Virus record (IMG/VR): IMGVR_UViG_3300050821_002108
Location: 1 to 40,921 of that record
Reading direction: 5' to 3' (one strand)
Source of the DNA: a virus
Length of the DNA stretch: 40,921 bases
A program made the translations under genes and the position numbers. Positions within the stretch are counted from its first letter, which is position 1. Each line of letters begins with the position of its first letter. Below are positions 1 to 40,921 of the stretch, one piece after another. A model generated the notes under the pieces. The model was not told the origin of the DNA, did not search any database, and saw only the letters and a program-made list of their open reading frames with translations.

Positions 1-98
1 GTCACGATTTTCTTTCCGAGTTTCTTAAATTCATTCAGAACCTTCATTAAACGCACTTCGCTGATCCTTGGAACGAAAATAATATCTGCCCAAGATAA
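1..98. repeat. Terminal direct repeat, left copy
   Basis: These 98 bases are identical to 40824-40921. They lie inside a glycosyltransferase gene whose reading frame continues correctly when the copies are merged. The simplest reading is an assembly overlap of a circular or circularly permuted genome of 40,823 bp; a true short terminal redundancy is possible but less likely. Confidence 0.95.
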
Positions 99-272
99 AT
101 CACGGTCCATATGTTCAGCGGCTTCATCTGATCCGAACCAATCGAAGTCGTCACCCTTATGAAAGAAGCGTACTTCTGCCTTTTTAGAGGCACGAAGATG
201 GATTAAGGGCTGTTTGATGCGATACCAATCACAGCCCGAGTCTGATTTCAAGAAACCGAATATTTTAATCAT
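1..272 (-). CDS. GT-B-like glycosyltransferase, N-terminal part (continues at 40823)
   Basis: This is the 5' end of a gene that crosses the contig join. From ATG at 272-270 the frame runs to 1, continues at 40823 and stops at 39944, giving 383 residues. The protein begins MIKIFGFLKSDSGCDWYRI, typical of group-1 glycosyltransferases in which an N-terminal Rossmann half precedes the nucleotide-sugar half. No Shine-Dalgarno sequence precedes the ATG: the start codon directly follows the T-run of an intrinsic terminator (273-320). The function, glycosylation of virion proteins or of the host surface, is inferred. Its position between capsid and adaptor genes argues for a role tied to late expression. 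Confidence 0.8.
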   Translation of the reverse strand, partial: MIKIFGFLKSDSGCDWYRIKQPLIHLRASKKAEVRFFHKGDDFDWFGSDEAAEHMDRDLSWADIIFVPRISEVRLMKVLNEFKKLGKKIV

Positions 273-320
273 AAAAAAACGATGCCAGAAATGGTGGAAG
301 CGGCCACCGCTCTGGCATCG
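273..320 (-). terminator. Intrinsic terminator before the glycosyltransferase gene
   Basis: On the minus strand a perfect 10-bp stem (311-320 with 280-289) encloses a second inner GGTGG/CCACC stem and is followed by seven T (279-273). This is a textbook rho-independent terminator after the capsid module. The T-run abuts the ATG of the next gene, so the downstream tail genes must depend on read-through or on an unseen promoter. Confidence 0.85.
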
Positions 321-354
321 ATTTTATTTGACTCAAAATGAACAACGTCGATGA

Positions 355-663
355 CTAATGCACCATTTTTTCAACCATCATAAATGGTTTTGCATAATCT
401 GAAGCTAAAAATTCACGCCATGCCTTCTGACGATCATGAGAATCAGTCGATTGCGAAGCAATCAGATACCATCCTGGATGACAGCGATCATATTCCATGA
501 GCGTTAATGCTGGAAATGATCCGATTCGACGCATAGATCGATCCTTCGTGAACCCATTTGACTGATCCTTGGATAAATCATGGCAATAGGAAGCAATATC
601 GCCTATTGCTTGTGCATGAGTTGCGACGATCTTATCGTTTTTCCAGTTCGCCTTGACTAACAT
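355..663 (-). CDS. Hypothetical protein downstream of the capsid gene (102 aa)
   Basis: This soluble 102-residue protein has no recognised family. Its ATG is preceded by GAGGGGATT, a good ribosome site, directly after the capsid hairpin. It lies between the major capsid gene and a strong terminator, so it is the last gene of the head module. Candidate roles are a head decoration or completion protein, from position only. The sequence is rich in charged and aromatic residues (WREF, HPGWYL) and has no membrane segment or signal peptide. Confidence 0.7.
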   Translation of the reverse strand: MLVKANWKNDKIVATHAQAIGDIASYCHDLSKDQSNGFTKDRSMRRIGSFPALTLMEYDRCHPGWYLIASQSTDSHDRQKAWREFLASDYAKPFMMVEKMVH

Positions 664-686
664 AATCCCCTCGAACCCTTTCGGGC

Positions 687-720
687 CCTCCGGTAGACAC
701 GTGGGGGCATCTACCGGAGG
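687..720 (-). other. Strong hairpin after the capsid gene
   Basis: A perfect 11-bp stem (710-720 with 687-697) and a 12-nt loop start 8 nt after the capsid stop codon. A CCC-GAAA-GGG tetraloop hairpin follows at once. There is no T-run, so it is unlikely to be a terminator on its own. It may stabilise the 3' end of the abundant capsid mRNA or tune translation of the 102-aa gene that follows. Confidence 0.7.
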
Positions 721-727
721 AAACTGC

Positions 728-1642
728 TTAGTTATACGAGTAGTAAATACCCGTAATCATTCCAGAACCCAGCTGATTACGCGATTCCAGCGTCAATTCG
801 GCTTCGATCTTGTACTGATCGCTCGATCCGGTTTTCGCCAGTTCGATCCGATTGACGGGACGTAGCCATGCTTTTACCCAAAGTTCCATAACACCCAGGT
901 TCACAACATAACCGGGATTATTATCGTTCAAGAGGTGATGCAGGCGCACCATAATCATGCCGAAGTCAGACTCATAAACATCCACCGAATTAACCAGCCG
1001 CTTTTCTTCGGCTTCAATTCGACGAACGTTAGAGGTGAATCCGCTGATCTGCTGTTTCTGATAGGCTCCGACAAGCGTAACCGTCGGATAACCGCCCTGT
1101 TTCCAAACCTGAGCGAGGTTTGAGTTATACAAGGATTCCGTTAGAGCAACGGTGGTAGCAGAGACAGTCGTGACATTGGTCGTAATCCAACCAAGTACCC
1201 CTTTAAGAGTCCGAGCGGTTGTGGTCGAAGCACCGGAGGCGCTTGTTGCATTCAGCAACAAAGCATATTCGATGTCTCGTGCCAGTTCCTTGGATTTCTT
1301 CAAGGTCTGATAGTCCACTTCATCATTACGACCGGCAGCAACGATAGCACGTTGCGTTTCAGAGATCTGAAACACTTTCCAAAGGATCTGCGTGTAATTG
1401 CCGATACGGGTCGTAGCTGTGACTGCTGTCGAAGTGGCGTTATCGCCTTCGACCTGAGCATTAGCCGCCGCTGTAGCGAGCGCATCAGTCTGCCACTCAT
1501 GATAGGTCGAAATCGCACGAGTTGAACCCGTGTTAGAAGTAAACCAAGTGTCCATGGGTGAAATATTGATAATAATGTCGATTAAATCTTCACGATTACC
1601 AATAGCCTGATACGTTTGAAACGTACCTGTAGGAGGAGTCAT
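728..1642 (-). CDS. Major capsid protein, SU10 type
   Basis: This 304-residue protein forms the icosahedral head shell. The N-terminal stretch (GTFQTYQAIGNREDL at 6-20, then HEWQTD at 48-53) matches the SU10/DUF5309 major capsid family, an HK97-fold group, and the length is normal for it. ATG is preceded by CAGGAGATAATTTA. It directly follows the scaffold-like gene, the usual portal-scaffold-capsid order, and is followed by a stable hairpin. The C-terminus ends in a short aromatic tail (YYSYN). Confidence 0.88.
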   Translation of the reverse strand: MTPPTGTFQTYQAIGNREDLIDIIINISPMDTWFTSNTGSTRAISTYHEWQTDALATAAANAQVEGDNATSTAVTATTRIGNYTQILWKVFQISETQRAIVAAGRNDEVDYQTLKKSKELARDIEYALLLNATSASGASTTTARTLKGVLGWITTNVTTVSATTVALTESLYNSNLAQVWKQGGYPTVTLVGAYQKQQISGFTSNVRRIEAEEKRLVNSVDVYESDFGMIMVRLHHLLNDNNPGYVVNLGVMELWVKAWLRPVNRIELAKTGSSDQYKIEAELTLESRNQLGSGMITGIYYSYN

Positions 1643-1663
1643 TAAATTATCTCCTGGCTGAAA

Positions 1664-2725
1664 TTACAGTTTCGCGGCCCGATAATAAGCAAGCCACGCC
1701 TCTGTAGTTCCTTCACGACGTGCAGCATCAAAAAGGACTTGCGCCCTCGCTGAAGATTCACCCTCATTGTTGACCCGACTTGGAACGCCGCCAGAACTCT
1801 CCATATTCGGAATGCTCACGGGTCGGCCCTGATTGGTCACTACGACGGGTGCGCCCGATTGCGTTACCAGAGCAGGTACATTCCCTTGCACTTGTGGCCT
1901 CGGAGGATTTGATAGAACGTCTCGGAGTTTCAATTCCTGATATTTATTGAAATAGAAAGCATCCGAATCGAGAAACTGTCTAGCCTGGGGATTATTGATA
2001 TTCTCAGGTTTAGACATTTCTTCAAGCGCACTTTGCTTGACTCGGTCAAAATAGGAAGGAAAATCATCGGCTCCAATCCGTTCTTTGACCATCTTGTCAA
2101 CGCGCTTGATTCCAGCCTCTTGAATAGCCGGACGTAAAGTCTCTTGCTGTTGAGCAAGAAAACCTTCCATCTGGGCTAGTCGAGCTTCCAAGGCTTCCAC
2201 CTCCGCTGATTTCTTGTTTTGAGGATCTTGCTTTTTAGGAGGTTCTGGGATGGGCGCAGTCATTTTACGTTGCATATCCGCACGTTCATCTTCCAGGCGT
2301 TTCCGTTCAGAGGCAAGTTCCATCAATCGAGCGTTTAGGGAGCGTTCCAGTTGAGTCGTCTTGATGAGTGATTCTGCTGGCACGTCTTGTTCGATTCCAT
2401 CCACTTTCAATTTCACCATCTTTCCGGCCAGCTCTTCTACTTTGAGATAGGTCGGGGCGGTAGGTGCAGCAGTCGGAGGCTTCTGGTCTTGAGGACTCGT
2501 CAACGGTGTTTCCGATACAGGCAGCGCTTTCGCCTTGTCTTCATAAGCTTTTACCGGACGGTTGATGATCCCACCATCATCCGTAACAAACTCCGGAAAT
2601 AGCTTTTCAGACGTAGACTTATCCGCTGGCGTAATTGGTTCACCGGTTGCTGAGACTTCAACGGCCTTGTTAAGACTTAGCGCCGCTTGCGTCGCGGTGG
2701 CTTGATCTTTGATCTTTGTTGGCAT
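1664..2725 (-). CDS. Scaffolding-like protein
   Basis: This 353-residue protein lies between portal and capsid genes, where scaffold genes sit. The N-terminal third is Pro/Thr/Ala-rich and disordered in appearance. Residues about 125-215 are a charged coiled coil rich in Glu, Arg, Lys and Gln (ASERKRLEDERADMQRKM). The C-terminal part is low complexity with a final basic helix, typical of the capsid-binding end of scaffolds. Nothing enzymatic is visible. The assignment rests on composition and gene order rather than a family motif. Confidence 0.72.
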   Translation of the reverse strand: MPTKIKDQATATQAALSLNKAVEVSATGEPITPADKSTSEKLFPEFVTDDGGIINRPVKAYEDKAKALPVSETPLTSPQDQKPPTAAPTAPTYLKVEELAGKMVKLKVDGIEQDVPAESLIKTTQLERSLNARLMELASERKRLEDERADMQRKMTAPIPEPPKKQDPQNKKSAEVEALEARLAQMEGFLAQQQETLRPAIQEAGIKRVDKMVKERIGADDFPSYFDRVKQSALEEMSKPENINNPQARQFLDSDAFYFNKYQELKLRDVLSNPPRPQVQGNVPALVTQSGAPVVVTNQGRPVSIPNMESSGGVPSRVNNEGESSARAQVLFDAARREGTTEAWLAYYRAAKL

Positions 2726-2726
2726 A

Positions 2727-3086
2727 TTAAGCGCCCTCCTTTTGGGTAGCTCTCTCTAGGTCATTCAATAGCGTTCGCGCTTGGGCGACCGCGTTGATGC
2801 GACCTTTGATTCTTGCTTCAATCAAATCGATAGTCTGACAAAGTGCTTTGAACTGTGCGACTTGCGAATAGTCGGACGGATCGAACGCCGGATTTTTAAT
2901 GGTCCGGAAGGCTTCGCGTTCAATCTCATCAAGGATCTTTCTTCGCAGATAATCCCAGTGTCCATCAGACACCCACTTTTCCAAGTCCTGGTCATTGGTA
3001 ATAATCTGCTGCCATCCCTGAGCTTGCTGGGCACGCTGAAGCAACAATCCTTCAAGTTCTCGATCCTCTGTTGATTTAGGCTGCAC
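2727..3086 (-). CDS. Small helical head-module protein (119 aa)
   Basis: This all-helical, charged 119-residue protein begins with GTG and overlaps the end of the upstream glycosyltransferase gene by 11 nt, suggesting coupled translation. The scaffold-like gene follows after one base. There is no cysteine motif, signal peptide or membrane segment. Proteins of this size between portal and scaffold are common in podovirus-like phages but mostly uncharacterised; I do not recognise the family. Confidence 0.7.
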   Translation of the reverse strand: MQPKSTEDRELEGLLLQRAQQAQGWQQIITNDQDLEKWVSDGHWDYLRRKILDEIEREAFRTIKNPAFDPSDYSQVAQFKALCQTIDLIEARIKGRINAVAQARTLLNDLERATQKEGA

Positions 3087-3870
3087 ACAAATCCCGCTTT
3101 AATCCAAGTCTCATATAACAAACTTCAATAAAATTAATGACTTCTTTTTTTGAGCGTTTCTCTAGATTCGTATACCAGATAGACAAATCTTTAATGGGAG
3201 GAGGATGGGGCATATATTGGCTTGCGATATATTCCACTTTGGCCCCACAAAGAGCCGCCTCAATGGATGTTGCCGTATCTTCCATCGTGTAAAATGTTTC
3301 CGTCCGTCTAAACAACGAAGCCAGTTTTTTGGAATCTCCAATCGGAACAATTCCAGCGTCCGGAGAAACATCAATTGCATAGGCAGGGATCTTGCGATCT
3401 TCACCGGCGACTAGAGCCTTTTTCGCATAAAAACAATCGATCACGCGCTTTTTGTTATCCGGGTTCTTTTCGTTATTGAAAGTGCTCCTATCGACATGCG
3501 GAACCGCCAAAGGGATCGAATCGTTAAGCCTAAATCGTTCGTCGAAATGAGCCAAAAGGTCGTTATTCCCCCATGTATCTATACGGTTTTCACTGACTTT
3601 GCCTGGTAGATTCAAAAGCCATCGCACGGTCAATTCTGCCCATTCATGAATACCCCCAAAGATCTCAGGCATAATAAGAATCCGTGGATACTCATCTATG
3701 GCAACCATATCTGAAATCTTTGCCTGAGACCCATCTTTGAGTTTGCATGGAGATAGACAAGCTTCTTCGCCTTCCTCTCGAAGCATCTCGCAAAGTTTAT
3801 GCAAAGCACGAATTCCGGCACTCGCCGGAGTCCAGTCCATGCCCTGAATCAAGAAGGTGGGCTTTTTCAT
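3076..3870 (-). CDS. Glycosyltransferase-like protein between portal and scaffold
   Basis: This 264-residue protein has a Rossmann-like start (MKKPTFLIQGMDWTPASAGIRALHKL) and a C-terminal block (FYTMEDTATSIEAALCGAKVEY, split in the middle by the helix) that resembles the sugar-nucleotide-binding EA..CG motif of GT-B, group-1-like enzymes. The length is short for GT-B (usually 350 or more), so it may be a minimal form. ATG overlaps the portal stop codon (ATGA), so it is made together with virion proteins. Likely targets are capsid or portal proteins or host surface sugar; this is inferred. Confidence 0.6.
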   Translation of the reverse strand: MKKPTFLIQGMDWTPASAGIRALHKLCEMLREEGEEACLSPCKLKDGSQAKISDMVAIDEYPRILIMPEIFGGIHEWAELTVRWLLNLPGKVSENRIDTWGNNDLLAHFDERFRLNDSIPLAVPHVDRSTFNNEKNPDNKKRVIDCFYAKKALVAGEDRKIPAYAIDVSPDAGIVPIGDSKKLASLFRRTETFYTMEDTATSIEAALCGAKVEYIASQYMPHPPPIKDLSIWYTNLEKRSKKEVINFIEVCYMRLGLKRDLCAA

Positions 3871-5810
3871 GAAGGCGCTAAAATGTTCATCTGAGCCGGA
3901 GTCATGGGTCCCGATACTCCCGTTGGCGATCCCTGCCCTTTCCCTTGTTGAGGGGGTGGCGGTTGCATGGCCGGCAATTGCATCTCTTCGATATTCTTCT
4001 GGCCCAGAAGTTTTGACATCTGTTTAAAGGCCCACATCGGATTAAACAATTTGACATCCTGAGCCTTGACAGCTCCCACTTGAAGGGCTTGCACCATCGC
4101 TCCATTGGCCTGATTCCCCAATTCCGTAATGGTTTTCAATTGAGCTAATTGGTTCTGCTTGTTTGATCCGATATTTGCGCTCAGGTCGAAATCGCCCTGA
4201 ATCACGACGGTGGGAGGCGGTCCGACGTGATTGCCGTTGTTGTCTTTTACGAACTTCCATCCGAGTACCCTCCCCGTGACCATCTCGATGAATGCATCCG
4301 ATTCATATTCCTGTTCAAGCCGGAGCAAAAGCCGGAGCATCGGAATAAGTCCCGTCTGCGTGAGATTGCGAATCACCATGTTCATCTTTTTATTCGCATT
4401 GGTCGATTGCGTTGCAGAAGCGGTCGCGGAATCATCCGCTGATCCGACTTGCTGGGCCCCCACTTCAGTGGGCCCAATGGAAGAAATTTCCGTATAAAGT
4501 TGGTCAATTCTCTGCTGGGCAGGAAGTGAAACTCCCACAGGGTTAGAGATTTCCATCTCTCTGACGGATTCTTCAGAAACGTCGTTCCCCTGAACGACAC
4601 CGCCGATCTTACGGATCATTAAAGCCATCAAATCAATATTGGAATTACGGTTTACGAGGGTGGGGGGTCGTAACGCTCGGGCAACCGCTTCACGTTCTTG
4701 GTTGATTCTGGCGTTGGTTTCTTTTTGCATGTCTCGGGTAACACCTGGGAACGATTTCCCATACATCGTGTGGGATTCCGGAAAAGCCGTCCCAATAACA
4801 AAAGGAGGACGAATAGGCTCAGTAGGATCAAAACGATATGGAAGCTCATTATCGACCCATCCTCTCAGAAGAGCCATGGGACGCTCTGCTGATCCCCCTA
4901 GAACAAAAGACCCGGATTCAAGATATTTGTATTTCCCAGGCTGTAAATCCCAGACCTCATAAAGCCAAATCGCTTGCAAGTCTTCAATATCTTCGGGAGC
5001 CCCAGAGAAGGGCGAACCTTGATTGAGCGAACGTTGCATCTTGATTAAATCGGTTCCGGGGAACGTGCCAGCCCAAGGGATCAAATCGACATTTTTATAA
5101 CCGCGTTTCTTGCAATAATCGCGCGTGCGCTTGACCCGGTGAACAATCGGATACTTCCAATAGTCTTTCCAGCTTGCCTCAAAGTGGATGAAAATATCTT
5201 CATAAGGAACACATTCCACAATCGGCGAGAAGAACTGGATCATTTCTTCGAGATTATCAGGGTCAGGGGGCTCGATTTCGTTGCCGTTCTCGTCCACCAT
5301 GAACTTCTTGCCCTTACCTTTGACCACCTTAAAGCGGGGGTATACTTTGAAAATACCAACCTTGTTTTTGATACCGTCTTGGCAAAATTCATAGACCTCC
5401 TGATAGGACTGGATCGGATGGTCGTTGAGGCGATAGTTAATAAGAGCTTTGACGATATCTAATGTTTCACGTGAAACACTTTTCCATGAACGAATCGAGG
5501 CAAATTCTTCAACATCAAAAAACCATTGTTCAAGACATTCTTCCATCATGCGTTGTGTTTGCGCATAAGTCTTTGGAATGAATAGACGCGGAACTCCTAG
5601 GAATTCAGAATGCGCCATTTCTTTTTTATCAAACTTCGCATCATAGGCGTCATTGTCTTTCGCCCATTCAAATTCAACAAGATTGCGAATATTGCGACTC
5701 ATACGGATTACATCGATTCCGCGTCGGACCAATTCCTCTTCTTCGGTCCCCGGTTTACCGATATACTCCATTTGAGCATCGGCTGGAAATGTTACTGAAA
5801 TATCAGCCAT
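3867..5810 (-). CDS. Portal protein
   Basis: This 647-residue protein forms the dodecameric head-tail connector through which DNA is packaged. Support comes from its position directly after the large terminase (TAATG overlap), its length, and portal-like sequence: an N-terminal helical region with a FWxK-like target zone, a central acidic wing, and a long helical stem (MQKETNARINQEREAVARAL) followed by a Gln/Ala-rich region. The C-terminal tail is Pro/Gln/Gly-rich (LPAMQPPPPQQGKGQG) and probably disordered. It resembles portals of P22- and SU10-like podoviruses more than those of siphoviruses. Confidence 0.82.
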   Translation of the reverse strand: MADISVTFPADAQMEYIGKPGTEEEELVRRGIDVIRMSRNIRNLVEFEWAKDNDAYDAKFDKKEMAHSEFLGVPRLFIPKTYAQTQRMMEECLEQWFFDVEEFASIRSWKSVSRETLDIVKALINYRLNDHPIQSYQEVYEFCQDGIKNKVGIFKVYPRFKVVKGKGKKFMVDENGNEIEPPDPDNLEEMIQFFSPIVECVPYEDIFIHFEASWKDYWKYPIVHRVKRTRDYCKKRGYKNVDLIPWAGTFPGTDLIKMQRSLNQGSPFSGAPEDIEDLQAIWLYEVWDLQPGKYKYLESGSFVLGGSAERPMALLRGWVDNELPYRFDPTEPIRPPFVIGTAFPESHTMYGKSFPGVTRDMQKETNARINQEREAVARALRPPTLVNRNSNIDLMALMIRKIGGVVQGNDVSEESVREMEISNPVGVSLPAQQRIDQLYTEISSIGPTEVGAQQVGSADDSATASATQSTNANKKMNMVIRNLTQTGLIPMLRLLLRLEQEYESDAFIEMVTGRVLGWKFVKDNNGNHVGPPPTVVIQGDFDLSANIGSNKQNQLAQLKTITELGNQANGAMVQALQVGAVKAQDVKLFNPMWAFKQMSKLLGQKNIEEMQLPAMQPPPPQQGKGQGSPTGVSGPMTPAQMNILAPS

Positions 5811-7555
5811 TAGAAACCTGCCGCCATATCCGCAAATTCAAATGCTTCTTTTGTCGTATTTTCATGTGGATAATAGTGAAGTGGCGATTGCAAGATATAG
5901 CGTAAAGCCGCGTGGTGATCGTGTTTTCCTTCGGCGATAGCATCCTTTGGGCCTCTCGAATCTTCATTAGCGAATGTTTCACGCTGAAGCGTTCTGAACG
6001 AATGGATCAATTCTTGATTTTCAGGCCGGTCTACGACCATGAGGCGTGGGTGTAATTCGTCTCGTCCCGCAAGGAGCTGTTTGATAATATCAACGCCAGC
6101 CAATATTGAACCTTTATATGAATCCGCCTTTCGTAAGCCTGGAATCGGGTTTTCGCCATGCGTGAGGATCTTCCACGCATTGATATTGTCAAACGCGGTA
6201 CGATCCGAGTCTGCGTGTGGATCACATTTCCCGAACCCATAACGGTACGGCCTGAGAATCCCGTTAATTTCACGTTTCACCTCTTTTAAAGTCTTGTCAC
6301 CTTTATAGCATCGGTCAACAAAAACGGTTTCGTCCCGGTCAACACAAACCACGACGGCTGCCGTGGCTTTGACTTCATGGGGATCAAGCCCTAAAAACGC
6401 TACATACGATAAAAAAGGGCAATCAGCGCTATGTGACATATCAGCGATATCGATAGATAGATCACCCAAACGGGCCGACGCGCAGGAGCAATCGAGATAC
6501 TGGCCCTTAGAGAGTCCGAGCTTTTCCGGCGCGATGACGTGGACGCGCCTTTTGAAATACGCACCATAAATGAGCCCCGATAGCGAAATCCATTCGCCCA
6601 ATAACCGCATTCTTAGTTCATCGTATCGTTTAATGTTTTTGCAAATCTCTCTGAGCGTGTTCAAGTTTGCCTTAGGGTTCGAGATCGAACAAAGCTGAAA
6701 CCAACGTATCGAATTGTTTCCTTGGATCGCGTCCTTGTTCCAAAGGCGGTCATACACCCAGGAAAGGCCGTTCGTCGGGGTCATGCCGAAGGCAATATCG
6801 AGGTGGTCGGAGGTGACAAATCGCAGGAGGTTCTCATCGAAGATATCCTCTCGTGGCTCTTCATCAAACCGGACGCGGTCAATGGGCGGTCCTTGAAAGG
6901 TCCCGACTTCGGCATTGTTCGTCATCAGTTCGATGGTGGCGCAAATGGATTTTTCTTCAGGATGGATCAACGTGAGCTGCATCTTCTCGGCCGACCAGGA
7001 CTTTTCCCAACGGCCATCGATCAAATAAGCCTTGGGAGTCCAGCGCATCAAGTTCGGCAAGTTATGCTTTAAAATCCCGTTCTGGTAATCTTCACAGATG
7101 ATTCGGATGCGGTTTACTTTTTTCTTCGGGAGTTTCGATTCCGGGTAGATGCCTTTGAGGGACGGCGGGATAGCGCGTGTCGCCTTAATGAGATCTTCAA
7201 TCGTGCAAGTTGTCGTTTTAGACGATTGATTTCCTCCTGAGACTCCGATAATATTTGCATCGCAAGCGTGAACGTCCACGGCGGCGTCGAGCCTTTGAGG
7301 GATATCTTCGGGGTGCAAGAACTCTCGGAGGAAGGTCCGCTGTTCATCGTTGACCTCATTACGGGTGGGTTCATAGAACCAGAAAGGATCGGTATCTTTT
7401 AAAATGGCTCGCTTCTGTTCCACTTCCTTATACATCTCAATCGTTTCTTGCTCGAATTTTTCGAGTTCCGCGTCCGTCATGCTAAAAGGATCTTTCGCGA
7501 GCTTGCGCGATTTGCGCTTATGGCCTGCCGTGGGTTGAACGGTGGGCAGGTTCAC
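5810..7555 (-). CDS. terL: Terminase large subunit
   Basis: This is the packaging ATPase and nuclease, 581 residues. Walker A is GGNQSSKT at 107-114 and Walker B with the catalytic glutamate is VRFDEE at 228-233. The RNase H-like nuclease half has candidate metal-binding aspartates at D391 (GLDPHEVKAT), D445 (KCDPHAD) and D546 (KHDHHAAL). Both halves appear intact. Translation starts at GTG, overlapping the stop of the upstream 83-aa gene (GTGA). A Cys/His-containing stretch between the halves (about 355-380, CSC and ADCPFL) is an odd insertion. Confidence 0.92.
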   Translation of the reverse strand: MNLPTVQPTAGHKRKSRKLAKDPFSMTDAELEKFEQETIEMYKEVEQKRAILKDTDPFWFYEPTRNEVNDEQRTFLREFLHPEDIPQRLDAAVDVHACDANIIGVSGGNQSSKTTTCTIEDLIKATRAIPPSLKGIYPESKLPKKKVNRIRIICEDYQNGILKHNLPNLMRWTPKAYLIDGRWEKSWSAEKMQLTLIHPEEKSICATIELMTNNAEVGTFQGPPIDRVRFDEEPREDIFDENLLRFVTSDHLDIAFGMTPTNGLSWVYDRLWNKDAIQGNNSIRWFQLCSISNPKANLNTLREICKNIKRYDELRMRLLGEWISLSGLIYGAYFKRRVHVIAPEKLGLSKGQYLDCSCASARLGDLSIDIADMSHSADCPFLSYVAFLGLDPHEVKATAAVVVCVDRDETVFVDRCYKGDKTLKEVKREINGILRPYRYGFGKCDPHADSDRTAFDNINAWKILTHGENPIPGLRKADSYKGSILAGVDIIKQLLAGRDELHPRLMVVDRPENQELIHSFRTLQRETFANEDSRGPKDAIAEGKHDHHAALRYILQSPLHYYPHENTTKEAFEFADMAAGF

Positions 7556-7803
7556 TCGACGTCAAAAGCCTCTTCGTCCTGGGTCCAATACTTTGTGAAC
7601 GATTGCAAGGTGCGCCCTGCTTTTCGGAAAAAGTTCTTCGGCATTCCTTTGGCTTCACTCTGGCCATTCAAATCGGCCAGATTGATAATCAAGGGTTTTT
7701 GGCGTTCCATATCATTCTTTTCAATCGGGTACCGTGGATTCATTTCAAAGGGTCGTCCCGCTCCTTCATTCTCCTGATACTCTTCACGTTTTTTGGGAAT
7801 CAT
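7552..7803 (-). CDS. Hypothetical protein upstream of terL (83 aa)
   Basis: This basic, hydrophilic 83-residue protein overlaps both neighbours by 4 nt. No family was recognised. Its position immediately before terL would suit a small terminase subunit or packaging accessory, but no helix-turn-helix is obvious, so this is only positional. It starts MIPKKREEYQENEGAGR and contains no cysteines. Confidence 0.65.
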   Translation of the reverse strand: MIPKKREEYQENEGAGRPFEMNPRYPIEKNDMERQKPLIINLADLNGQSEAKGMPKNFFRKAGRTLQSFTKYWTQDEEAFDVE

Positions 7804-8054
7804 AGTCCTACGCCTCCGTTTCCGCGTCCTTCCGACTTACCATAATTCGGTTTTGAGACTTTAATTCCGTGCGTAATCGCTGAATTGTCCGGCGTATGAT
7901 CGCCCTCAAGAGCCTTTAACGATTCAATGGGAGCGATATCATAGGTACATAAATCCTTGTGATCGCCATAGGATTCATATTGCTCTTGGGGCTCAGGTTT
8001 GGTTAATTTGGAACCCGGCGATGGTTTTCCTACAGGTCCTTTTTGAGGAATCAT
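7800..8054 (-). CDS. Hypothetical Pro/Gly-rich protein (84 aa)
   Basis: This 84-residue hydrophilic protein has many Pro, Gly and Lys residues and looks largely disordered. ATG overlaps the preceding stop (ATGA) and its own stop overlaps the next start, so it is part of a coupled run leading into terL. The function is unknown. Confidence 0.65.
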   Translation of the reverse strand: MIPQKGPVGKPSPGSKLTKPEPQEQYESYGDHKDLCTYDIAPIESLKALEGDHTPDNSAITHGIKVSKPNYGKSEGRGNGGVGL

Positions 8055-8185
8055 TTTTTTGCCTCCGCGATGCGCTTCTGTTTATAGGCCACGGCGACCG
8101 CTTGTTTGACCGGGTGCCCGGCCTCCACCATTTCCTTAATATTCTTGTGGAACGATTTTTCGGATTTGCCTTCAATGAGGGGCAT
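8051..8185 (-). CDS. Small phage protein with KxxVxKNIK...KQAVAVA motif (44 aa)
   Basis: This 44-residue basic protein reads MPLIEGKSEKSFHKNIKEM and then GHPVKQAVAVAYKQKR. The pattern K-S-x-K...NI...M..G.P.KQAVAIA recurs in many short phage proteins of unknown role found near structural genes. ATG follows the TAA of the upstream gene (TAAATG), with AGGCAAAG as a modest ribosome site. The last codons overlap the next ATG. Confidence 0.75.
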   Translation of the reverse strand: MPLIEGKSEKSFHKNIKEMVEAGHPVKQAVAVAYKQKRIAEAKK

Positions 8186-9598
8186 TTAGTCTTTGCCTCC
8201 CAAATGCGCGACAATGTTCATGCCGCCGGTGGTCGGAGCTTTATAGTTGAGTCCTAGGTAGATATAGTCCATGGTCCCGAAATCAAACGTATTTAACGTA
8301 CCGCTGGCGAAGAATGTTCCATATGAAACACTGGGGATAGCGATGTTGTAGGGCGTTGTCGTAAAGGGCACCCAATTCGTATTGTCGTTAGAAACCACCC
8401 ACTGAACGCCGGGAGTCCCTGTAATCGCTTCGGGAGACAGTTTGAAGCTATCGCCGCCCGAGGCTGTGGCGGACGAGGTCAAGACAATCGGAAGACCGGC
8501 GATCGCGCCCGTCGATGTCAATGACAGCATAATGGACGCGCTGGCCGAATTGGCTGGAATCGCAATGGCAAAATAAGTCGTTCCATAAACAAGAGGCGTA
8601 ATCGTGACGCCGGAACTTGTGGAATAAACCACTTGCAGGCCCGTTGAAAAGGCGCTTCCTGTTAAGGCAATTGTGGACGTGTTGAGCGTATACGCCACAT
8701 TGGCTCCTCCGAACATGGTTCCGGTGGCCATGGGTTGAGTCGTAATCGCTGAAGGAGGACCGAGCGTCAAAGCGGCATTGCTGGAAGAGGCGACGGTATA
8801 ACTGTTGCCGATAGCGCCGACAATCGTCGCTGAAGTCGAGATTACGCCCGCGGAGTCGCCTGCCGTGACGTTTGTCGTCATGCTTGATTTGATAATCGCC
8901 GTAGCGATGGAATGGCCGGTAACGGTATTACTTGTCAGGGGAAAGAAGTCTCGATTAGCCAGAAGCGTGGTGCCATTAATCGTTAAGGACTGATTATCCT
9001 GGCCACCGGCCAACTGGGTCGTAATCGTTAAAGCGGGCGTCGAAGCGAAGATATTGAAAGCATTCCAGGATGAACCATAATAGGGCGCGGTCGTAAACAC
9101 GACACCGCTCGCTTGACCCCAGGTACAGGTGGCAATAATCATCGTATAGGTATTTAGGGCACTTGCAATCGAACAAGCCGTCCCGGAAGAGGAGACAGGG
9201 TCCGTTGTCCATTGAGCGGGGTTTGAAATCGAGAAGTTCCCAAGTCCAAGACCGCCGCCCGAAATCGTCGCCGTGGAGGTGTTGGCGTTGGTCGTCACCG
9301 TGATTTTTCCGCTCGCCGTCGCAGAGGACAACGCCGCGAACGAATTCACCGTAATAATGCCGCTAGATGGAATTCCGTCGGTAAAAGTTCCATTGGCCAC
9401 CGTCGCGCTTGTTGCCACAATCTCAGCCGACATATTGTTGAACCCTTCGGTTCTGAACGATACCGTGGTCCCATACACGGCAATCGGATTGAACTTCATG
9501 ATCTCATCTTTGACGACGCGACCCGCCTCCGCATGAGATATAGCACATAAAAATAGAGCGGCCAAAGCCGCCCCGAAAACGTTCGTTATTTTACGCAT
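8186..9598 (-). CDS. Exported beta-rich protein (470 aa)
   Basis: This protein has a clear Sec signal peptide (basic MRKITN, hydrophobic core GAALAALFLCAIS, then AEA as cleavage site near residue 25). The rest is Ser/Thr/Ala/Gly-rich with regularly spaced beta strands, as in Ig-like or fibre domains; there is no catalytic motif. It lies in the late operon ahead of terL. A signal peptide on a phage late protein is unusual, since virions are built in the cytoplasm. It may be placed on the host surface or in the periplasm. The ribosome site (GAGAGG) is about 15 nt from the ATG, so the start is a little uncertain. Confidence 0.8.
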   Translation of the reverse strand: MRKITNVFGAALAALFLCAISHAEAGRVVKDEIMKFNPIAVYGTTVSFRTEGFNNMSAEIVATSATVANGTFTDGIPSSGIITVNSFAALSSATASGKITVTTNANTSTATISGGGLGLGNFSISNPAQWTTDPVSSSGTACSIASALNTYTMIIATCTWGQASGVVFTTAPYYGSSWNAFNIFASTPALTITTQLAGGQDNQSLTINGTTLLANRDFFPLTSNTVTGHSIATAIIKSSMTTNVTAGDSAGVISTSATIVGAIGNSYTVASSSNAALTLGPPSAITTQPMATGTMFGGANVAYTLNTSTIALTGSAFSTGLQVVYSTSSGVTITPLVYGTTYFAIAIPANSASASIMLSLTSTGAIAGLPIVLTSSATASGGDSFKLSPEAITGTPGVQWVVSNDNTNWVPFTTTPYNIAIPSVSYGTFFASGTLNTFDFGTMDYIYLGLNYKAPTTGGMNIVAHLGGKD

Positions 9599-9640
9599 TT
9601 TGATTGTTCAATCCTCTCCGCTTCAATCCCCTACCTATTA

Positions 9641-9790
9641 TTAGGAGTTCACCTTGTCCCGACCGCATGTCGGGCATTTCCCGGGAGCATGAACCGACGC
9701 CACGACGGGAACCTTAACCTCCGGAGCTTTAACAGCAGCCGCCGGAACCTTGAAAAACGTAGACCCTTCCAGCACCTTATTTTCGCCCAT
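9641..9790 (-). CDS. Small protein with C-terminal zinc-knuckle-like CxxC (49 aa)
   Basis: This 49-residue protein overlaps the end of the preceding gene by 14 nt. AAGGAGAAAGGCGATC lies before its ATG. The middle is Val/Pro/Ala-rich (VPAAAVKAPEVKVPVV) and the end holds KCPTCGRDK, a single CxxC pair that could bind zinc as a dimer or with another partner. Function unknown. Confidence 0.7.
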   Translation of the reverse strand: MGENKVLEGSTFFKVPAAAVKAPEVKVPVVASVHAPGKCPTCGRDKVNS

Positions 9791-10202
9791 GATCGCCTTT
9801 CTCCTTCAAACAAATCGCATGCCATTGCCGCTTTACTGCCCCACAAACGCATGGCCCGAACTGACTGACCATCTGCCCGTCATTGCGCACCACAAGCGAC
9901 ACCTGACGACTCCCCATACGTACCGGATGAACCACAGGCACATTAATCGGATCATTGTTCATTTCAAAATGAACTTCAGCCGGGGGGTCCATCGTCACCG
10001 TCGTAGTAACGCCTCGTTCCATCTGCTGATGAACCTCAAGCGCAGAAGCAATTCCCGCATTATTCAGCGCAGCTTCTTTAGCTAAGGTCTCGGCTTGTAA
10101 TGCGTGGATCTTCGCCCAGCGAGCCTTCTGAAATTCACGCATCCGGTCGGCTGCCGCTTGCTTCTGTTCATCTGACCAAATCCGCTTCACTTTAGCCATC
10201 AT
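9777..10202 (-). CDS. Hypothetical protein with N-terminal helix and CxCG element (141 aa)
   Basis: This 141-residue protein begins with a basic amphipathic helix (WSDEQKQAAADRMREFQKAR), a type often seen in small phage proteins encoded ahead of terminase genes. The C-terminal part carries CVCGAVKRQWHAIC, a possible zinc site. Two adjacent ATGs (10202, 10199) overlap the stop of the upstream gene. No enzymatic motif was seen. Confidence 0.7.
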   Translation of the reverse strand: MMAKVKRIWSDEQKQAAADRMREFQKARWAKIHALQAETLAKEAALNNAGIASALEVHQQMERGVTTTVTMDPPAEVHFEMNNDPINVPVVHPVRMGSRQVSLVVRNDGQMVSQFGPCVCGAVKRQWHAICLKEKGDHGRK

Positions 10203-10474
10203 TTCCCCCGCTTCACAGCATCACAAATCCCAATCGTATGATATTCCTCAAACGTGTCACATCCACAAAGATGCGTTAAATCAACTACTTTAGTTATTTT
10301 TGTTAATTTTCCTTTTTTGATATGGATGGGAGTAGAATCTTCAAATTGTTTATTCCATTCTTTTGAGTCGATAATTCCATCCATAATGATTCTTTTTGTT
10401 TTTTTCGGTTGGAGAAATTCACATTCATAAAGATCAGTAGCTTCTTTTAGCTTGTTATTTCGATATGATTTCAT
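10199..10474 (-). CDS. Hypothetical protein (91 aa, start uncertain)
   Basis: The convincing coding part starts at ATG 10474 (MKSYRNNKLKEATDLYECEF) and gives a 91-residue Lys-rich protein ending in a HLCGCDTFEEYHTIGIC segment. The frame stays open up to 10675, but that extension is GC-rich, Pro/Gly/Arg-rich and compositionally unlike the rest, so I exclude it. Ribosome-site support at 10474 is weak (AAAAAGAG about 13 nt upstream). No family recognised. Confidence 0.55.
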   Translation of the reverse strand: MKSYRNNKLKEATDLYECEFLQPKKTKRIIMDGIIDSKEWNKQFEDSTPIHIKKGKLTKITKVVDLTHLCGCDTFEEYHTIGICDAVKRGK

Positions 10475-10499
10475 AGAAGAAATAACTCTTTTTGTTTCT

Positions 10500-10640
10500 A
10501 GCGGTAACGGAGAGGTATGGGTAGTAGCCAACCCTGAAACGTGGCCCTCCCCTCCCCCTACCCGGCCCCTCAAAGCGAGATATCTCTCGGTGAGAGCCTC
10601 AGTTCCCTCTCGGCTGGCTGGCGATGGATCAGCGGAGGGT
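10500..10640. other. GC-rich block with repeat-like composition
   Basis: This stretch is much richer in G+C than its flanks, holds runs of C and G (for example CCCTCCCCTCCCCC) and a 10-bp palindrome GAGATATCTC. Translated on the minus strand it gives SPSADPSPASREG and RGRVGGGEG, similar to the conceptual translations of dispersed intergenic repeats in GC-rich bacteria. It may be a captured host repeat; this is an impression, not a match. Confidence 0.35.
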
Positions 10641-10729
10641 GATAACATAGGCCTAAAGGGCATCTTGATAGTCATTGATAATCAATCACTTCAACAATCT
10701 ACTTCCGATAAGCACTGTTATATTTCATA

Positions 10730-11170
10730 TTAAGTCACTACAATTGATCTACTGGCCTTTGCCTGGGCTATAAGACCCATTTGTTCGTTGAGCTTTCCAA
10801 GCGTCTTATTGCAGTCATTAACTACTGAAACAATGTTAAATATAGGTCTATTTGAGCCTTCCATATCACGTGCTTTATCGATGGCAACACCGTATAACAT
10901 CACTTTGGCTGTGAGAGGGGCCTTTTTTACTTCATCCACCGTGATAATATCAAGTACATCATCAGCCCAACGATACGACTTAAACGGTAATCTACGTTTA
11001 AATTCCTCAAGCATTGACGCTGAATAGTCGTTTTTGCGTTTGATTGCGATAGCTGTATCATTAGAAAGTCCTGTGCGTTTCTTGACTTGTCCAATAGAGT
11101 GTCCGGTATCGAAAAGGACTTTGGCTAGTATTTGAATTTCTTCAGGAGTGCGCTCTAGGGTAATAGGCAC
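10730..11170 (-). CDS. HTH protein, possible small terminase or late regulator (146 aa)
   Basis: This 146-residue protein has an N-terminal helix-turn-helix (about 8-35; HSIGQVKKRTGLSNDTAIAI reads as the two helices and turn). A conserved-looking block follows (KAPLTAKVMLYGVAIDKARD), as in small phage and mobile-element DNA-binding proteins. It starts at GTG 11170, exactly where transcription from the promoter at 11177-11205 should start, so its mRNA would be leaderless. It is the first gene of the late operon that leads to terL, which suits a terminase small subunit or a regulator. Which of the two cannot be decided. Confidence 0.6.
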   Translation of the reverse strand: MPITLERTPEEIQILAKVLFDTGHSIGQVKKRTGLSNDTAIAIKRKNDYSASMLEEFKRRLPFKSYRWADDVLDIITVDEVKKAPLTAKVMLYGVAIDKARDMEGSNRPIFNIVSVVNDCNKTLGKLNEQMGLIAQAKASRSIVVT

Positions 11171-11176
11171 GCGCTA

Positions 11177-11205
11177 AGTATGGGTTCAAAACTGGAGAAT
11201 GTCAA
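11177..11205 (-). promoter_or_regulatory. Sigma70-like promoter giving a leaderless late mRNA
   Basis: On the minus strand TTGACA (11205-11200), a 17-nt spacer and CATACT (11182-11177) form a good promoter. Six bases separate the -10 element from the GTG of the HTH gene, so the start site would fall on the start codon itself and no ribosome site is present. Confidence 0.7.
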
Positions 11206-11312
11206 GTATTAAATGAAAGGTGAGTCAAAGGCAATTGCGCGGATGTGGAAGCGCAAGAGGAGATTTATAAGAGTCAACGCCTATCCCCATAATCCCCTTT
11301 CAAATTAGGCCT

Positions 11313-11341
11313 TTTATCCTACAAGTTTGTCAATCAGTCAA
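11313..11341 (-). promoter_or_regulatory. Second upstream promoter candidate for the late operon
   Basis: TTGACT (11341-11336), 17 nt, GATAAA (11318-11313) on the minus strand, within the 212-nt non-coding gap 11171-11382. It would add about 140 nt of leader to the HTH gene. The gap holds no ORF that I can support; a weak hairpin ATCAG/CTGAT lies near 11357-11373. Confidence 0.45.
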
Positions 11342-11382
11342 TCGCGGATGTTTGCCATCAGCATTTCACTGATATCGACGGA

Positions 11383-11529
11383 TTATTTATTTTTCTTGGG
11401 CGTTCCAAAGATCGCATTTAAGCTGCGTTCAATTCCATCCTTACTGCGTCCTTGTCCTTTGTGGATCTTGATAATCTTGAGTTTAACTCGGTGATTAGCG
11501 CCATGCAACTCGTAATGATCTTTCTTCAT
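11383..11529 (-). CDS. Basic small protein (48 aa), last early gene
   Basis: This 48-residue basic protein starts MKKDHYELHGANHRVKLKI and ends in KKNK. ATG 11529 overlaps the TGA of the upstream 24-aa gene (ATGA). A longer frame beginning at a TTG (11574) exists but would run through that gene. Possibly nucleic-acid binding by charge; no family recognised. It is the last gene before the promoter-bearing gap. Confidence 0.6.
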   Translation of the reverse strand: MKKDHYELHGANHRVKLKIIKIHKGQGRSKDGIERSLNAIFGTPKKNK

Positions 11530-11600
11530 TTCCTGAGCGCAATGATTGAAACGATCAGGATGCAAAAGATCCAAAACCAGAAGAAATCATATTGCTCCAT
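11526..11600 (-). CDS. Single-helix membrane microprotein (24 aa)
   Basis: MEQYDFFWFWIFCILIVSII plus four residues: almost the whole chain is one transmembrane helix with a basic end (RK). ATG overlaps the previous TGA (TGATGG) and its own TGA overlaps the next ATG. The overlap architecture supports translation. Confidence 0.55.
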   Translation of the reverse strand: MEQYDFFWFWIFCILIVSIIALRK

Positions 11601-11719
11601 CACCGATCTTTATGAAACTCACCGAACATCGCAGCAAGGATCATTACAATAATAAACCAGAATCCAAAGAACATTGTCTGCGCTATAAAGATGGCTTTCG
11701 TTAACATCCAGAGAGTCAT
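11600..11719 (-). CDS. Single-helix membrane microprotein (39 aa)
   Basis: This 39-residue protein has one hydrophobic helix (IAQTMFFGFWFIIVMILAAM) and a charged tail FGEFHKDR. ATG overlaps the stop of the 142-aa gene upstream and its TGA overlaps the start of the 24-aa gene. Function unknown. Confidence 0.6.
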   Translation of the reverse strand: MTLWMLTKAIFIAQTMFFGFWFIIVMILAAMFGEFHKDR

Positions 11720-12144
11720 GGATTCGGCCTTTCATCCATTTTAACCCCTTTATATCCTTGCTTCATTGCAAAATCATAAGCTCCTTTGGCTTCATCTTTC
11801 GTTCGATACTGATTTTCCGCTCGCGTATCCACCGCTTTACCACAAATGATGTCTTTGGCTTCACTATCAGCACATTTCACCTGCTGTAAATGCGTCCCAC
11901 TCACCCAACTCACCACATAAACTAATGCCATAGTGACCCACGGTATAAACGGTCGTCTCATTAATGGCTCCTTTGATTTGAATTTTCTATTCATTGTTCC
12001 CACAACGCGCTTAACTGCGTCGCGGGTCGCTTTGACGCCTTTGGGCCGACCCGAACGCTTAATCCCACATTGCCAGTAATGCTTATTCCATAATGAAATC
12101 AGCATTGTCTTTCCACATTTTTTGCATTCTTTAGCTTCCATCAT
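11716..12144 (-). CDS. Zinc-finger and membrane protein with internal start (142 aa)
   Basis: The N-terminal 30 residues hold CKKCG...HYWQC, a likely zinc-binding site, followed by a basic linker (GRPKGVKATRDAVKR). A transmembrane helix lies at about 67-82 (FIPWVTMALVYVVSWV) and an exported-looking C-terminal part carries two Cys (VKCAD, IICGK). Two ATGs (12144, 12141) overlap the previous stop. An in-frame ATG at codon 62 (MRRPFIPW) has AAAGGAG seven nt upstream, stronger than the first ribosome site, so a shorter membrane-only product is likely. Confidence 0.65.
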   Translation of the reverse strand: MMEAKECKKCGKTMLISLWNKHYWQCGIKRSGRPKGVKATRDAVKRVVGTMNRKFKSKEPLMRRPFIPWVTMALVYVVSWVSGTHLQQVKCADSEAKDIICGKAVDTRAENQYRTKDEAKGAYDFAMKQGYKGVKMDERPNP

Positions 12145-12272
12145 TCCTCAAACCCATTAGGCTTTTCTTCCGGAGGTGTCTTGTGACTCATCCCAATAAA
12201 CCAAATGATCCCAATAGCACTGCCCACAAAAACAACTCCAATCGTTATCGCGATAATCGTCGTCAGTGCCAT
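12141..12272 (-). CDS. Single-helix membrane microprotein (43 aa)
   Basis: MALTTIIAITIGVVFVGSA begins one transmembrane helix with a Lys/Glu/Pro-rich tail. The start ATG 12272 is preceded by GGAGGAG and overlaps the TAA of the upstream gene (TAATG). A longer frame from 12326 would need to ignore this signal. Function unknown. Confidence 0.65.
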   Translation of the reverse strand: MALTTIIAITIGVVFVGSAIGIIWFIGMSHKTPPEEKPNGFEE

Positions 12273-12595
12273 TACTCCTCCTTCGATTCGAGTATCCGGT
12301 CCATTTTTTCCATCATCAAATCCCATTGCGGATTACGACTCATCGCTTCATCATTGTAAGCTTCCATGTACCGGATTCCTCGATCGAGAAACCATCCCAG
12401 ACCAAACACGCCCACAAACCCAAAAGCAATCGTCAGGCCCACAACGAAATAGGTATTGGCCATATGCAAGAGATTCTTCAAATGGTTGGACGACGTGATA
12501 CTCAGCAAGATCAAGTTTAACAGCGCCATAAACTGATAGCCCATATCGAATCGGTATTTCCATTTAACAAAAAACCTCCGAAACACTCGTTTCAT
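12272..12595 (-). CDS. Two-helix membrane protein (107 aa)
   Basis: From ATG 12595, which overlaps the preceding TGA, the protein has a basic start (MKRVFRRFFVKWKYR) and two hydrophobic helices (about 20-35 and 50-70, YFVVGLTIAFGFVGVFGLGW) and a Met/Glu-rich cytoplasmic tail. No family recognised. Holin-like topology is possible, but the gene is in the early operon. Confidence 0.62.
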   Translation of the reverse strand: MKRVFRRFFVKWKYRFDMGYQFMALLNLILLSITSSNHLKNLLHMANTYFVVGLTIAFGFVGVFGLGWFLDRGIRYMEAYNDEAMSRNPQWDLMMEKMDRILESKEE

Positions 12596-12810
12596 CTCGC
12601 CACCCATTCTTTGCCATTCCATTCACAAACCGCTGTCGAAATTTGTATATACCTTTCCTCATCAATCGCACAATGCGAAGCATCTGTATCCGCCGCAGCG
12701 GTTGGATGGCCCCCTAACTTCTTTTCCGCATATAAATAAGTCGCCAATAAAAATAAAATCAATCCCAACATTCCTCTCCACGGATCATTGTGCTTCGTAA
12801 ACCACTTCAT
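12592..12810 (-). CDS. Membrane-anchored small protein (72 aa)
   Basis: An N-terminal transmembrane helix (GMLGLILFLLATYLYA, about 13-28) is followed by a 44-residue soluble part with two cysteines (SHCAID, AVCEWNG) that could form a disulfide if periplasmic. Its start overlaps the end of the upstream winged-helix gene by 26 nt. Function unknown. Confidence 0.62.
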   Translation of the reverse strand: MKWFTKHNDPWRGMLGLILFLLATYLYAEKKLGGHPTAAADTDASHCAIDEERYIQISTAVCEWNGKEWVAR

Positions 12811-12991
12811 AACGCTGTATCAATTGATCAAACTCCATCCCAGGACGAATATAGATCTTGTCTTGTTCATAGAGCTGCCCCAACGCATCACGAATTTCGC
12901 TTTCTCCAATCTTCAAAATAGAATATAACTGCGGTATATTTAATGGATGTTTCCTAAGTTCTTCATAAACTCTTTTGCTTACATTTTCCAT
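12785..12991 (-). CDS. Winged-helix-like small protein (68 aa)
   Basis: From ATG 12991, with GAGGGAGGAATT upstream and overlapping the previous TGA, this 68-residue protein has the pattern of a winged helix: helix 1 (SKRVYEELRKHP), a short helix-turn-recognition helix (NIPQLYSILKIGESEIRDALGQL), then a strand-turn (DKIYIRPG). It may be a small transcription factor; no DNA target is suggested by position. Confidence 0.55.
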   Translation of the reverse strand: MENVSKRVYEELRKHPLNIPQLYSILKIGESEIRDALGQLYEQDKIYIRPGMEFDQLIQRYEVVYEAQ

Positions 12992-13482
12992 CAATTCCTC
13001 CCTCGAATCATCTGATACGTCGCCCACAATGGAAACATCACACCAGCCGTTAACCGCATGATCCACGCCGTTAACGGATTCCAATGCTTCTGGGCGTAAT
13101 AGAGCTGGCTATCAATTTCCATGTGTCTTCGTTTTATGGGATGCATTCGCTTGGAGGATTCCCCTCCGATATGCACGCTGCGCCCGATGGGGAGGTAGGT
13201 AAGCTTGTGGCCTTGATCTCGGATGCGTTTGCAGAGGTCGTCTTCTTCACAATAAAGACGATTCTTCCATCCTTGTTCGTCGAAACCTCCAACGCCCCTA
13301 AAGACATCAGAGCGTACACAAATAAAAGCACCAGAAATACTATCCACGTTCCTGGGTCTTTCCAGATCTTCTTTTCGATAGTGCCGAAGTCGTTCAAAGG
13401 GATTTCTCCTAAAAAAACACATCAACTCCGCCCATAACCATAACGGATGAATCTCTTTGGCACAGGAATGCTGCTCTCTCAT
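12991..13482 (-). CDS. GT2 glycosyltransferase, C-terminal half only (163 aa)
   Basis: The sequence DSISGAFICVRSDVFRGVGG, then CEEDDLCKRIRDQGHKL and VHIGGESS, is the C-terminal half of rhamnosyltransferase-like GT2 enzymes, including the ED/EEDD general-base region. The N-terminal nucleotide-binding half and DxD motif are absent: the usual length is near 300. ATG overlaps the preceding microprotein stop, so the fragment is cleanly fitted into the operon rather than being a random remnant. It could act on a host enzyme as a decoy or partner, or be decaying. No membrane helix is certain; the C-terminus (LTAGVMFPLWATYQM) is hydrophobic. Confidence 0.65.
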   Translation of the reverse strand: MREQHSCAKEIHPLWLWAELMCFFRRNPFERLRHYRKEDLERPRNVDSISGAFICVRSDVFRGVGGFDEQGWKNRLYCEEDDLCKRIRDQGHKLTYLPIGRSVHIGGESSKRMHPIKRRHMEIDSQLYYAQKHWNPLTAWIMRLTAGVMFPLWATYQMIRGRN

Positions 13483-13544
13483 TTAGCACTCTGCTGAATC
13501 AGCCACCCGATAATGATCATGGCAACCACCACCCACCATGGCAT
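13479..13544 (-). CDS. Membrane microprotein (21 aa)
   Basis: MPWWVVVAMIIIGWLIQQSA plus K. ATG overlaps the TGA of the upstream gene (TGATG) and the stop overlaps the next ATG. There is no separate ribosome site, so translation would be by coupling. It is one of a run of single-helix proteins. Confidence 0.5.
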   Translation of the reverse strand: MPWWVVVAMIIIGWLIQQSAK

Positions 13545-13729
13545 CAGACGTGGATTCGATCCATGCGTCCGAGGACTCCGAATGCTGAAAGCAACCACAA
13601 CACCACCGCAATCACCACCACAATGTTAAGAATATTCTTGATTTTCGCATCCATCGGAATGTAACTGTTCACAAGCCACAGAAGTACGCCGACCACAATC
13701 AACGTCAACACTACGCTTAGTAAACTCAT
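13544..13729 (-). CDS. Thivi_2564-family membrane protein (61 aa)
   Basis: This 61-residue protein has two hydrophobic helices around a PMDAKIKNIL loop. The pattern SVVLTLIVVGVLLWLVN...PMD.KIK.ILN is that of the small Thivi_2564 membrane family found widely in bacteria and some phages; its role is unknown. GAGGAGGGATAA precedes ATG, which overlaps the previous stop. The C-terminal tail (GRMDRIHV) is extra. Confidence 0.75.
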   Translation of the reverse strand: MSLLSVVLTLIVVGVLLWLVNSYIPMDAKIKNILNIVVVIAVVLWLLSAFGVLGRMDRIHV

Positions 13730-13815
13730 TTATCCCTCCTCATGACGATTGAACTTCCCAAAATACCCATACCCACCATCCCGATAAACGCGACAATCAC
13801 AATCACCGTATCCAT
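13726..13815 (-). CDS. Membrane microprotein (29 aa)
   Basis: MDTVIVIVAFIGMVGMGILG followed by a short basic end (MRRDK). It is preceded by AGGAGAAGAAACT, an excellent ribosome site, and its TGA overlaps the next ATG. One transmembrane helix. Confidence 0.65.
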   Translation of the reverse strand: MDTVIVIVAFIGMVGMGILGSSIVMRRDK

Positions 13816-13826
13816 AGTTTCTTCTC

Positions 13827-13907
13827 CTAAAATGGATAGACCATTTGAAGCATTCCCAATGTCGCTCCAAGGGCAATAATCCCTACACCAAATGCAAGCC
13901 ATTTCAT
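13827..13907 (-). CDS. Membrane microprotein (26 aa)
   Basis: MKWLAFGVGIIALGATLGML plus six residues, one hydrophobic helix. GGAGGAATAATCG lies before ATG 13907, which overlaps the TGA of the upstream 32-aa gene. It stops with TAG 11 nt before the next start. Confidence 0.65.
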   Translation of the reverse strand: MKWLAFGVGIIALGATLGMLQMVYPF

Positions 13908-14002
13908 CGATTATTCCTCCAAGTCATCCAAACCTCAATTATCAGCCCGAGCGTAAACCAAAAACCGAAGAACCCACAAAATCCCAAGAAACTCCAAAGC
14001 AT
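13904..14002 (-). CDS. Membrane microprotein (32 aa)
   Basis: MLWSFLGFCGFFGFWFTLGL with a C-terminal basic end (TWRNNR). It begins 5 nt after the RusA stop; the upstream GCGTGAG is a weak ribosome site. Its last codons contain the ribosome site of the next gene. Confidence 0.55.
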   Translation of the reverse strand: MLWSFLGFCGFFGFWFTLGLIIEVWMTWRNNR

Positions 14003-14007
14003 GATTC

Positions 14008-14358
14008 TCACGCTAATCTCACAATCGCATGAGTTCTCGGCTGCGGATCTTTCCGTACCATTTGCGCGTAAATCCTCACAATCTGCCTGTCATCCTCCCA
14101 AAGTATCCCGTTTGCCGCATCGCTAAAAGCCTTAATTAGATTGTCCAGGTCGCATTTTCCCCCGCAACCATAGAAAGACACATAAAGTTTAAGATCGCCC
14201 GTTAAAACCCCCTTACCGTTCTCTGAACGGGCAAGCCAGAGCTGCCGGCCAAGCTCTTTCTTCTCTTTTGCGCTCGGATCATAGAAATGCCCTTGTTTGG
14301 ACTTGCGGGGTCTTTGCTGAACGATTGGTTTTCCAGGGATCACAAATGAATAGGTCAT
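14008..14358 (-). CDS. rusA: RusA-type Holliday junction resolvase
   Basis: This 116-residue endonuclease resolves branched DNA made during recombination and packaging. The fold is recognisable from the start (FVIPGKPIVQQRPR), and the catalytic acidic residues are present: D70 and D72 in KCDLDNLIKAFSDAANG, and D89/D90 in WEDDRQI. The length is normal for RusA (about 120). ATG 14358 overlaps the preceding TGA. It belongs with the annealing protein (19440-20306) and DUF1376 protein in a lambdoid-like replication and recombination set. Confidence 0.9.
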   Translation of the reverse strand: MTYSFVIPGKPIVQQRPRKSKQGHFYDPSAKEKKELGRQLWLARSENGKGVLTGDLKLYVSFYGCGGKCDLDNLIKAFSDAANGILWEDDRQIVRIYAQMVRKDPQPRTHAIVRLA

Positions 14359-14687
14359 TGATCCTGCCAATTGTTCGAAACTGGAGGTAAAGGCTCTTGA
14401 TATTTACTCGATGCAAAATACATCCACTTTTCCGCTATATCGTGATCGCCTATCATCGTCAATTGATCTAAGTCGTTCGCCTTACAGAATTCAATCCATG
14501 TGTCCTGCATAGCCCCTTCCTGAACATCAGTGATCGTTTTCTCGATTTTGATCTTTAGCTTCTTGGCGATCTCGAAGGGCATCAAGTATCGGCCCCACGG
14601 GAACTGTTTCTCGAAGTCCACTGCCGTCCGTATCTGATCCGCGCTCAGCATGAGCGACAAGAAACCGCGTCCGACTTGTGGGGTCAT
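14355..14687 (-). CDS. Hypothetical replication-module protein (110 aa)
   Basis: ATG 14687 has GAGAGGCG seven nt upstream and gives a 110-residue protein (MTPQVGRGFLSLMLSADQIR...). It overlaps the 3' end of the DUF1376 gene by 161 nt in another frame, an unusually long overlap. No family recognised; position suggests a helicase loader or replication accessory. Its stop overlaps the rusA start. Confidence 0.62.
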   Translation of the reverse strand: MTPQVGRGFLSLMLSADQIRTAVDFEKQFPWGRYLMPFEIAKKLKIKIEKTITDVQEGAMQDTWIEFCKANDLDQLTMIGDHDIAEKWMYFASSKYQEPLPPVSNNWQDQ

Positions 14688-15459
14688 TTTTGCGCCTCTC
14701 TTTAGCGGCCCAAACGACTGCCTTATCGGCAATCGTCCTAAGCGTCCATTTAATCTTCGAACTGGCAAACTCCTTGGCGTGGTAATCAAGAAAGCTAATT
14801 GCACGGTCCACCTCCCCCATGGCATCCAGTATCACCTTGGCCTGTTGCGCCCAGCGTGCCCAAAACCGTTTGTCCCACTCCCGGTCGTCCCACCCCACCC
14901 CTGTGGACTCTTTGTAGTGCATTACCAGCCAGCCGTTAGGGTCCGTTGCCTTGTCCGGACGTTGGTATGGCGAAGCCAAAACAACCCCTGTGGAAGGTGT
15001 TGTAGTTATATCTAACTTCTGACTTCTAACATCTAACTTCTTATGCGTTAGGTTTGCGTTAGGTTCTGCGTTATTCGATGAGTTATGTTTGTGGTAGAAT
15101 CTCTTCTGTCTTTCGGATTGATTTTTAAGTTGTTTCTTATCTCTTGATATTCTTCTACTAGTAATAATATTGAATATTTTTTCCATATCTTCTTGTTCAA
15201 TTTCATCTTCTGGAACCTCTCGCTTCATATCAAAAAGTTTACGATCCCAGAATAGACAAAGGAGTGCCATTGCTTGGTCTAATTCCATATTCCAAAGGGT
15301 TGTTATGGCTTGGTTAGAAAGCACAACAGTTCCATTTTTGGAGTTCATCCATATGTAACATATCAATGTTATCCATGCCCCGCGTTGCTCCATCGTAAGC
15401 GTCTGCGAATCCATCAGAAAGTCTGAAGGGTAAAACTGCATGTATGGCAATTTGCTCAT
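14527..15459 (-). CDS. DUF1376 replication-initiator-like protein
   Basis: This 310-residue protein begins with YMQFYPSDFLMDSQTLTMEQ and GAWITLICYIWM, the signature of DUF1376, a winged-helix domain of phage replisome organisers. A charged linker (about 95-150, with RRISRDKKQLKNQSERQKRF) and a second domain (about 165-255, WDDREWDKRFWARW...) follow. The family acts at the phage origin, by analogy with DnaA/DnaD-like and lambda O-like proteins. Translation starts at ATG 15459, 10 nt after GGAGGA, and that ribosome site is predicted to be base-paired in the leader (15460-15559). Confidence 0.8.
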   Translation of the reverse strand: MSKLPYMQFYPSDFLMDSQTLTMEQRGAWITLICYIWMNSKNGTVVLSNQAITTLWNMELDQAMALLCLFWDRKLFDMKREVPEDEIEQEDMEKIFNIITSRRISRDKKQLKNQSERQKRFYHKHNSSNNAEPNANLTHKKLDVRSQKLDITTTPSTGVVLASPYQRPDKATDPNGWLVMHYKESTGVGWDDREWDKRFWARWAQQAKVILDAMGEVDRAISFLDYHAKEFASSKIKWTLRTIADKAVVWAAKERRKNDPTSRTRFLVAHAERGSDTDGSGLRETVPVGPILDALRDRQEAKDQNRENDH

Positions 15460-15559
15460 TTAAATAAGATCCTCCGTAGGGCAGTAGGCAGGTGTGATGA
15501 GCATCGACCGCGCCGCTACGGAGGAAAATAGGTCCGTTGGATTTTGGTCTATGCTCATC
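15460..15559 (-). promoter_or_regulatory. Structured leader with predicted pseudoknot at the ribosome site
   Basis: The minus-strand RNA has two perfect, interleaved inverted repeats. GATGAGCAT (15559-15551) pairs with ATGCTCATC (15504-15496), and TCCTCCGTAG (15525-15516) pairs with CTACGGAGGA (15479-15470). The order A-B-A'-B' is that of an H-type pseudoknot. Segment B' contains the GGAGGA ribosome site of the DUF1376 gene, so pairing would block translation. The start site expected from the promoter at 15566-15594 falls on the first base of A, so the RNA would begin exactly with the structure. It could be a translational switch, a binding site for an autoregulatory protein, or DNA repeats of an origin. 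Confidence 0.65.
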
Positions 15560-15565
15560 GCCTAA

Positions 15566-15594
15566 ATGATGGAACATATGTAAGGGTTTGTCAA
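15566..15594 (-). promoter_or_regulatory. Promoter candidate for the DUF1376 gene
   Basis: TTGACA (15594-15589), 17-nt spacer, CATCAT (15571-15566) on the minus strand, in the 180-nt gap upstream of the replication gene. The predicted start site is near 15559, at the 5' edge of the leader structure. The -10 element is weak (4 of 6). Confidence 0.55.
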
Positions 15595-15639
15595 CTCCAA
15601 AAACCATCTCACCATCATTTGTTTGTGGGTCATTTTTTG

Positions 15640-15831
15640 TCAAATGATTTCTTTTCGTTCTCTCATAAAGAAGCTGAGTGCCTGAGAAATCTTTCCGGCG
15701 TTTACAGATCCAAAAAATGAAAAACTTGAGTCCCCGCTCACTAATTTAAGATCTTTGATTTCAGATAACCTTTGAAAATCATTTAGTAATAACCTATAGC
15801 AAACAATTTCATTTATTAAATCGCTTGTCAT
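15640..15831 (-). CDS. Hypothetical protein (63 aa)
   Basis: This 63-residue protein (MTSDLINEIVCYRLLLNDF...) has GAGGGGAAAAA before ATG and overlaps the preceding TGA. Mixed alpha/beta composition; no motif recognised. It is the last gene before the leader region of the replication gene. Confidence 0.6.
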   Translation of the reverse strand: MTSDLINEIVCYRLLLNDFQRLSEIKDLKLVSGDSSFSFFGSVNAGKISQALSFFMRERKEII

Positions 15832-16004
15832 TTTTTCCCCTCCTCTTTCTCATTGAGCTTCTTTGCATGAAGCTGAGCATAGCGTCGAGCGTTGGGGCCG
15901 TAAAACCTAGCGTTAGAAAGATTGTAATCACCGTCAATGAATTCAAGCACTTCCCATTGCCGATCATATGATTGATAATTCTTAACCGCCTTAAACTTTT
16001 TCAT
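15828..16004 (-). CDS. Hypothetical protein (58 aa)
   Basis: This 58-residue basic and aromatic protein (MKKFKAVKNYQSYDRQWEVL...) has ATG overlapping the preceding TGA and its own TGA overlapping the next ATG. It looks like a compact soluble domain with Tyr/Arg-rich ends; function unknown. Confidence 0.65.
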   Translation of the reverse strand: MKKFKAVKNYQSYDRQWEVLEFIDGDYNLSNARFYGPNARRYAQLHAKKLNEKEEGKK

Positions 16005-16105
16005 TGGAGTGCCTGTAGAAGTTTAATAATGGCATCGAGTTTATCAACGATAACTGAAAACATAATCAGGCCAAATGAGAGGATCATGAGCGTGTCCATT
16101 TTCAT
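16001..16105 (-). CDS. Membrane microprotein (34 aa)
   Basis: MKMDTLMILSFGLIMFSVIV and a short amphipathic tail. GAGGAAAGGAA lies just before ATG, which overlaps the preceding stop, and the TGA overlaps the next start. One transmembrane helix. Confidence 0.6.
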   Translation of the reverse strand: MKMDTLMILSFGLIMFSVIVDKLDAIIKLLQALQ

Positions 16106-16365
16106 TTCCTTTCCTCTTTCCGCTGCTCATTAAGAGCTTGGATTAAATCATCCGCTCTTCTGACTGCCATATTTGCTATTCCCTGGAGAACGCTAGCCAT
16201 TTTAAAAGCTTGAGATTCATTTTCAGGTTGCAAAGTATGAAAACCGCTTAATATTCCTTGCATCGCCATCGCCGCAAAATACTCCCTCTTCGTGAGGCCG
16301 ATATGAATAGCGTCTTTGCTCATATCTGTTTCTAGCGGATTAATCGGATCATTTGGATTTGTCAT
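16102..16365 (-). CDS. Phage protein with LTKREYFAAMAMQGIL motif (87 aa)
   Basis: The start ATG 16365 (MTNPNDPINPLE) is preceded by GAGGAGGAAACAAAGA. The central stretch LTKREYFAAMAMQGILSG is a recurring element of small phage proteins encoded in recombination and replication regions, with unknown role. Residues 45-87 are helical and charged. It overlaps the end of the upstream gene by 17 nt. Confidence 0.68.
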   Translation of the reverse strand: MTNPNDPINPLETDMSKDAIHIGLTKREYFAAMAMQGILSGFHTLQPENESQAFKMASVLQGIANMAVRRADDLIQALNEQRKEERK

Positions 16366-16573
16366 TCTTTGTTTCCTCCTCGAATAGAGCAAGAATATTC
16401 GAAAGATTCTGTAAAGCAATATCTCTCGGTGTTGGACCTTTCACATAGGCTCTAGCATCACAAGCGTTTAAAACTTTATCAGCCGAATCTTTTAACCTTT
16501 TTGCCAGCATTTTCCAGCGGTCGCGGTCATACGTTAACTCGATAAGGGCATTTTGCCAGTCAAACTCGGTCAT
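16349..16573 (-). CDS. Helical hypothetical protein (74 aa)
   Basis: This 74-residue helical protein (MTEFDWQNALIELTYDRDRW...) overlaps both neighbours. It is similar in size and layout to other accessory proteins of the operon. No motif recognised. Confidence 0.6.
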   Translation of the reverse strand: MTEFDWQNALIELTYDRDRWKMLAKRLKDSADKVLNACDARAYVKGPTPRDIALQNLSNILALFEEETKNDKSK

Positions 16574-16980
16574 CGCTTTTCCTCTTTCCCCTGATCGTTG
16601 AGCAGAGACAGAATAGATCCTGAAATCTCTAAATCACAATCGCAACATTTAATCTTCGCCGCCTTCTCTATCGCATCCTTGAAGCCTTTTGAATAATCTT
16701 CTTTGGACCATTTAGCACTATGAATAGCGGCCAAATCTTTGCGAGCTGCTTCATATCCTTCGGCGTGAGCTTCTCGTCTTACATCTAAAAATCCTTGGCT
16801 ATAAGTTTTCGCCAATGCCCTTTCCTCTGCTTCCTCCACCTTCTCCCTCGCATACGTTTCGAGAGCTGCGGTAATGTCATCACGCATCGCGCAGAAATCT
16901 CCTTTGTGTGGAAATTCGCAATGGACCTCGGCTATTTCTTTTGCTATCTGCTCCGCCGTCTTCGCTCTGTTGTCGGTCAT
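16570..16980 (-). CDS. Hypothetical protein with C-terminal CCDCD element (136 aa)
   Basis: This 136-residue protein is mainly helical and Glu/Ala-rich in residues 40-75 and ends with IKCCDCDLEISGSI, a possible metal site with the Cys at about 31. The start MTDNRAKTAEQ is partly duplicated upstream at 17252-17270, where an abortive MTDNRG frame remains. It overlaps the previous TGA. Confidence 0.62.
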   Translation of the reverse strand: MTDNRAKTAEQIAKEIAEVHCEFPHKGDFCAMRDDITAALETYAREKVEEAEERALAKTYSQGFLDVRREAHAEGYEAARKDLAAIHSAKWSKEDYSKGFKDAIEKAAKIKCCDCDLEISGSILSLLNDQGKEEKR

Positions 16981-16983
16981 TTA
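16965..16983. repeat. 19-bp direct repeat, copy 1
   Basis: CTCTGTTGTCGGTCATTTA occurs here and at 17252-17270. It carries the first codons (MTDNR) of the 136-aa gene. See the copy for interpretation. Confidence 0.85.
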
Positions 16984-17240
16984 ATAGTCCTCAATGTTTC
17001 GCTTTCCTCAATAGCTTTTCTCGCTTTTTCAAGATATGGATAATGCGCCTCTCCGTGATTCCAATCATGCAGTCCATTTTTCATCTCATACATCCAGCCG
17101 CATCCATCCGTATGGTTATATCCGCAAGAATGGTCATGGATAAGAATAGCGAGTTTACCCGCCAATGATTCGGACATTATTCTGCTGTCTCTTTCAAAGA
17201 CTAGGGCTTCTATTTCTTTGTCGTAATCTCGTTTATCCAT
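16977..17240 (-). CDS. His/Cys-containing hypothetical protein (87 aa)
   Basis: This 87-residue protein has a central HDHSCGYNHTDGCGWMYE block with three His and two Cys, possibly a metal site, between two helices. Its ribosome site GGTGAGGATTAA is part of a 15-bp duplicated linker (17238-17252 and 17411-17425). No known family recognised. Confidence 0.62.
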   Translation of the reverse strand: MDKRDYDKEIEALVFERDSRIMSESLAGKLAILIHDHSCGYNHTDGCGWMYEMKNGLHDWNHGEAHYPYLEKARKAIEESETLRTIK

Positions 17241-17270
17241 TTAATCCTCACCTCTGTTGTCGGTCATTTA
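17238..17270. repeat. Duplicated gene-start linkers
   Basis: Two different linkers lie here back to back: CATTTAATCCTCACC (17238-17252), repeated at 17411-17425, and CTCTGTTGTCGGTCATTTA (17252-17270), repeated at 16965-16983. Each holds a ribosome site or start codon region. A 6-codon MTDNRG frame is left between genes. This looks like the trace of gene insertion or shuffling by short homology. Confidence 0.75.
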
Positions 17271-17413
17271 TCAAACCTCATATACCTAAATTCCAAAGGC
17301 CAGAGAATTAGAAACCACAATACACGTCGAGTATCGTCGGGCCACCACCCATATTTAATGAATCGCGCCCTAGGCCAAAATAACAATTGAAGACTGTGTT
17401 TCCCGATTCTCAT
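17264..17413 (-). CDS. Trp-rich membrane-associated small protein (49 aa)
   Basis: This 49-residue protein is rich in Trp, Phe, Arg and Leu, with a hydrophobic stretch RRVLWFLILWPLEFRYMR that could sit in or on the membrane. GGGTGAGGATTAA precedes ATG. It is flanked by the duplicated linkers described at 17238-17270, so it may be a recently gained gene. Confidence 0.55.
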   Translation of the reverse strand: MRIGKHSLQLLFWPRARFIKYGWWPDDTRRVLWFLILWPLEFRYMRFDK

Positions 17414-17440
17414 TTAATCCTCACCCTTCCTTTCTGAGAT

Positions 17441-17533
17441 TTAGTGAGCGCGGAAAGGACATGGAATATGCTTAGTCCATTCGCGCTTAGTCTTAAACCA
17501 TTTGAGACAATTAAGACACCACCATCTATTCAT
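17441..17533 (-). CDS. Zinc-finger microprotein (30 aa)
   Basis: MNRWWCLNCLKWFKTKREWT followed by KHIPCPFRAH: a CxxC pair and a HxxxC/H pair in the spacing of a classical C2H2/C2HC-like finger. There is no strong ribosome site (weak) and the start is chosen as the only ATG. Function unknown; possible nucleic-acid or protein binder. Confidence 0.5.
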   Translation of the reverse strand: MNRWWCLNCLKWFKTKREWTKHIPCPFRAH

Positions 17534-17557
17534 AATTAATGAGCGCGTGGTCGGAAT

Positions 17558-17812
17558 TTATTCTTTATTTCTCGACGGTTGTTCGCAAGCCAATTTTTCA
17601 GCTTCTGCCATCGGTAACATTTGTTCGTCACGAATGGATTTACCAGTCCACATATACGCTTCTTCGAGAGCCGTCATTAGCAATGACTTATAGCGTCCAG
17701 AAGATAACGATTGGTCTGCAAATGTTTCTATTGCTTCGAACAATTCTTTAAACTTCGCCTGCACTTCGGTTGATCTGTCGTTGTATTTCACGTAACTGAA
17801 TCTATGGCTCAT
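17558..17812 (-). CDS. Acb2/Tad1-hairpin-like protein, probable cyclic-nucleotide sponge (84 aa)
   Basis: This 84-residue protein starts at ATG 17812 behind AAAGGAGATAT. The stretch GRYKSLLMTALEEAYMWTGK (39-58) matches the R..SLA.T.LEEA.MW..KAI signature of the Acb2/Tad1 hairpin domain. Acb2 proteins are small hexameric phage proteins that bind cyclic di- and trinucleotides and thereby block CBASS (and related) defence. The N-terminal Tyr/Lys region (SYVKYNDR) is where ligand contacts lie in known Acb2, but I cannot verify equivalent residues. Length fits (about 90). It lies in the early operon directly after a tRNA-like RNA, a fitting place for anti-defence genes. Confidence 0.65.
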   Translation of the reverse strand: MSHRFSYVKYNDRSTEVQAKFKELFEAIETFADQSLSSGRYKSLLMTALEEAYMWTGKSIRDEQMLPMAEAEKLACEQPSRNKE

Positions 17813-17855
17813 TTTTATATCTCCTTTTGATATTCGCTCCACGCGCTCAAATTGT

Positions 17856-17982
17856 TCGGGGCGGCAGGAATTGAACCTGCTGCCACCTGCTGATACGCTT
17901 AATGGCTACACCATCGTGGCTGATGCCCTCGCCATTTTCTATCAGTCAGACCAAAGCGTGTCACCGTCCACGCCGCACCCCG
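17856..17982 (-). tRNA. tRNA-like RNA with an oversized central region
   Basis: The minus strand has a perfect 7-bp acceptor stem (CGGGGTG 17982-17976 with CGCCCCG, discriminator A at 17856), a D-arm-like hairpin (GCGT/ACGC, loop with GG), and a canonical T-arm (GCAGG-TTCAATT-CCTGC) joined directly to the acceptor. Between D-arm and T-arm lie about 75 nt instead of the usual 22-45. They contain an 8-bp hairpin with one mismatch (TGACTGAT/ATCAGCCA) and ATGG/CCAT, but no clear 5-bp anticodon stem with 7-nt loop. CCA is not encoded. It could be a tRNA with an insertion or intron, a decayed tRNA, or a tRNA mimic. It starts 3 nt after a stop codon and is cotranscribed. Confidence 0.55.
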
Positions 17983-17985
17983 TAG

Positions 17986-18189
17986 CTATTTTTCCTTCCC
18001 TAGATTTTCAATTCGTTCTAAAGCTTCTTTTGCTCTTTCATAATCTTCACCCCATACGTCGTAATAATAATCCAACGCCTCAATAGCAATGCTGAGTGCA
18101 TCTATCAGTTTTCCTGTAGACGGCTTCCAATTAGGAGAAGCGGATTCTCTTAAATTGTCAACCCATTCCGGCAGGTTGTTGGGGGTCAT
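17986..18189 (-). CDS. Hypothetical protein (67 aa)
   Basis: This 67-residue acidic helical protein (MTPNNLPEWVDNLRESASPN...) overlaps the stop of the PIN fragment upstream and ends just before the tRNA-like RNA. AAAGGTGAATT precedes ATG. Small proteins of this type (helix, LIDALSIAIEALDYYYDV, EDYERAKEALERIE) are common in phage early regions, with unknown role. Confidence 0.62.
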   Translation of the reverse strand: MTPNNLPEWVDNLRESASPNWKPSTGKLIDALSIAIEALDYYYDVWGEDYERAKEALERIENLGKEK

Positions 18190-18263
18190 AATTCACCTTT
18201 TGATTTGCGCCATGCAATGAAGACGGAAGAATCCCAGTAGTAAATCGGCTTAACGTTCGGCAT
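18186..18263 (-). pseudogene. PIN-domain N-terminal fragment (25 aa)
   Basis: MPNVKPIYYWDSSVFIAWRK plus five residues: the first strand and catalytic-aspartate motif (YYWDSSVFIAW) of a PIN ribonuclease, as in VapC-type toxins. It ends with TGA after 25 residues instead of about 130-160, and the remaining acidic motifs are absent downstream. Overlaps with both neighbours (ATG within the previous gene, TGA within the next) keep it in the operon. It may be a remnant, or a retained peptide. Confidence 0.5.
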
Positions 18264-18516
18264 CCCGGAGCCTTCTTACAAAATCTTCCGATTTCAAATT
18301 GCCAGTCGCATCTGGCGCAATCCCACGAAGTGCAAGGATGGACGGCAATTCGTTTTCCGGTGGTTCACAGTCATGGTTAAGCTCTGCGATTTTCTCAGCC
18401 ATCTTAAGACGATGGACGAGAGACATAAGAGTTTCATGTTCTATGTGATGATTGAATCCTCTGAGTACATTACTGACACTTTTCAATTGTTGTAAATCTT
18501 CATCTGTGAATTTCAT
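18250..18516 (-). CDS. Hypothetical protein (88 aa)
   Basis: This 88-residue mostly helical protein (MKFTDEDLQQLKSVSNVLRG...) contains His-rich NHHIEHETLM and a Pro-rich loop HDCEPPENELP. It overlaps the stop of the alanine-repeat gene. No family recognised. Confidence 0.62.
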   Translation of the reverse strand: MKFTDEDLQQLKSVSNVLRGFNHHIEHETLMSLVHRLKMAEKIAELNHDCEPPENELPSILALRGIAPDATGNLKSEDFVRRLRDAER

Positions 18517-19064
18517 TTCGATTTAACCTTTTGGTCTTTTATCAACATATTAAGACCATAATTTAGGATACGAAGCTGCATTTCTTTTTTGGCGGCGGCG
18601 GCGGCGGCGTAGGCGGCGTCGGCGTAGGCGGCGGCGGCGGCGGCGTAGGCGGCGTCGGCGTAGGCGGCGGCGGCGGCGGCGTAGGCGGCGGCGGCGGCGG
18701 CGGCGTAGGCGGCGGCGGCGGCGTAGGCGGCGGCGGCGTAGGCGTCGTAGGCGGCGTTTCTATTCCCTTCCGTGTCATTCGCTAGAACGGTCTTTGCCGC
18801 CTCAATTGCCTTTCGCGGTCGCTTATCCTCTGGATATTTCTTCTCAAACATTTCAATTACTTGTTCAGCCGCGAAGATCGCATAAGCTAAATACTGAGGT
18901 CTTGTCATAACGCGAACGATAAGCCAATTCGCCCAGTCCGATTGGTTTTCTTTAATAAGTTTTTTAAGAACTTTAATAGAATTGGTTTCTTTTTGGTTCA
19001 TAAACCAAACTATTCCTTCTGAACAAGCATTTTTTTCTTTAAGAAATTCTTTTGTCAGTTCCAT
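18513..19064 (-). CDS. Alanine-repeat protein, Imm5-like (183 aa)
   Basis: The first 95 residues (KEKNACSEGIVWFMNQKETN, then NWLIVRVMTRPQYLAYAIF and KKYPEDKRPRKAIEAAKTVL) match proteins annotated as putative immunity protein, Imm5-like, present in many phages and bacteria. Residues about 103-158 are an uninterrupted Ala/Tyr/Asp repeat (units such as AYAAAA, AYADAA), encoded by a GCG/GTA-rich tandem repeat. The C-terminal helix (KKEMQLRILNYGLNML) is normal sequence. The Ala-rich segment is part of the family but its length here is likely variable through replication slippage. The biological role in phages is not established. Confidence 0.65.
   Translation of the reverse strand: MELTKEFLKEKNACSEGIVWFMNQKETNSIKVLKKLIKENQSDWANWLIVRVMTRPQYLAYAIFAAEQVIEMFEKKYPEDKRPRKAIEAAKTVLANDTEGNRNAAYDAYAAAAYAAAAAYAAAAAAAYAAAAAAYADAAYAAAAAAYADAAYAAAAAAKKEMQLRILNYGLNMLIKDQKVKSK
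18590..18756. repeat. GC-rich tandem repeat (GCC/TAC-type triplets)
   Basis: About 165 bases consist of GGCGGC, GTAGGC and GTCGGC triplet combinations on the plus strand with no interruption. It is in frame within the Imm5-like gene. Its base composition is far from that of the surrounding genome. Triplet units keep the frame when copies are gained or lost. Confidence 0.9.
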
Positions 19065-19067
19065 TCT

Positions 19068-19262
19068 TTATCCCCCTTGTCGATTAACAAGACGTTCATA
19101 TTCTTCAAACAAAACTCGCCATAAATTAGCTTCTGCCTTTGCTGCGTCAAGTTCCCTTAAAAGATATGGTGTGTCCCAATGCCACGCTTCCGGTTTCATG
19201 GCTATCCATAGCTCGGACTGTCTACGGATCTGGGCTAGGCGATCGGCGTCATTTTTATCCAT
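19068..19262 (-). CDS. Hypothetical protein (64 aa)
   Basis: From ATG 19262 (MDKNDADRLAQIRRQSELWI...) the protein is 64 residues, helical, with a WHWDTPYLLRELDAAKAE block common in short phage proteins. It overlaps the preceding gene by 8 nt. An alternative GTG start 15 nt upstream (19277) exists. Confidence 0.62.
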   Translation of the reverse strand: MDKNDADRLAQIRRQSELWIAMKPEAWHWDTPYLLRELDAAKAEANLWRVLFEEYERLVNRQGG

Positions 19263-19443
19263 GCTGTTGTGGACCACCCATGTTAATAGTAGCCTGTGTA
19301 TTTAATTTCGCTCGATGCGCTTCGACTTTGATTTCGCTCACAATCTCGGCATTACGATTATTCAGTTCTCGAATCGCTTGAATGTTTCCAACCATTTCTG
19401 AGAGTAACGCATTGTTTAGGTACTCCGTTGATTTGCGTCTCAT
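19255..19443 (-). CDS. Hypothetical helical protein (62 aa)
   Basis: This 62-residue protein (MRRKSTEYLNNALLSEMVGN...) is helical, possibly a short coiled coil (AIRELNNRNAEIVSEIKVEAHRA), and ends in a polar tail. ATG overlaps the preceding TGA. It follows the annealing-protein gene and may be an accessory of it; no family recognised. Confidence 0.62.
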   Translation of the reverse strand: MRRKSTEYLNNALLSEMVGNIQAIRELNNRNAEIVSEIKVEAHRAKLNTQATINMGGPQQHG

Positions 19444-20306
19444 CCAAGTGTTCCGAAAGCGTCAATCCATTCGACGAGATCATTAACCGCTTGCCATGGA
19501 AGAGAGCGTGTATCGGTAACGTTATATCGAGTTTTCATAACTCCTTTGAAGGCATTGTCGGGGATATTCGCGGCCTTACATTTTGCATATAGGAGTTTGC
19601 ATTGTTTATCGCTGATCGTCCCCCTGGGTTCTACAGGAGCCAGTTTCTTCGGATTAGCCTTCGGATGTTCTGGGATCGGAGTTTCTAGCGTCTCCTCGTC
19701 CAATATCTCTTCAGCCGCGTCTATTTCGTCAGGAATAGGCCCAAACTCATCTTCAAGAGTCTTAGCCTCATTAATAGGTTTAGGTGTCTTAAAGATGACA
19801 TCAAGAGGTCTGGGGGCCTTCATTTCTTCCGTAAGATCTTCGTAGGGCGTTCCTTCTACCCCTGCAAGTCTTGCAATGGGTCGAAATAGGTTCGCATAAG
19901 CCTTAGCCGCCGAGCGCGTTTGAGCCATCGACGCAAGCTGAAACAGTGGTTTATTACGCCACATGCTTTCATCATCCAAACAATAGGCTTCCGCTCGTCC
20001 TATTTCCTCGCCATCTTTAAGAATTTGACTTTTGGCCTTAAAGCCTTTATGACCATCGACCTCCACAAATTGAGCTTCAAAAGTCTTAGCAGTACATCCA
20101 TAAAAGCTACCGATATATTGCCAATCCTCGTATTCCGGGTACCGTTTCGCTTTATCGTCTTTTCCGAAGAATAATTTATTCTTACCTTCTGTATTCAAGA
20201 AGGCTTTCACCTTCTCGACGATCTCTTGAGTGGAAGGCCCCGAAGAAATTATTTCTCCCGTGTTTCCGTTGACTAACTCTTTCTTTGGTTCAATCGTTTT
20301 TTCCAT
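19440..20306 (-). CDS. Single-strand-annealing-like recombination protein (288 aa)
   Basis: The core (about 55-165) has DWQYIGSFYGCTAKTFEAQF, then AEAYCLDDESMW, then MAQTRSAAKAYANLFRPIAR (127-146) followed by LAGVEGTPYEDL. The MAQTRA.SKA...LAG.E.TP.E pattern is found in phage recombination proteins of the Erf/Rad52-like annealing groups. Residues 170-220 are an acidic, Pro-rich linker. The C-terminal block (230-285, ISDKQCKLLYAKCK...) is like the small C-terminal domain in such proteins that contacts SSB or DNA. With RusA it suggests phage-borne recombination. The exact subfamily is uncertain. Confidence 0.65.
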   Translation of the reverse strand: MEKTIEPKKELVNGNTGEIISSGPSTQEIVEKVKAFLNTEGKNKLFFGKDDKAKRYPEYEDWQYIGSFYGCTAKTFEAQFVEVDGHKGFKAKSQILKDGEEIGRAEAYCLDDESMWRNKPLFQLASMAQTRSAAKAYANLFRPIARLAGVEGTPYEDLTEEMKAPRPLDVIFKTPKPINEAKTLEDEFGPIPDEIDAAEEILDEETLETPIPEHPKANPKKLAPVEPRGTISDKQCKLLYAKCKAANIPDNAFKGVMKTRYNVTDTRSLPWQAVNDLVEWIDAFGTLG

Positions 20307-20487
20307 TTTTCTTTTCCTCCATAGTTTCTAAAACTGAAGCGATCATATATTGAGACTGAGCCAAACAAGCTAAACGCGATTGCGCTTCTTTTTGGAATGG
20401 ATCGTCTTCGATCTGGGCCATATGAACGGCCAGTCGCCATGACCGATAAAAAATATTAGGAATGCTGTTCATGTCGTAAGGTTTCAT
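20290..20487 (-). CDS. Hypothetical protein (65 aa)
   Basis: This 65-residue helical protein (MKPYDMNSIPNIFYRSWRLA...) contains two Cys-free helices and ends in a basic tail (EEKKNGKND) whose codons carry the ribosome site of the annealing-protein gene (AGGAAAAG). It overlaps that gene by 17 nt. Confidence 0.6.
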   Translation of the reverse strand: MKPYDMNSIPNIFYRSWRLAVHMAQIEDDPFQKEAQSRLACLAQSQYMIASVLETMEEKKNGKND

Positions 20488-20696
20488 GGTTCAAGCCTCT
20501 TGGTTGGCATGTACATCTGCATTTCTTCGTCCATTATCTCATCAGCCCATTCTGTTGCCCAGGCCAACGCTTCTCGATAGTCGTATTGATGCTCTTGCAA
20601 GAGATGATTCGCGTATTCCTTGATTCCTTCATATTGTCTCGGATCATCGACGGAACATTCCGAGCATTTATCGTAAACCGTTTCGTAGTTAAGCAT
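20484..20696 (-). CDS. Hypothetical acidic protein (70 aa)
   Basis: The start ATG 20696 has GGGGG seven nt upstream and overlaps the previous TAA (TAATG). The protein (MLNYETVYDKCSECSVDDPR...) has a CSEC pair near residue 11 and an acidic, Met- and Trp-rich helical part. Function unknown. Confidence 0.6.
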   Translation of the reverse strand: MLNYETVYDKCSECSVDDPRQYEGIKEYANHLLQEHQYDYREALAWATEWADEIMDEEMQMYMPTKRLEP

Positions 20697-20872
20697 TAGT
20701 GCCCCCAATGTTTTGCGAGTTTCATAACGAGCATGGACGCTTGCGCTATTGCGACAAAACCAAAGCTACAAAGCGCACTCCATACCAGAATCTTCTCGAA
20801 GAGGTTTAAGCGTTCCATTCGAGCACGTTTTCGACGATCTTGTTCTTCTTTGAACCAGTTGTATGAGTTCAT
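20696..20872 (-). CDS. Small membrane protein (58 aa)
   Basis: The protein has a charged N-terminal half (NWFKEEQDRRKRARMERL) and one transmembrane helix (ILVWSALCSFGFVAIAQASM). GTGGGAGGAGTCCG lies before ATG. The stop overlaps the next gene's start. Confidence 0.65.
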   Translation of the reverse strand: MNSYNWFKEEQDRRKRARMERLNLFEKILVWSALCSFGFVAIAQASMLVMKLAKHWGH

Positions 20873-21105
20873 CGGACTCCTCCCACACGTTTGGATTTTC
20901 GTCGTTCATAGCCATATTTCTTAAGGTAGTGGTTCGTAAGCTCGTCTTCAGCAGCCTTAATAACTGCACCGATCCTAACCATCAAAGGCCGCGCATAGGC
21001 CATGCTTGCCGGACGACCTCCGTAACGTTTTTGCATCAGATTATCAACCGACTGAATATAAAGTCTGATCGAAGTAATGATTTCCGACTTCAATTTTTCA
21101 TCCAT
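20869..21105 (-). CDS. Basic helical protein (78 aa)
   Basis: This 78-residue protein (MDEKLKSEIITSIRLYIQSV...) contains KRYGGRPASMAYARP and a basic C-terminus (YERRKSKRVGGVR). It overlaps the zinc-ribbon gene upstream by 8 nt. Possibly nucleic-acid binding by charge; no family recognised. Confidence 0.6.
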   Translation of the reverse strand: MDEKLKSEIITSIRLYIQSVDNLMQKRYGGRPASMAYARPLMVRIGAVIKAAEDELTNHYLKKYGYERRKSKRVGGVR

Positions 21106-21232
21106 TGGATGCTAACCTTTGCTCTGCTTCCATGATGGCATCGAAAATCTCCGTACAGTCAACGCTACAAAGAGAACTTTCATTCTTACGTTTTAAAAGA
21201 ACACCACACTGAAGACAGCGTCTATTTGGCAT
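21098..21232 (-). CDS. Zinc-ribbon microprotein (44 aa)
   Basis: MPNRRCLQCGVLLKRKNESS followed by LCSVDC: CxxC...CxxxC, a four-cysteine zinc site in the first 26 residues, then a short helix. TAAGGAGGTCATTTCC precedes ATG (a full Shine-Dalgarno core), and the start overlaps the 3' end of the other zinc-ribbon gene. It may act as a small transcription or translation modulator; not established. Confidence 0.7.
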   Translation of the reverse strand: MPNRRCLQCGVLLKRKNESSLCSVDCTEIFDAIMEAEQRLASNG

Positions 21233-21356
21233 TGGAAATGACCTCCTTATTCCAATCGTATTTCTGGCACCGAGGACATTTAGCCGGATTTGTAACTCTG
21301 GGTAGCCATTGATGCTTACATCGTTTACATTTCACCGTCGAAAGATTGTTTTTCAT
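21222..21356 (-). CDS. Zinc-ribbon microprotein, first early gene (44 aa)
   Basis: This protein carries CKRCKHQWLPRVTNPAKC and PRC: two CxxC pairs separated by a typical zinc-ribbon loop. It is the first gene of the early operon, and ATG 21356 coincides with the expected transcription start, so it would be translated from a leaderless mRNA. Such ribbons are frequent as small phage proteins and in rubredoxin-like folds. Function unknown. Confidence 0.7.
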   Translation of the reverse strand: MKNNLSTVKCKRCKHQWLPRVTNPAKCPRCQKYDWNKEVISNAK

Positions 21357-21362
21357 AGCTCA

Positions 21363-21391
21363 AGTTTACCACATCATGATGTGGTAGTCAA
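21363..21391 (-). promoter_or_regulatory. Early promoter with palindromic operator
   Basis: TTGACT (21391-21386), 17 nt, TAAACT (21368-21363) on the minus strand. The spacer is almost entirely a perfect 20-bp palindrome, TACCACATCATGATGTGGTA (21367-21386). This is the layout of a repressible promoter. Six bases separate the -10 element from ATG 21356, so the mRNA would be leaderless. No adjacent repressor gene is present. Confidence 0.75.
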
Positions 21392-21410
21392 GAGAAATCT
21401 TTCAACAAAA

Positions 21411-21445
21411 TAAAAAGCCCCTATCCTAATTAAAGGATAAGGGCT
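21411..21445 (-). terminator. Intrinsic terminator of the late operon
   Basis: On the minus strand an 11-bp stem with one mismatch (21435-21445 with 21416-21426) and an 8-nt loop is followed by TTTTTATTTT. It lies between the last late gene (ending at 21482) and the early promoter, and insulates the two operons. Confidence 0.88.
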
Positions 21446-21481
21446 TATCGCTTAATGAGCGGTTAACTACTTAAACGAAGT

Positions 21482-21910
21482 TTAAGAAGCTGCTGGCGGT
21501 GTAACAGTTGTCGGCGTCGGTGCAACTACAGGGGTTGCAGTCTTCGGTGGTACCAGGGCAATGATCTGGTCTACCAAAGGGCTTACAGCGGTCAAGGCCG
21601 CATCCAGGTCTTTTAGGGCCTGGGACGGGTTACTTTTATCTGCATAGGCCTGTTTTAGGTCTGTAATGGCCTGAACGAGGTCCGGCAACGCTTCTCGAAG
21701 CTCGCTCGCCGCCGCTAAGGCTAGTTCAATGTCGGCAAATACTCCCATTTTCTTTCTCCTTTCATGGAGACGATGCTCGATAAACTCCTTTACGCCTAGG
21801 GCGCGAGTGAGTTTATCGAAGATCTCTTCTCCGTGGGCTATCGTGATGACCAGGCTTGTGAATATGCCTGTTGTAGCGGTTATGACGTTGTGGACGGTCT
21901 GCCAGCTCAT
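21482..21910 (-). CDS. Membrane protein with internal start, holin-like (142 aa)
   Basis: Residues about 5-26 form a hydrophobic helix (VITATTGIFTSLVITIAHG) followed by a basic segment (EHRLHERRKK). The rest (from residue 55) is a soluble Ala/Leu/Asp-rich helical bundle with a Pro/Thr/Val tail (VAPTPTTVTPP). The in-frame ATG at codon 55 has AAAGGAGAAAGAAA upstream, so an 88-residue soluble form starting MGVFADIELALAAASELREA is very likely made. It is the last gene before the terminator and near the endolysin, so a lysis role is plausible. Confidence 0.65.
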   Translation of the reverse strand: MSWQTVHNVITATTGIFTSLVITIAHGEEIFDKLTRALGVKEFIEHRLHERRKKMGVFADIELALAAASELREALPDLVQAITDLKQAYADKSNPSQALKDLDAALTAVSPLVDQIIALVPPKTATPVVAPTPTTVTPPAAS

Positions 21911-22209
21911 TAAGCCGGCGTGGTTCCTAGGGCCGCTGTCGCTGCTGTAATGGCAGTTTTAACGGACGCATCCATTGAATTGACGCCTGTATCTTCGGTC
22001 GTCAAATCAACCGGAGTTCCCCCTTGCTTTGCAATCAACTGATTGACTAGGGCAAGAAGTGCCGTGAGGTCGGTTCCGAGTGTCGCTAGGTCTGTATCGA
22101 ACTGCGTTTGGCTAATAGCCATGGCTTGTATCTCCTTTTGGATCTCGATTAGTATGTCTTCAATGAATTTTACTCTCTTTTCAAAATAATTAAACGTGAA
22201 GTTTTCCAT
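21910..22209 (-). CDS. Lysis-region coiled-coil protein with internal start (99 aa)
   Basis: The chosen start ATG 22209 (MENFTFNYFEKRVKFIED...) has GAGGTGG directly upstream. A second in-frame ATG at 22122 (MAISQTQFDTDLATLGTDLT...) has AAAAGGAGATACAAGCC upstream, also a strong site, giving a 70-residue protein. The short form has heptad-like Leu spacing and an Ala/Thr-rich C-terminus, like small phage coiled-coil proteins. No family recognised. It overlaps the next gene start. Confidence 0.62.
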   Translation of the reverse strand: MENFTFNYFEKRVKFIEDILIEIQKEIQAMAISQTQFDTDLATLGTDLTALLALVNQLIAKQGGTPVDLTTEDTGVNSMDASVKTAITAATAALGTTPA

Positions 22210-22217
22210 AAACCACC

Positions 22218-22799
22218 TCATTGCCAATTTCCGGGGACTACTGTTGGAGTCGAGTCGATAATTCCCCAGATACAATCTGAAATATAGTCCACAACAAATT
22301 GGCAAGTCACTGAAGAAATCTCAGGAACGACCCAGCTTGTTGTTGAAACATTCGGAGGAGGAACCGCAAACGTCATGGTGCTTGTACAGGCACTATATAA
22401 AAGTCCTGCCGCCGCCGCATCTTGTGCACGAGCATAGCTCGTTCCATCGGCCCAACCATATACATACGTATAGCTATCAACCGTCACGAGATTTTGTAGA
22501 AGATCCGTAGTCGTAATAGGAGGGTTATAGTTTGGATTGGTTCCAAAGAGCGTCATATTGTAAGTATCAGGGAAGAATGGATTAACCACCAAGTTCACAT
22601 TAAACTGAGTCGTTACCGCCTGAATTAGTTGTTGTTCGACCGTTTCCGGCGTTCCTGTACTTAGCTGTATTTGCGAGAAAGCGTGAATATCGGGAGAGAC
22701 GAAACCGAATGCACCCACAATTAACAACCACCGGATCAATGGGTACACAGAAATCGGCTGTTTTGTGATAAGCGAAATGATCTGATTTAGGATGCCCAC
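22218..22799 (-). CDS. Exported or membrane-anchored protein (193 aa)
   Basis: The GTG at 22799 is preceded by GAGAGGTG and gives MGILNQIISLITKQPISVYP, then a hydrophobic segment (LIRWLLIVGAFGFVSPDIHA) that may be a signal anchor or signal peptide. The rest is Thr/Pro/Tyr-rich with four Cys (SACTS, VTCQF, DCIWG) and beta-strand character. It follows the endolysin gene. A longer frame begins upstream inside the endolysin gene, but the GTG has the better signal. Function unknown, possibly spanin-like or a surface protein. Confidence 0.62.
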   Translation of the reverse strand: MGILNQIISLITKQPISVYPLIRWLLIVGAFGFVSPDIHAFSQIQLSTGTPETVEQQLIQAVTTQFNVNLVVNPFFPDTYNMTLFGTNPNYNPPITTTDLLQNLVTVDSYTYVYGWADGTSYARAQDAAAAGLLYSACTSTMTFAVPPPNVSTTSWVVPEISSVTCQFVVDYISDCIWGIIDSTPTVVPGNWQ

Positions 22800-22827
22800 A
22801 AATACACCTCTCGAGATCTGACATTTT

Positions 22828-23178
22828 TCACGAGTCTGTGCCAATCCAGCACGTCGGTGATACATAGTCCGGGGGTGCCCCGATGTCTGCATGAAGGTGG
22901 AGTGGACATACTTCAATGCGCTGGAATCCGGCCCCGAATAGCCCTTTCATAATAGCCCAGCGTTCCGTATCTCGTTCAAAACCTTCAGCCAGATGACCAA
23001 GTCCAATATCGACAGCCAAACCTTTATAGTGGGTGGAGTCGGTACAGTGTTGGCCCCCGGTAGTAAAGGTAAGAATAATGGGAACTCCCGCCAACTCACG
23101 GGCTTTTTCAAGCATGGCGGGGAGTGGGTCTTTAAGACCTGCGACCTCTTGTTCGGTGAAATAGTTAAGTTCTCCCAT
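22828..23178 (-). CDS. M15-type peptidase endolysin (116 aa)
   Basis: From ATG 23178 (after AGGAGGACTCAAA) the protein shows the zinc-peptidase pattern of M15 (D-Ala-D-Ala carboxypeptidase/L-Ala-D-Glu endopeptidase type): H50 and D57 in THYKGLAVDIGL, and HLHAD at 94-98. The intervening GFQRIEV element is also typical. It would cleave peptidoglycan peptides at lysis. Length is near the minimal size for this family (about 120-130). It has no signal peptide, so it needs a holin; small membrane proteins are encoded on both sides. Confidence 0.85.
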   Translation of the reverse strand: MGELNYFTEQEVAGLKDPLPAMLEKARELAGVPIILTFTTGGQHCTDSTHYKGLAVDIGLGHLAEGFERDTERWAIMKGLFGAGFQRIEVCPLHLHADIGAPPDYVSPTCWIGTDS

Positions 23179-23194
23179 TTTGAGTCCTCCTGTT

Positions 23195-23335
23195 TCATGA
23201 TCCCCCGAATAGGCGAAGTTCCAGCTCCATCCTATGCGCCACTCTTTTAAATTCTTGACCGCATCCCGTACAAAAGAAACCAATTTGCAAAGGCCATTGC
23301 TCAAGCCTCCCACCGCAATAGGGACATTTATTTTC
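23195..23335 (-). CDS. Zinc-ribbon ORF without a normal start (about 46 aa)
   Basis: Between the 75-aa membrane gene and the endolysin the frame reads AENKCPYCGGRLEQW, then FFCTGCGQEFKR and ends LFGGS. Two CxxC pairs make a convincing zinc ribbon. No ATG, GTG or TTG lies upstream in frame before a stop near 23410. The preceding gene stops (GGC TGA A) exactly where a +1 shift would join this frame, so expression as a frameshift extension is possible; a sequencing error or a lost start is the alternative. Confidence 0.4.
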   Translation of the reverse strand, partial: ENKCPYCGGRLEQWPLQIGFFCTGCGQEFKRVAHRMELELRLFGGS

Positions 23336-23561
23336 AGCCGTGCTGGTTCTCCACGTGTTGTTGCTCCATGAGTTGTTTAAGTGATTGTAACACGAGAGTA
23401 TTTTGATTTAATGCTTCTGTATTTTTGGCTAATGTCCAAAAGCAGATATAGGTCATGACGCAGAAAGCGAATATTGGGAATCCAATTCGATTAATAAATG
23501 CGGCTATGACTTTAAAGGATACGGGCATCCCATAATCGTCTTCCCGCTCGTGATGCATCAT
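23334..23561 (-). CDS. Small membrane protein, holin-like (75 aa)
   Basis: The hydrophobic helix (IGFPIFAFCVMTYICFWTLA, about 26-45) is followed by a C-terminal amphipathic, Gln/Leu-rich helix (LNQNTLVLQSLKQLMEQQ). The layout matches small phage membrane proteins near endolysins. ATG overlaps the stop of the upstream hydrolase gene region. See the zinc-ribbon ORF for a possible frameshift extension. Confidence 0.68.
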   Translation of the reverse strand: MMHHEREDDYGMPVSFKVIAAFINRIGFPIFAFCVMTYICFWTLAKNTEALNQNTLVLQSLKQLMEQQHVENQHG

Positions 23562-25444
23562 TGAATTGTCCCACCTCCTGAAAATTTCCCAGATCCAGAA
23601 AAAGAGCCCGAATTAGACCCTCCGCCCCCCGATGGATAGGTTAACTGATGAATCGCTGTCCCCATTGCAATCCGCGCCGCTTCGATACCTGCGGGACTGT
23701 TATTGAATGTGTATCCGTTTGTCATCCACGAAGCGATCTGGGTTGATACAAGCGTTCCTTGACCCACATCATTTAAATGCTTTTCATATTCATAATCCTG
23801 TTCACCGTCACGGAAATACTTGATCCTCATGCTCGGCACCCAAATAGGCGTACCCCCGGAAGTCGTCACGTAAGTTGATGAAGAGGGATACATCAGCGTT
23901 CCATCCCCGTTACAACCGAAAGCATAAACAGAGTTCCAGGGATTCCCGGTCGTATCAAGAAGATCGACCGCAAAGTAAAGCTCAAAGTTCATTCGGTTTA
24001 AATAGGCCCATGTCTCAAAGGCGCGATTGGCGACAGGAGTTCCGTCTACATGGCGGTTTGGAAATCTTGGAGTATTCGCAGGTCCGATGGTGCCATTTGA
24101 ACATGTTCCAGCCGATTCACAATCTTGGTAACTCCCAATAAGACGAACAGGACCCGAACTTGTCGCTAGATATGAATCATAAGAAGCTCGTGTATTCGGA
24201 AGCGTCCCGGGATATTCAACATTCTCAATAATGGGCGTAATCCAGTCGATGATCCCTTGACCATTATGGGCTTGCGCGGTCGTTAAATCGGTTGTTACAA
24301 GATTCGGAATTATGGGAGTAGAGAAAGTGCGTGTGGATGTCCCGCTCGCGATGACTGCCGCCCATTGTCCCGAGGAGGGCTCATCCACTAGATAAAAAAA
24401 CAGTCTTGGGAACCATCCGCTATTTGTAAAAGAAGAAGCGTAATTCTGCCATTCCGATGACGTGAAAGAGATATTGTTGAGATAGTTTTTTGTAAGAGCG
24501 GCCCCTGGGAGAATGGTTTTCGTATTCGCGGTCGTTCCATTCATTAAGGGACCAATAAATTGATTATAGGTAGCAAAACTTCCTGATTCTGGGTAGATGT
24601 TTGATACTTCGTCTATCGTCCATCGGTTATCAAGCATCTGCACAGCCCCATCGATCCATTGAAGCGTATTGGCTGTATCAGCGGAACCGCTTGCCCCTGG
24701 ATAGGTCCCACAATTGGCTGTCCCGCCATAAGAGATATCACACATCCCGTTATAGCCAAAGCCTGCCCCTACAGTGGCAAAGGATGCTGTAGAAGGCATT
24801 AACCACGCCCAGACTGCAAATACAACAGGCATATCGGAAATAAGCGTCGATCCGCTTGAAACATAGACATGCCCAGAATAATAGCCAGAGGGTGCAGAGC
24901 TTGGAATATGGATATCGACCCAAGAACTCTGAGTATTACCAGCCGTAACAGCGACAGGGAAAGCGTTAGTCGTTTGGTTGTAATAGGGGTCCTTGGCTGG
25001 AATTAATGGATCGGGCATCATCGCCCGCGCTCCCCCTTGATACGTGGTCGTGCTATAAGCGGTGGGTGTAGAAATGTTCAGGTAATATTCACGGTAAACC
25101 ACAATATCGGTCGTTGCGGAGGATATAACGGTGCCTGTCTGGGCATTCGTGAGACTACTCACAGAAACGGTTAGGTTTGGAAGATTATTGGTAGGAGTAA
25201 CGTGAACCTGAAAACTCTGAATTTCATTTTGCATCAGATAAATTTGTATCCATTTCTGAGTACCAGGAGCTACTGAACTTTGCCAAACCTTATAAAGAGA
25301 ATCGGTAATGGTGATGGTCCCAAGTGCTGTATTGTAGTCGGCTGAATTTGTGTCTATGACAGGCTGGAATTGAGAGCTAAGCGGATCTGTTAAGGCAAAT
25401 ACTGGTGAGGCTATGAATAGTAAACCAAGAAGTAGCCATTTCAT
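23558..25444 (-). CDS. Exported GH123/DUF4091-like glycoside hydrolase (628 aa)
   Basis: A signal peptide (MKWLLLGLLFIASPVFA, cut near 17) leads into a beta-sandwich region (20-215) and an (alpha/beta) barrel. LFFYLVDEPSSGQ (348-360) contains an Asp-Glu pair (D354-E355) as used by GH123-type substrate-assisted hydrolases, and MRIKYFRDGEQDYEYEKHL (539-557) is the hallmark end of DUF4091. GH123 enzymes act on GalNAc-type glycans; the substrate here is unknown. The tail is Gly/Ser-rich. It lies in the late operon next to fibre-like genes, which suits a depolymerase, but the signal peptide suggests export from the host cell. Confidence 0.7.
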   Translation of the reverse strand: MKWLLLGLLFIASPVFALTDPLSSQFQPVIDTNSADYNTALGTITITDSLYKVWQSSVAPGTQKWIQIYLMQNEIQSFQVHVTPTNNLPNLTVSVSSLTNAQTGTVISSATTDIVVYREYYLNISTPTAYSTTTYQGGARAMMPDPLIPAKDPYYNQTTNAFPVAVTAGNTQSSWVDIHIPSSAPSGYYSGHVYVSSGSTLISDMPVVFAVWAWLMPSTASFATVGAGFGYNGMCDISYGGTANCGTYPGASGSADTANTLQWIDGAVQMLDNRWTIDEVSNIYPESGSFATYNQFIGPLMNGTTANTKTILPGAALTKNYLNNISFTSSEWQNYASSFTNSGWFPRLFFYLVDEPSSGQWAAVIASGTSTRTFSTPIIPNLVTTDLTTAQAHNGQGIIDWITPIIENVEYPGTLPNTRASYDSYLATSSGPVRLIGSYQDCESAGTCSNGTIGPANTPRFPNRHVDGTPVANRAFETWAYLNRMNFELYFAVDLLDTTGNPWNSVYAFGCNGDGTLMYPSSSTYVTTSGGTPIWVPSMRIKYFRDGEQDYEYEKHLNDVGQGTLVSTQIASWMTNGYTFNNSPAGIEAARIAMGTAIHQLTYPSGGGGSNSGSFSGSGKFSGGGTIQ

Positions 25445-26166
25445 TTAAACATAGCCTGCTGACAAGCGAAATTTCCGGAGGTTTGCGTAAACGTCGAACC
25501 ATAAGAACTCGGAGAACCGACAGTCGTATCTTGTTCCATGACATAGGCATTGTTCACGTAATTTAAACGAAGAGTCCCCGACTGACCTGTCGCCGCAGAA
25601 TTTGCCAGAGAAAACGCGGCCACAAATTCATTGCTCACGCTCGTGTTTGCTGTTCCGCATGTAATCGCTGATGAAGAACCAGTAGTACCGCTTCCCGTAT
25701 CGTAAGTTCCTCCCGAGGGCGTAAAATATTCGACTTCTGAAACTTGATCGTAAGTCGCACCCGAAGCACTATCTAGACAAGTCACAGAAGTTGCTCCGGC
25801 TATAGCATTCAGGGTATAGAACATCCCTTCGACCTGGCTTGTCACGGCTTGGGTTGATCCTTGAACAGGGAAATAGGTATTGCCTTTATTGTCTGAAACA
25901 ACCATTGTCCCAGAGGGTGCCCCGAGAACGCATCCCACAATCAACAAGCTATGGGCTGTAATATTGCCGCCCCCGAAAGCGCATGTGTTTGTAAAAGTGT
26001 TCGCGTTACAAGAAGTCTCTTGGTTATAAGTGTAAGTGCCTCCAGCTCCAACTACAGGAATCCCTGTTGAGATCGTAATACTCGCTAAGGGACTTCCTGA
26101 AAATGTAACGGTGCCAGCACTCGCTAACATTGGAAGACTCATAAAGAAAAATAGAATCTTTTTCAT
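25441..26166 (-). CDS. Exported beta-rich protein (241 aa)
   Basis: A clear signal peptide (MKKILFFFMSLPMLASAG) precedes a Ser/Thr/Gly/Ala-rich protein with four or more cysteines (TSCNANTFTNTCAF, VGCVLG, VTCLDS) that could form disulfides in an oxidising compartment. No catalytic motif. ATG overlaps the preceding TAA (TAATG), and its end overlaps the hydrolase gene. Likely a surface or fibre partner of the 1276-aa protein. Confidence 0.72.
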   Translation of the reverse strand: MKKILFFFMSLPMLASAGTVTFSGSPLASITISTGIPVVGAGGTYTYNQETSCNANTFTNTCAFGGGNITAHSLLIVGCVLGAPSGTMVVSDNKGNTYFPVQGSTQAVTSQVEGMFYTLNAIAGATSVTCLDSASGATYDQVSEVEYFTPSGGTYDTGSGTTGSSSAITCGTANTSVSNEFVAAFSLANSAATGQSGTLRLNYVNNAYVMEQDTTVGSPSSYGSTFTQTSGNFACQQAMFK

Positions 26167-29100
26167 TAGTTTAACCTCTCCACAGTTATATCCACTGAAA
26201 ATGAAGCTCCCCCGATACCTGTAACGCTATATCCTACTTTGATTGGTACATTACGAACTGCAATGAAAGTGTTTTGTTGTCCATTCGATCCTAACGTTCC
26301 AAGGCCAAACGTTGATCCGGTCCATGTTTCCGCTTGACTAATATCGGTCCAGGCCATTGTTGGAGCAACAGTTCCCGAACCGCTGGCGGTTGTGTCATTG
26401 AACACAAAAGTTGTTCGATAGGTTCCTGTCGAAGAATCGTTTGGTGTGAATATCGTAGTATTTCCAAGCGTAGCCGTTTGAGTGTCGAGGCGAACGTGAT
26501 AAACCACAATAGGAACGCCGAAATTCCCAGCGGTCGGATAACCCCCGACTTTAATGATGGCTCCTCCTGTCAGTCCTGCACCCTGAGTTGCAGAGACTTG
26601 GAATCCCGCAAGGGTGCTTGTCGATGGAATGAGCCCAGATGCAGACACTCCAAATGGAACAAAACCGAAAGGGCCTACCGCTAAGTCACCATCGAATAGA
26701 TTAGGATTTGTATCCATGAACCAAGAGGAGAACGATTGTTGAGGAGATCCGCTTCCATTGATTCGTCGAACCACAAGCCCCGTGACTGTTCCCGAAGATT
26801 CAAACGCTCCCGCTGAAGCGGTTGAAATTACTTCTACCTGGGAATCAAGACCAATAAGCCAGGTAGTGGATTGAGCCACTTGGTAATCGTAGTGGGTGGC
26901 ATGGCCCTGAACACCGACCGATTGCCAGCCGCCGCCTTCCCAATTTCCGCGCCCTTCGACACCGATAGAACTGATGTGCCCATTCGGAGTATCAATAATT
27001 AAAGATAGAACACAAGGGACATGACCTCCCTGGCCACCCCACGGAGAACTCGTATCATTAATGTTGCAGGCACCGAAAGTCGCATTATCGACGGTATTGC
27101 TCGTCACGGCGATATTAATCGTCTGACCGCTGGCCGAAGCAATCGTACCAGCAGGCGCGCCGGCACCACTGTAAGTGTAATTGACGAATTGTTGATTATT
27201 AAACGTTTGCGTTCCCGTCACCGTCATTGTGCTAAGAGTTGTTATGCCTGAAATGGTTGCACTTCCTACAACATTAAGTGCAAGATTCGCTGTCGTAGCT
27301 CCCGATGGCTGAACCACATTAAGACCGATGGCAGTTGTCACATTACTAGCCGGAGCGGTTCCCGAGGTAATGTTAAGACCATAGCCAGTCGTGACCGTAA
27401 TATTGGTTGATCCCGCAACGCCAGTTGGAGGTCCTTCAATATCAAGGCTGGCCGCCGTAATGACAGACGAAGAAATCACAGAACTTTTAAGATCGTATGA
27501 GAGCGGATTAATTTTCACATTGTAAGCGTTCGTGATAACAGATACCGACGACATCTGGACTATCGTTGACGAAGTCTCAAGGTTCCGATAATCGAAAACC
27601 TTTGTTAGAGTTGGATATAAATATATTCCTCTAGCAACTTGATTGGCAGCTGAAGTTTGATTGAGTGTTGAATTGACGCCTAGGAAATTGAATGTGCCGC
27701 CGCCGGTGGCGGTAGGAGAATACGTCCCATTTATTTGAACTTCTCCACTATTTACCCCTGAAGGCGCAACATCATTAGTCCCATTAAGCGCAACGTTATA
27801 CCCTGCTGTCGCACCAAGAGTTCCTTGGAGAGTGCAAGCAAGATTCGAATTGCATGCAATTGATCCTGTACTTCCAATTCCTGTTGATCCTACATTTAAT
27901 TGAGAAACATCTGTTTTCAATTGACCCGCTGCGTTCCGGTAAAGATTGGCTTTAATATCTCCAAAGTTGATGCCATCAACGGACCCAAATCCGTTTGATC
28001 CGCTTAGATTGATCAAGGAATATTGGCTCGTGGTTCCCAGGTCGAGCGTTCCGGCGGTCGAAATATAAACACCCGATGAAGCACCGGGCCCGACAAATGA
28101 AGTGGTAGCAAAATAGGCCATGAACTGGTCGGCGTTCGTATCAATATTAGCCACGGCAGCCATAAACGTAGTGGTTGAATTAAATTGATTGTTTCCACTC
28201 CATGTATTCGAAGAGGTTGTTAACGTCGATCCTCCTCCTGATCCACAAGCCGAGCCCGTGACAGTTAAAGCTCCGCCGGAACCCGTTTGAACGCATTGAC
28301 CGCTAGGAAGTTGAGAAAGAGACAATACCCCAGTATTCGAAAGAGCCATAATCTGTTGGGATGCTGTAGGACTGATATCCAAAGTGCTCATCGTTGAAAC
28401 TAGAATAGCGTTTGTAGGTCCCGTAGATGAAGCGATGGTTAACGGGGCAGTAGGGCCCGCAGTTCCTATTCCAATTTGACCATCAATGAAGTAGGGTTGA
28501 GTCGATGCCAGATACATAGACCACGATTGATTCGGCGCACCGCTTCCGGTCCACTTATCTTCCAGGATACCGATTACTGTTCCCGTCGAAATTGGGGTTA
28601 CAGTATCATTACTAGCAATGATAATTTGAAATTCATGGCCTACAATCTCGGAGCTTGTCCCTTTGGTCCCTGCACTTGCTATCCATTGAGCGAGTGACTT
28701 TTGGGCTTCGTAGAAAGGGGCCTGTCCTTGCCCCAGGACACGCGATTCTGTCCCTTGAAGGTTGCCATTAGCTCCAGGAATGTCCCGAGCAAAGCTATAA
28801 GTAGCGATACCATCAGCTAGAGAACTGACGCTTCCGGATGTGTTCTCAAAGAAATTGAAATCGGAGGATGCCTGGGTATTCGTGTTCTGAATGGCCGTCG
28901 TCCACTCGATGTCCGTCATGTTGGCATAATTCTGAGAAGCATTAAATATCTGGCTAGTGGGCAACGAGCTTATAACCGTGACAAATGTATTGGAATAAGC
29001 AACGGTAGAGACGTTGATTAAAGAAAAATTCCCTACACTGGACATGGTAATTGTACTTCCGTTATTTTGGAAATTGTCATAACCAGCGAAGGATGTCCCG

Positions 29101-29996
29101 TTGTTGCTAGACATCTGGACATCGAAAGCATTCCCCGCCGGAGTCCCACCCCCGCCGCCTGGAGTCGGTCCAGGGACAATCGTCCAACTAGTAGAAAATA
29201 TTGCATACGAAGCCACTGCCGCGTTTGTGCTTGATCCGACAACCTGATAGGTACTTGGATTTGTCGTATTGGTAAAAGATAGGTTTCCAGCACCATTAAA
29301 AGCGACACTCGAAACAGTAACACTAGAAAGCGTCACTTGCGCACTATTGCAATTGGTCGTCATTGTTAGATTAGAGTCAGTACACATGCCCCCAGCGGCA
29401 GCAAGCGGGGTGGTCGATAATCTCGCATCAATAGTTCCGTTATTTGCCCAGAAGAACCCAGTCGGGCTATTGCCGCCATGGTATCCCATCTGATAGGCAG
29501 ATTGCCCCAGGGCACCATTTAGATAGTTTATTCCCGTATACCAATCTCCTGCGCCTATATGGGAATTTTGGATTGTTAACGGAAGATTTGTAACATCTCC
29601 ATTAACTAAAGAACTAGAGATAACTACTTTTCCATTAACCGTAGCAGTTGAGGCAACTACTCCGGAAGACGGAATAAATTGAAAACTGGAATTTCCGCTG
29701 ATCGTCTGAGTTGAACTTACCGCAGAGTAGTAACCGACATTAAAATTAGGAGAGGCTGTAATGGTTCCACCCACACCGCCACCACCCCCGCCACCCGTAC
29801 CGCACCCGGAACCCGTACAAGTGCCCGTGATCGTTATATTGTTAAAAGTCCCGCTAGAAACACTTAAAACCTGACGACTGGCAGAAGTGCTTATATTGGT
29901 AATGTAATTCCCCGCCGGAGGCGTAGAAGGCCCTGCCAGACATGGCAAGGATAGCCCTAAAATGAGTCCTACAGCCTTAGCGAGGCGTTTAATCAT
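26166..29996 (-). CDS. Giant exported fibre-like protein (1276 aa)
   Basis: The N-terminus is a signal peptide (MIKRLAKAVGLILGLSLPCLA). A Gly-run linker (about 67-76) follows, then many Ser/Thr/Gly/Asn-rich beta segments with repeated short motifs (VSTATINISGS-like, TISG, STLDISPTA, ISGITTLSTMTVTG). The whole looks like a trimeric fibre or adhesin made of beta-helix or stalk repeats, with a C-terminal beta domain (about 1150-1276). No protease or chaperone domain was recognised. Ribosome site TAGGAG is present. Phage tail fibres rarely carry a signal peptide, so display on the host surface is possible. Confidence 0.72.
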   Translation of the reverse strand: MIKRLAKAVGLILGLSLPCLAGPSTPPAGNYITNISTSASRQVLSVSSGTFNNITITGTCTGSGCGTGGGGGGGVGGTITASPNFNVGYYSAVSSTQTISGNSSFQFIPSSGVVASTATVNGKVVISSSLVNGDVTNLPLTIQNSHIGAGDWYTGINYLNGALGQSAYQMGYHGGNSPTGFFWANNGTIDARLSTTPLAAAGGMCTDSNLTMTTNCNSAQVTLSSVTVSSVAFNGAGNLSFTNTTNPSTYQVVGSSTNAAVASYAIFSTSWTIVPGPTPGGGGGTPAGNAFDVQMSSNNGTSFAGYDNFQNNGSTITMSSVGNFSLINVSTVAYSNTFVTVISSLPTSQIFNASQNYANMTDIEWTTAIQNTNTQASSDFNFFENTSGSVSSLADGIATYSFARDIPGANGNLQGTESRVLGQGQAPFYEAQKSLAQWIASAGTKGTSSEIVGHEFQIIIASNDTVTPISTGTVIGILEDKWTGSGAPNQSWSMYLASTQPYFIDGQIGIGTAGPTAPLTIASSTGPTNAILVSTMSTLDISPTASQQIMALSNTGVLSLSQLPSGQCVQTGSGGALTVTGSACGSGGGSTLTTSSNTWSGNNQFNSTTTFMAAVANIDTNADQFMAYFATTSFVGPGASSGVYISTAGTLDLGTTSQYSLINLSGSNGFGSVDGINFGDIKANLYRNAAGQLKTDVSQLNVGSTGIGSTGSIACNSNLACTLQGTLGATAGYNVALNGTNDVAPSGVNSGEVQINGTYSPTATGGGTFNFLGVNSTLNQTSAANQVARGIYLYPTLTKVFDYRNLETSSTIVQMSSVSVITNAYNVKINPLSYDLKSSVISSSVITAASLDIEGPPTGVAGSTNITVTTGYGLNITSGTAPASNVTTAIGLNVVQPSGATTANLALNVVGSATISGITTLSTMTVTGTQTFNNQQFVNYTYSGAGAPAGTIASASGQTINIAVTSNTVDNATFGACNINDTSSPWGGQGGHVPCVLSLIIDTPNGHISSIGVEGRGNWEGGGWQSVGVQGHATHYDYQVAQSTTWLIGLDSQVEVISTASAGAFESSGTVTGLVVRRINGSGSPQQSFSSWFMDTNPNLFDGDLAVGPFGFVPFGVSASGLIPSTSTLAGFQVSATQGAGLTGGAIIKVGGYPTAGNFGVPIVVYHVRLDTQTATLGNTTIFTPNDSSTGTYRTTFVFNDTTASGSGTVAPTMAWTDISQAETWTGSTFGLGTLGSNGQQNTFIAVRNVPIKVGYSVTGIGGASFSVDITVERLN

Positions 29997-30037
29997 ACTG
30001 ACTCCTATCGGCCCCGCTTGGCCGCTTTATGAGCGTT

Positions 30038-30289
30038 TTACTTGGTGTCTGGGCCGTGTCCCCGACCGGGTCCACGTCCGTGATGGAAACCCGTCGTATC
30101 GTTCATAATTGTTACGGGTTTGGCTCCGTTATCATCACCCCATCCACCGATATCATCTAATTCCTTGCCTTCGTCAAGCAATTCCTCGGATTGACGTTTC
30201 ATCACTTCAGCATCGGTCAAAGGAAGTCCACGGCCACCTCCACGACCTTCTACAATAGCTTCTTTCTGATTCGAGTACTTAAATGGCAT
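30038..30289 (-). CDS. Small hydrophilic protein with Gly/His-rich end (83 aa)
   Basis: This 83-residue acidic-to-basic protein (MPFKYSNQKEAIVEGRGGGR...) ends in GFHHGRGPGRGHGPDTK, low-complexity and probably disordered. TAGGAGGAACT precedes ATG. It lies between the tail-end genes and the giant fibre gene. Function unknown. Confidence 0.65.
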   Translation of the reverse strand: MPFKYSNQKEAIVEGRGGGRGLPLTDAEVMKRQSEELLDEGKELDDIGGWGDDNGAKPVTIMNDTTGFHHGRGPGRGHGPDTK

Positions 30290-30337
30290 AGTTCCTCCTA
30301 GTTTAGTTTTTTTAAATTAAAGGGATTATATTTCATC

Positions 30338-30607
30338 TTAATCACCCTTGAGGTTCATTGGTGGTTCGATGGGTCTCCAATGATCGCCGTCGGGGCCATA
30401 CTCATATTTAAGATTTCCCGAGTTTGCTACACCGGGTGCGACTTCAGCGAAAAACGGATCATGTTCCTGGCCTGATCCCTGTGGATTATAGGTCAAACCT
30501 GCAAGACCTCCTGTCGCATAGGAAATCGGTGGTCCCCATGACGGTTTTGGTGGCTCTCCAGCAACTGGTCCTTGAGGGGTTGGTATTTTCTTGAGTGGTT
30601 TATCCAT
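30338..30607 (-). CDS. Pro/Gly-rich small protein (89 aa)
   Basis: This 89-residue protein is Pro/Gly-rich throughout (KKIPTPQGPVAGEPPKPSWG) and probably disordered. AAAGGAGAAAAAATCA precedes ATG. No family recognised; may be a minor virion or assembly factor. Confidence 0.65.
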   Translation of the reverse strand: MDKPLKKIPTPQGPVAGEPPKPSWGPPISYATGGLAGLTYNPQGSGQEHDPFFAEVAPGVANSGNLKYEYGPDGDHWRPIEPPMNLKGD

Positions 30608-30621
30608 TGATTTTTTCTCCT

Positions 30622-30750
30622 TTAGTGAACTTCTTGAACATAATCATTAAATTCCCCAACTTGATAGTAGGAAGTATCTTGCCATTTAGTTATTACCGAC
30701 ATAATAGTTCCATTAGTAACCTTTTTAATAACAATTTTTCCGCTTTGCAT
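30622..30750 (-). CDS. Small hypothetical protein (42 aa)
   Basis: MQSGKIVIKKVTNGTIMSVI continues with a beta-rich, Tyr-containing part. CAGGAGGACTT precedes ATG. It lies just downstream of a terminator, so a promoter for it should be near 30751-30780, but only a lone TATAAC is seen. The plus-strand HNH promoter candidate overlaps its start. Confidence 0.62.
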   Translation of the reverse strand: MQSGKIVIKKVTNGTIMSVITKWQDTSYYQVGEFNDYVQEVH

Positions 30751-30772
30751 AAGTCCTCCTGTATGTTATACT
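30745..30772 (+). promoter_or_regulatory. Promoter candidate for the HNH island
   Basis: TTGCAT (30745-30750), 16-nt spacer and TATACT (30767-30772) on the plus strand, upstream of the HNH gene. The -35 element is weak (3 of 6). It would allow expression of a mobile gene against the direction of the late operon. Confidence 0.4.
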
Positions 30773-30780
30773 TTAGAGAG

Positions 30781-30814
30781 TAAAAAGCCCCAGCGTGGTT
30801 TGAGCCACCTGAGG
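30781..30814 (-). terminator. Intrinsic terminator after the internal virion genes
   Basis: On the minus strand CCTCAG-GTGG pairs with CCAC-G-CTGGGG (30814-30805 with 30798-30788, one bulge) around a 6-nt loop, followed by CTTTTTA. Transcripts of the tail genes would stop here after crossing the antisense HNH island. Confidence 0.75.
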
Positions 30815-30841
30815 CATGGCACTGAAAGGAGTTAGCTTCCA

Positions 30842-31333
30842 ATGCAAATTAATCTTATCAAAAAACGTCCCGTCGGTCGTCCTCAAGGTTTCGCAGTTTC
30901 TCCCCATATTCGATTTTGGAGATTTGTCAAAAAGACTGATACTTGCTGGGAATGGTCCGGTGCACTTACCAGAGGGTACGGAAGCATGGGATCGAATATG
31001 TATGCCCATAGGATTTCTTGGGAAATTCATAATGGCCCTATTCCAAAGGGAATGCAAGTGCTCCATAAATGCGATAACCCTCCATGCTCCAATCCTGAAC
31101 ATCTTTTTCTTGGAACACAAGCCGACAATAATTATGATATGTGCAGAAAAGGCCGATGCAATCCATATGGAAAAGGCAGAAAATTGACACCAGATCAAAT
31201 TAAAGAAATCAGATCTATTCATATATTTGGTTCGCGCATTTTCGGATATCATGCTCTTGCTAAAAAATTTGGTATTGATAAAAAAATGGTGGCGAATATT
31301 ATCAATAGAATCGCGTGGAAGCATGTCCAATAA
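30842..31333 (+). CDS. HNH homing-type endonuclease (163 aa)
   Basis: This is one of only two plus-strand genes. The HNH motif is complete: H56 (YAHRISWEIHNG), then VLHKCDNPPCSNPEHLFLGT with H75, the two zinc-binding-like Cys, N84 and H87. A C-terminal helix-turn-helix (KLTPDQIKEIRSIH, then GYHALAKKFGIDKKMVANII) is typical of NUMOD-like or resolvase-like DNA-binding ends in homing nucleases. Length is normal. AAAGGAGTTAGCTTCCA precedes ATG. It lies in a gap after the internal virion gene, as expected for a selfish insertion. Confidence 0.88.
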   Translation: MQINLIKKRPVGRPQGFAVSPHIRFWRFVKKTDTCWEWSGALTRGYGSMGSNMYAHRISWEIHNGPIPKGMQVLHKCDNPPCSNPEHLFLGTQADNNYDMCRKGRCNPYGKGRKLTPDQIKEIRSIHIFGSRIFGYHALAKKFGIDKKMVANIINRIAWKHVQ

Positions 31334-31346
31334 ATAGGTGGAGAAA

Positions 31347-31484
31347 ATGCAATATAAATATACGAACCCATTCGCATCATTTGCCAGAGGCTGTATCATG
31401 GCTTTTGGTTTCGGAATCATGGCTGTAATATTCATATCCATAGTTGCATTCGGATTAAATTTTATGAAATTCATTTTGCCATAA
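31347..31484 (+). CDS. Small membrane protein behind the HNH gene (45 aa)
   Basis: MQYKYTNPFASFARGCIMAF begins a protein with one long hydrophobic helix (FGFGIMAVIFISIVAFGLNF). AGGTGGAGAAA precedes ATG, 13 nt after the HNH stop, and it ends one base before the convergent internal-virion gene. It appears to be a passenger of the HNH island; function unknown. Confidence 0.62.
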   Translation: MQYKYTNPFASFARGCIMAFGFGIMAVIFISIVAFGLNFMKFILP

Positions 31485-31485
31485 A

Positions 31486-32556
31486 TCATTCTCCTGTACC
31501 GGAGACGATTTCATACAGCTTTTTTAGTAACTCGCTACCAGTCAAACCAGTTCCTGTCCCAAACGCTGTTTTCAATATCGTTGGACCTCCATATTTCTGA
31601 AAAGCAGACATCCCTTCTTTAAGAGCTTCTTTCGTGGTGTTTGCAGTTACATCTGGCATTAGTCGCATATAGGTAGAATATGCTGAGTTGGCATCTTTAA
31701 GATTTTGCGCGAGTGCTGGATTATTGGCCTGATTCGCTATGGTGTTAACCATTCCATCCTGAGCGTTCATGCCAACCGAATAAAGTTTTGAATAAATATC
31801 TTGCATCGCATCCGTCCCCGCATGAGTTCTTGGACCAATTTCCTGAAGAAATTGATGAATATTATCGAGGGTTAAATTGCCACCCTGATTCTGAGCAATA
31901 TTTGAAAGTCCTTCATAGTATTTCCCAAAAGTAGAAATTGTTTTATTATCAGGTACAATCGCATCCACTTCATTTTTCCATGCGTTATAAATTGGCTCTA
32001 ATGCTGTTTGAGCGTTTACATTTAATGCCTGAGGACCAGCTGCTTGAGCGATTGCATCGCGAGCAGCTGCCACGGATTTCCCGGCCTTGTTGGTGTTATT
32101 GAACATCTGCGTCCATGTTTCTGCTGGATTCGATCCGATGGCGTTGTCTTGATTCAAAGAATTCTGTAATGTTTTCGCAAAATCATCGGGATTAATTCCC
32201 TGAGGAACCATCCTTTTTAAAGTACTGGGACGAATACCCGCATCAAGTAAATCCGGGACATGCTTAAATAAATCCATCGCTTTAGTAGCAAGTGTGCCAG
32301 CTCCCAAAGTGGCTTGCATCCCACTTCCTGCCGTCACTGCATTCTCTGCCATCTTTTGTTCTATTGGAATCTCCGATCCGGCCGGAGGATTATCAGAAAC
32401 TTGTGGTTCAGGGAAATTTGATGCTGAAGTTTGCGATGGATTCATCGGGCCCGCTGCTTGCTCCCATGGATCTAATTCTTGTTGATTCTGAACAATAGGA
32501 GCCGCAGGCGCGACTTCCGAAGCTGTTTCCCAAGGATCTAAAACTTCATTACTCAT
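31486..32556 (-). CDS. Internal virion / ejection-like protein (356 aa)
   Basis: The start ATG 32556 overlaps the 3' end of the upstream gene. The N-terminus has two DPWE repeats (EVLDPWETAS and QELDPWEQAA), a short linear motif seen in phage internal and ejection proteins. The rest is Ala/Asn/Gln-rich and helical (e.g. AQNQGGNLTLDNIHQFLQEI) with a hydrophobic C-terminal part (GTGLTGSELLKKL). It ends the block of three virion interior proteins. Role inferred from position and composition. Confidence 0.68.
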   Translation of the reverse strand: MSNEVLDPWETASEVAPAAPIVQNQQELDPWEQAAGPMNPSQTSASNFPEPQVSDNPPAGSEIPIEQKMAENAVTAGSGMQATLGAGTLATKAMDLFKHVPDLLDAGIRPSTLKRMVPQGINPDDFAKTLQNSLNQDNAIGSNPAETWTQMFNNTNKAGKSVAAARDAIAQAAGPQALNVNAQTALEPIYNAWKNEVDAIVPDNKTISTFGKYYEGLSNIAQNQGGNLTLDNIHQFLQEIGPRTHAGTDAMQDIYSKLYSVGMNAQDGMVNTIANQANNPALAQNLKDANSAYSTYMRLMPDVTANTTKEALKEGMSAFQKYGGPTILKTAFGTGTGLTGSELLKKLYEIVSGTGE

Positions 32557-33853
32557 TAGATTCCGCACTTATCCAATTATCTGGATTTCTCGAATTGCCA
32601 CCCAGGAACTGATAGCTTTTTCCTTCACGTCCTTTTGTTATCTGACCAATCAAAGGAGATTGTTGGGTCCCTTGTGCAGGATAAAATTTAGAAGTGCTAA
32701 CTACATTTTGCGGGCGAGGATTTGAAATTGAAACTATCTGGGATGGATCGATTCCGTTGGCTTGAGCTGTAGCAGCGAAACTATTTTCAAGTTGGCTATG
32801 ATCTTGTTCTCTGGATTGATAGATCTTATAAAGATCTGTTCTAAACGCTTTGAGCTGAGATCCGGTTAGGGCCTGTCCATCAACAAAGACGCGTTTAATT
32901 GCTTGTTCTCCAAGAGTAGACCAATCGCCGGTCTTCTCGATATGTTCCATGAACTGAGGATTTCCAGGTCGTCCAGTTTCAGGATAAAGCATCTGCATCA
33001 TTGGCCCCATCGCAGTCTTTTCTTGCGCTGCAAGCTGTAATGCCTCTTCTGGGCTTGCAGCTTGATCTGCTGGACGCGCATTGCTCAAAAGATTTGTTGC
33101 CACATTGAAGTTAGAAGCCACCTGTTTAAAGGTATCCGAGTGAGTCTGTAATTGATTCATCATGTCTTGCTTCAATTGAAGCGTATGCGTCTGCTGCGTC
33201 TGAGCAGACGCTCTTTGCTGTTCAAGGGCTGATTTATATTGCTGAGCTGCCGGAGTCGCTTCTAATAATGGAAGACCTTCTTTTGCCATCATTGGCCCCA
33301 TGCTGGCAAGTTGATTGAATTTCTGCTGGTATTCCTGCTGACCTGGCAGAGAAGGGGGACTTTGTGTCGGAGCAGCCTGGTCATTTTCTCCGACGGCTCC
33401 CGATGGAACTGCCGATGGTTTCAAATCTTGCAGATTTTGTTTGACGACCGTATGCGCCTGCTGAGGCGTAATTACGCCAGCACTTAAAGCATCGTTAGTC
33501 GTGGAAAGGAACTTAAATGCACCGCCTAAATCGTCCGGTGGGGTATTTGGATCAAGTCCATAATCAGGACTGATCTTATTCATCGAATTTGCTATCGCTG
33601 GCCAGAATGATTTCATCAAAGAAGGATATTCAATCCCATTCTTTGTAAGAGAATCTACTACAGCTAAATTCTGCTGTACTTGCATCTGCTGAATTTGGGC
33701 TTGCTGTAATTGCTTTTGTTGATTTAAAGCCTGAATACCTTGAAAAGCCTGTGAAGCTCCTTGCGCCCCTTGAATTGCCATCGCTTGAGGAGCGGGATTA
33801 GGAGTCGCCCCTAAAGAAAAGTTTGGAATTTGCGCCATCGGTAAATCAGCCAT
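32549..33853 (-). CDS. Gln-rich internal virion / ejection-like protein (434 aa)
   Basis: This 434-residue protein has a Gln-dominated coiled-coil stretch (about 30-75, LNQQKQLQQAQIQQMQVQQN) and is helical and Ala/Gln-rich throughout. This composition and place, between the tail hub/fibre genes and another ejection-like gene, are typical of podovirus internal proteins that leave the head with DNA. No lytic transglycosylase motif visible. Confidence 0.68.
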   Translation of the reverse strand: MADLPMAQIPNFSLGATPNPAPQAMAIQGAQGASQAFQGIQALNQQKQLQQAQIQQMQVQQNLAVVDSLTKNGIEYPSLMKSFWPAIANSMNKISPDYGLDPNTPPDDLGGAFKFLSTTNDALSAGVITPQQAHTVVKQNLQDLKPSAVPSGAVGENDQAAPTQSPPSLPGQQEYQQKFNQLASMGPMMAKEGLPLLEATPAAQQYKSALEQQRASAQTQQTHTLQLKQDMMNQLQTHSDTFKQVASNFNVATNLLSNARPADQAASPEEALQLAAQEKTAMGPMMQMLYPETGRPGNPQFMEHIEKTGDWSTLGEQAIKRVFVDGQALTGSQLKAFRTDLYKIYQSREQDHSQLENSFAATAQANGIDPSQIVSISNPRPQNVVSTSKFYPAQGTQQSPLIGQITKGREGKSYQFLGGNSRNPDNWISAESNE

Positions 33854-33868
33854 TTAAATCATCTCCTA

Positions 33869-34783
33869 TTACATGAACGCGCTATATGCGCTCGCGCCAG
33901 TTCCAATAGCTTGCAATCCAAGTCCAATACCGCCATAAAGCTGACTTTGACCAGCATTATATTGACCCATGGCTCCCTGATAGTTGCCTTGAGCTTGAGC
34001 CATTTGTTGTTGATAAGGGCCAATTTGTTGGAGATATTGAGGTTGATAAGCCGTTGACAAATTCTGTTGATAAGATGAAAGAAGGGGACTTAAAGCTGAT
34101 TGTCCTCCGGTAATCGACTGACCAAGATAATTCAATGGAGTCTGCTGAGAATAAGCTCCTAGACTTGTTCCAGTATTGGCCTGAGTCGCGCCAGTAGAGG
34201 CGAGTTGCCCCATATTCCCCGACAATTGACCCACATATCCAAGATTATAATTCTGGTTCTGAATATTGTTATTTTGCTGCATGTTCTGCAATAACTTCTG
34301 ACCAGCGGTAGAACTAGAAGTCGCATTAGCCCAATTATCGCCATTGATCTGGATACCCTGCTGAGCAGCTTGTTCCTTCATGGCATTAAAGTTCTGAGTC
34401 TGCTGGAACTGAATCTGTTGATTGGCTGGTGCACCATTCTGTAAAGCGTTCGTATAGGCGCTCTGAGTAGCTCCTAACGCGCTATTCGTGCCCTGTAAAC
34501 CTGTTAAGGCTTGCGTACCAGCTGCACCTGCCGCGGATGTGCTAGAGCCCGCTAATTGTTGTAATTGAGTCACCGCGTTTTGGTTAACAGTTCCGTCCGA
34601 GTTAAAGAGCCCAGAGATCTGTTGCAAAATACTCTGGTTGTTCCCAAGCTGACCAGAAACCCCTTGGATCATGTTCTGTTGAGTCGATAAAGCTCCGGCC
34701 TGTTGACCAGTAATATTTGTTTCACTAGGCGTCATCCCTGGATATTGAGGCAATTGTGGAGCTGAAGGGGCACTACCGCACAT
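33869..34783 (-). CDS. Gln/Ala-rich internal virion protein (304 aa)
   Basis: The start ATG 34783 has AAGAAGGAGATCTCC upstream. MCGSAPSAPQLPQYPGMTPS is the kind of N-terminus found in small podovirus internal core proteins. The body is extremely rich in Gln, Asn, Ala, Gly and Ser, with helical and low-complexity segments and a hydrophobic C-terminus (YGGIGLGLQAIGTGASAYSA) suited to membrane insertion during DNA ejection. A longer frame from 34831 lacks a ribosome site. Confidence 0.7.
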   Translation of the reverse strand: MCGSAPSAPQLPQYPGMTPSETNITGQQAGALSTQQNMIQGVSGQLGNNQSILQQISGLFNSDGTVNQNAVTQLQQLAGSSTSAAGAAGTQALTGLQGTNSALGATQSAYTNALQNGAPANQQIQFQQTQNFNAMKEQAAQQGIQINGDNWANATSSSTAGQKLLQNMQQNNNIQNQNYNLGYVGQLSGNMGQLASTGATQANTGTSLGAYSQQTPLNYLGQSITGGQSALSPLLSSYQQNLSTAYQPQYLQQIGPYQQQMAQAQGNYQGAMGQYNAGQSQLYGGIGLGLQAIGTGASAYSAFM

Positions 34784-35075
34784 GGAGATCTCCTTCTTTA
34801 AGCAACGGTTTAATGAACCATTGCATACCATCTTTCACTTCTCGAGGAACCGCTCCGAACTTGGTTAAGAGCTTATGGAAATCCTTATGATGTTCTTCGC
34901 TCAGCGTAAACCATCCATGCCATTTATTCGCCCAAATCTTTTGCTCTGTTTCCATGAGGTCCTTGATCAAAGTCTTTTGTAATCGGCCATGTTTATTCTG
35001 AATCCAACGAACAAAGACCCATTTGCTTGGATACAGAATGACTTCGAGAATTCCATCATCGAAGATCTTTGTCAT
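34773..35075 (-). CDS. Hypothetical tail-region protein (100 aa)
   Basis: This 100-residue protein (MTKIFDDGILEVILYPSKWV...) has many Trp, Lys and His residues and no low-complexity segment, unlike its neighbours. ATG overlaps the stop of the fibre gene and its end overlaps the next start by 11 nt. No family recognised; possibly a small tail or assembly factor. Confidence 0.62.
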   Translation of the reverse strand: MTKIFDDGILEVILYPSKWVFVRWIQNKHGRLQKTLIKDLMETEQKIWANKWHGWFTLSEEHHKDFHKLLTKFGAVPREVKDGMQWFIKPLLKEGDLHVR

Positions 35076-36163
35076 GGAGTCATATACCCCACCGTGATTG
35101 CAACCGTGGCCGCTGATGGAACGGACACTAACATAGAACTAGTGAAATCTAATTCAAATGGTGTATAGCTTGTATTTAAACTTCCATCCATCCCGACGTA
35201 GCGGGTTCCGGAACTAGGAAGCGTTCCAGAAGCCTTGGTCGTCCCGTCTAATACGACAGACCAAGGGGCACTTGTTGAAAGAGTTATATTGAATAATATG
35301 TAGGCTACTCGTCCGCGCCCTGAAGCACTAACTGATTGAGGAGTAGATCCTGAAGCAGTTCCTACGTGGCCCGTTGTAAGAGTCGGCGTAGCGGCTGCTG
35401 ATAATTGGGTTAAGCCAATTCCTCCGGCTTTGACTTCGACATGATTACTCCCATTAATATCCAAAGTAGCACCATCAACATTCACTGTTAGATTGGAACC
35501 ACTCCCACCGCCCATTCCACTTCCAGCAATGGCTCCGAGAGTCACAGCCGTAATCGTATTAGGTTGCATCTGGGCATTCGTAACGGGATAACAGATCGCA
35601 TCTGCCGCATTACTTCCCTGAGTGAGTCCTGTGATTTTGTTCGAGTTCATTGCCAATGGAACATCAAAATTCGCGGCAGTCGGTGATATAGAAAATACGG
35701 TCGTTGAAGTGTTGATGATATTGAATAAGAGACGACCAATAATGCCGCCGAAATAAATCACCGTATCATTAGAATTAACCCCGAATTGAGCTTGCGGCGT
35801 ACCACTCAATGAAACCACGAAAACGGGGGCCGCTCCATTAGCCGTAATGGTCTGGGCGGTTAGAGAACTGAACGTGGGCGTTCCTATCGCTGGATTGTAA
35901 TACCAATAGGTCGTGCCGAAAGCTAAGGCCAGTTGGAATCGGAGTCGCTCAATCTCGCCGCCCAAGCTCGTCGCATGGCTTGTGACACCCCCAGGGAAAG
36001 GATTGGTTTGGATTTGCATTTGAGCATCCGTATCGGAATAGCTATCCATGCCAGCGGGAACAAAATTGGTGTTGATATTATTAAATTCATTATTCCAAAG
36101 AGATGAAGCAATCAATTGACCCGGAATGACGGTCACAAGTGGAATTGTAAACTGGGCTCCCAT
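35072..36163 (-). CDS. Tail fibre-like protein (363 aa)
   Basis: The N-terminal part (IPLVTVIPGQLIASSLWNNE and NNINTNF) is typical of phage fibre/appendage proteins that bind the tail, followed by stalk-like Ser/Thr/Gly-rich beta repeats (SSLTAQTITANGAAPVF, SGSNLTVNVDG, SASGRGRVAYILF) and a compact C-terminal domain. There is no signal peptide, in contrast to the fibre-like proteins at 25441-29996, so this is the better candidate for the true virion receptor-binding fibre. GGAGGATGCCTAA precedes ATG. Confidence 0.7.
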   Translation of the reverse strand: MGAQFTIPLVTVIPGQLIASSLWNNEFNNINTNFVPAGMDSYSDTDAQMQIQTNPFPGGVTSHATSLGGEIERLRFQLALAFGTTYWYYNPAIGTPTFSSLTAQTITANGAAPVFVVSLSGTPQAQFGVNSNDTVIYFGGIIGRLLFNIINTSTTVFSISPTAANFDVPLAMNSNKITGLTQGSNAADAICYPVTNAQMQPNTITAVTLGAIAGSGMGGGSGSNLTVNVDGATLDINGSNHVEVKAGGIGLTQLSAAATPTLTTGHVGTASGSTPQSVSASGRGRVAYILFNITLSTSAPWSVVLDGTTKASGTLPSSGTRYVGMDGSLNTSYTPFELDFTSSMLVSVPSAATVAITVGYMTP

Positions 36164-36607
36164 TTAGGCATCCTCCAAAATTCTGTTTTCCATAACCTCT
36201 TGTGGCGCTAACTTACGCAAAATCTTTGCATCCGCATATTGGTTTCGAATCCCTTCGATAGAGGCTTCTGGCATCCCAGCCCATTTGGCTTCAGCTTCCA
36301 TTGCCTTAACGATTTGATTTACAATCTGAGAAGAATTATCTTCGGGTACAATTTCTTTAAGACAATCTTGGCATGACAAAACAAATGTGATACCCTTTTT
36401 ACCACCTCTTGAAAGCACAACCGGCATAATCCGATAGTTAAAGAACCTCTTCTTATGAGCGACATTCACCATTTGTTTTGGATCGTTTATTTTTGGCATT
36501 TCAATGTAGGAAATACCCATAATCTGCGTTCCGCACCGCATACATAGCACGGTTTCGTCAGGGAAAACGTCACCAGGAATCACGTAATCGAAAGTAAAAG
36601 GAATCAT
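36164..36607 (-). CDS. Zinc-binding tail-module protein (147 aa)
   Basis: Two CxxC pairs (LCMRCGTQI near 22-25 and LSCQDCLKEI near 79-82) suggest one zinc site joining two halves. A helical C-terminus (VNQIVKAMEAEAKWAGMPEA) follows. ATG overlaps the tail-hub stop (ATGA). Its place between tail hub and fibre suggests a tail-assembly or structural role. Family not recognised. Confidence 0.65.
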   Translation of the reverse strand: MIPFTFDYVIPGDVFPDETVLCMRCGTQIMGISYIEMPKINDPKQMVNVAHKKRFFNYRIMPVVLSRGGKKGITFVLSCQDCLKEIVPEDNSSQIVNQIVKAMEAEAKWAGMPEASIEGIRNQYADAKILRKLAPQEVMENRILEDA

Positions 36608-38139
36608 GCGGCTACCTTAATCCCCAAGGGTTTCACCATGTAAAGAATCTCCGATAAAAAGAAGTCTTCGCCTACCGCATTATTGATGATCTGCAATTGA
36701 AGATCGCGTCCATAGTAGCCAAGATTGACCGGAGAGGTCGTTACAAGATCTGTTGCAAATGTCGAACTATCGAAAGTCGCTGAATCGAATGTGGCCCCTG
36801 TTCCCATCAGTTGAAATGTCTGGCTCTGTAATGGTTGCCCTTCAACGAATGGGTAGAATGTGAAATTGACCGTCCCTGAAGCCTGTCCACGCAAAGCAAT
36901 CGCGTAGAAATGCTTGCTGTTTCTGGGAATATTCATATCCTGAGCCTTTGTCGTGATATTAACTGAATAAGCATTTCCATTGTCATCTCGAGAAGTTTGT
37001 TCCAAGCCCCAGATATTTCCGCTACTGTCCATCGTCCAGATCTGATAGTCTCCTGCCGAAACACGGACTTCCGCGCTACACATCGCGTTATAACCGGATG
37101 AATAAGAAAGGTTGTTATGAATGATCCATGCGCTCGTCGGCTCTTTATCGATGAAGTAGGTCAAAGCGATGTTGTTGGTTGAGCCGCCTTCCTGCATGAA
37201 GAATTTAAGGGCACGAAGTTTCCGGTCATAAGCAACATGGAAATTCTGGATGTTCCCTAGGTTGACGTTGTCACGAATAAACTTGTCAACAAAGGCAGGG
37301 CGATTGAGAGGCGCAGCGTTATAGGCTCCGGTGGTCAGAACGCCAGAAAGATCATAAATCAATCCATCCTCGGCCATGAAAAAGAGATTATTGCGAGCCT
37401 TTTCAAGGAGACGCCAACTTGCTACACCACCTTCCCATAGCGCGTTTACATAGCCCCAATTGGTTAAGGTCGGGTCCGTATCTTGAATCAAGAACGTCTG
37501 AGTTCGAGAGAAAGCAAATAGCTGTCCCCCTAAGTCGTAAGCTCCTACAAGTCCACCGATAGAATCTATCGGAAGTTGACCGGCTACTCCATTGAGAAAA
37601 TCTGTAGGATTGTTCAAATCTGAATACCATAAAGAATCAGGTGTAACAGCCCAAAGCCTATCGCCTGCGCCAGACCCTGCTCGGGTATGATTCACCATCT
37701 GAATAGGCATATTTCCAGTCCATGAAGCCGCTGGGGTTACATTAGATGAACTGGAAGCAGAACCATCCCAATATTGTGGGTTGGTCTGCCCATCAGCCCA
37801 AAATGCATATTTTGAGGTCTGACAAAAACTCACGAAGTTCTGCGTGGACATTCCACTATGGATGACAGTGCTATAGTTTGTGTTGTAGACGTTTCCATTA
37901 GCCGCAAAGACAAGGCGCTGAACCGATGGCGTGTAAAACTGGAATATCCCTTGTCCTGAAAAACCTGCTCCTGCTACTTTGATCGTCGTTCCTCCGCGTT
38001 TAGAAAGACCATTTTCATGATAATTGAGGTTCGCAGATGGCGTCAGTAATGCCGTCGGTGGCAATAGTTCGACATTCCGATCATCTCGGAATCCGGTATC
38101 AATGAGGGGCATTCTAAATATTTGTCCGCTATAACCCAT
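36604..38139 (-). CDS. Tail hub / stabilisation protein, P22 gp10-like (511 aa)
   Basis: From ATG 38139 (overlapping the preceding stop, TAATG) the start MGYSGQIFRMPLIDTGFRDD and TPSANLNYHENGLSKRGGT are typical of phage stabilisation/tail hub proteins that seal the portal below the adaptor. The body shows repeated beta-propeller-like blades (RLVFAANGNVYNTN, RLWAVTPDSLWYSD, NLFFMAEDGLIYDLSG). A longer frame to 38187 has no signal. It would connect adaptor and tail needle or spikes. Confidence 0.75.
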   Translation of the reverse strand: MGYSGQIFRMPLIDTGFRDDRNVELLPPTALLTPSANLNYHENGLSKRGGTTIKVAGAGFSGQGIFQFYTPSVQRLVFAANGNVYNTNYSTVIHSGMSTQNFVSFCQTSKYAFWADGQTNPQYWDGSASSSSNVTPAASWTGNMPIQMVNHTRAGSGAGDRLWAVTPDSLWYSDLNNPTDFLNGVAGQLPIDSIGGLVGAYDLGGQLFAFSRTQTFLIQDTDPTLTNWGYVNALWEGGVASWRLLEKARNNLFFMAEDGLIYDLSGVLTTGAYNAAPLNRPAFVDKFIRDNVNLGNIQNFHVAYDRKLRALKFFMQEGGSTNNIALTYFIDKEPTSAWIIHNNLSYSSGYNAMCSAEVRVSAGDYQIWTMDSSGNIWGLEQTSRDDNGNAYSVNITTKAQDMNIPRNSKHFYAIALRGQASGTVNFTFYPFVEGQPLQSQTFQLMGTGATFDSATFDSSTFATDLVTTSPVNLGYYGRDLQLQIINNAVGEDFFLSEILYMVKPLGIKVAA

Positions 38140-38378
38140 TAGAAAGTTTGCGTGCTCGAATCCAAAGGAACCGCTTTCGGTGTCCAAACTGTTGAAACGA
38201 TTCTTCGATTACGCCAAAAGAAAAATGGTGAAGGCGACGGCAGAATTCCAGTGTAAAGATTCAACACATGCACCCTCGATGCTTCTGGAATGCTTCCTAT
38301 CGCTGTCGGCATCCCGGTTCCACGGATACCCGCAAAATCAACACAAGATCGACGCTTTTCTCTAGAATCTATTGCCAT
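38139..38378 (-). CDS. Hypothetical protein between tail genes (79 aa)
   Basis: This 79-residue basic protein (MAIDSREKRRSCVDFAGIRG...) contains a Pro/Phe-rich segment (GILPSPSPFFFWRNRR). It overlaps both neighbours through TAATG. The reading frame may be the only support, but the perfect coupling on both sides favours a real gene. No family recognised. Confidence 0.6.
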   Translation of the reverse strand: MAIDSREKRRSCVDFAGIRGTGMPTAIGSIPEASRVHVLNLYTGILPSPSPFFFWRNRRIVSTVWTPKAVPLDSSTQTF

Positions 38379-39031
38379 TAGGTGAATCGTCCCTTCGTGA
38401 AAGTTGAACCATCATCAGTTAATTGAGCTGACGTAATAGAAGTTCCGGCACTGTTGTAAATGCTTTCTGAGCCACTGGTTGCAGTATGGTTATTCCGTAG
38501 GCTCATAAATAGGAGCATCATGGCCTGGAAGAGCGTCGGGGTCGAGGCTGGAATGCCTGTTAACTCTGGAATCGCCGTCGAGTTTAAGAGCGCTAGAATT
38601 TGAGCCTGAATTGCTGCAAGACCCGTAGTTCCAATAGTGGTAACAGTAGAAACCGTCCCGATATTGATTGAAGGCTGACTGCCCGCAAGTGTTACTGGAG
38701 TCGCCGCGATTGCAATAGCGATACCCTGCTCTTCGGTGGTTCCATTCCAATAAATCTGACCACTTCCGATCACTGCGTCCCCGACTGCCGGAGATCCACC
38801 CCCCTGTTGATATAGAACCTCCGTATATTTGCCCGCAGCGATCCCGCTTGGGAAAGCCGCTTTATAATAACCTGTCGAGGTTTGCTCGGTTAGAGGGTTA
38901 ACGTAGTTGCTCCAATTCGATGAATTGAAGATTTCAAAAGCCGATCCATTCCATAGATTTCCGCTCCCATCATGGATGGTCGAATAAAGTGTTTGCCCTG
39001 TTGCAGAAATACATTCAATAATAGCGGCCAT
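38378..39031 (-). CDS. Virion structural protein (217 aa)
   Basis: A beta-rich first half (SATGQTLYSTIHDGSGNLWN and TSTGYYKAAFPSGIAAGKYTEVLY) resembles phage immunoglobulin-like or fibre-attachment domains, followed by an Ala/Ile/Thr-rich middle and a helical part (IQAQILALLNST, LFQAMMLLFMSLRNNH) similar to C-terminal ends of phage proteins encoded near head-tail genes. GTGAGGGATAACTA precedes ATG. Specific role unknown. Confidence 0.68.
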   Translation of the reverse strand: MAAIIECISATGQTLYSTIHDGSGNLWNGSAFEIFNSSNWSNYVNPLTEQTSTGYYKAAFPSGIAAGKYTEVLYQQGGGSPAVGDAVIGSGQIYWNGTTEEQGIAIAIAATPVTLAGSQPSINIGTVSTVTTIGTTGLAAIQAQILALLNSTAIPELTGIPASTPTLFQAMMLLFMSLRNNHTATSGSESIYNSAGTSITSAQLTDDGSTFTKGRFT

Positions 39032-39041
39032 TAGTTATCCC

Positions 39042-39944
39042 TCACATATAATCAGGAACATTTTGTCGAAGCGTGTGAATATCGGTTCCATATTGCTGGC
39101 TCATAATTAGTTCTTGGAGCTTCCCATCCCGTTCTTTGAATGCATCATTTGCCGTGGTATCGTCCTGATCTGCCAGAGCTTGCGCTTTAACCCCTTTGAT
39201 CCAATATTCACGGAATTTCTGGTAAAGCGTACTCATCAAAGTTGAATTGAGGTCTAATGTCATGATGTTAACGAAATAACGCATTCGCACTGCATAGAGG
39301 AACGTGGAATCGGGGGGCACGTCAAAAATGAACTCGTCATAATCTTCGTCTCCCATCGGATAAAATTTACGGGGACGATCAAGGCCAGCCGATCTGAACT
39401 GATCATAATTAGCAATATGATCCGCTTCAACCGGATATTGGTTATCGACGATCATGAAAGAGGATGTCGCATCCGGGACCGCTTGAAAACTTGGATAGAC
39501 CGTCAAAGTGGTTGTCCCATCATTATTAAAAACTACATTGATGATCTGGGAAACGGAAGATGATGCAGACCCGGCAGTAATAACAAGATCTTTACCGATC
39601 GTTTGATCCTGGCTAATATCCCCGATATCACCGGGAATAACGAGGCTATTGGCTGATCCCGAAATAACGGTTCCAGTTTCAAGGCCTGTCAGAATGACCA
39701 TCGTCATGTCACTTGAAAAATCTGTTGGACAACTATAGCGGGATTGTCCGGGAATCAGAATCATGTACGAAAAGGTCATCAATGGCTTCATGTTCTTAAC
39801 CGATTGCCAGAGATTATTTTTAAGCTGTTCCATGACCTCGGAGGAATAGATATTTAATTGTGTGGTTGTAGGACTGAAAATACGTGCTTGACGTAGTCCT
39901 TCGGTCACAAGACTTGTAAGAGTCGGAAGGGTCGGAGCTGCCAT
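39042..39944 (-). CDS. Head-tail adaptor, P22 gp4 / SU10-like (300 aa)
   Basis: The N-terminus (LTSLVTEGLRQARIFSPTTT, then EVMEQLKNNLWQSVKNMK) is typical of phage adaptor proteins that bind the portal. The central part is beta-rich, and a helical C-terminus (KGVKAQALADQDDTTANDAF) ends the protein. ATG overlaps the TAA of the glycosyltransferase gene (TAATG). In P22-like phages it forms the ring between portal and tail hub, which is encoded two genes downstream here. Confidence 0.72.
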   Translation of the reverse strand: MAAPTLPTLTSLVTEGLRQARIFSPTTTQLNIYSSEVMEQLKNNLWQSVKNMKPLMTFSYMILIPGQSRYSCPTDFSSDMTMVILTGLETGTVISGSANSLVIPGDIGDISQDQTIGKDLVITAGSASSSVSQIINVVFNNDGTTTLTVYPSFQAVPDATSSFMIVDNQYPVEADHIANYDQFRSAGLDRPRKFYPMGDEDYDEFIFDVPPDSTFLYAVRMRYFVNIMTLDLNSTLMSTLYQKFREYWIKGVKAQALADQDDTTANDAFKERDGKLQELIMSQQYGTDIHTLRQNVPDYM

Positions 39945-40921
39945 TAAACCACCTCTAACTTACGTTCCATGACACTTTCAAAAGCTTGTAGCCACATTTC
40001 ATAGGTCTTATTGGCGTCATAGAACTGCTCGACCGTTTGACGGGCTGCCACGCCCATCCGCTTACGTAATTCGGGGTTTTTCGCCATGAGATTCAAGGAA
40101 TCCCACCAGCCTTGCATGCTATTGGCTTCCACGAAAATACCGTTATCCTTAACTAAATCCATCATTTTGTCGTAAGGTCGCACATAGGAGGTAACTGCTG
40201 GAACTTCCAGGGCCGCCATTTCCAGCCATTTAATAGGAGATTTGCCATTGTTAAAATCGTTATCGACAAGAGGAATAATCGCAAAATCCAAGTCGAGAAT
40301 TGACGCCTTATATGGATAGGCATTTATGTCCGTCCAATTATGATGCTCGATTCGAGCAGGATCGATCCCTTTGAGTGTCGCATCAAAACGACCACCCAAA
40401 AGCACAAGAGTAACCGCTGGATTCTGGTCCATGAATGATTTAAGGATCGGAGCAACAAGCGTAAAATCCTCGAAATGCGTATCGCCGCCAAACCAACCCA
40501 TGCGAATCCCTTGATGAGGTAAAAGTGGAAGTTTTTTCCATAAATTGATGTTTACGGAGTTCGGACAGACCTTGATATTCGAATTATAGGGCTTAAAAAC
40601 CTCTGCAAGGTCTTCTGTTGTCGTAATTACCATATCCGAGTCGCGTAAAGACTGTTTAATCATTGCAATGGTCTGTTTGTTGCGTTCAATTTGGATATTC
40701 TTGCCATCTTTCCAGCCTTCAAGAATTTCTCCGGTATCGGTCTTGAAATTATGCTCTTCGGTGCCAAATTCGGCGTATTGCATGGTTAAAGGAGACACTT
40801 TGAAAAGATTATCATCCCATTCGGTCACGATTTTCTTTCCGAGTTTCTTAAATTCATTCAGAACCTTCATTAAACGCACTTCGCTGATCCTTGGAACGAA
40901 AATAATATCTGCCCAAGATAA
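39944..40921 (-). CDS. GT-B-like glycosyltransferase, main part (continues at 272)
   Basis: This is the larger part of the 383-residue enzyme described at 1-272. The C-terminal half shows group-1 features: RMGWFGGDTHFEDFTLVAPI, VTLVLLGGRFD, DFAIIPLVDNDFNNGKSPIK (the E/K nucleotide-sugar region), WLEMAALEVPAVTS and RKRMGVAARQTVEQFY. The gene is translationally coupled to the adaptor gene. Its substrate is unknown. Virion protein glycosylation or host surface change are both compatible. Confidence 0.85.
   Translation of the reverse strand, partial: LSWADIIFVPRISEVRLMKVLNEFKKLGKKIVTEWDDNLFKVSPLTMQYAEFGTEEHNFKTDTGEILEGWKDGKNIQIERNKQTIAMIKQSLRDSDMVITTTEDLAEVFKPYNSNIKVCPNSVNINLWKKLPLLPHQGIRMGWFGGDTHFEDFTLVAPILKSFMDQNPAVTLVLLGGRFDATLKGIDPARIEHHNWTDINAYPYKASILDLDFAIIPLVDNDFNNGKSPIKWLEMAALEVPAVTSYVRPYDKMMDLVKDNGIFVEANSMQGWWDSLNLMAKNPELRKRMGVAARQTVEQFYDANKTYEMWLQAFESVMERKLEVV
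40824..40921. repeat. Terminal direct repeat, right copy
   Basis: Identical to 1-98. Joining the ends restores an uninterrupted glycosyltransferase frame, which supports circular closure of the contig. Confidence 0.95.

Follow-up and report, generated by a model that had tools for sequence, protein, structure and literature searches.

C4 RNA acts by covering a ribosome site (PMC5320573; PMC12197685), and a feature of the C4 family is processing by RNase P, which yields a stable, trans-acting small RNA (PMC5320573). The annotated order in P1 is promoter, C4, target sites a2 and b2, and icd, with b2 ending 10 nt before the icd ATG. The Rfam model RF01695 finds P1 at 68.8 bits, and the kil hairpin of the phage-plasmid P4, which is the C4 (CI) antisense RNA, scores 74.9 bits to the same model. 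A pseudoknot with a proposed translational role has been described in the gene 32 leader of T4, T2, and RB69 (PMC3014915). The replication initiator of I-complex plasmids needs translation of a leader peptide (PMC10286972), and translation of repA (repZ) in ColIb-P9 and the I-complex is set by RNA structures that include a pseudoknot (PMC10286972; also the titles of works cited in PMC10724649). Likewise, translation of orf45 is needed for anrP in the IsrK-orf45-anrP system of Gifsy-1 (PMC4825925).

The locus described here lies in a window (the whole stretch of DNA analysed) that consists of one IMG/VR virus record, 40,921 bases long, from an uncultured phage. Near the leader, every larger gene is on the minus strand, and an intergenic gap of 180 bases extends from the end of a 63-codon ORF (15640) to the start of a DUF1376-type gene (15459). 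The minus-strand leader (15559-15460) contains two perfect helices, S1 of 9 bp and S2 of 10 bp, with interleaved arms. Both inverted repeats had been reported in an initial annotation and are exact, and the 3' arm of the second includes the GGAGGA ribosome site, as that annotation stated; it overlooked the longer S1 arms, a leader ORF (15558-15460), and the alternative nested folds. The elements of the leader are:

15559-15551, minus strand: core of the S1 5' arm, GATGAGCAT; from the sequence, an exact inverted repeat with 15504-15496.
15504-15496, minus strand: core of the S1 3' arm, ATGCTCATC; from the sequence, an exact inverted repeat.
15546..15559, minus strand: extended S1 5' arm, GATGAGCAT(A)GACC; inverted repeat I1, 14 nt, 93% complementary.
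15496..15509, minus strand: extended S1 3' arm, GGTC(G)ATGCTCATC; inverted repeat I1, paired in the predicted MFE fold.
15516..15525, minus strand: S2 5' arm (anti-SD), TCCTCCGTAG, inside the S1 hairpin loop; perfect 10-bp inverted repeat I3.
15470..15479, minus strand: S2 3' arm, CTACGGAGGA; from the sequence, inverted repeat I3.
15475-15470, minus strand: Shine-Dalgarno (SD) GGAGGA within the S2 3' arm; from the sequence, 10 nt before the DUF1376 ATG.
15518..15537, minus strand: small inner hairpin of ACGGA (15537-15533) with UCCGU (15522-15518); predicted MFE fold.

With the inner extension GACC/GGTC, the 14-nt S1 arms contain a single mismatch, and the anti-SD is enclosed by 20 predicted pairs. 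The inner hairpin of the predicted MFE fold and S2 would compete for the anti-SD.

Two open reading frames bear on the leader:

14527..15459, minus strand: DUF1376-type gene, probable replication (primosomal) protein of 310 aa; profile and weak fold matches.
15460..15558, minus strand: 32-codon ORF filling the leader (MSIDQNPTDLFSSVAARSMLITPAYCPTEDLI), candidate coding; from the sequence, with ATG at 15558 and a TAA that directly abuts the DUF1376 ATG.

The DUF1376-type gene is likely, although not proven, to be a replication gene. Its product matches phrog_9327 ("primosomal protein") with E=1e-7 from residue 1 and PF07120 with E=8e-4, the latter below the curated cut-off, and shows weak fold matches to phage DUF1376/replication proteins. 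Its structure prediction is low in confidence, and a PDB search with the predicted structure was uninformative. A 109-aa ORF (15314-15643) that overlaps the DUF1376 start was judged spurious: it has no family match, and the profile matches from residue 1 fix the DUF1376 start. The leader ORF was also considered as an Ash or Icd peptide, the peptides that overlap C4, and was rejected, family and database searches giving no support. A 163-aa ORF at 12991-13482, near the replication module, gives a weak galactosyltransferase match (PF02709) below cut-off.

The arrangement of S1 and S2 is rare. It is the sole interleaved pair totalling at least 17 bp in the window, and GATGAGCAT has no other exact occurrence there. 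Interleaved 9+10 pairs were absent from 60 dinucleotide shuffles of the whole window. The site having been chosen in the initial annotation, the shuffle figures for the leader are post hoc: such a pair arose in 6 of 100,000 shuffles of the 180-nt intergenic stretch alone, and an antisense of at least 10 nt to the leader SD in 16 of 20,000 shuffles of the upstream sequence with the SD kept fixed. Corrected for the few dozen leaders in the window, the S1/S2 arrangement remains unlikely by chance. The folding z-score of the 120-nt leader is -3.1.

Without pseudoknots, the optimal nested fold is the S1 hairpin (-32.9 kcal/mol), and the nested fold with S2 forced is at -30.7 kcal/mol. The S1+S2 pseudoknot reaches about -36 to -42 kcal/mol under standard penalties, including a small 3' hairpin, in a loop-penalty estimate made with rough parameters from a single sequence; harsher penalties give -35.7 kcal/mol, of which -32.9 belongs to the knot and -2.8 to the 3' hairpin. 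By this estimate the pseudoknot would be at least as stable as either nested fold, the energies being rough and the three folds differing by a few kcal/mol. Its loops of 20, 6, and 16 nt should be long enough for a knot. When growing transcripts from 15559 are folded as prefixes, S1 is complete before the SD is transcribed. Longer transcripts, with starts farther upstream, favour S2 as a plain hairpin because the S1 5' arm is then taken up by the upstream bases UAUGUUCCAUC:

15568..15578, minus strand: TATGTTCCATC, which can pair with the S1 5' arm in longer transcripts, freeing S2 as a simple hairpin; folds of longer transcripts.

In the nested ensembles, pairing of the SD amounts to 82-98% across all transcript starts tried (unpaired fraction 0.02-0.18). 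Masking of the SD by leader structure, as initially proposed, is well supported in silico, the SD being mostly paired in every fold computed. The thermosensor that had been suggested as one possible role was rejected, because nothing melts between 20 and 50 C in the predicted folds; the predicted unpaired fraction of the SD stays flat at 0.15-0.18 over this range.

Two promoter-like sites, equal in score, precede the leader:

15566..15594, minus strand: promoter-like TTGACA-17-CATCAT, from which the RNA start would be near 15559; consensus scan, 10/12.
15614..15643, minus strand: second promoter-like TTGACA-18-AATGAT, from which a longer leader would result; consensus scan, 10/12.

Transcription had been predicted to start on the first base of S1. 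A start near 15559 does follow from the first of these matches. Promoter-like matches, however, are not enriched in the region relative to shuffles (6 against an expected 7.0), so that the start at 15559 is a guess. An identical TTGACAAA occurs in both sites (15643-15636 and 15594-15587), and three ATCATTT/AAATGAT half-sites (15648-15641, 15621-15614, and 15572-15564) overlap the promoter-like hexamers. It is possible that 15564-15648 is a repressor-controlled double promoter. Further inverted repeats crowd the leader region, for example CCATCATTT/AAATGATGG over both promoter-like sites.

Our best reading, to which we give an even chance, is that this leader, known from one genome only, is a default-off translational leader of the replication gene. 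The stretch 15559-15460 would then be a cis-acting control element of DUF1376 translation. The long S1 hairpin would form during transcription, its loop carrying the 10-nt exact complement of the DUF1376 SD region. Once the SD was made, 16 nt further on, the loop would pair with it to form S2, giving an H-type pseudoknot atop S1 or, with S1 open, a simple hairpin. GGAGGA would be hidden in either state, leaving translation off by default, and opening of S1/S2 by ribosomes on the leader ORF, by a protein, or by another RNA, the candidate openers, would raise DUF1376 translation. Translation of the leader ORF is the best, if unproven, candidate for the "on" route. The pairings, their rarity, and the C4-like layout are observed; we infer that the leader RNA would be made, would fold as proposed, and would repress.

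The leader ORF could also carry the main role. It would be translated, its ribosomes would open S1/S2, and DUF1376 would be expressed by reinitiation, with precedents in I-complex replicons (PMC10286972) and in IsrK-orf45-anrP (PMC4825925). The ORF extends from the first S1 bases right up to the DUF1376 ATG, and its codon score falls between those of in-frame and out-of-frame pieces, leaning slightly to coding. However, no SD precedes the ATG at 15558, which itself lies within S1, and an RNA starting at 15559 would carry next to no leader; family and database searches found no homologues of the peptide, and an open stretch of 32 codons is not rare by chance. Coupling of this kind is considered unlikely. 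It is rather unlikely that the leader has no RNA function at all and that the repeats arose by chance or serve at the DNA level, for example as operator half-sites around the promoter or as a short coding stretch. A site picked post hoc in a single genome would fit such an origin, and the crowding repeats over both promoter-like sites would suit repressor sites. Against this stand the rarity of interleaved 9+10 pairs in shuffles of the intergenic stretch, the folding z-score, and the placement of S2 exactly on the gene's SD; moreover, the S1 arm core is exact nowhere else in the window, unlike a repeated operator.

Alternatively, the leader might be the source of a genuine C4-type antisense RNA: the S1 hairpin, about 64 nt long (15559-15496), would be released, accumulate, and repress DUF1376, and perhaps other SDs, on other phage copies, resulting in copy control or superinfection immunity. 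This would agree with the layout shared with C4 of P1 and P4, and the SD CTATGGAGGA (20324-20315) of gene 19440-20306 can pair with all 10 anti-SD bases, one pair being G-U. From this complementarity, 20315-20324 is a possible second trans target of the leader anti-SD, although near matches to the target in the window (32, with 24.9 expected) are not above chance. The cofold of the leader hairpin with its target gains little over separate folds (-32.6 versus -31.2). The leader also shows no second inner hairpin, no second (a') target, and no terminator after S1, it gives no match to the Rfam C4, c4-a1b1, or isrK models even at permissive thresholds, and no integrase or repressor was recognised. 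A released C4-type RNA is accordingly judged quite improbable. It is a similarly long shot that the leader is a compact, independently evolved C4-like riboregulator, whose own hairpin would repress the replication gene in cis as a pseudoknot and in trans when released, such that synthesis of the replication protein would fall as phage copies accumulate.

The proposed default-off leader was also considered in the light of other phage starts. A blind scan of 705 kb, most of it phage DNA (the IMG/VR window, contigs of related phages, lambda, P4, and parts of T4 and P1), examined 1,829 SD-bearing starts for exact upstream antisense of at least 10 nt covering the SD. Three of the 1,829 starts have such an antisense, and in two of the three, the DUF1376 leader and P4 kil, it lies inside a long hairpin; P4 was added since C4 was already suspected, and few known phages were scanned, making this a consistency check and not an unbiased discovery. 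The third match is a plain hairpin with a 10-nt loop. P1 C4, with its 8-nt target, falls below the 10-nt cut of the scan. At L005:13202, the SD of a 302-codon ORF is covered by a perfect inverted repeat of 13 nt (loop of 10 nt), which may be a plain SD-masking hairpin or an upstream terminator.

Searches of viral, genome, phage, and plasmid collections found no close relative of the DUF1376 gene or of its leader. The nearest DUF1376 proteins retrieved share 31-54% identity with this one along short N-terminal stretches, and the leaders of these distant genes, too diverged to count as homologous, show no comparable antisense. Terminase and portal retrieved relatives that have virion genes in common with this phage (at 70-80% identity in the closest) and not the early module; in six virion-gene relatives the terminase is 73-80% identical and the early regions are unrelated. 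Compared with 11700-23000, the six related phage contigs (L020-L030) share virion genes, many at 60-86% identity, and almost none of the early region, a pattern that indicates sharp modular exchange of replication genes. The exact S2 pattern had no match in viral contigs, and the exact S1 pattern matched nine stretches, none of which on inspection has the anti-SD layout downstream. The 18-mer CCTACTGCCCTACGGAGG gave one match, which looks coding and was set aside. BLASTN matches of the leader to phages and plasmids all had E of 3 or more, and RusA and its neighbours, used as bait, retrieved distant RusA proteins only. The region 18513-19064 encodes a 183-aa Imm5-like protein (PF21805), strong in phrog_38757, whose sole match in the phage collection is from the archaeal Methanosarcina virus MetMV (48.5% identity over 102 residues).

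The initial annotation knew of no described phage element like this leader, which overstates the case: the layout is that of the C4 antisense RNA of P1/P7 and P4, and a regulatory pseudoknot is described for T4 gene 32 (PMC3014915). In C4 and the P4 CI RNA, as in the leader, a hairpin lies just upstream in the same transcript, and its loop complements the SD of the next gene. This trait is present here as a 10-nt exact complement over GGAGGA. In P4, the pairing over the kil SD is between 10 nt, GGCAGCCTCC, and GGAGGCTGCC, resembling S2 of the leader, and the spacing of b2 to icd in P1 equals that of the leader SD to its ATG. The outer stem is also present. However, the leader hairpin is shorter (64 nt versus about 77-88), with one substantial inner hairpin predicted in place of two and one target stretch in place of a' plus b', and its target is the replication gene itself, whereas C4 targets kil or icd. 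A search of 15300-15800 with RF01695 gave no match at the gathering threshold or at E up to 10, and Rfam as a whole, at gathering and permissive thresholds, returned only implausible matches. Given the lack of an RF01695 match and the missing second inner hairpin, the leader was not filed as C4; as far as sequence and predicted fold go, it is C4-like in layout and not a member of the family.

As in T4 gene 32, the predicted pseudoknot lies in the leader of a phage replication gene. The T4 pseudoknot, 67 nt ahead of the start codon, is a nucleation site for gp32 binding and does not itself pair with the SD, whereas S2 of the leader would pair with the SD. The I-complex and ColIb-P9 repA (repZ) leaders likewise place a short leader ORF and RNA structures before a replication gene. 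The ColIb-P9 pseudoknot switches translation on, and its antisense RNA is separate and comes from the opposite strand; in contrast, the predicted knot of the DUF1376 leader would hide the SD. IsrK-orf45-anrP of the Gifsy-1 prophage shares with the leader mutually exclusive folds, complementarity between an early and a later segment, and a small ORF with a stop codon that adjoins the following start codon (PMC4825925), but the leader has neither a match to the isrK model nor a terminator that would yield a free small RNA. If real, the leader would bring a phage replication gene under direct translational self-masking. The C4 layout, an upstream hairpin with the anti-SD of the next gene, would then seem to have arisen outside that family, and a simple geometric scan could pick up such leaders where family models miss them. 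SD masking and C4-like layouts are already known; the form described here, in which one hairpin bears the anti-SD of the replication gene that it precedes and probably folds as a pseudoknot, looks to be a new version of them.
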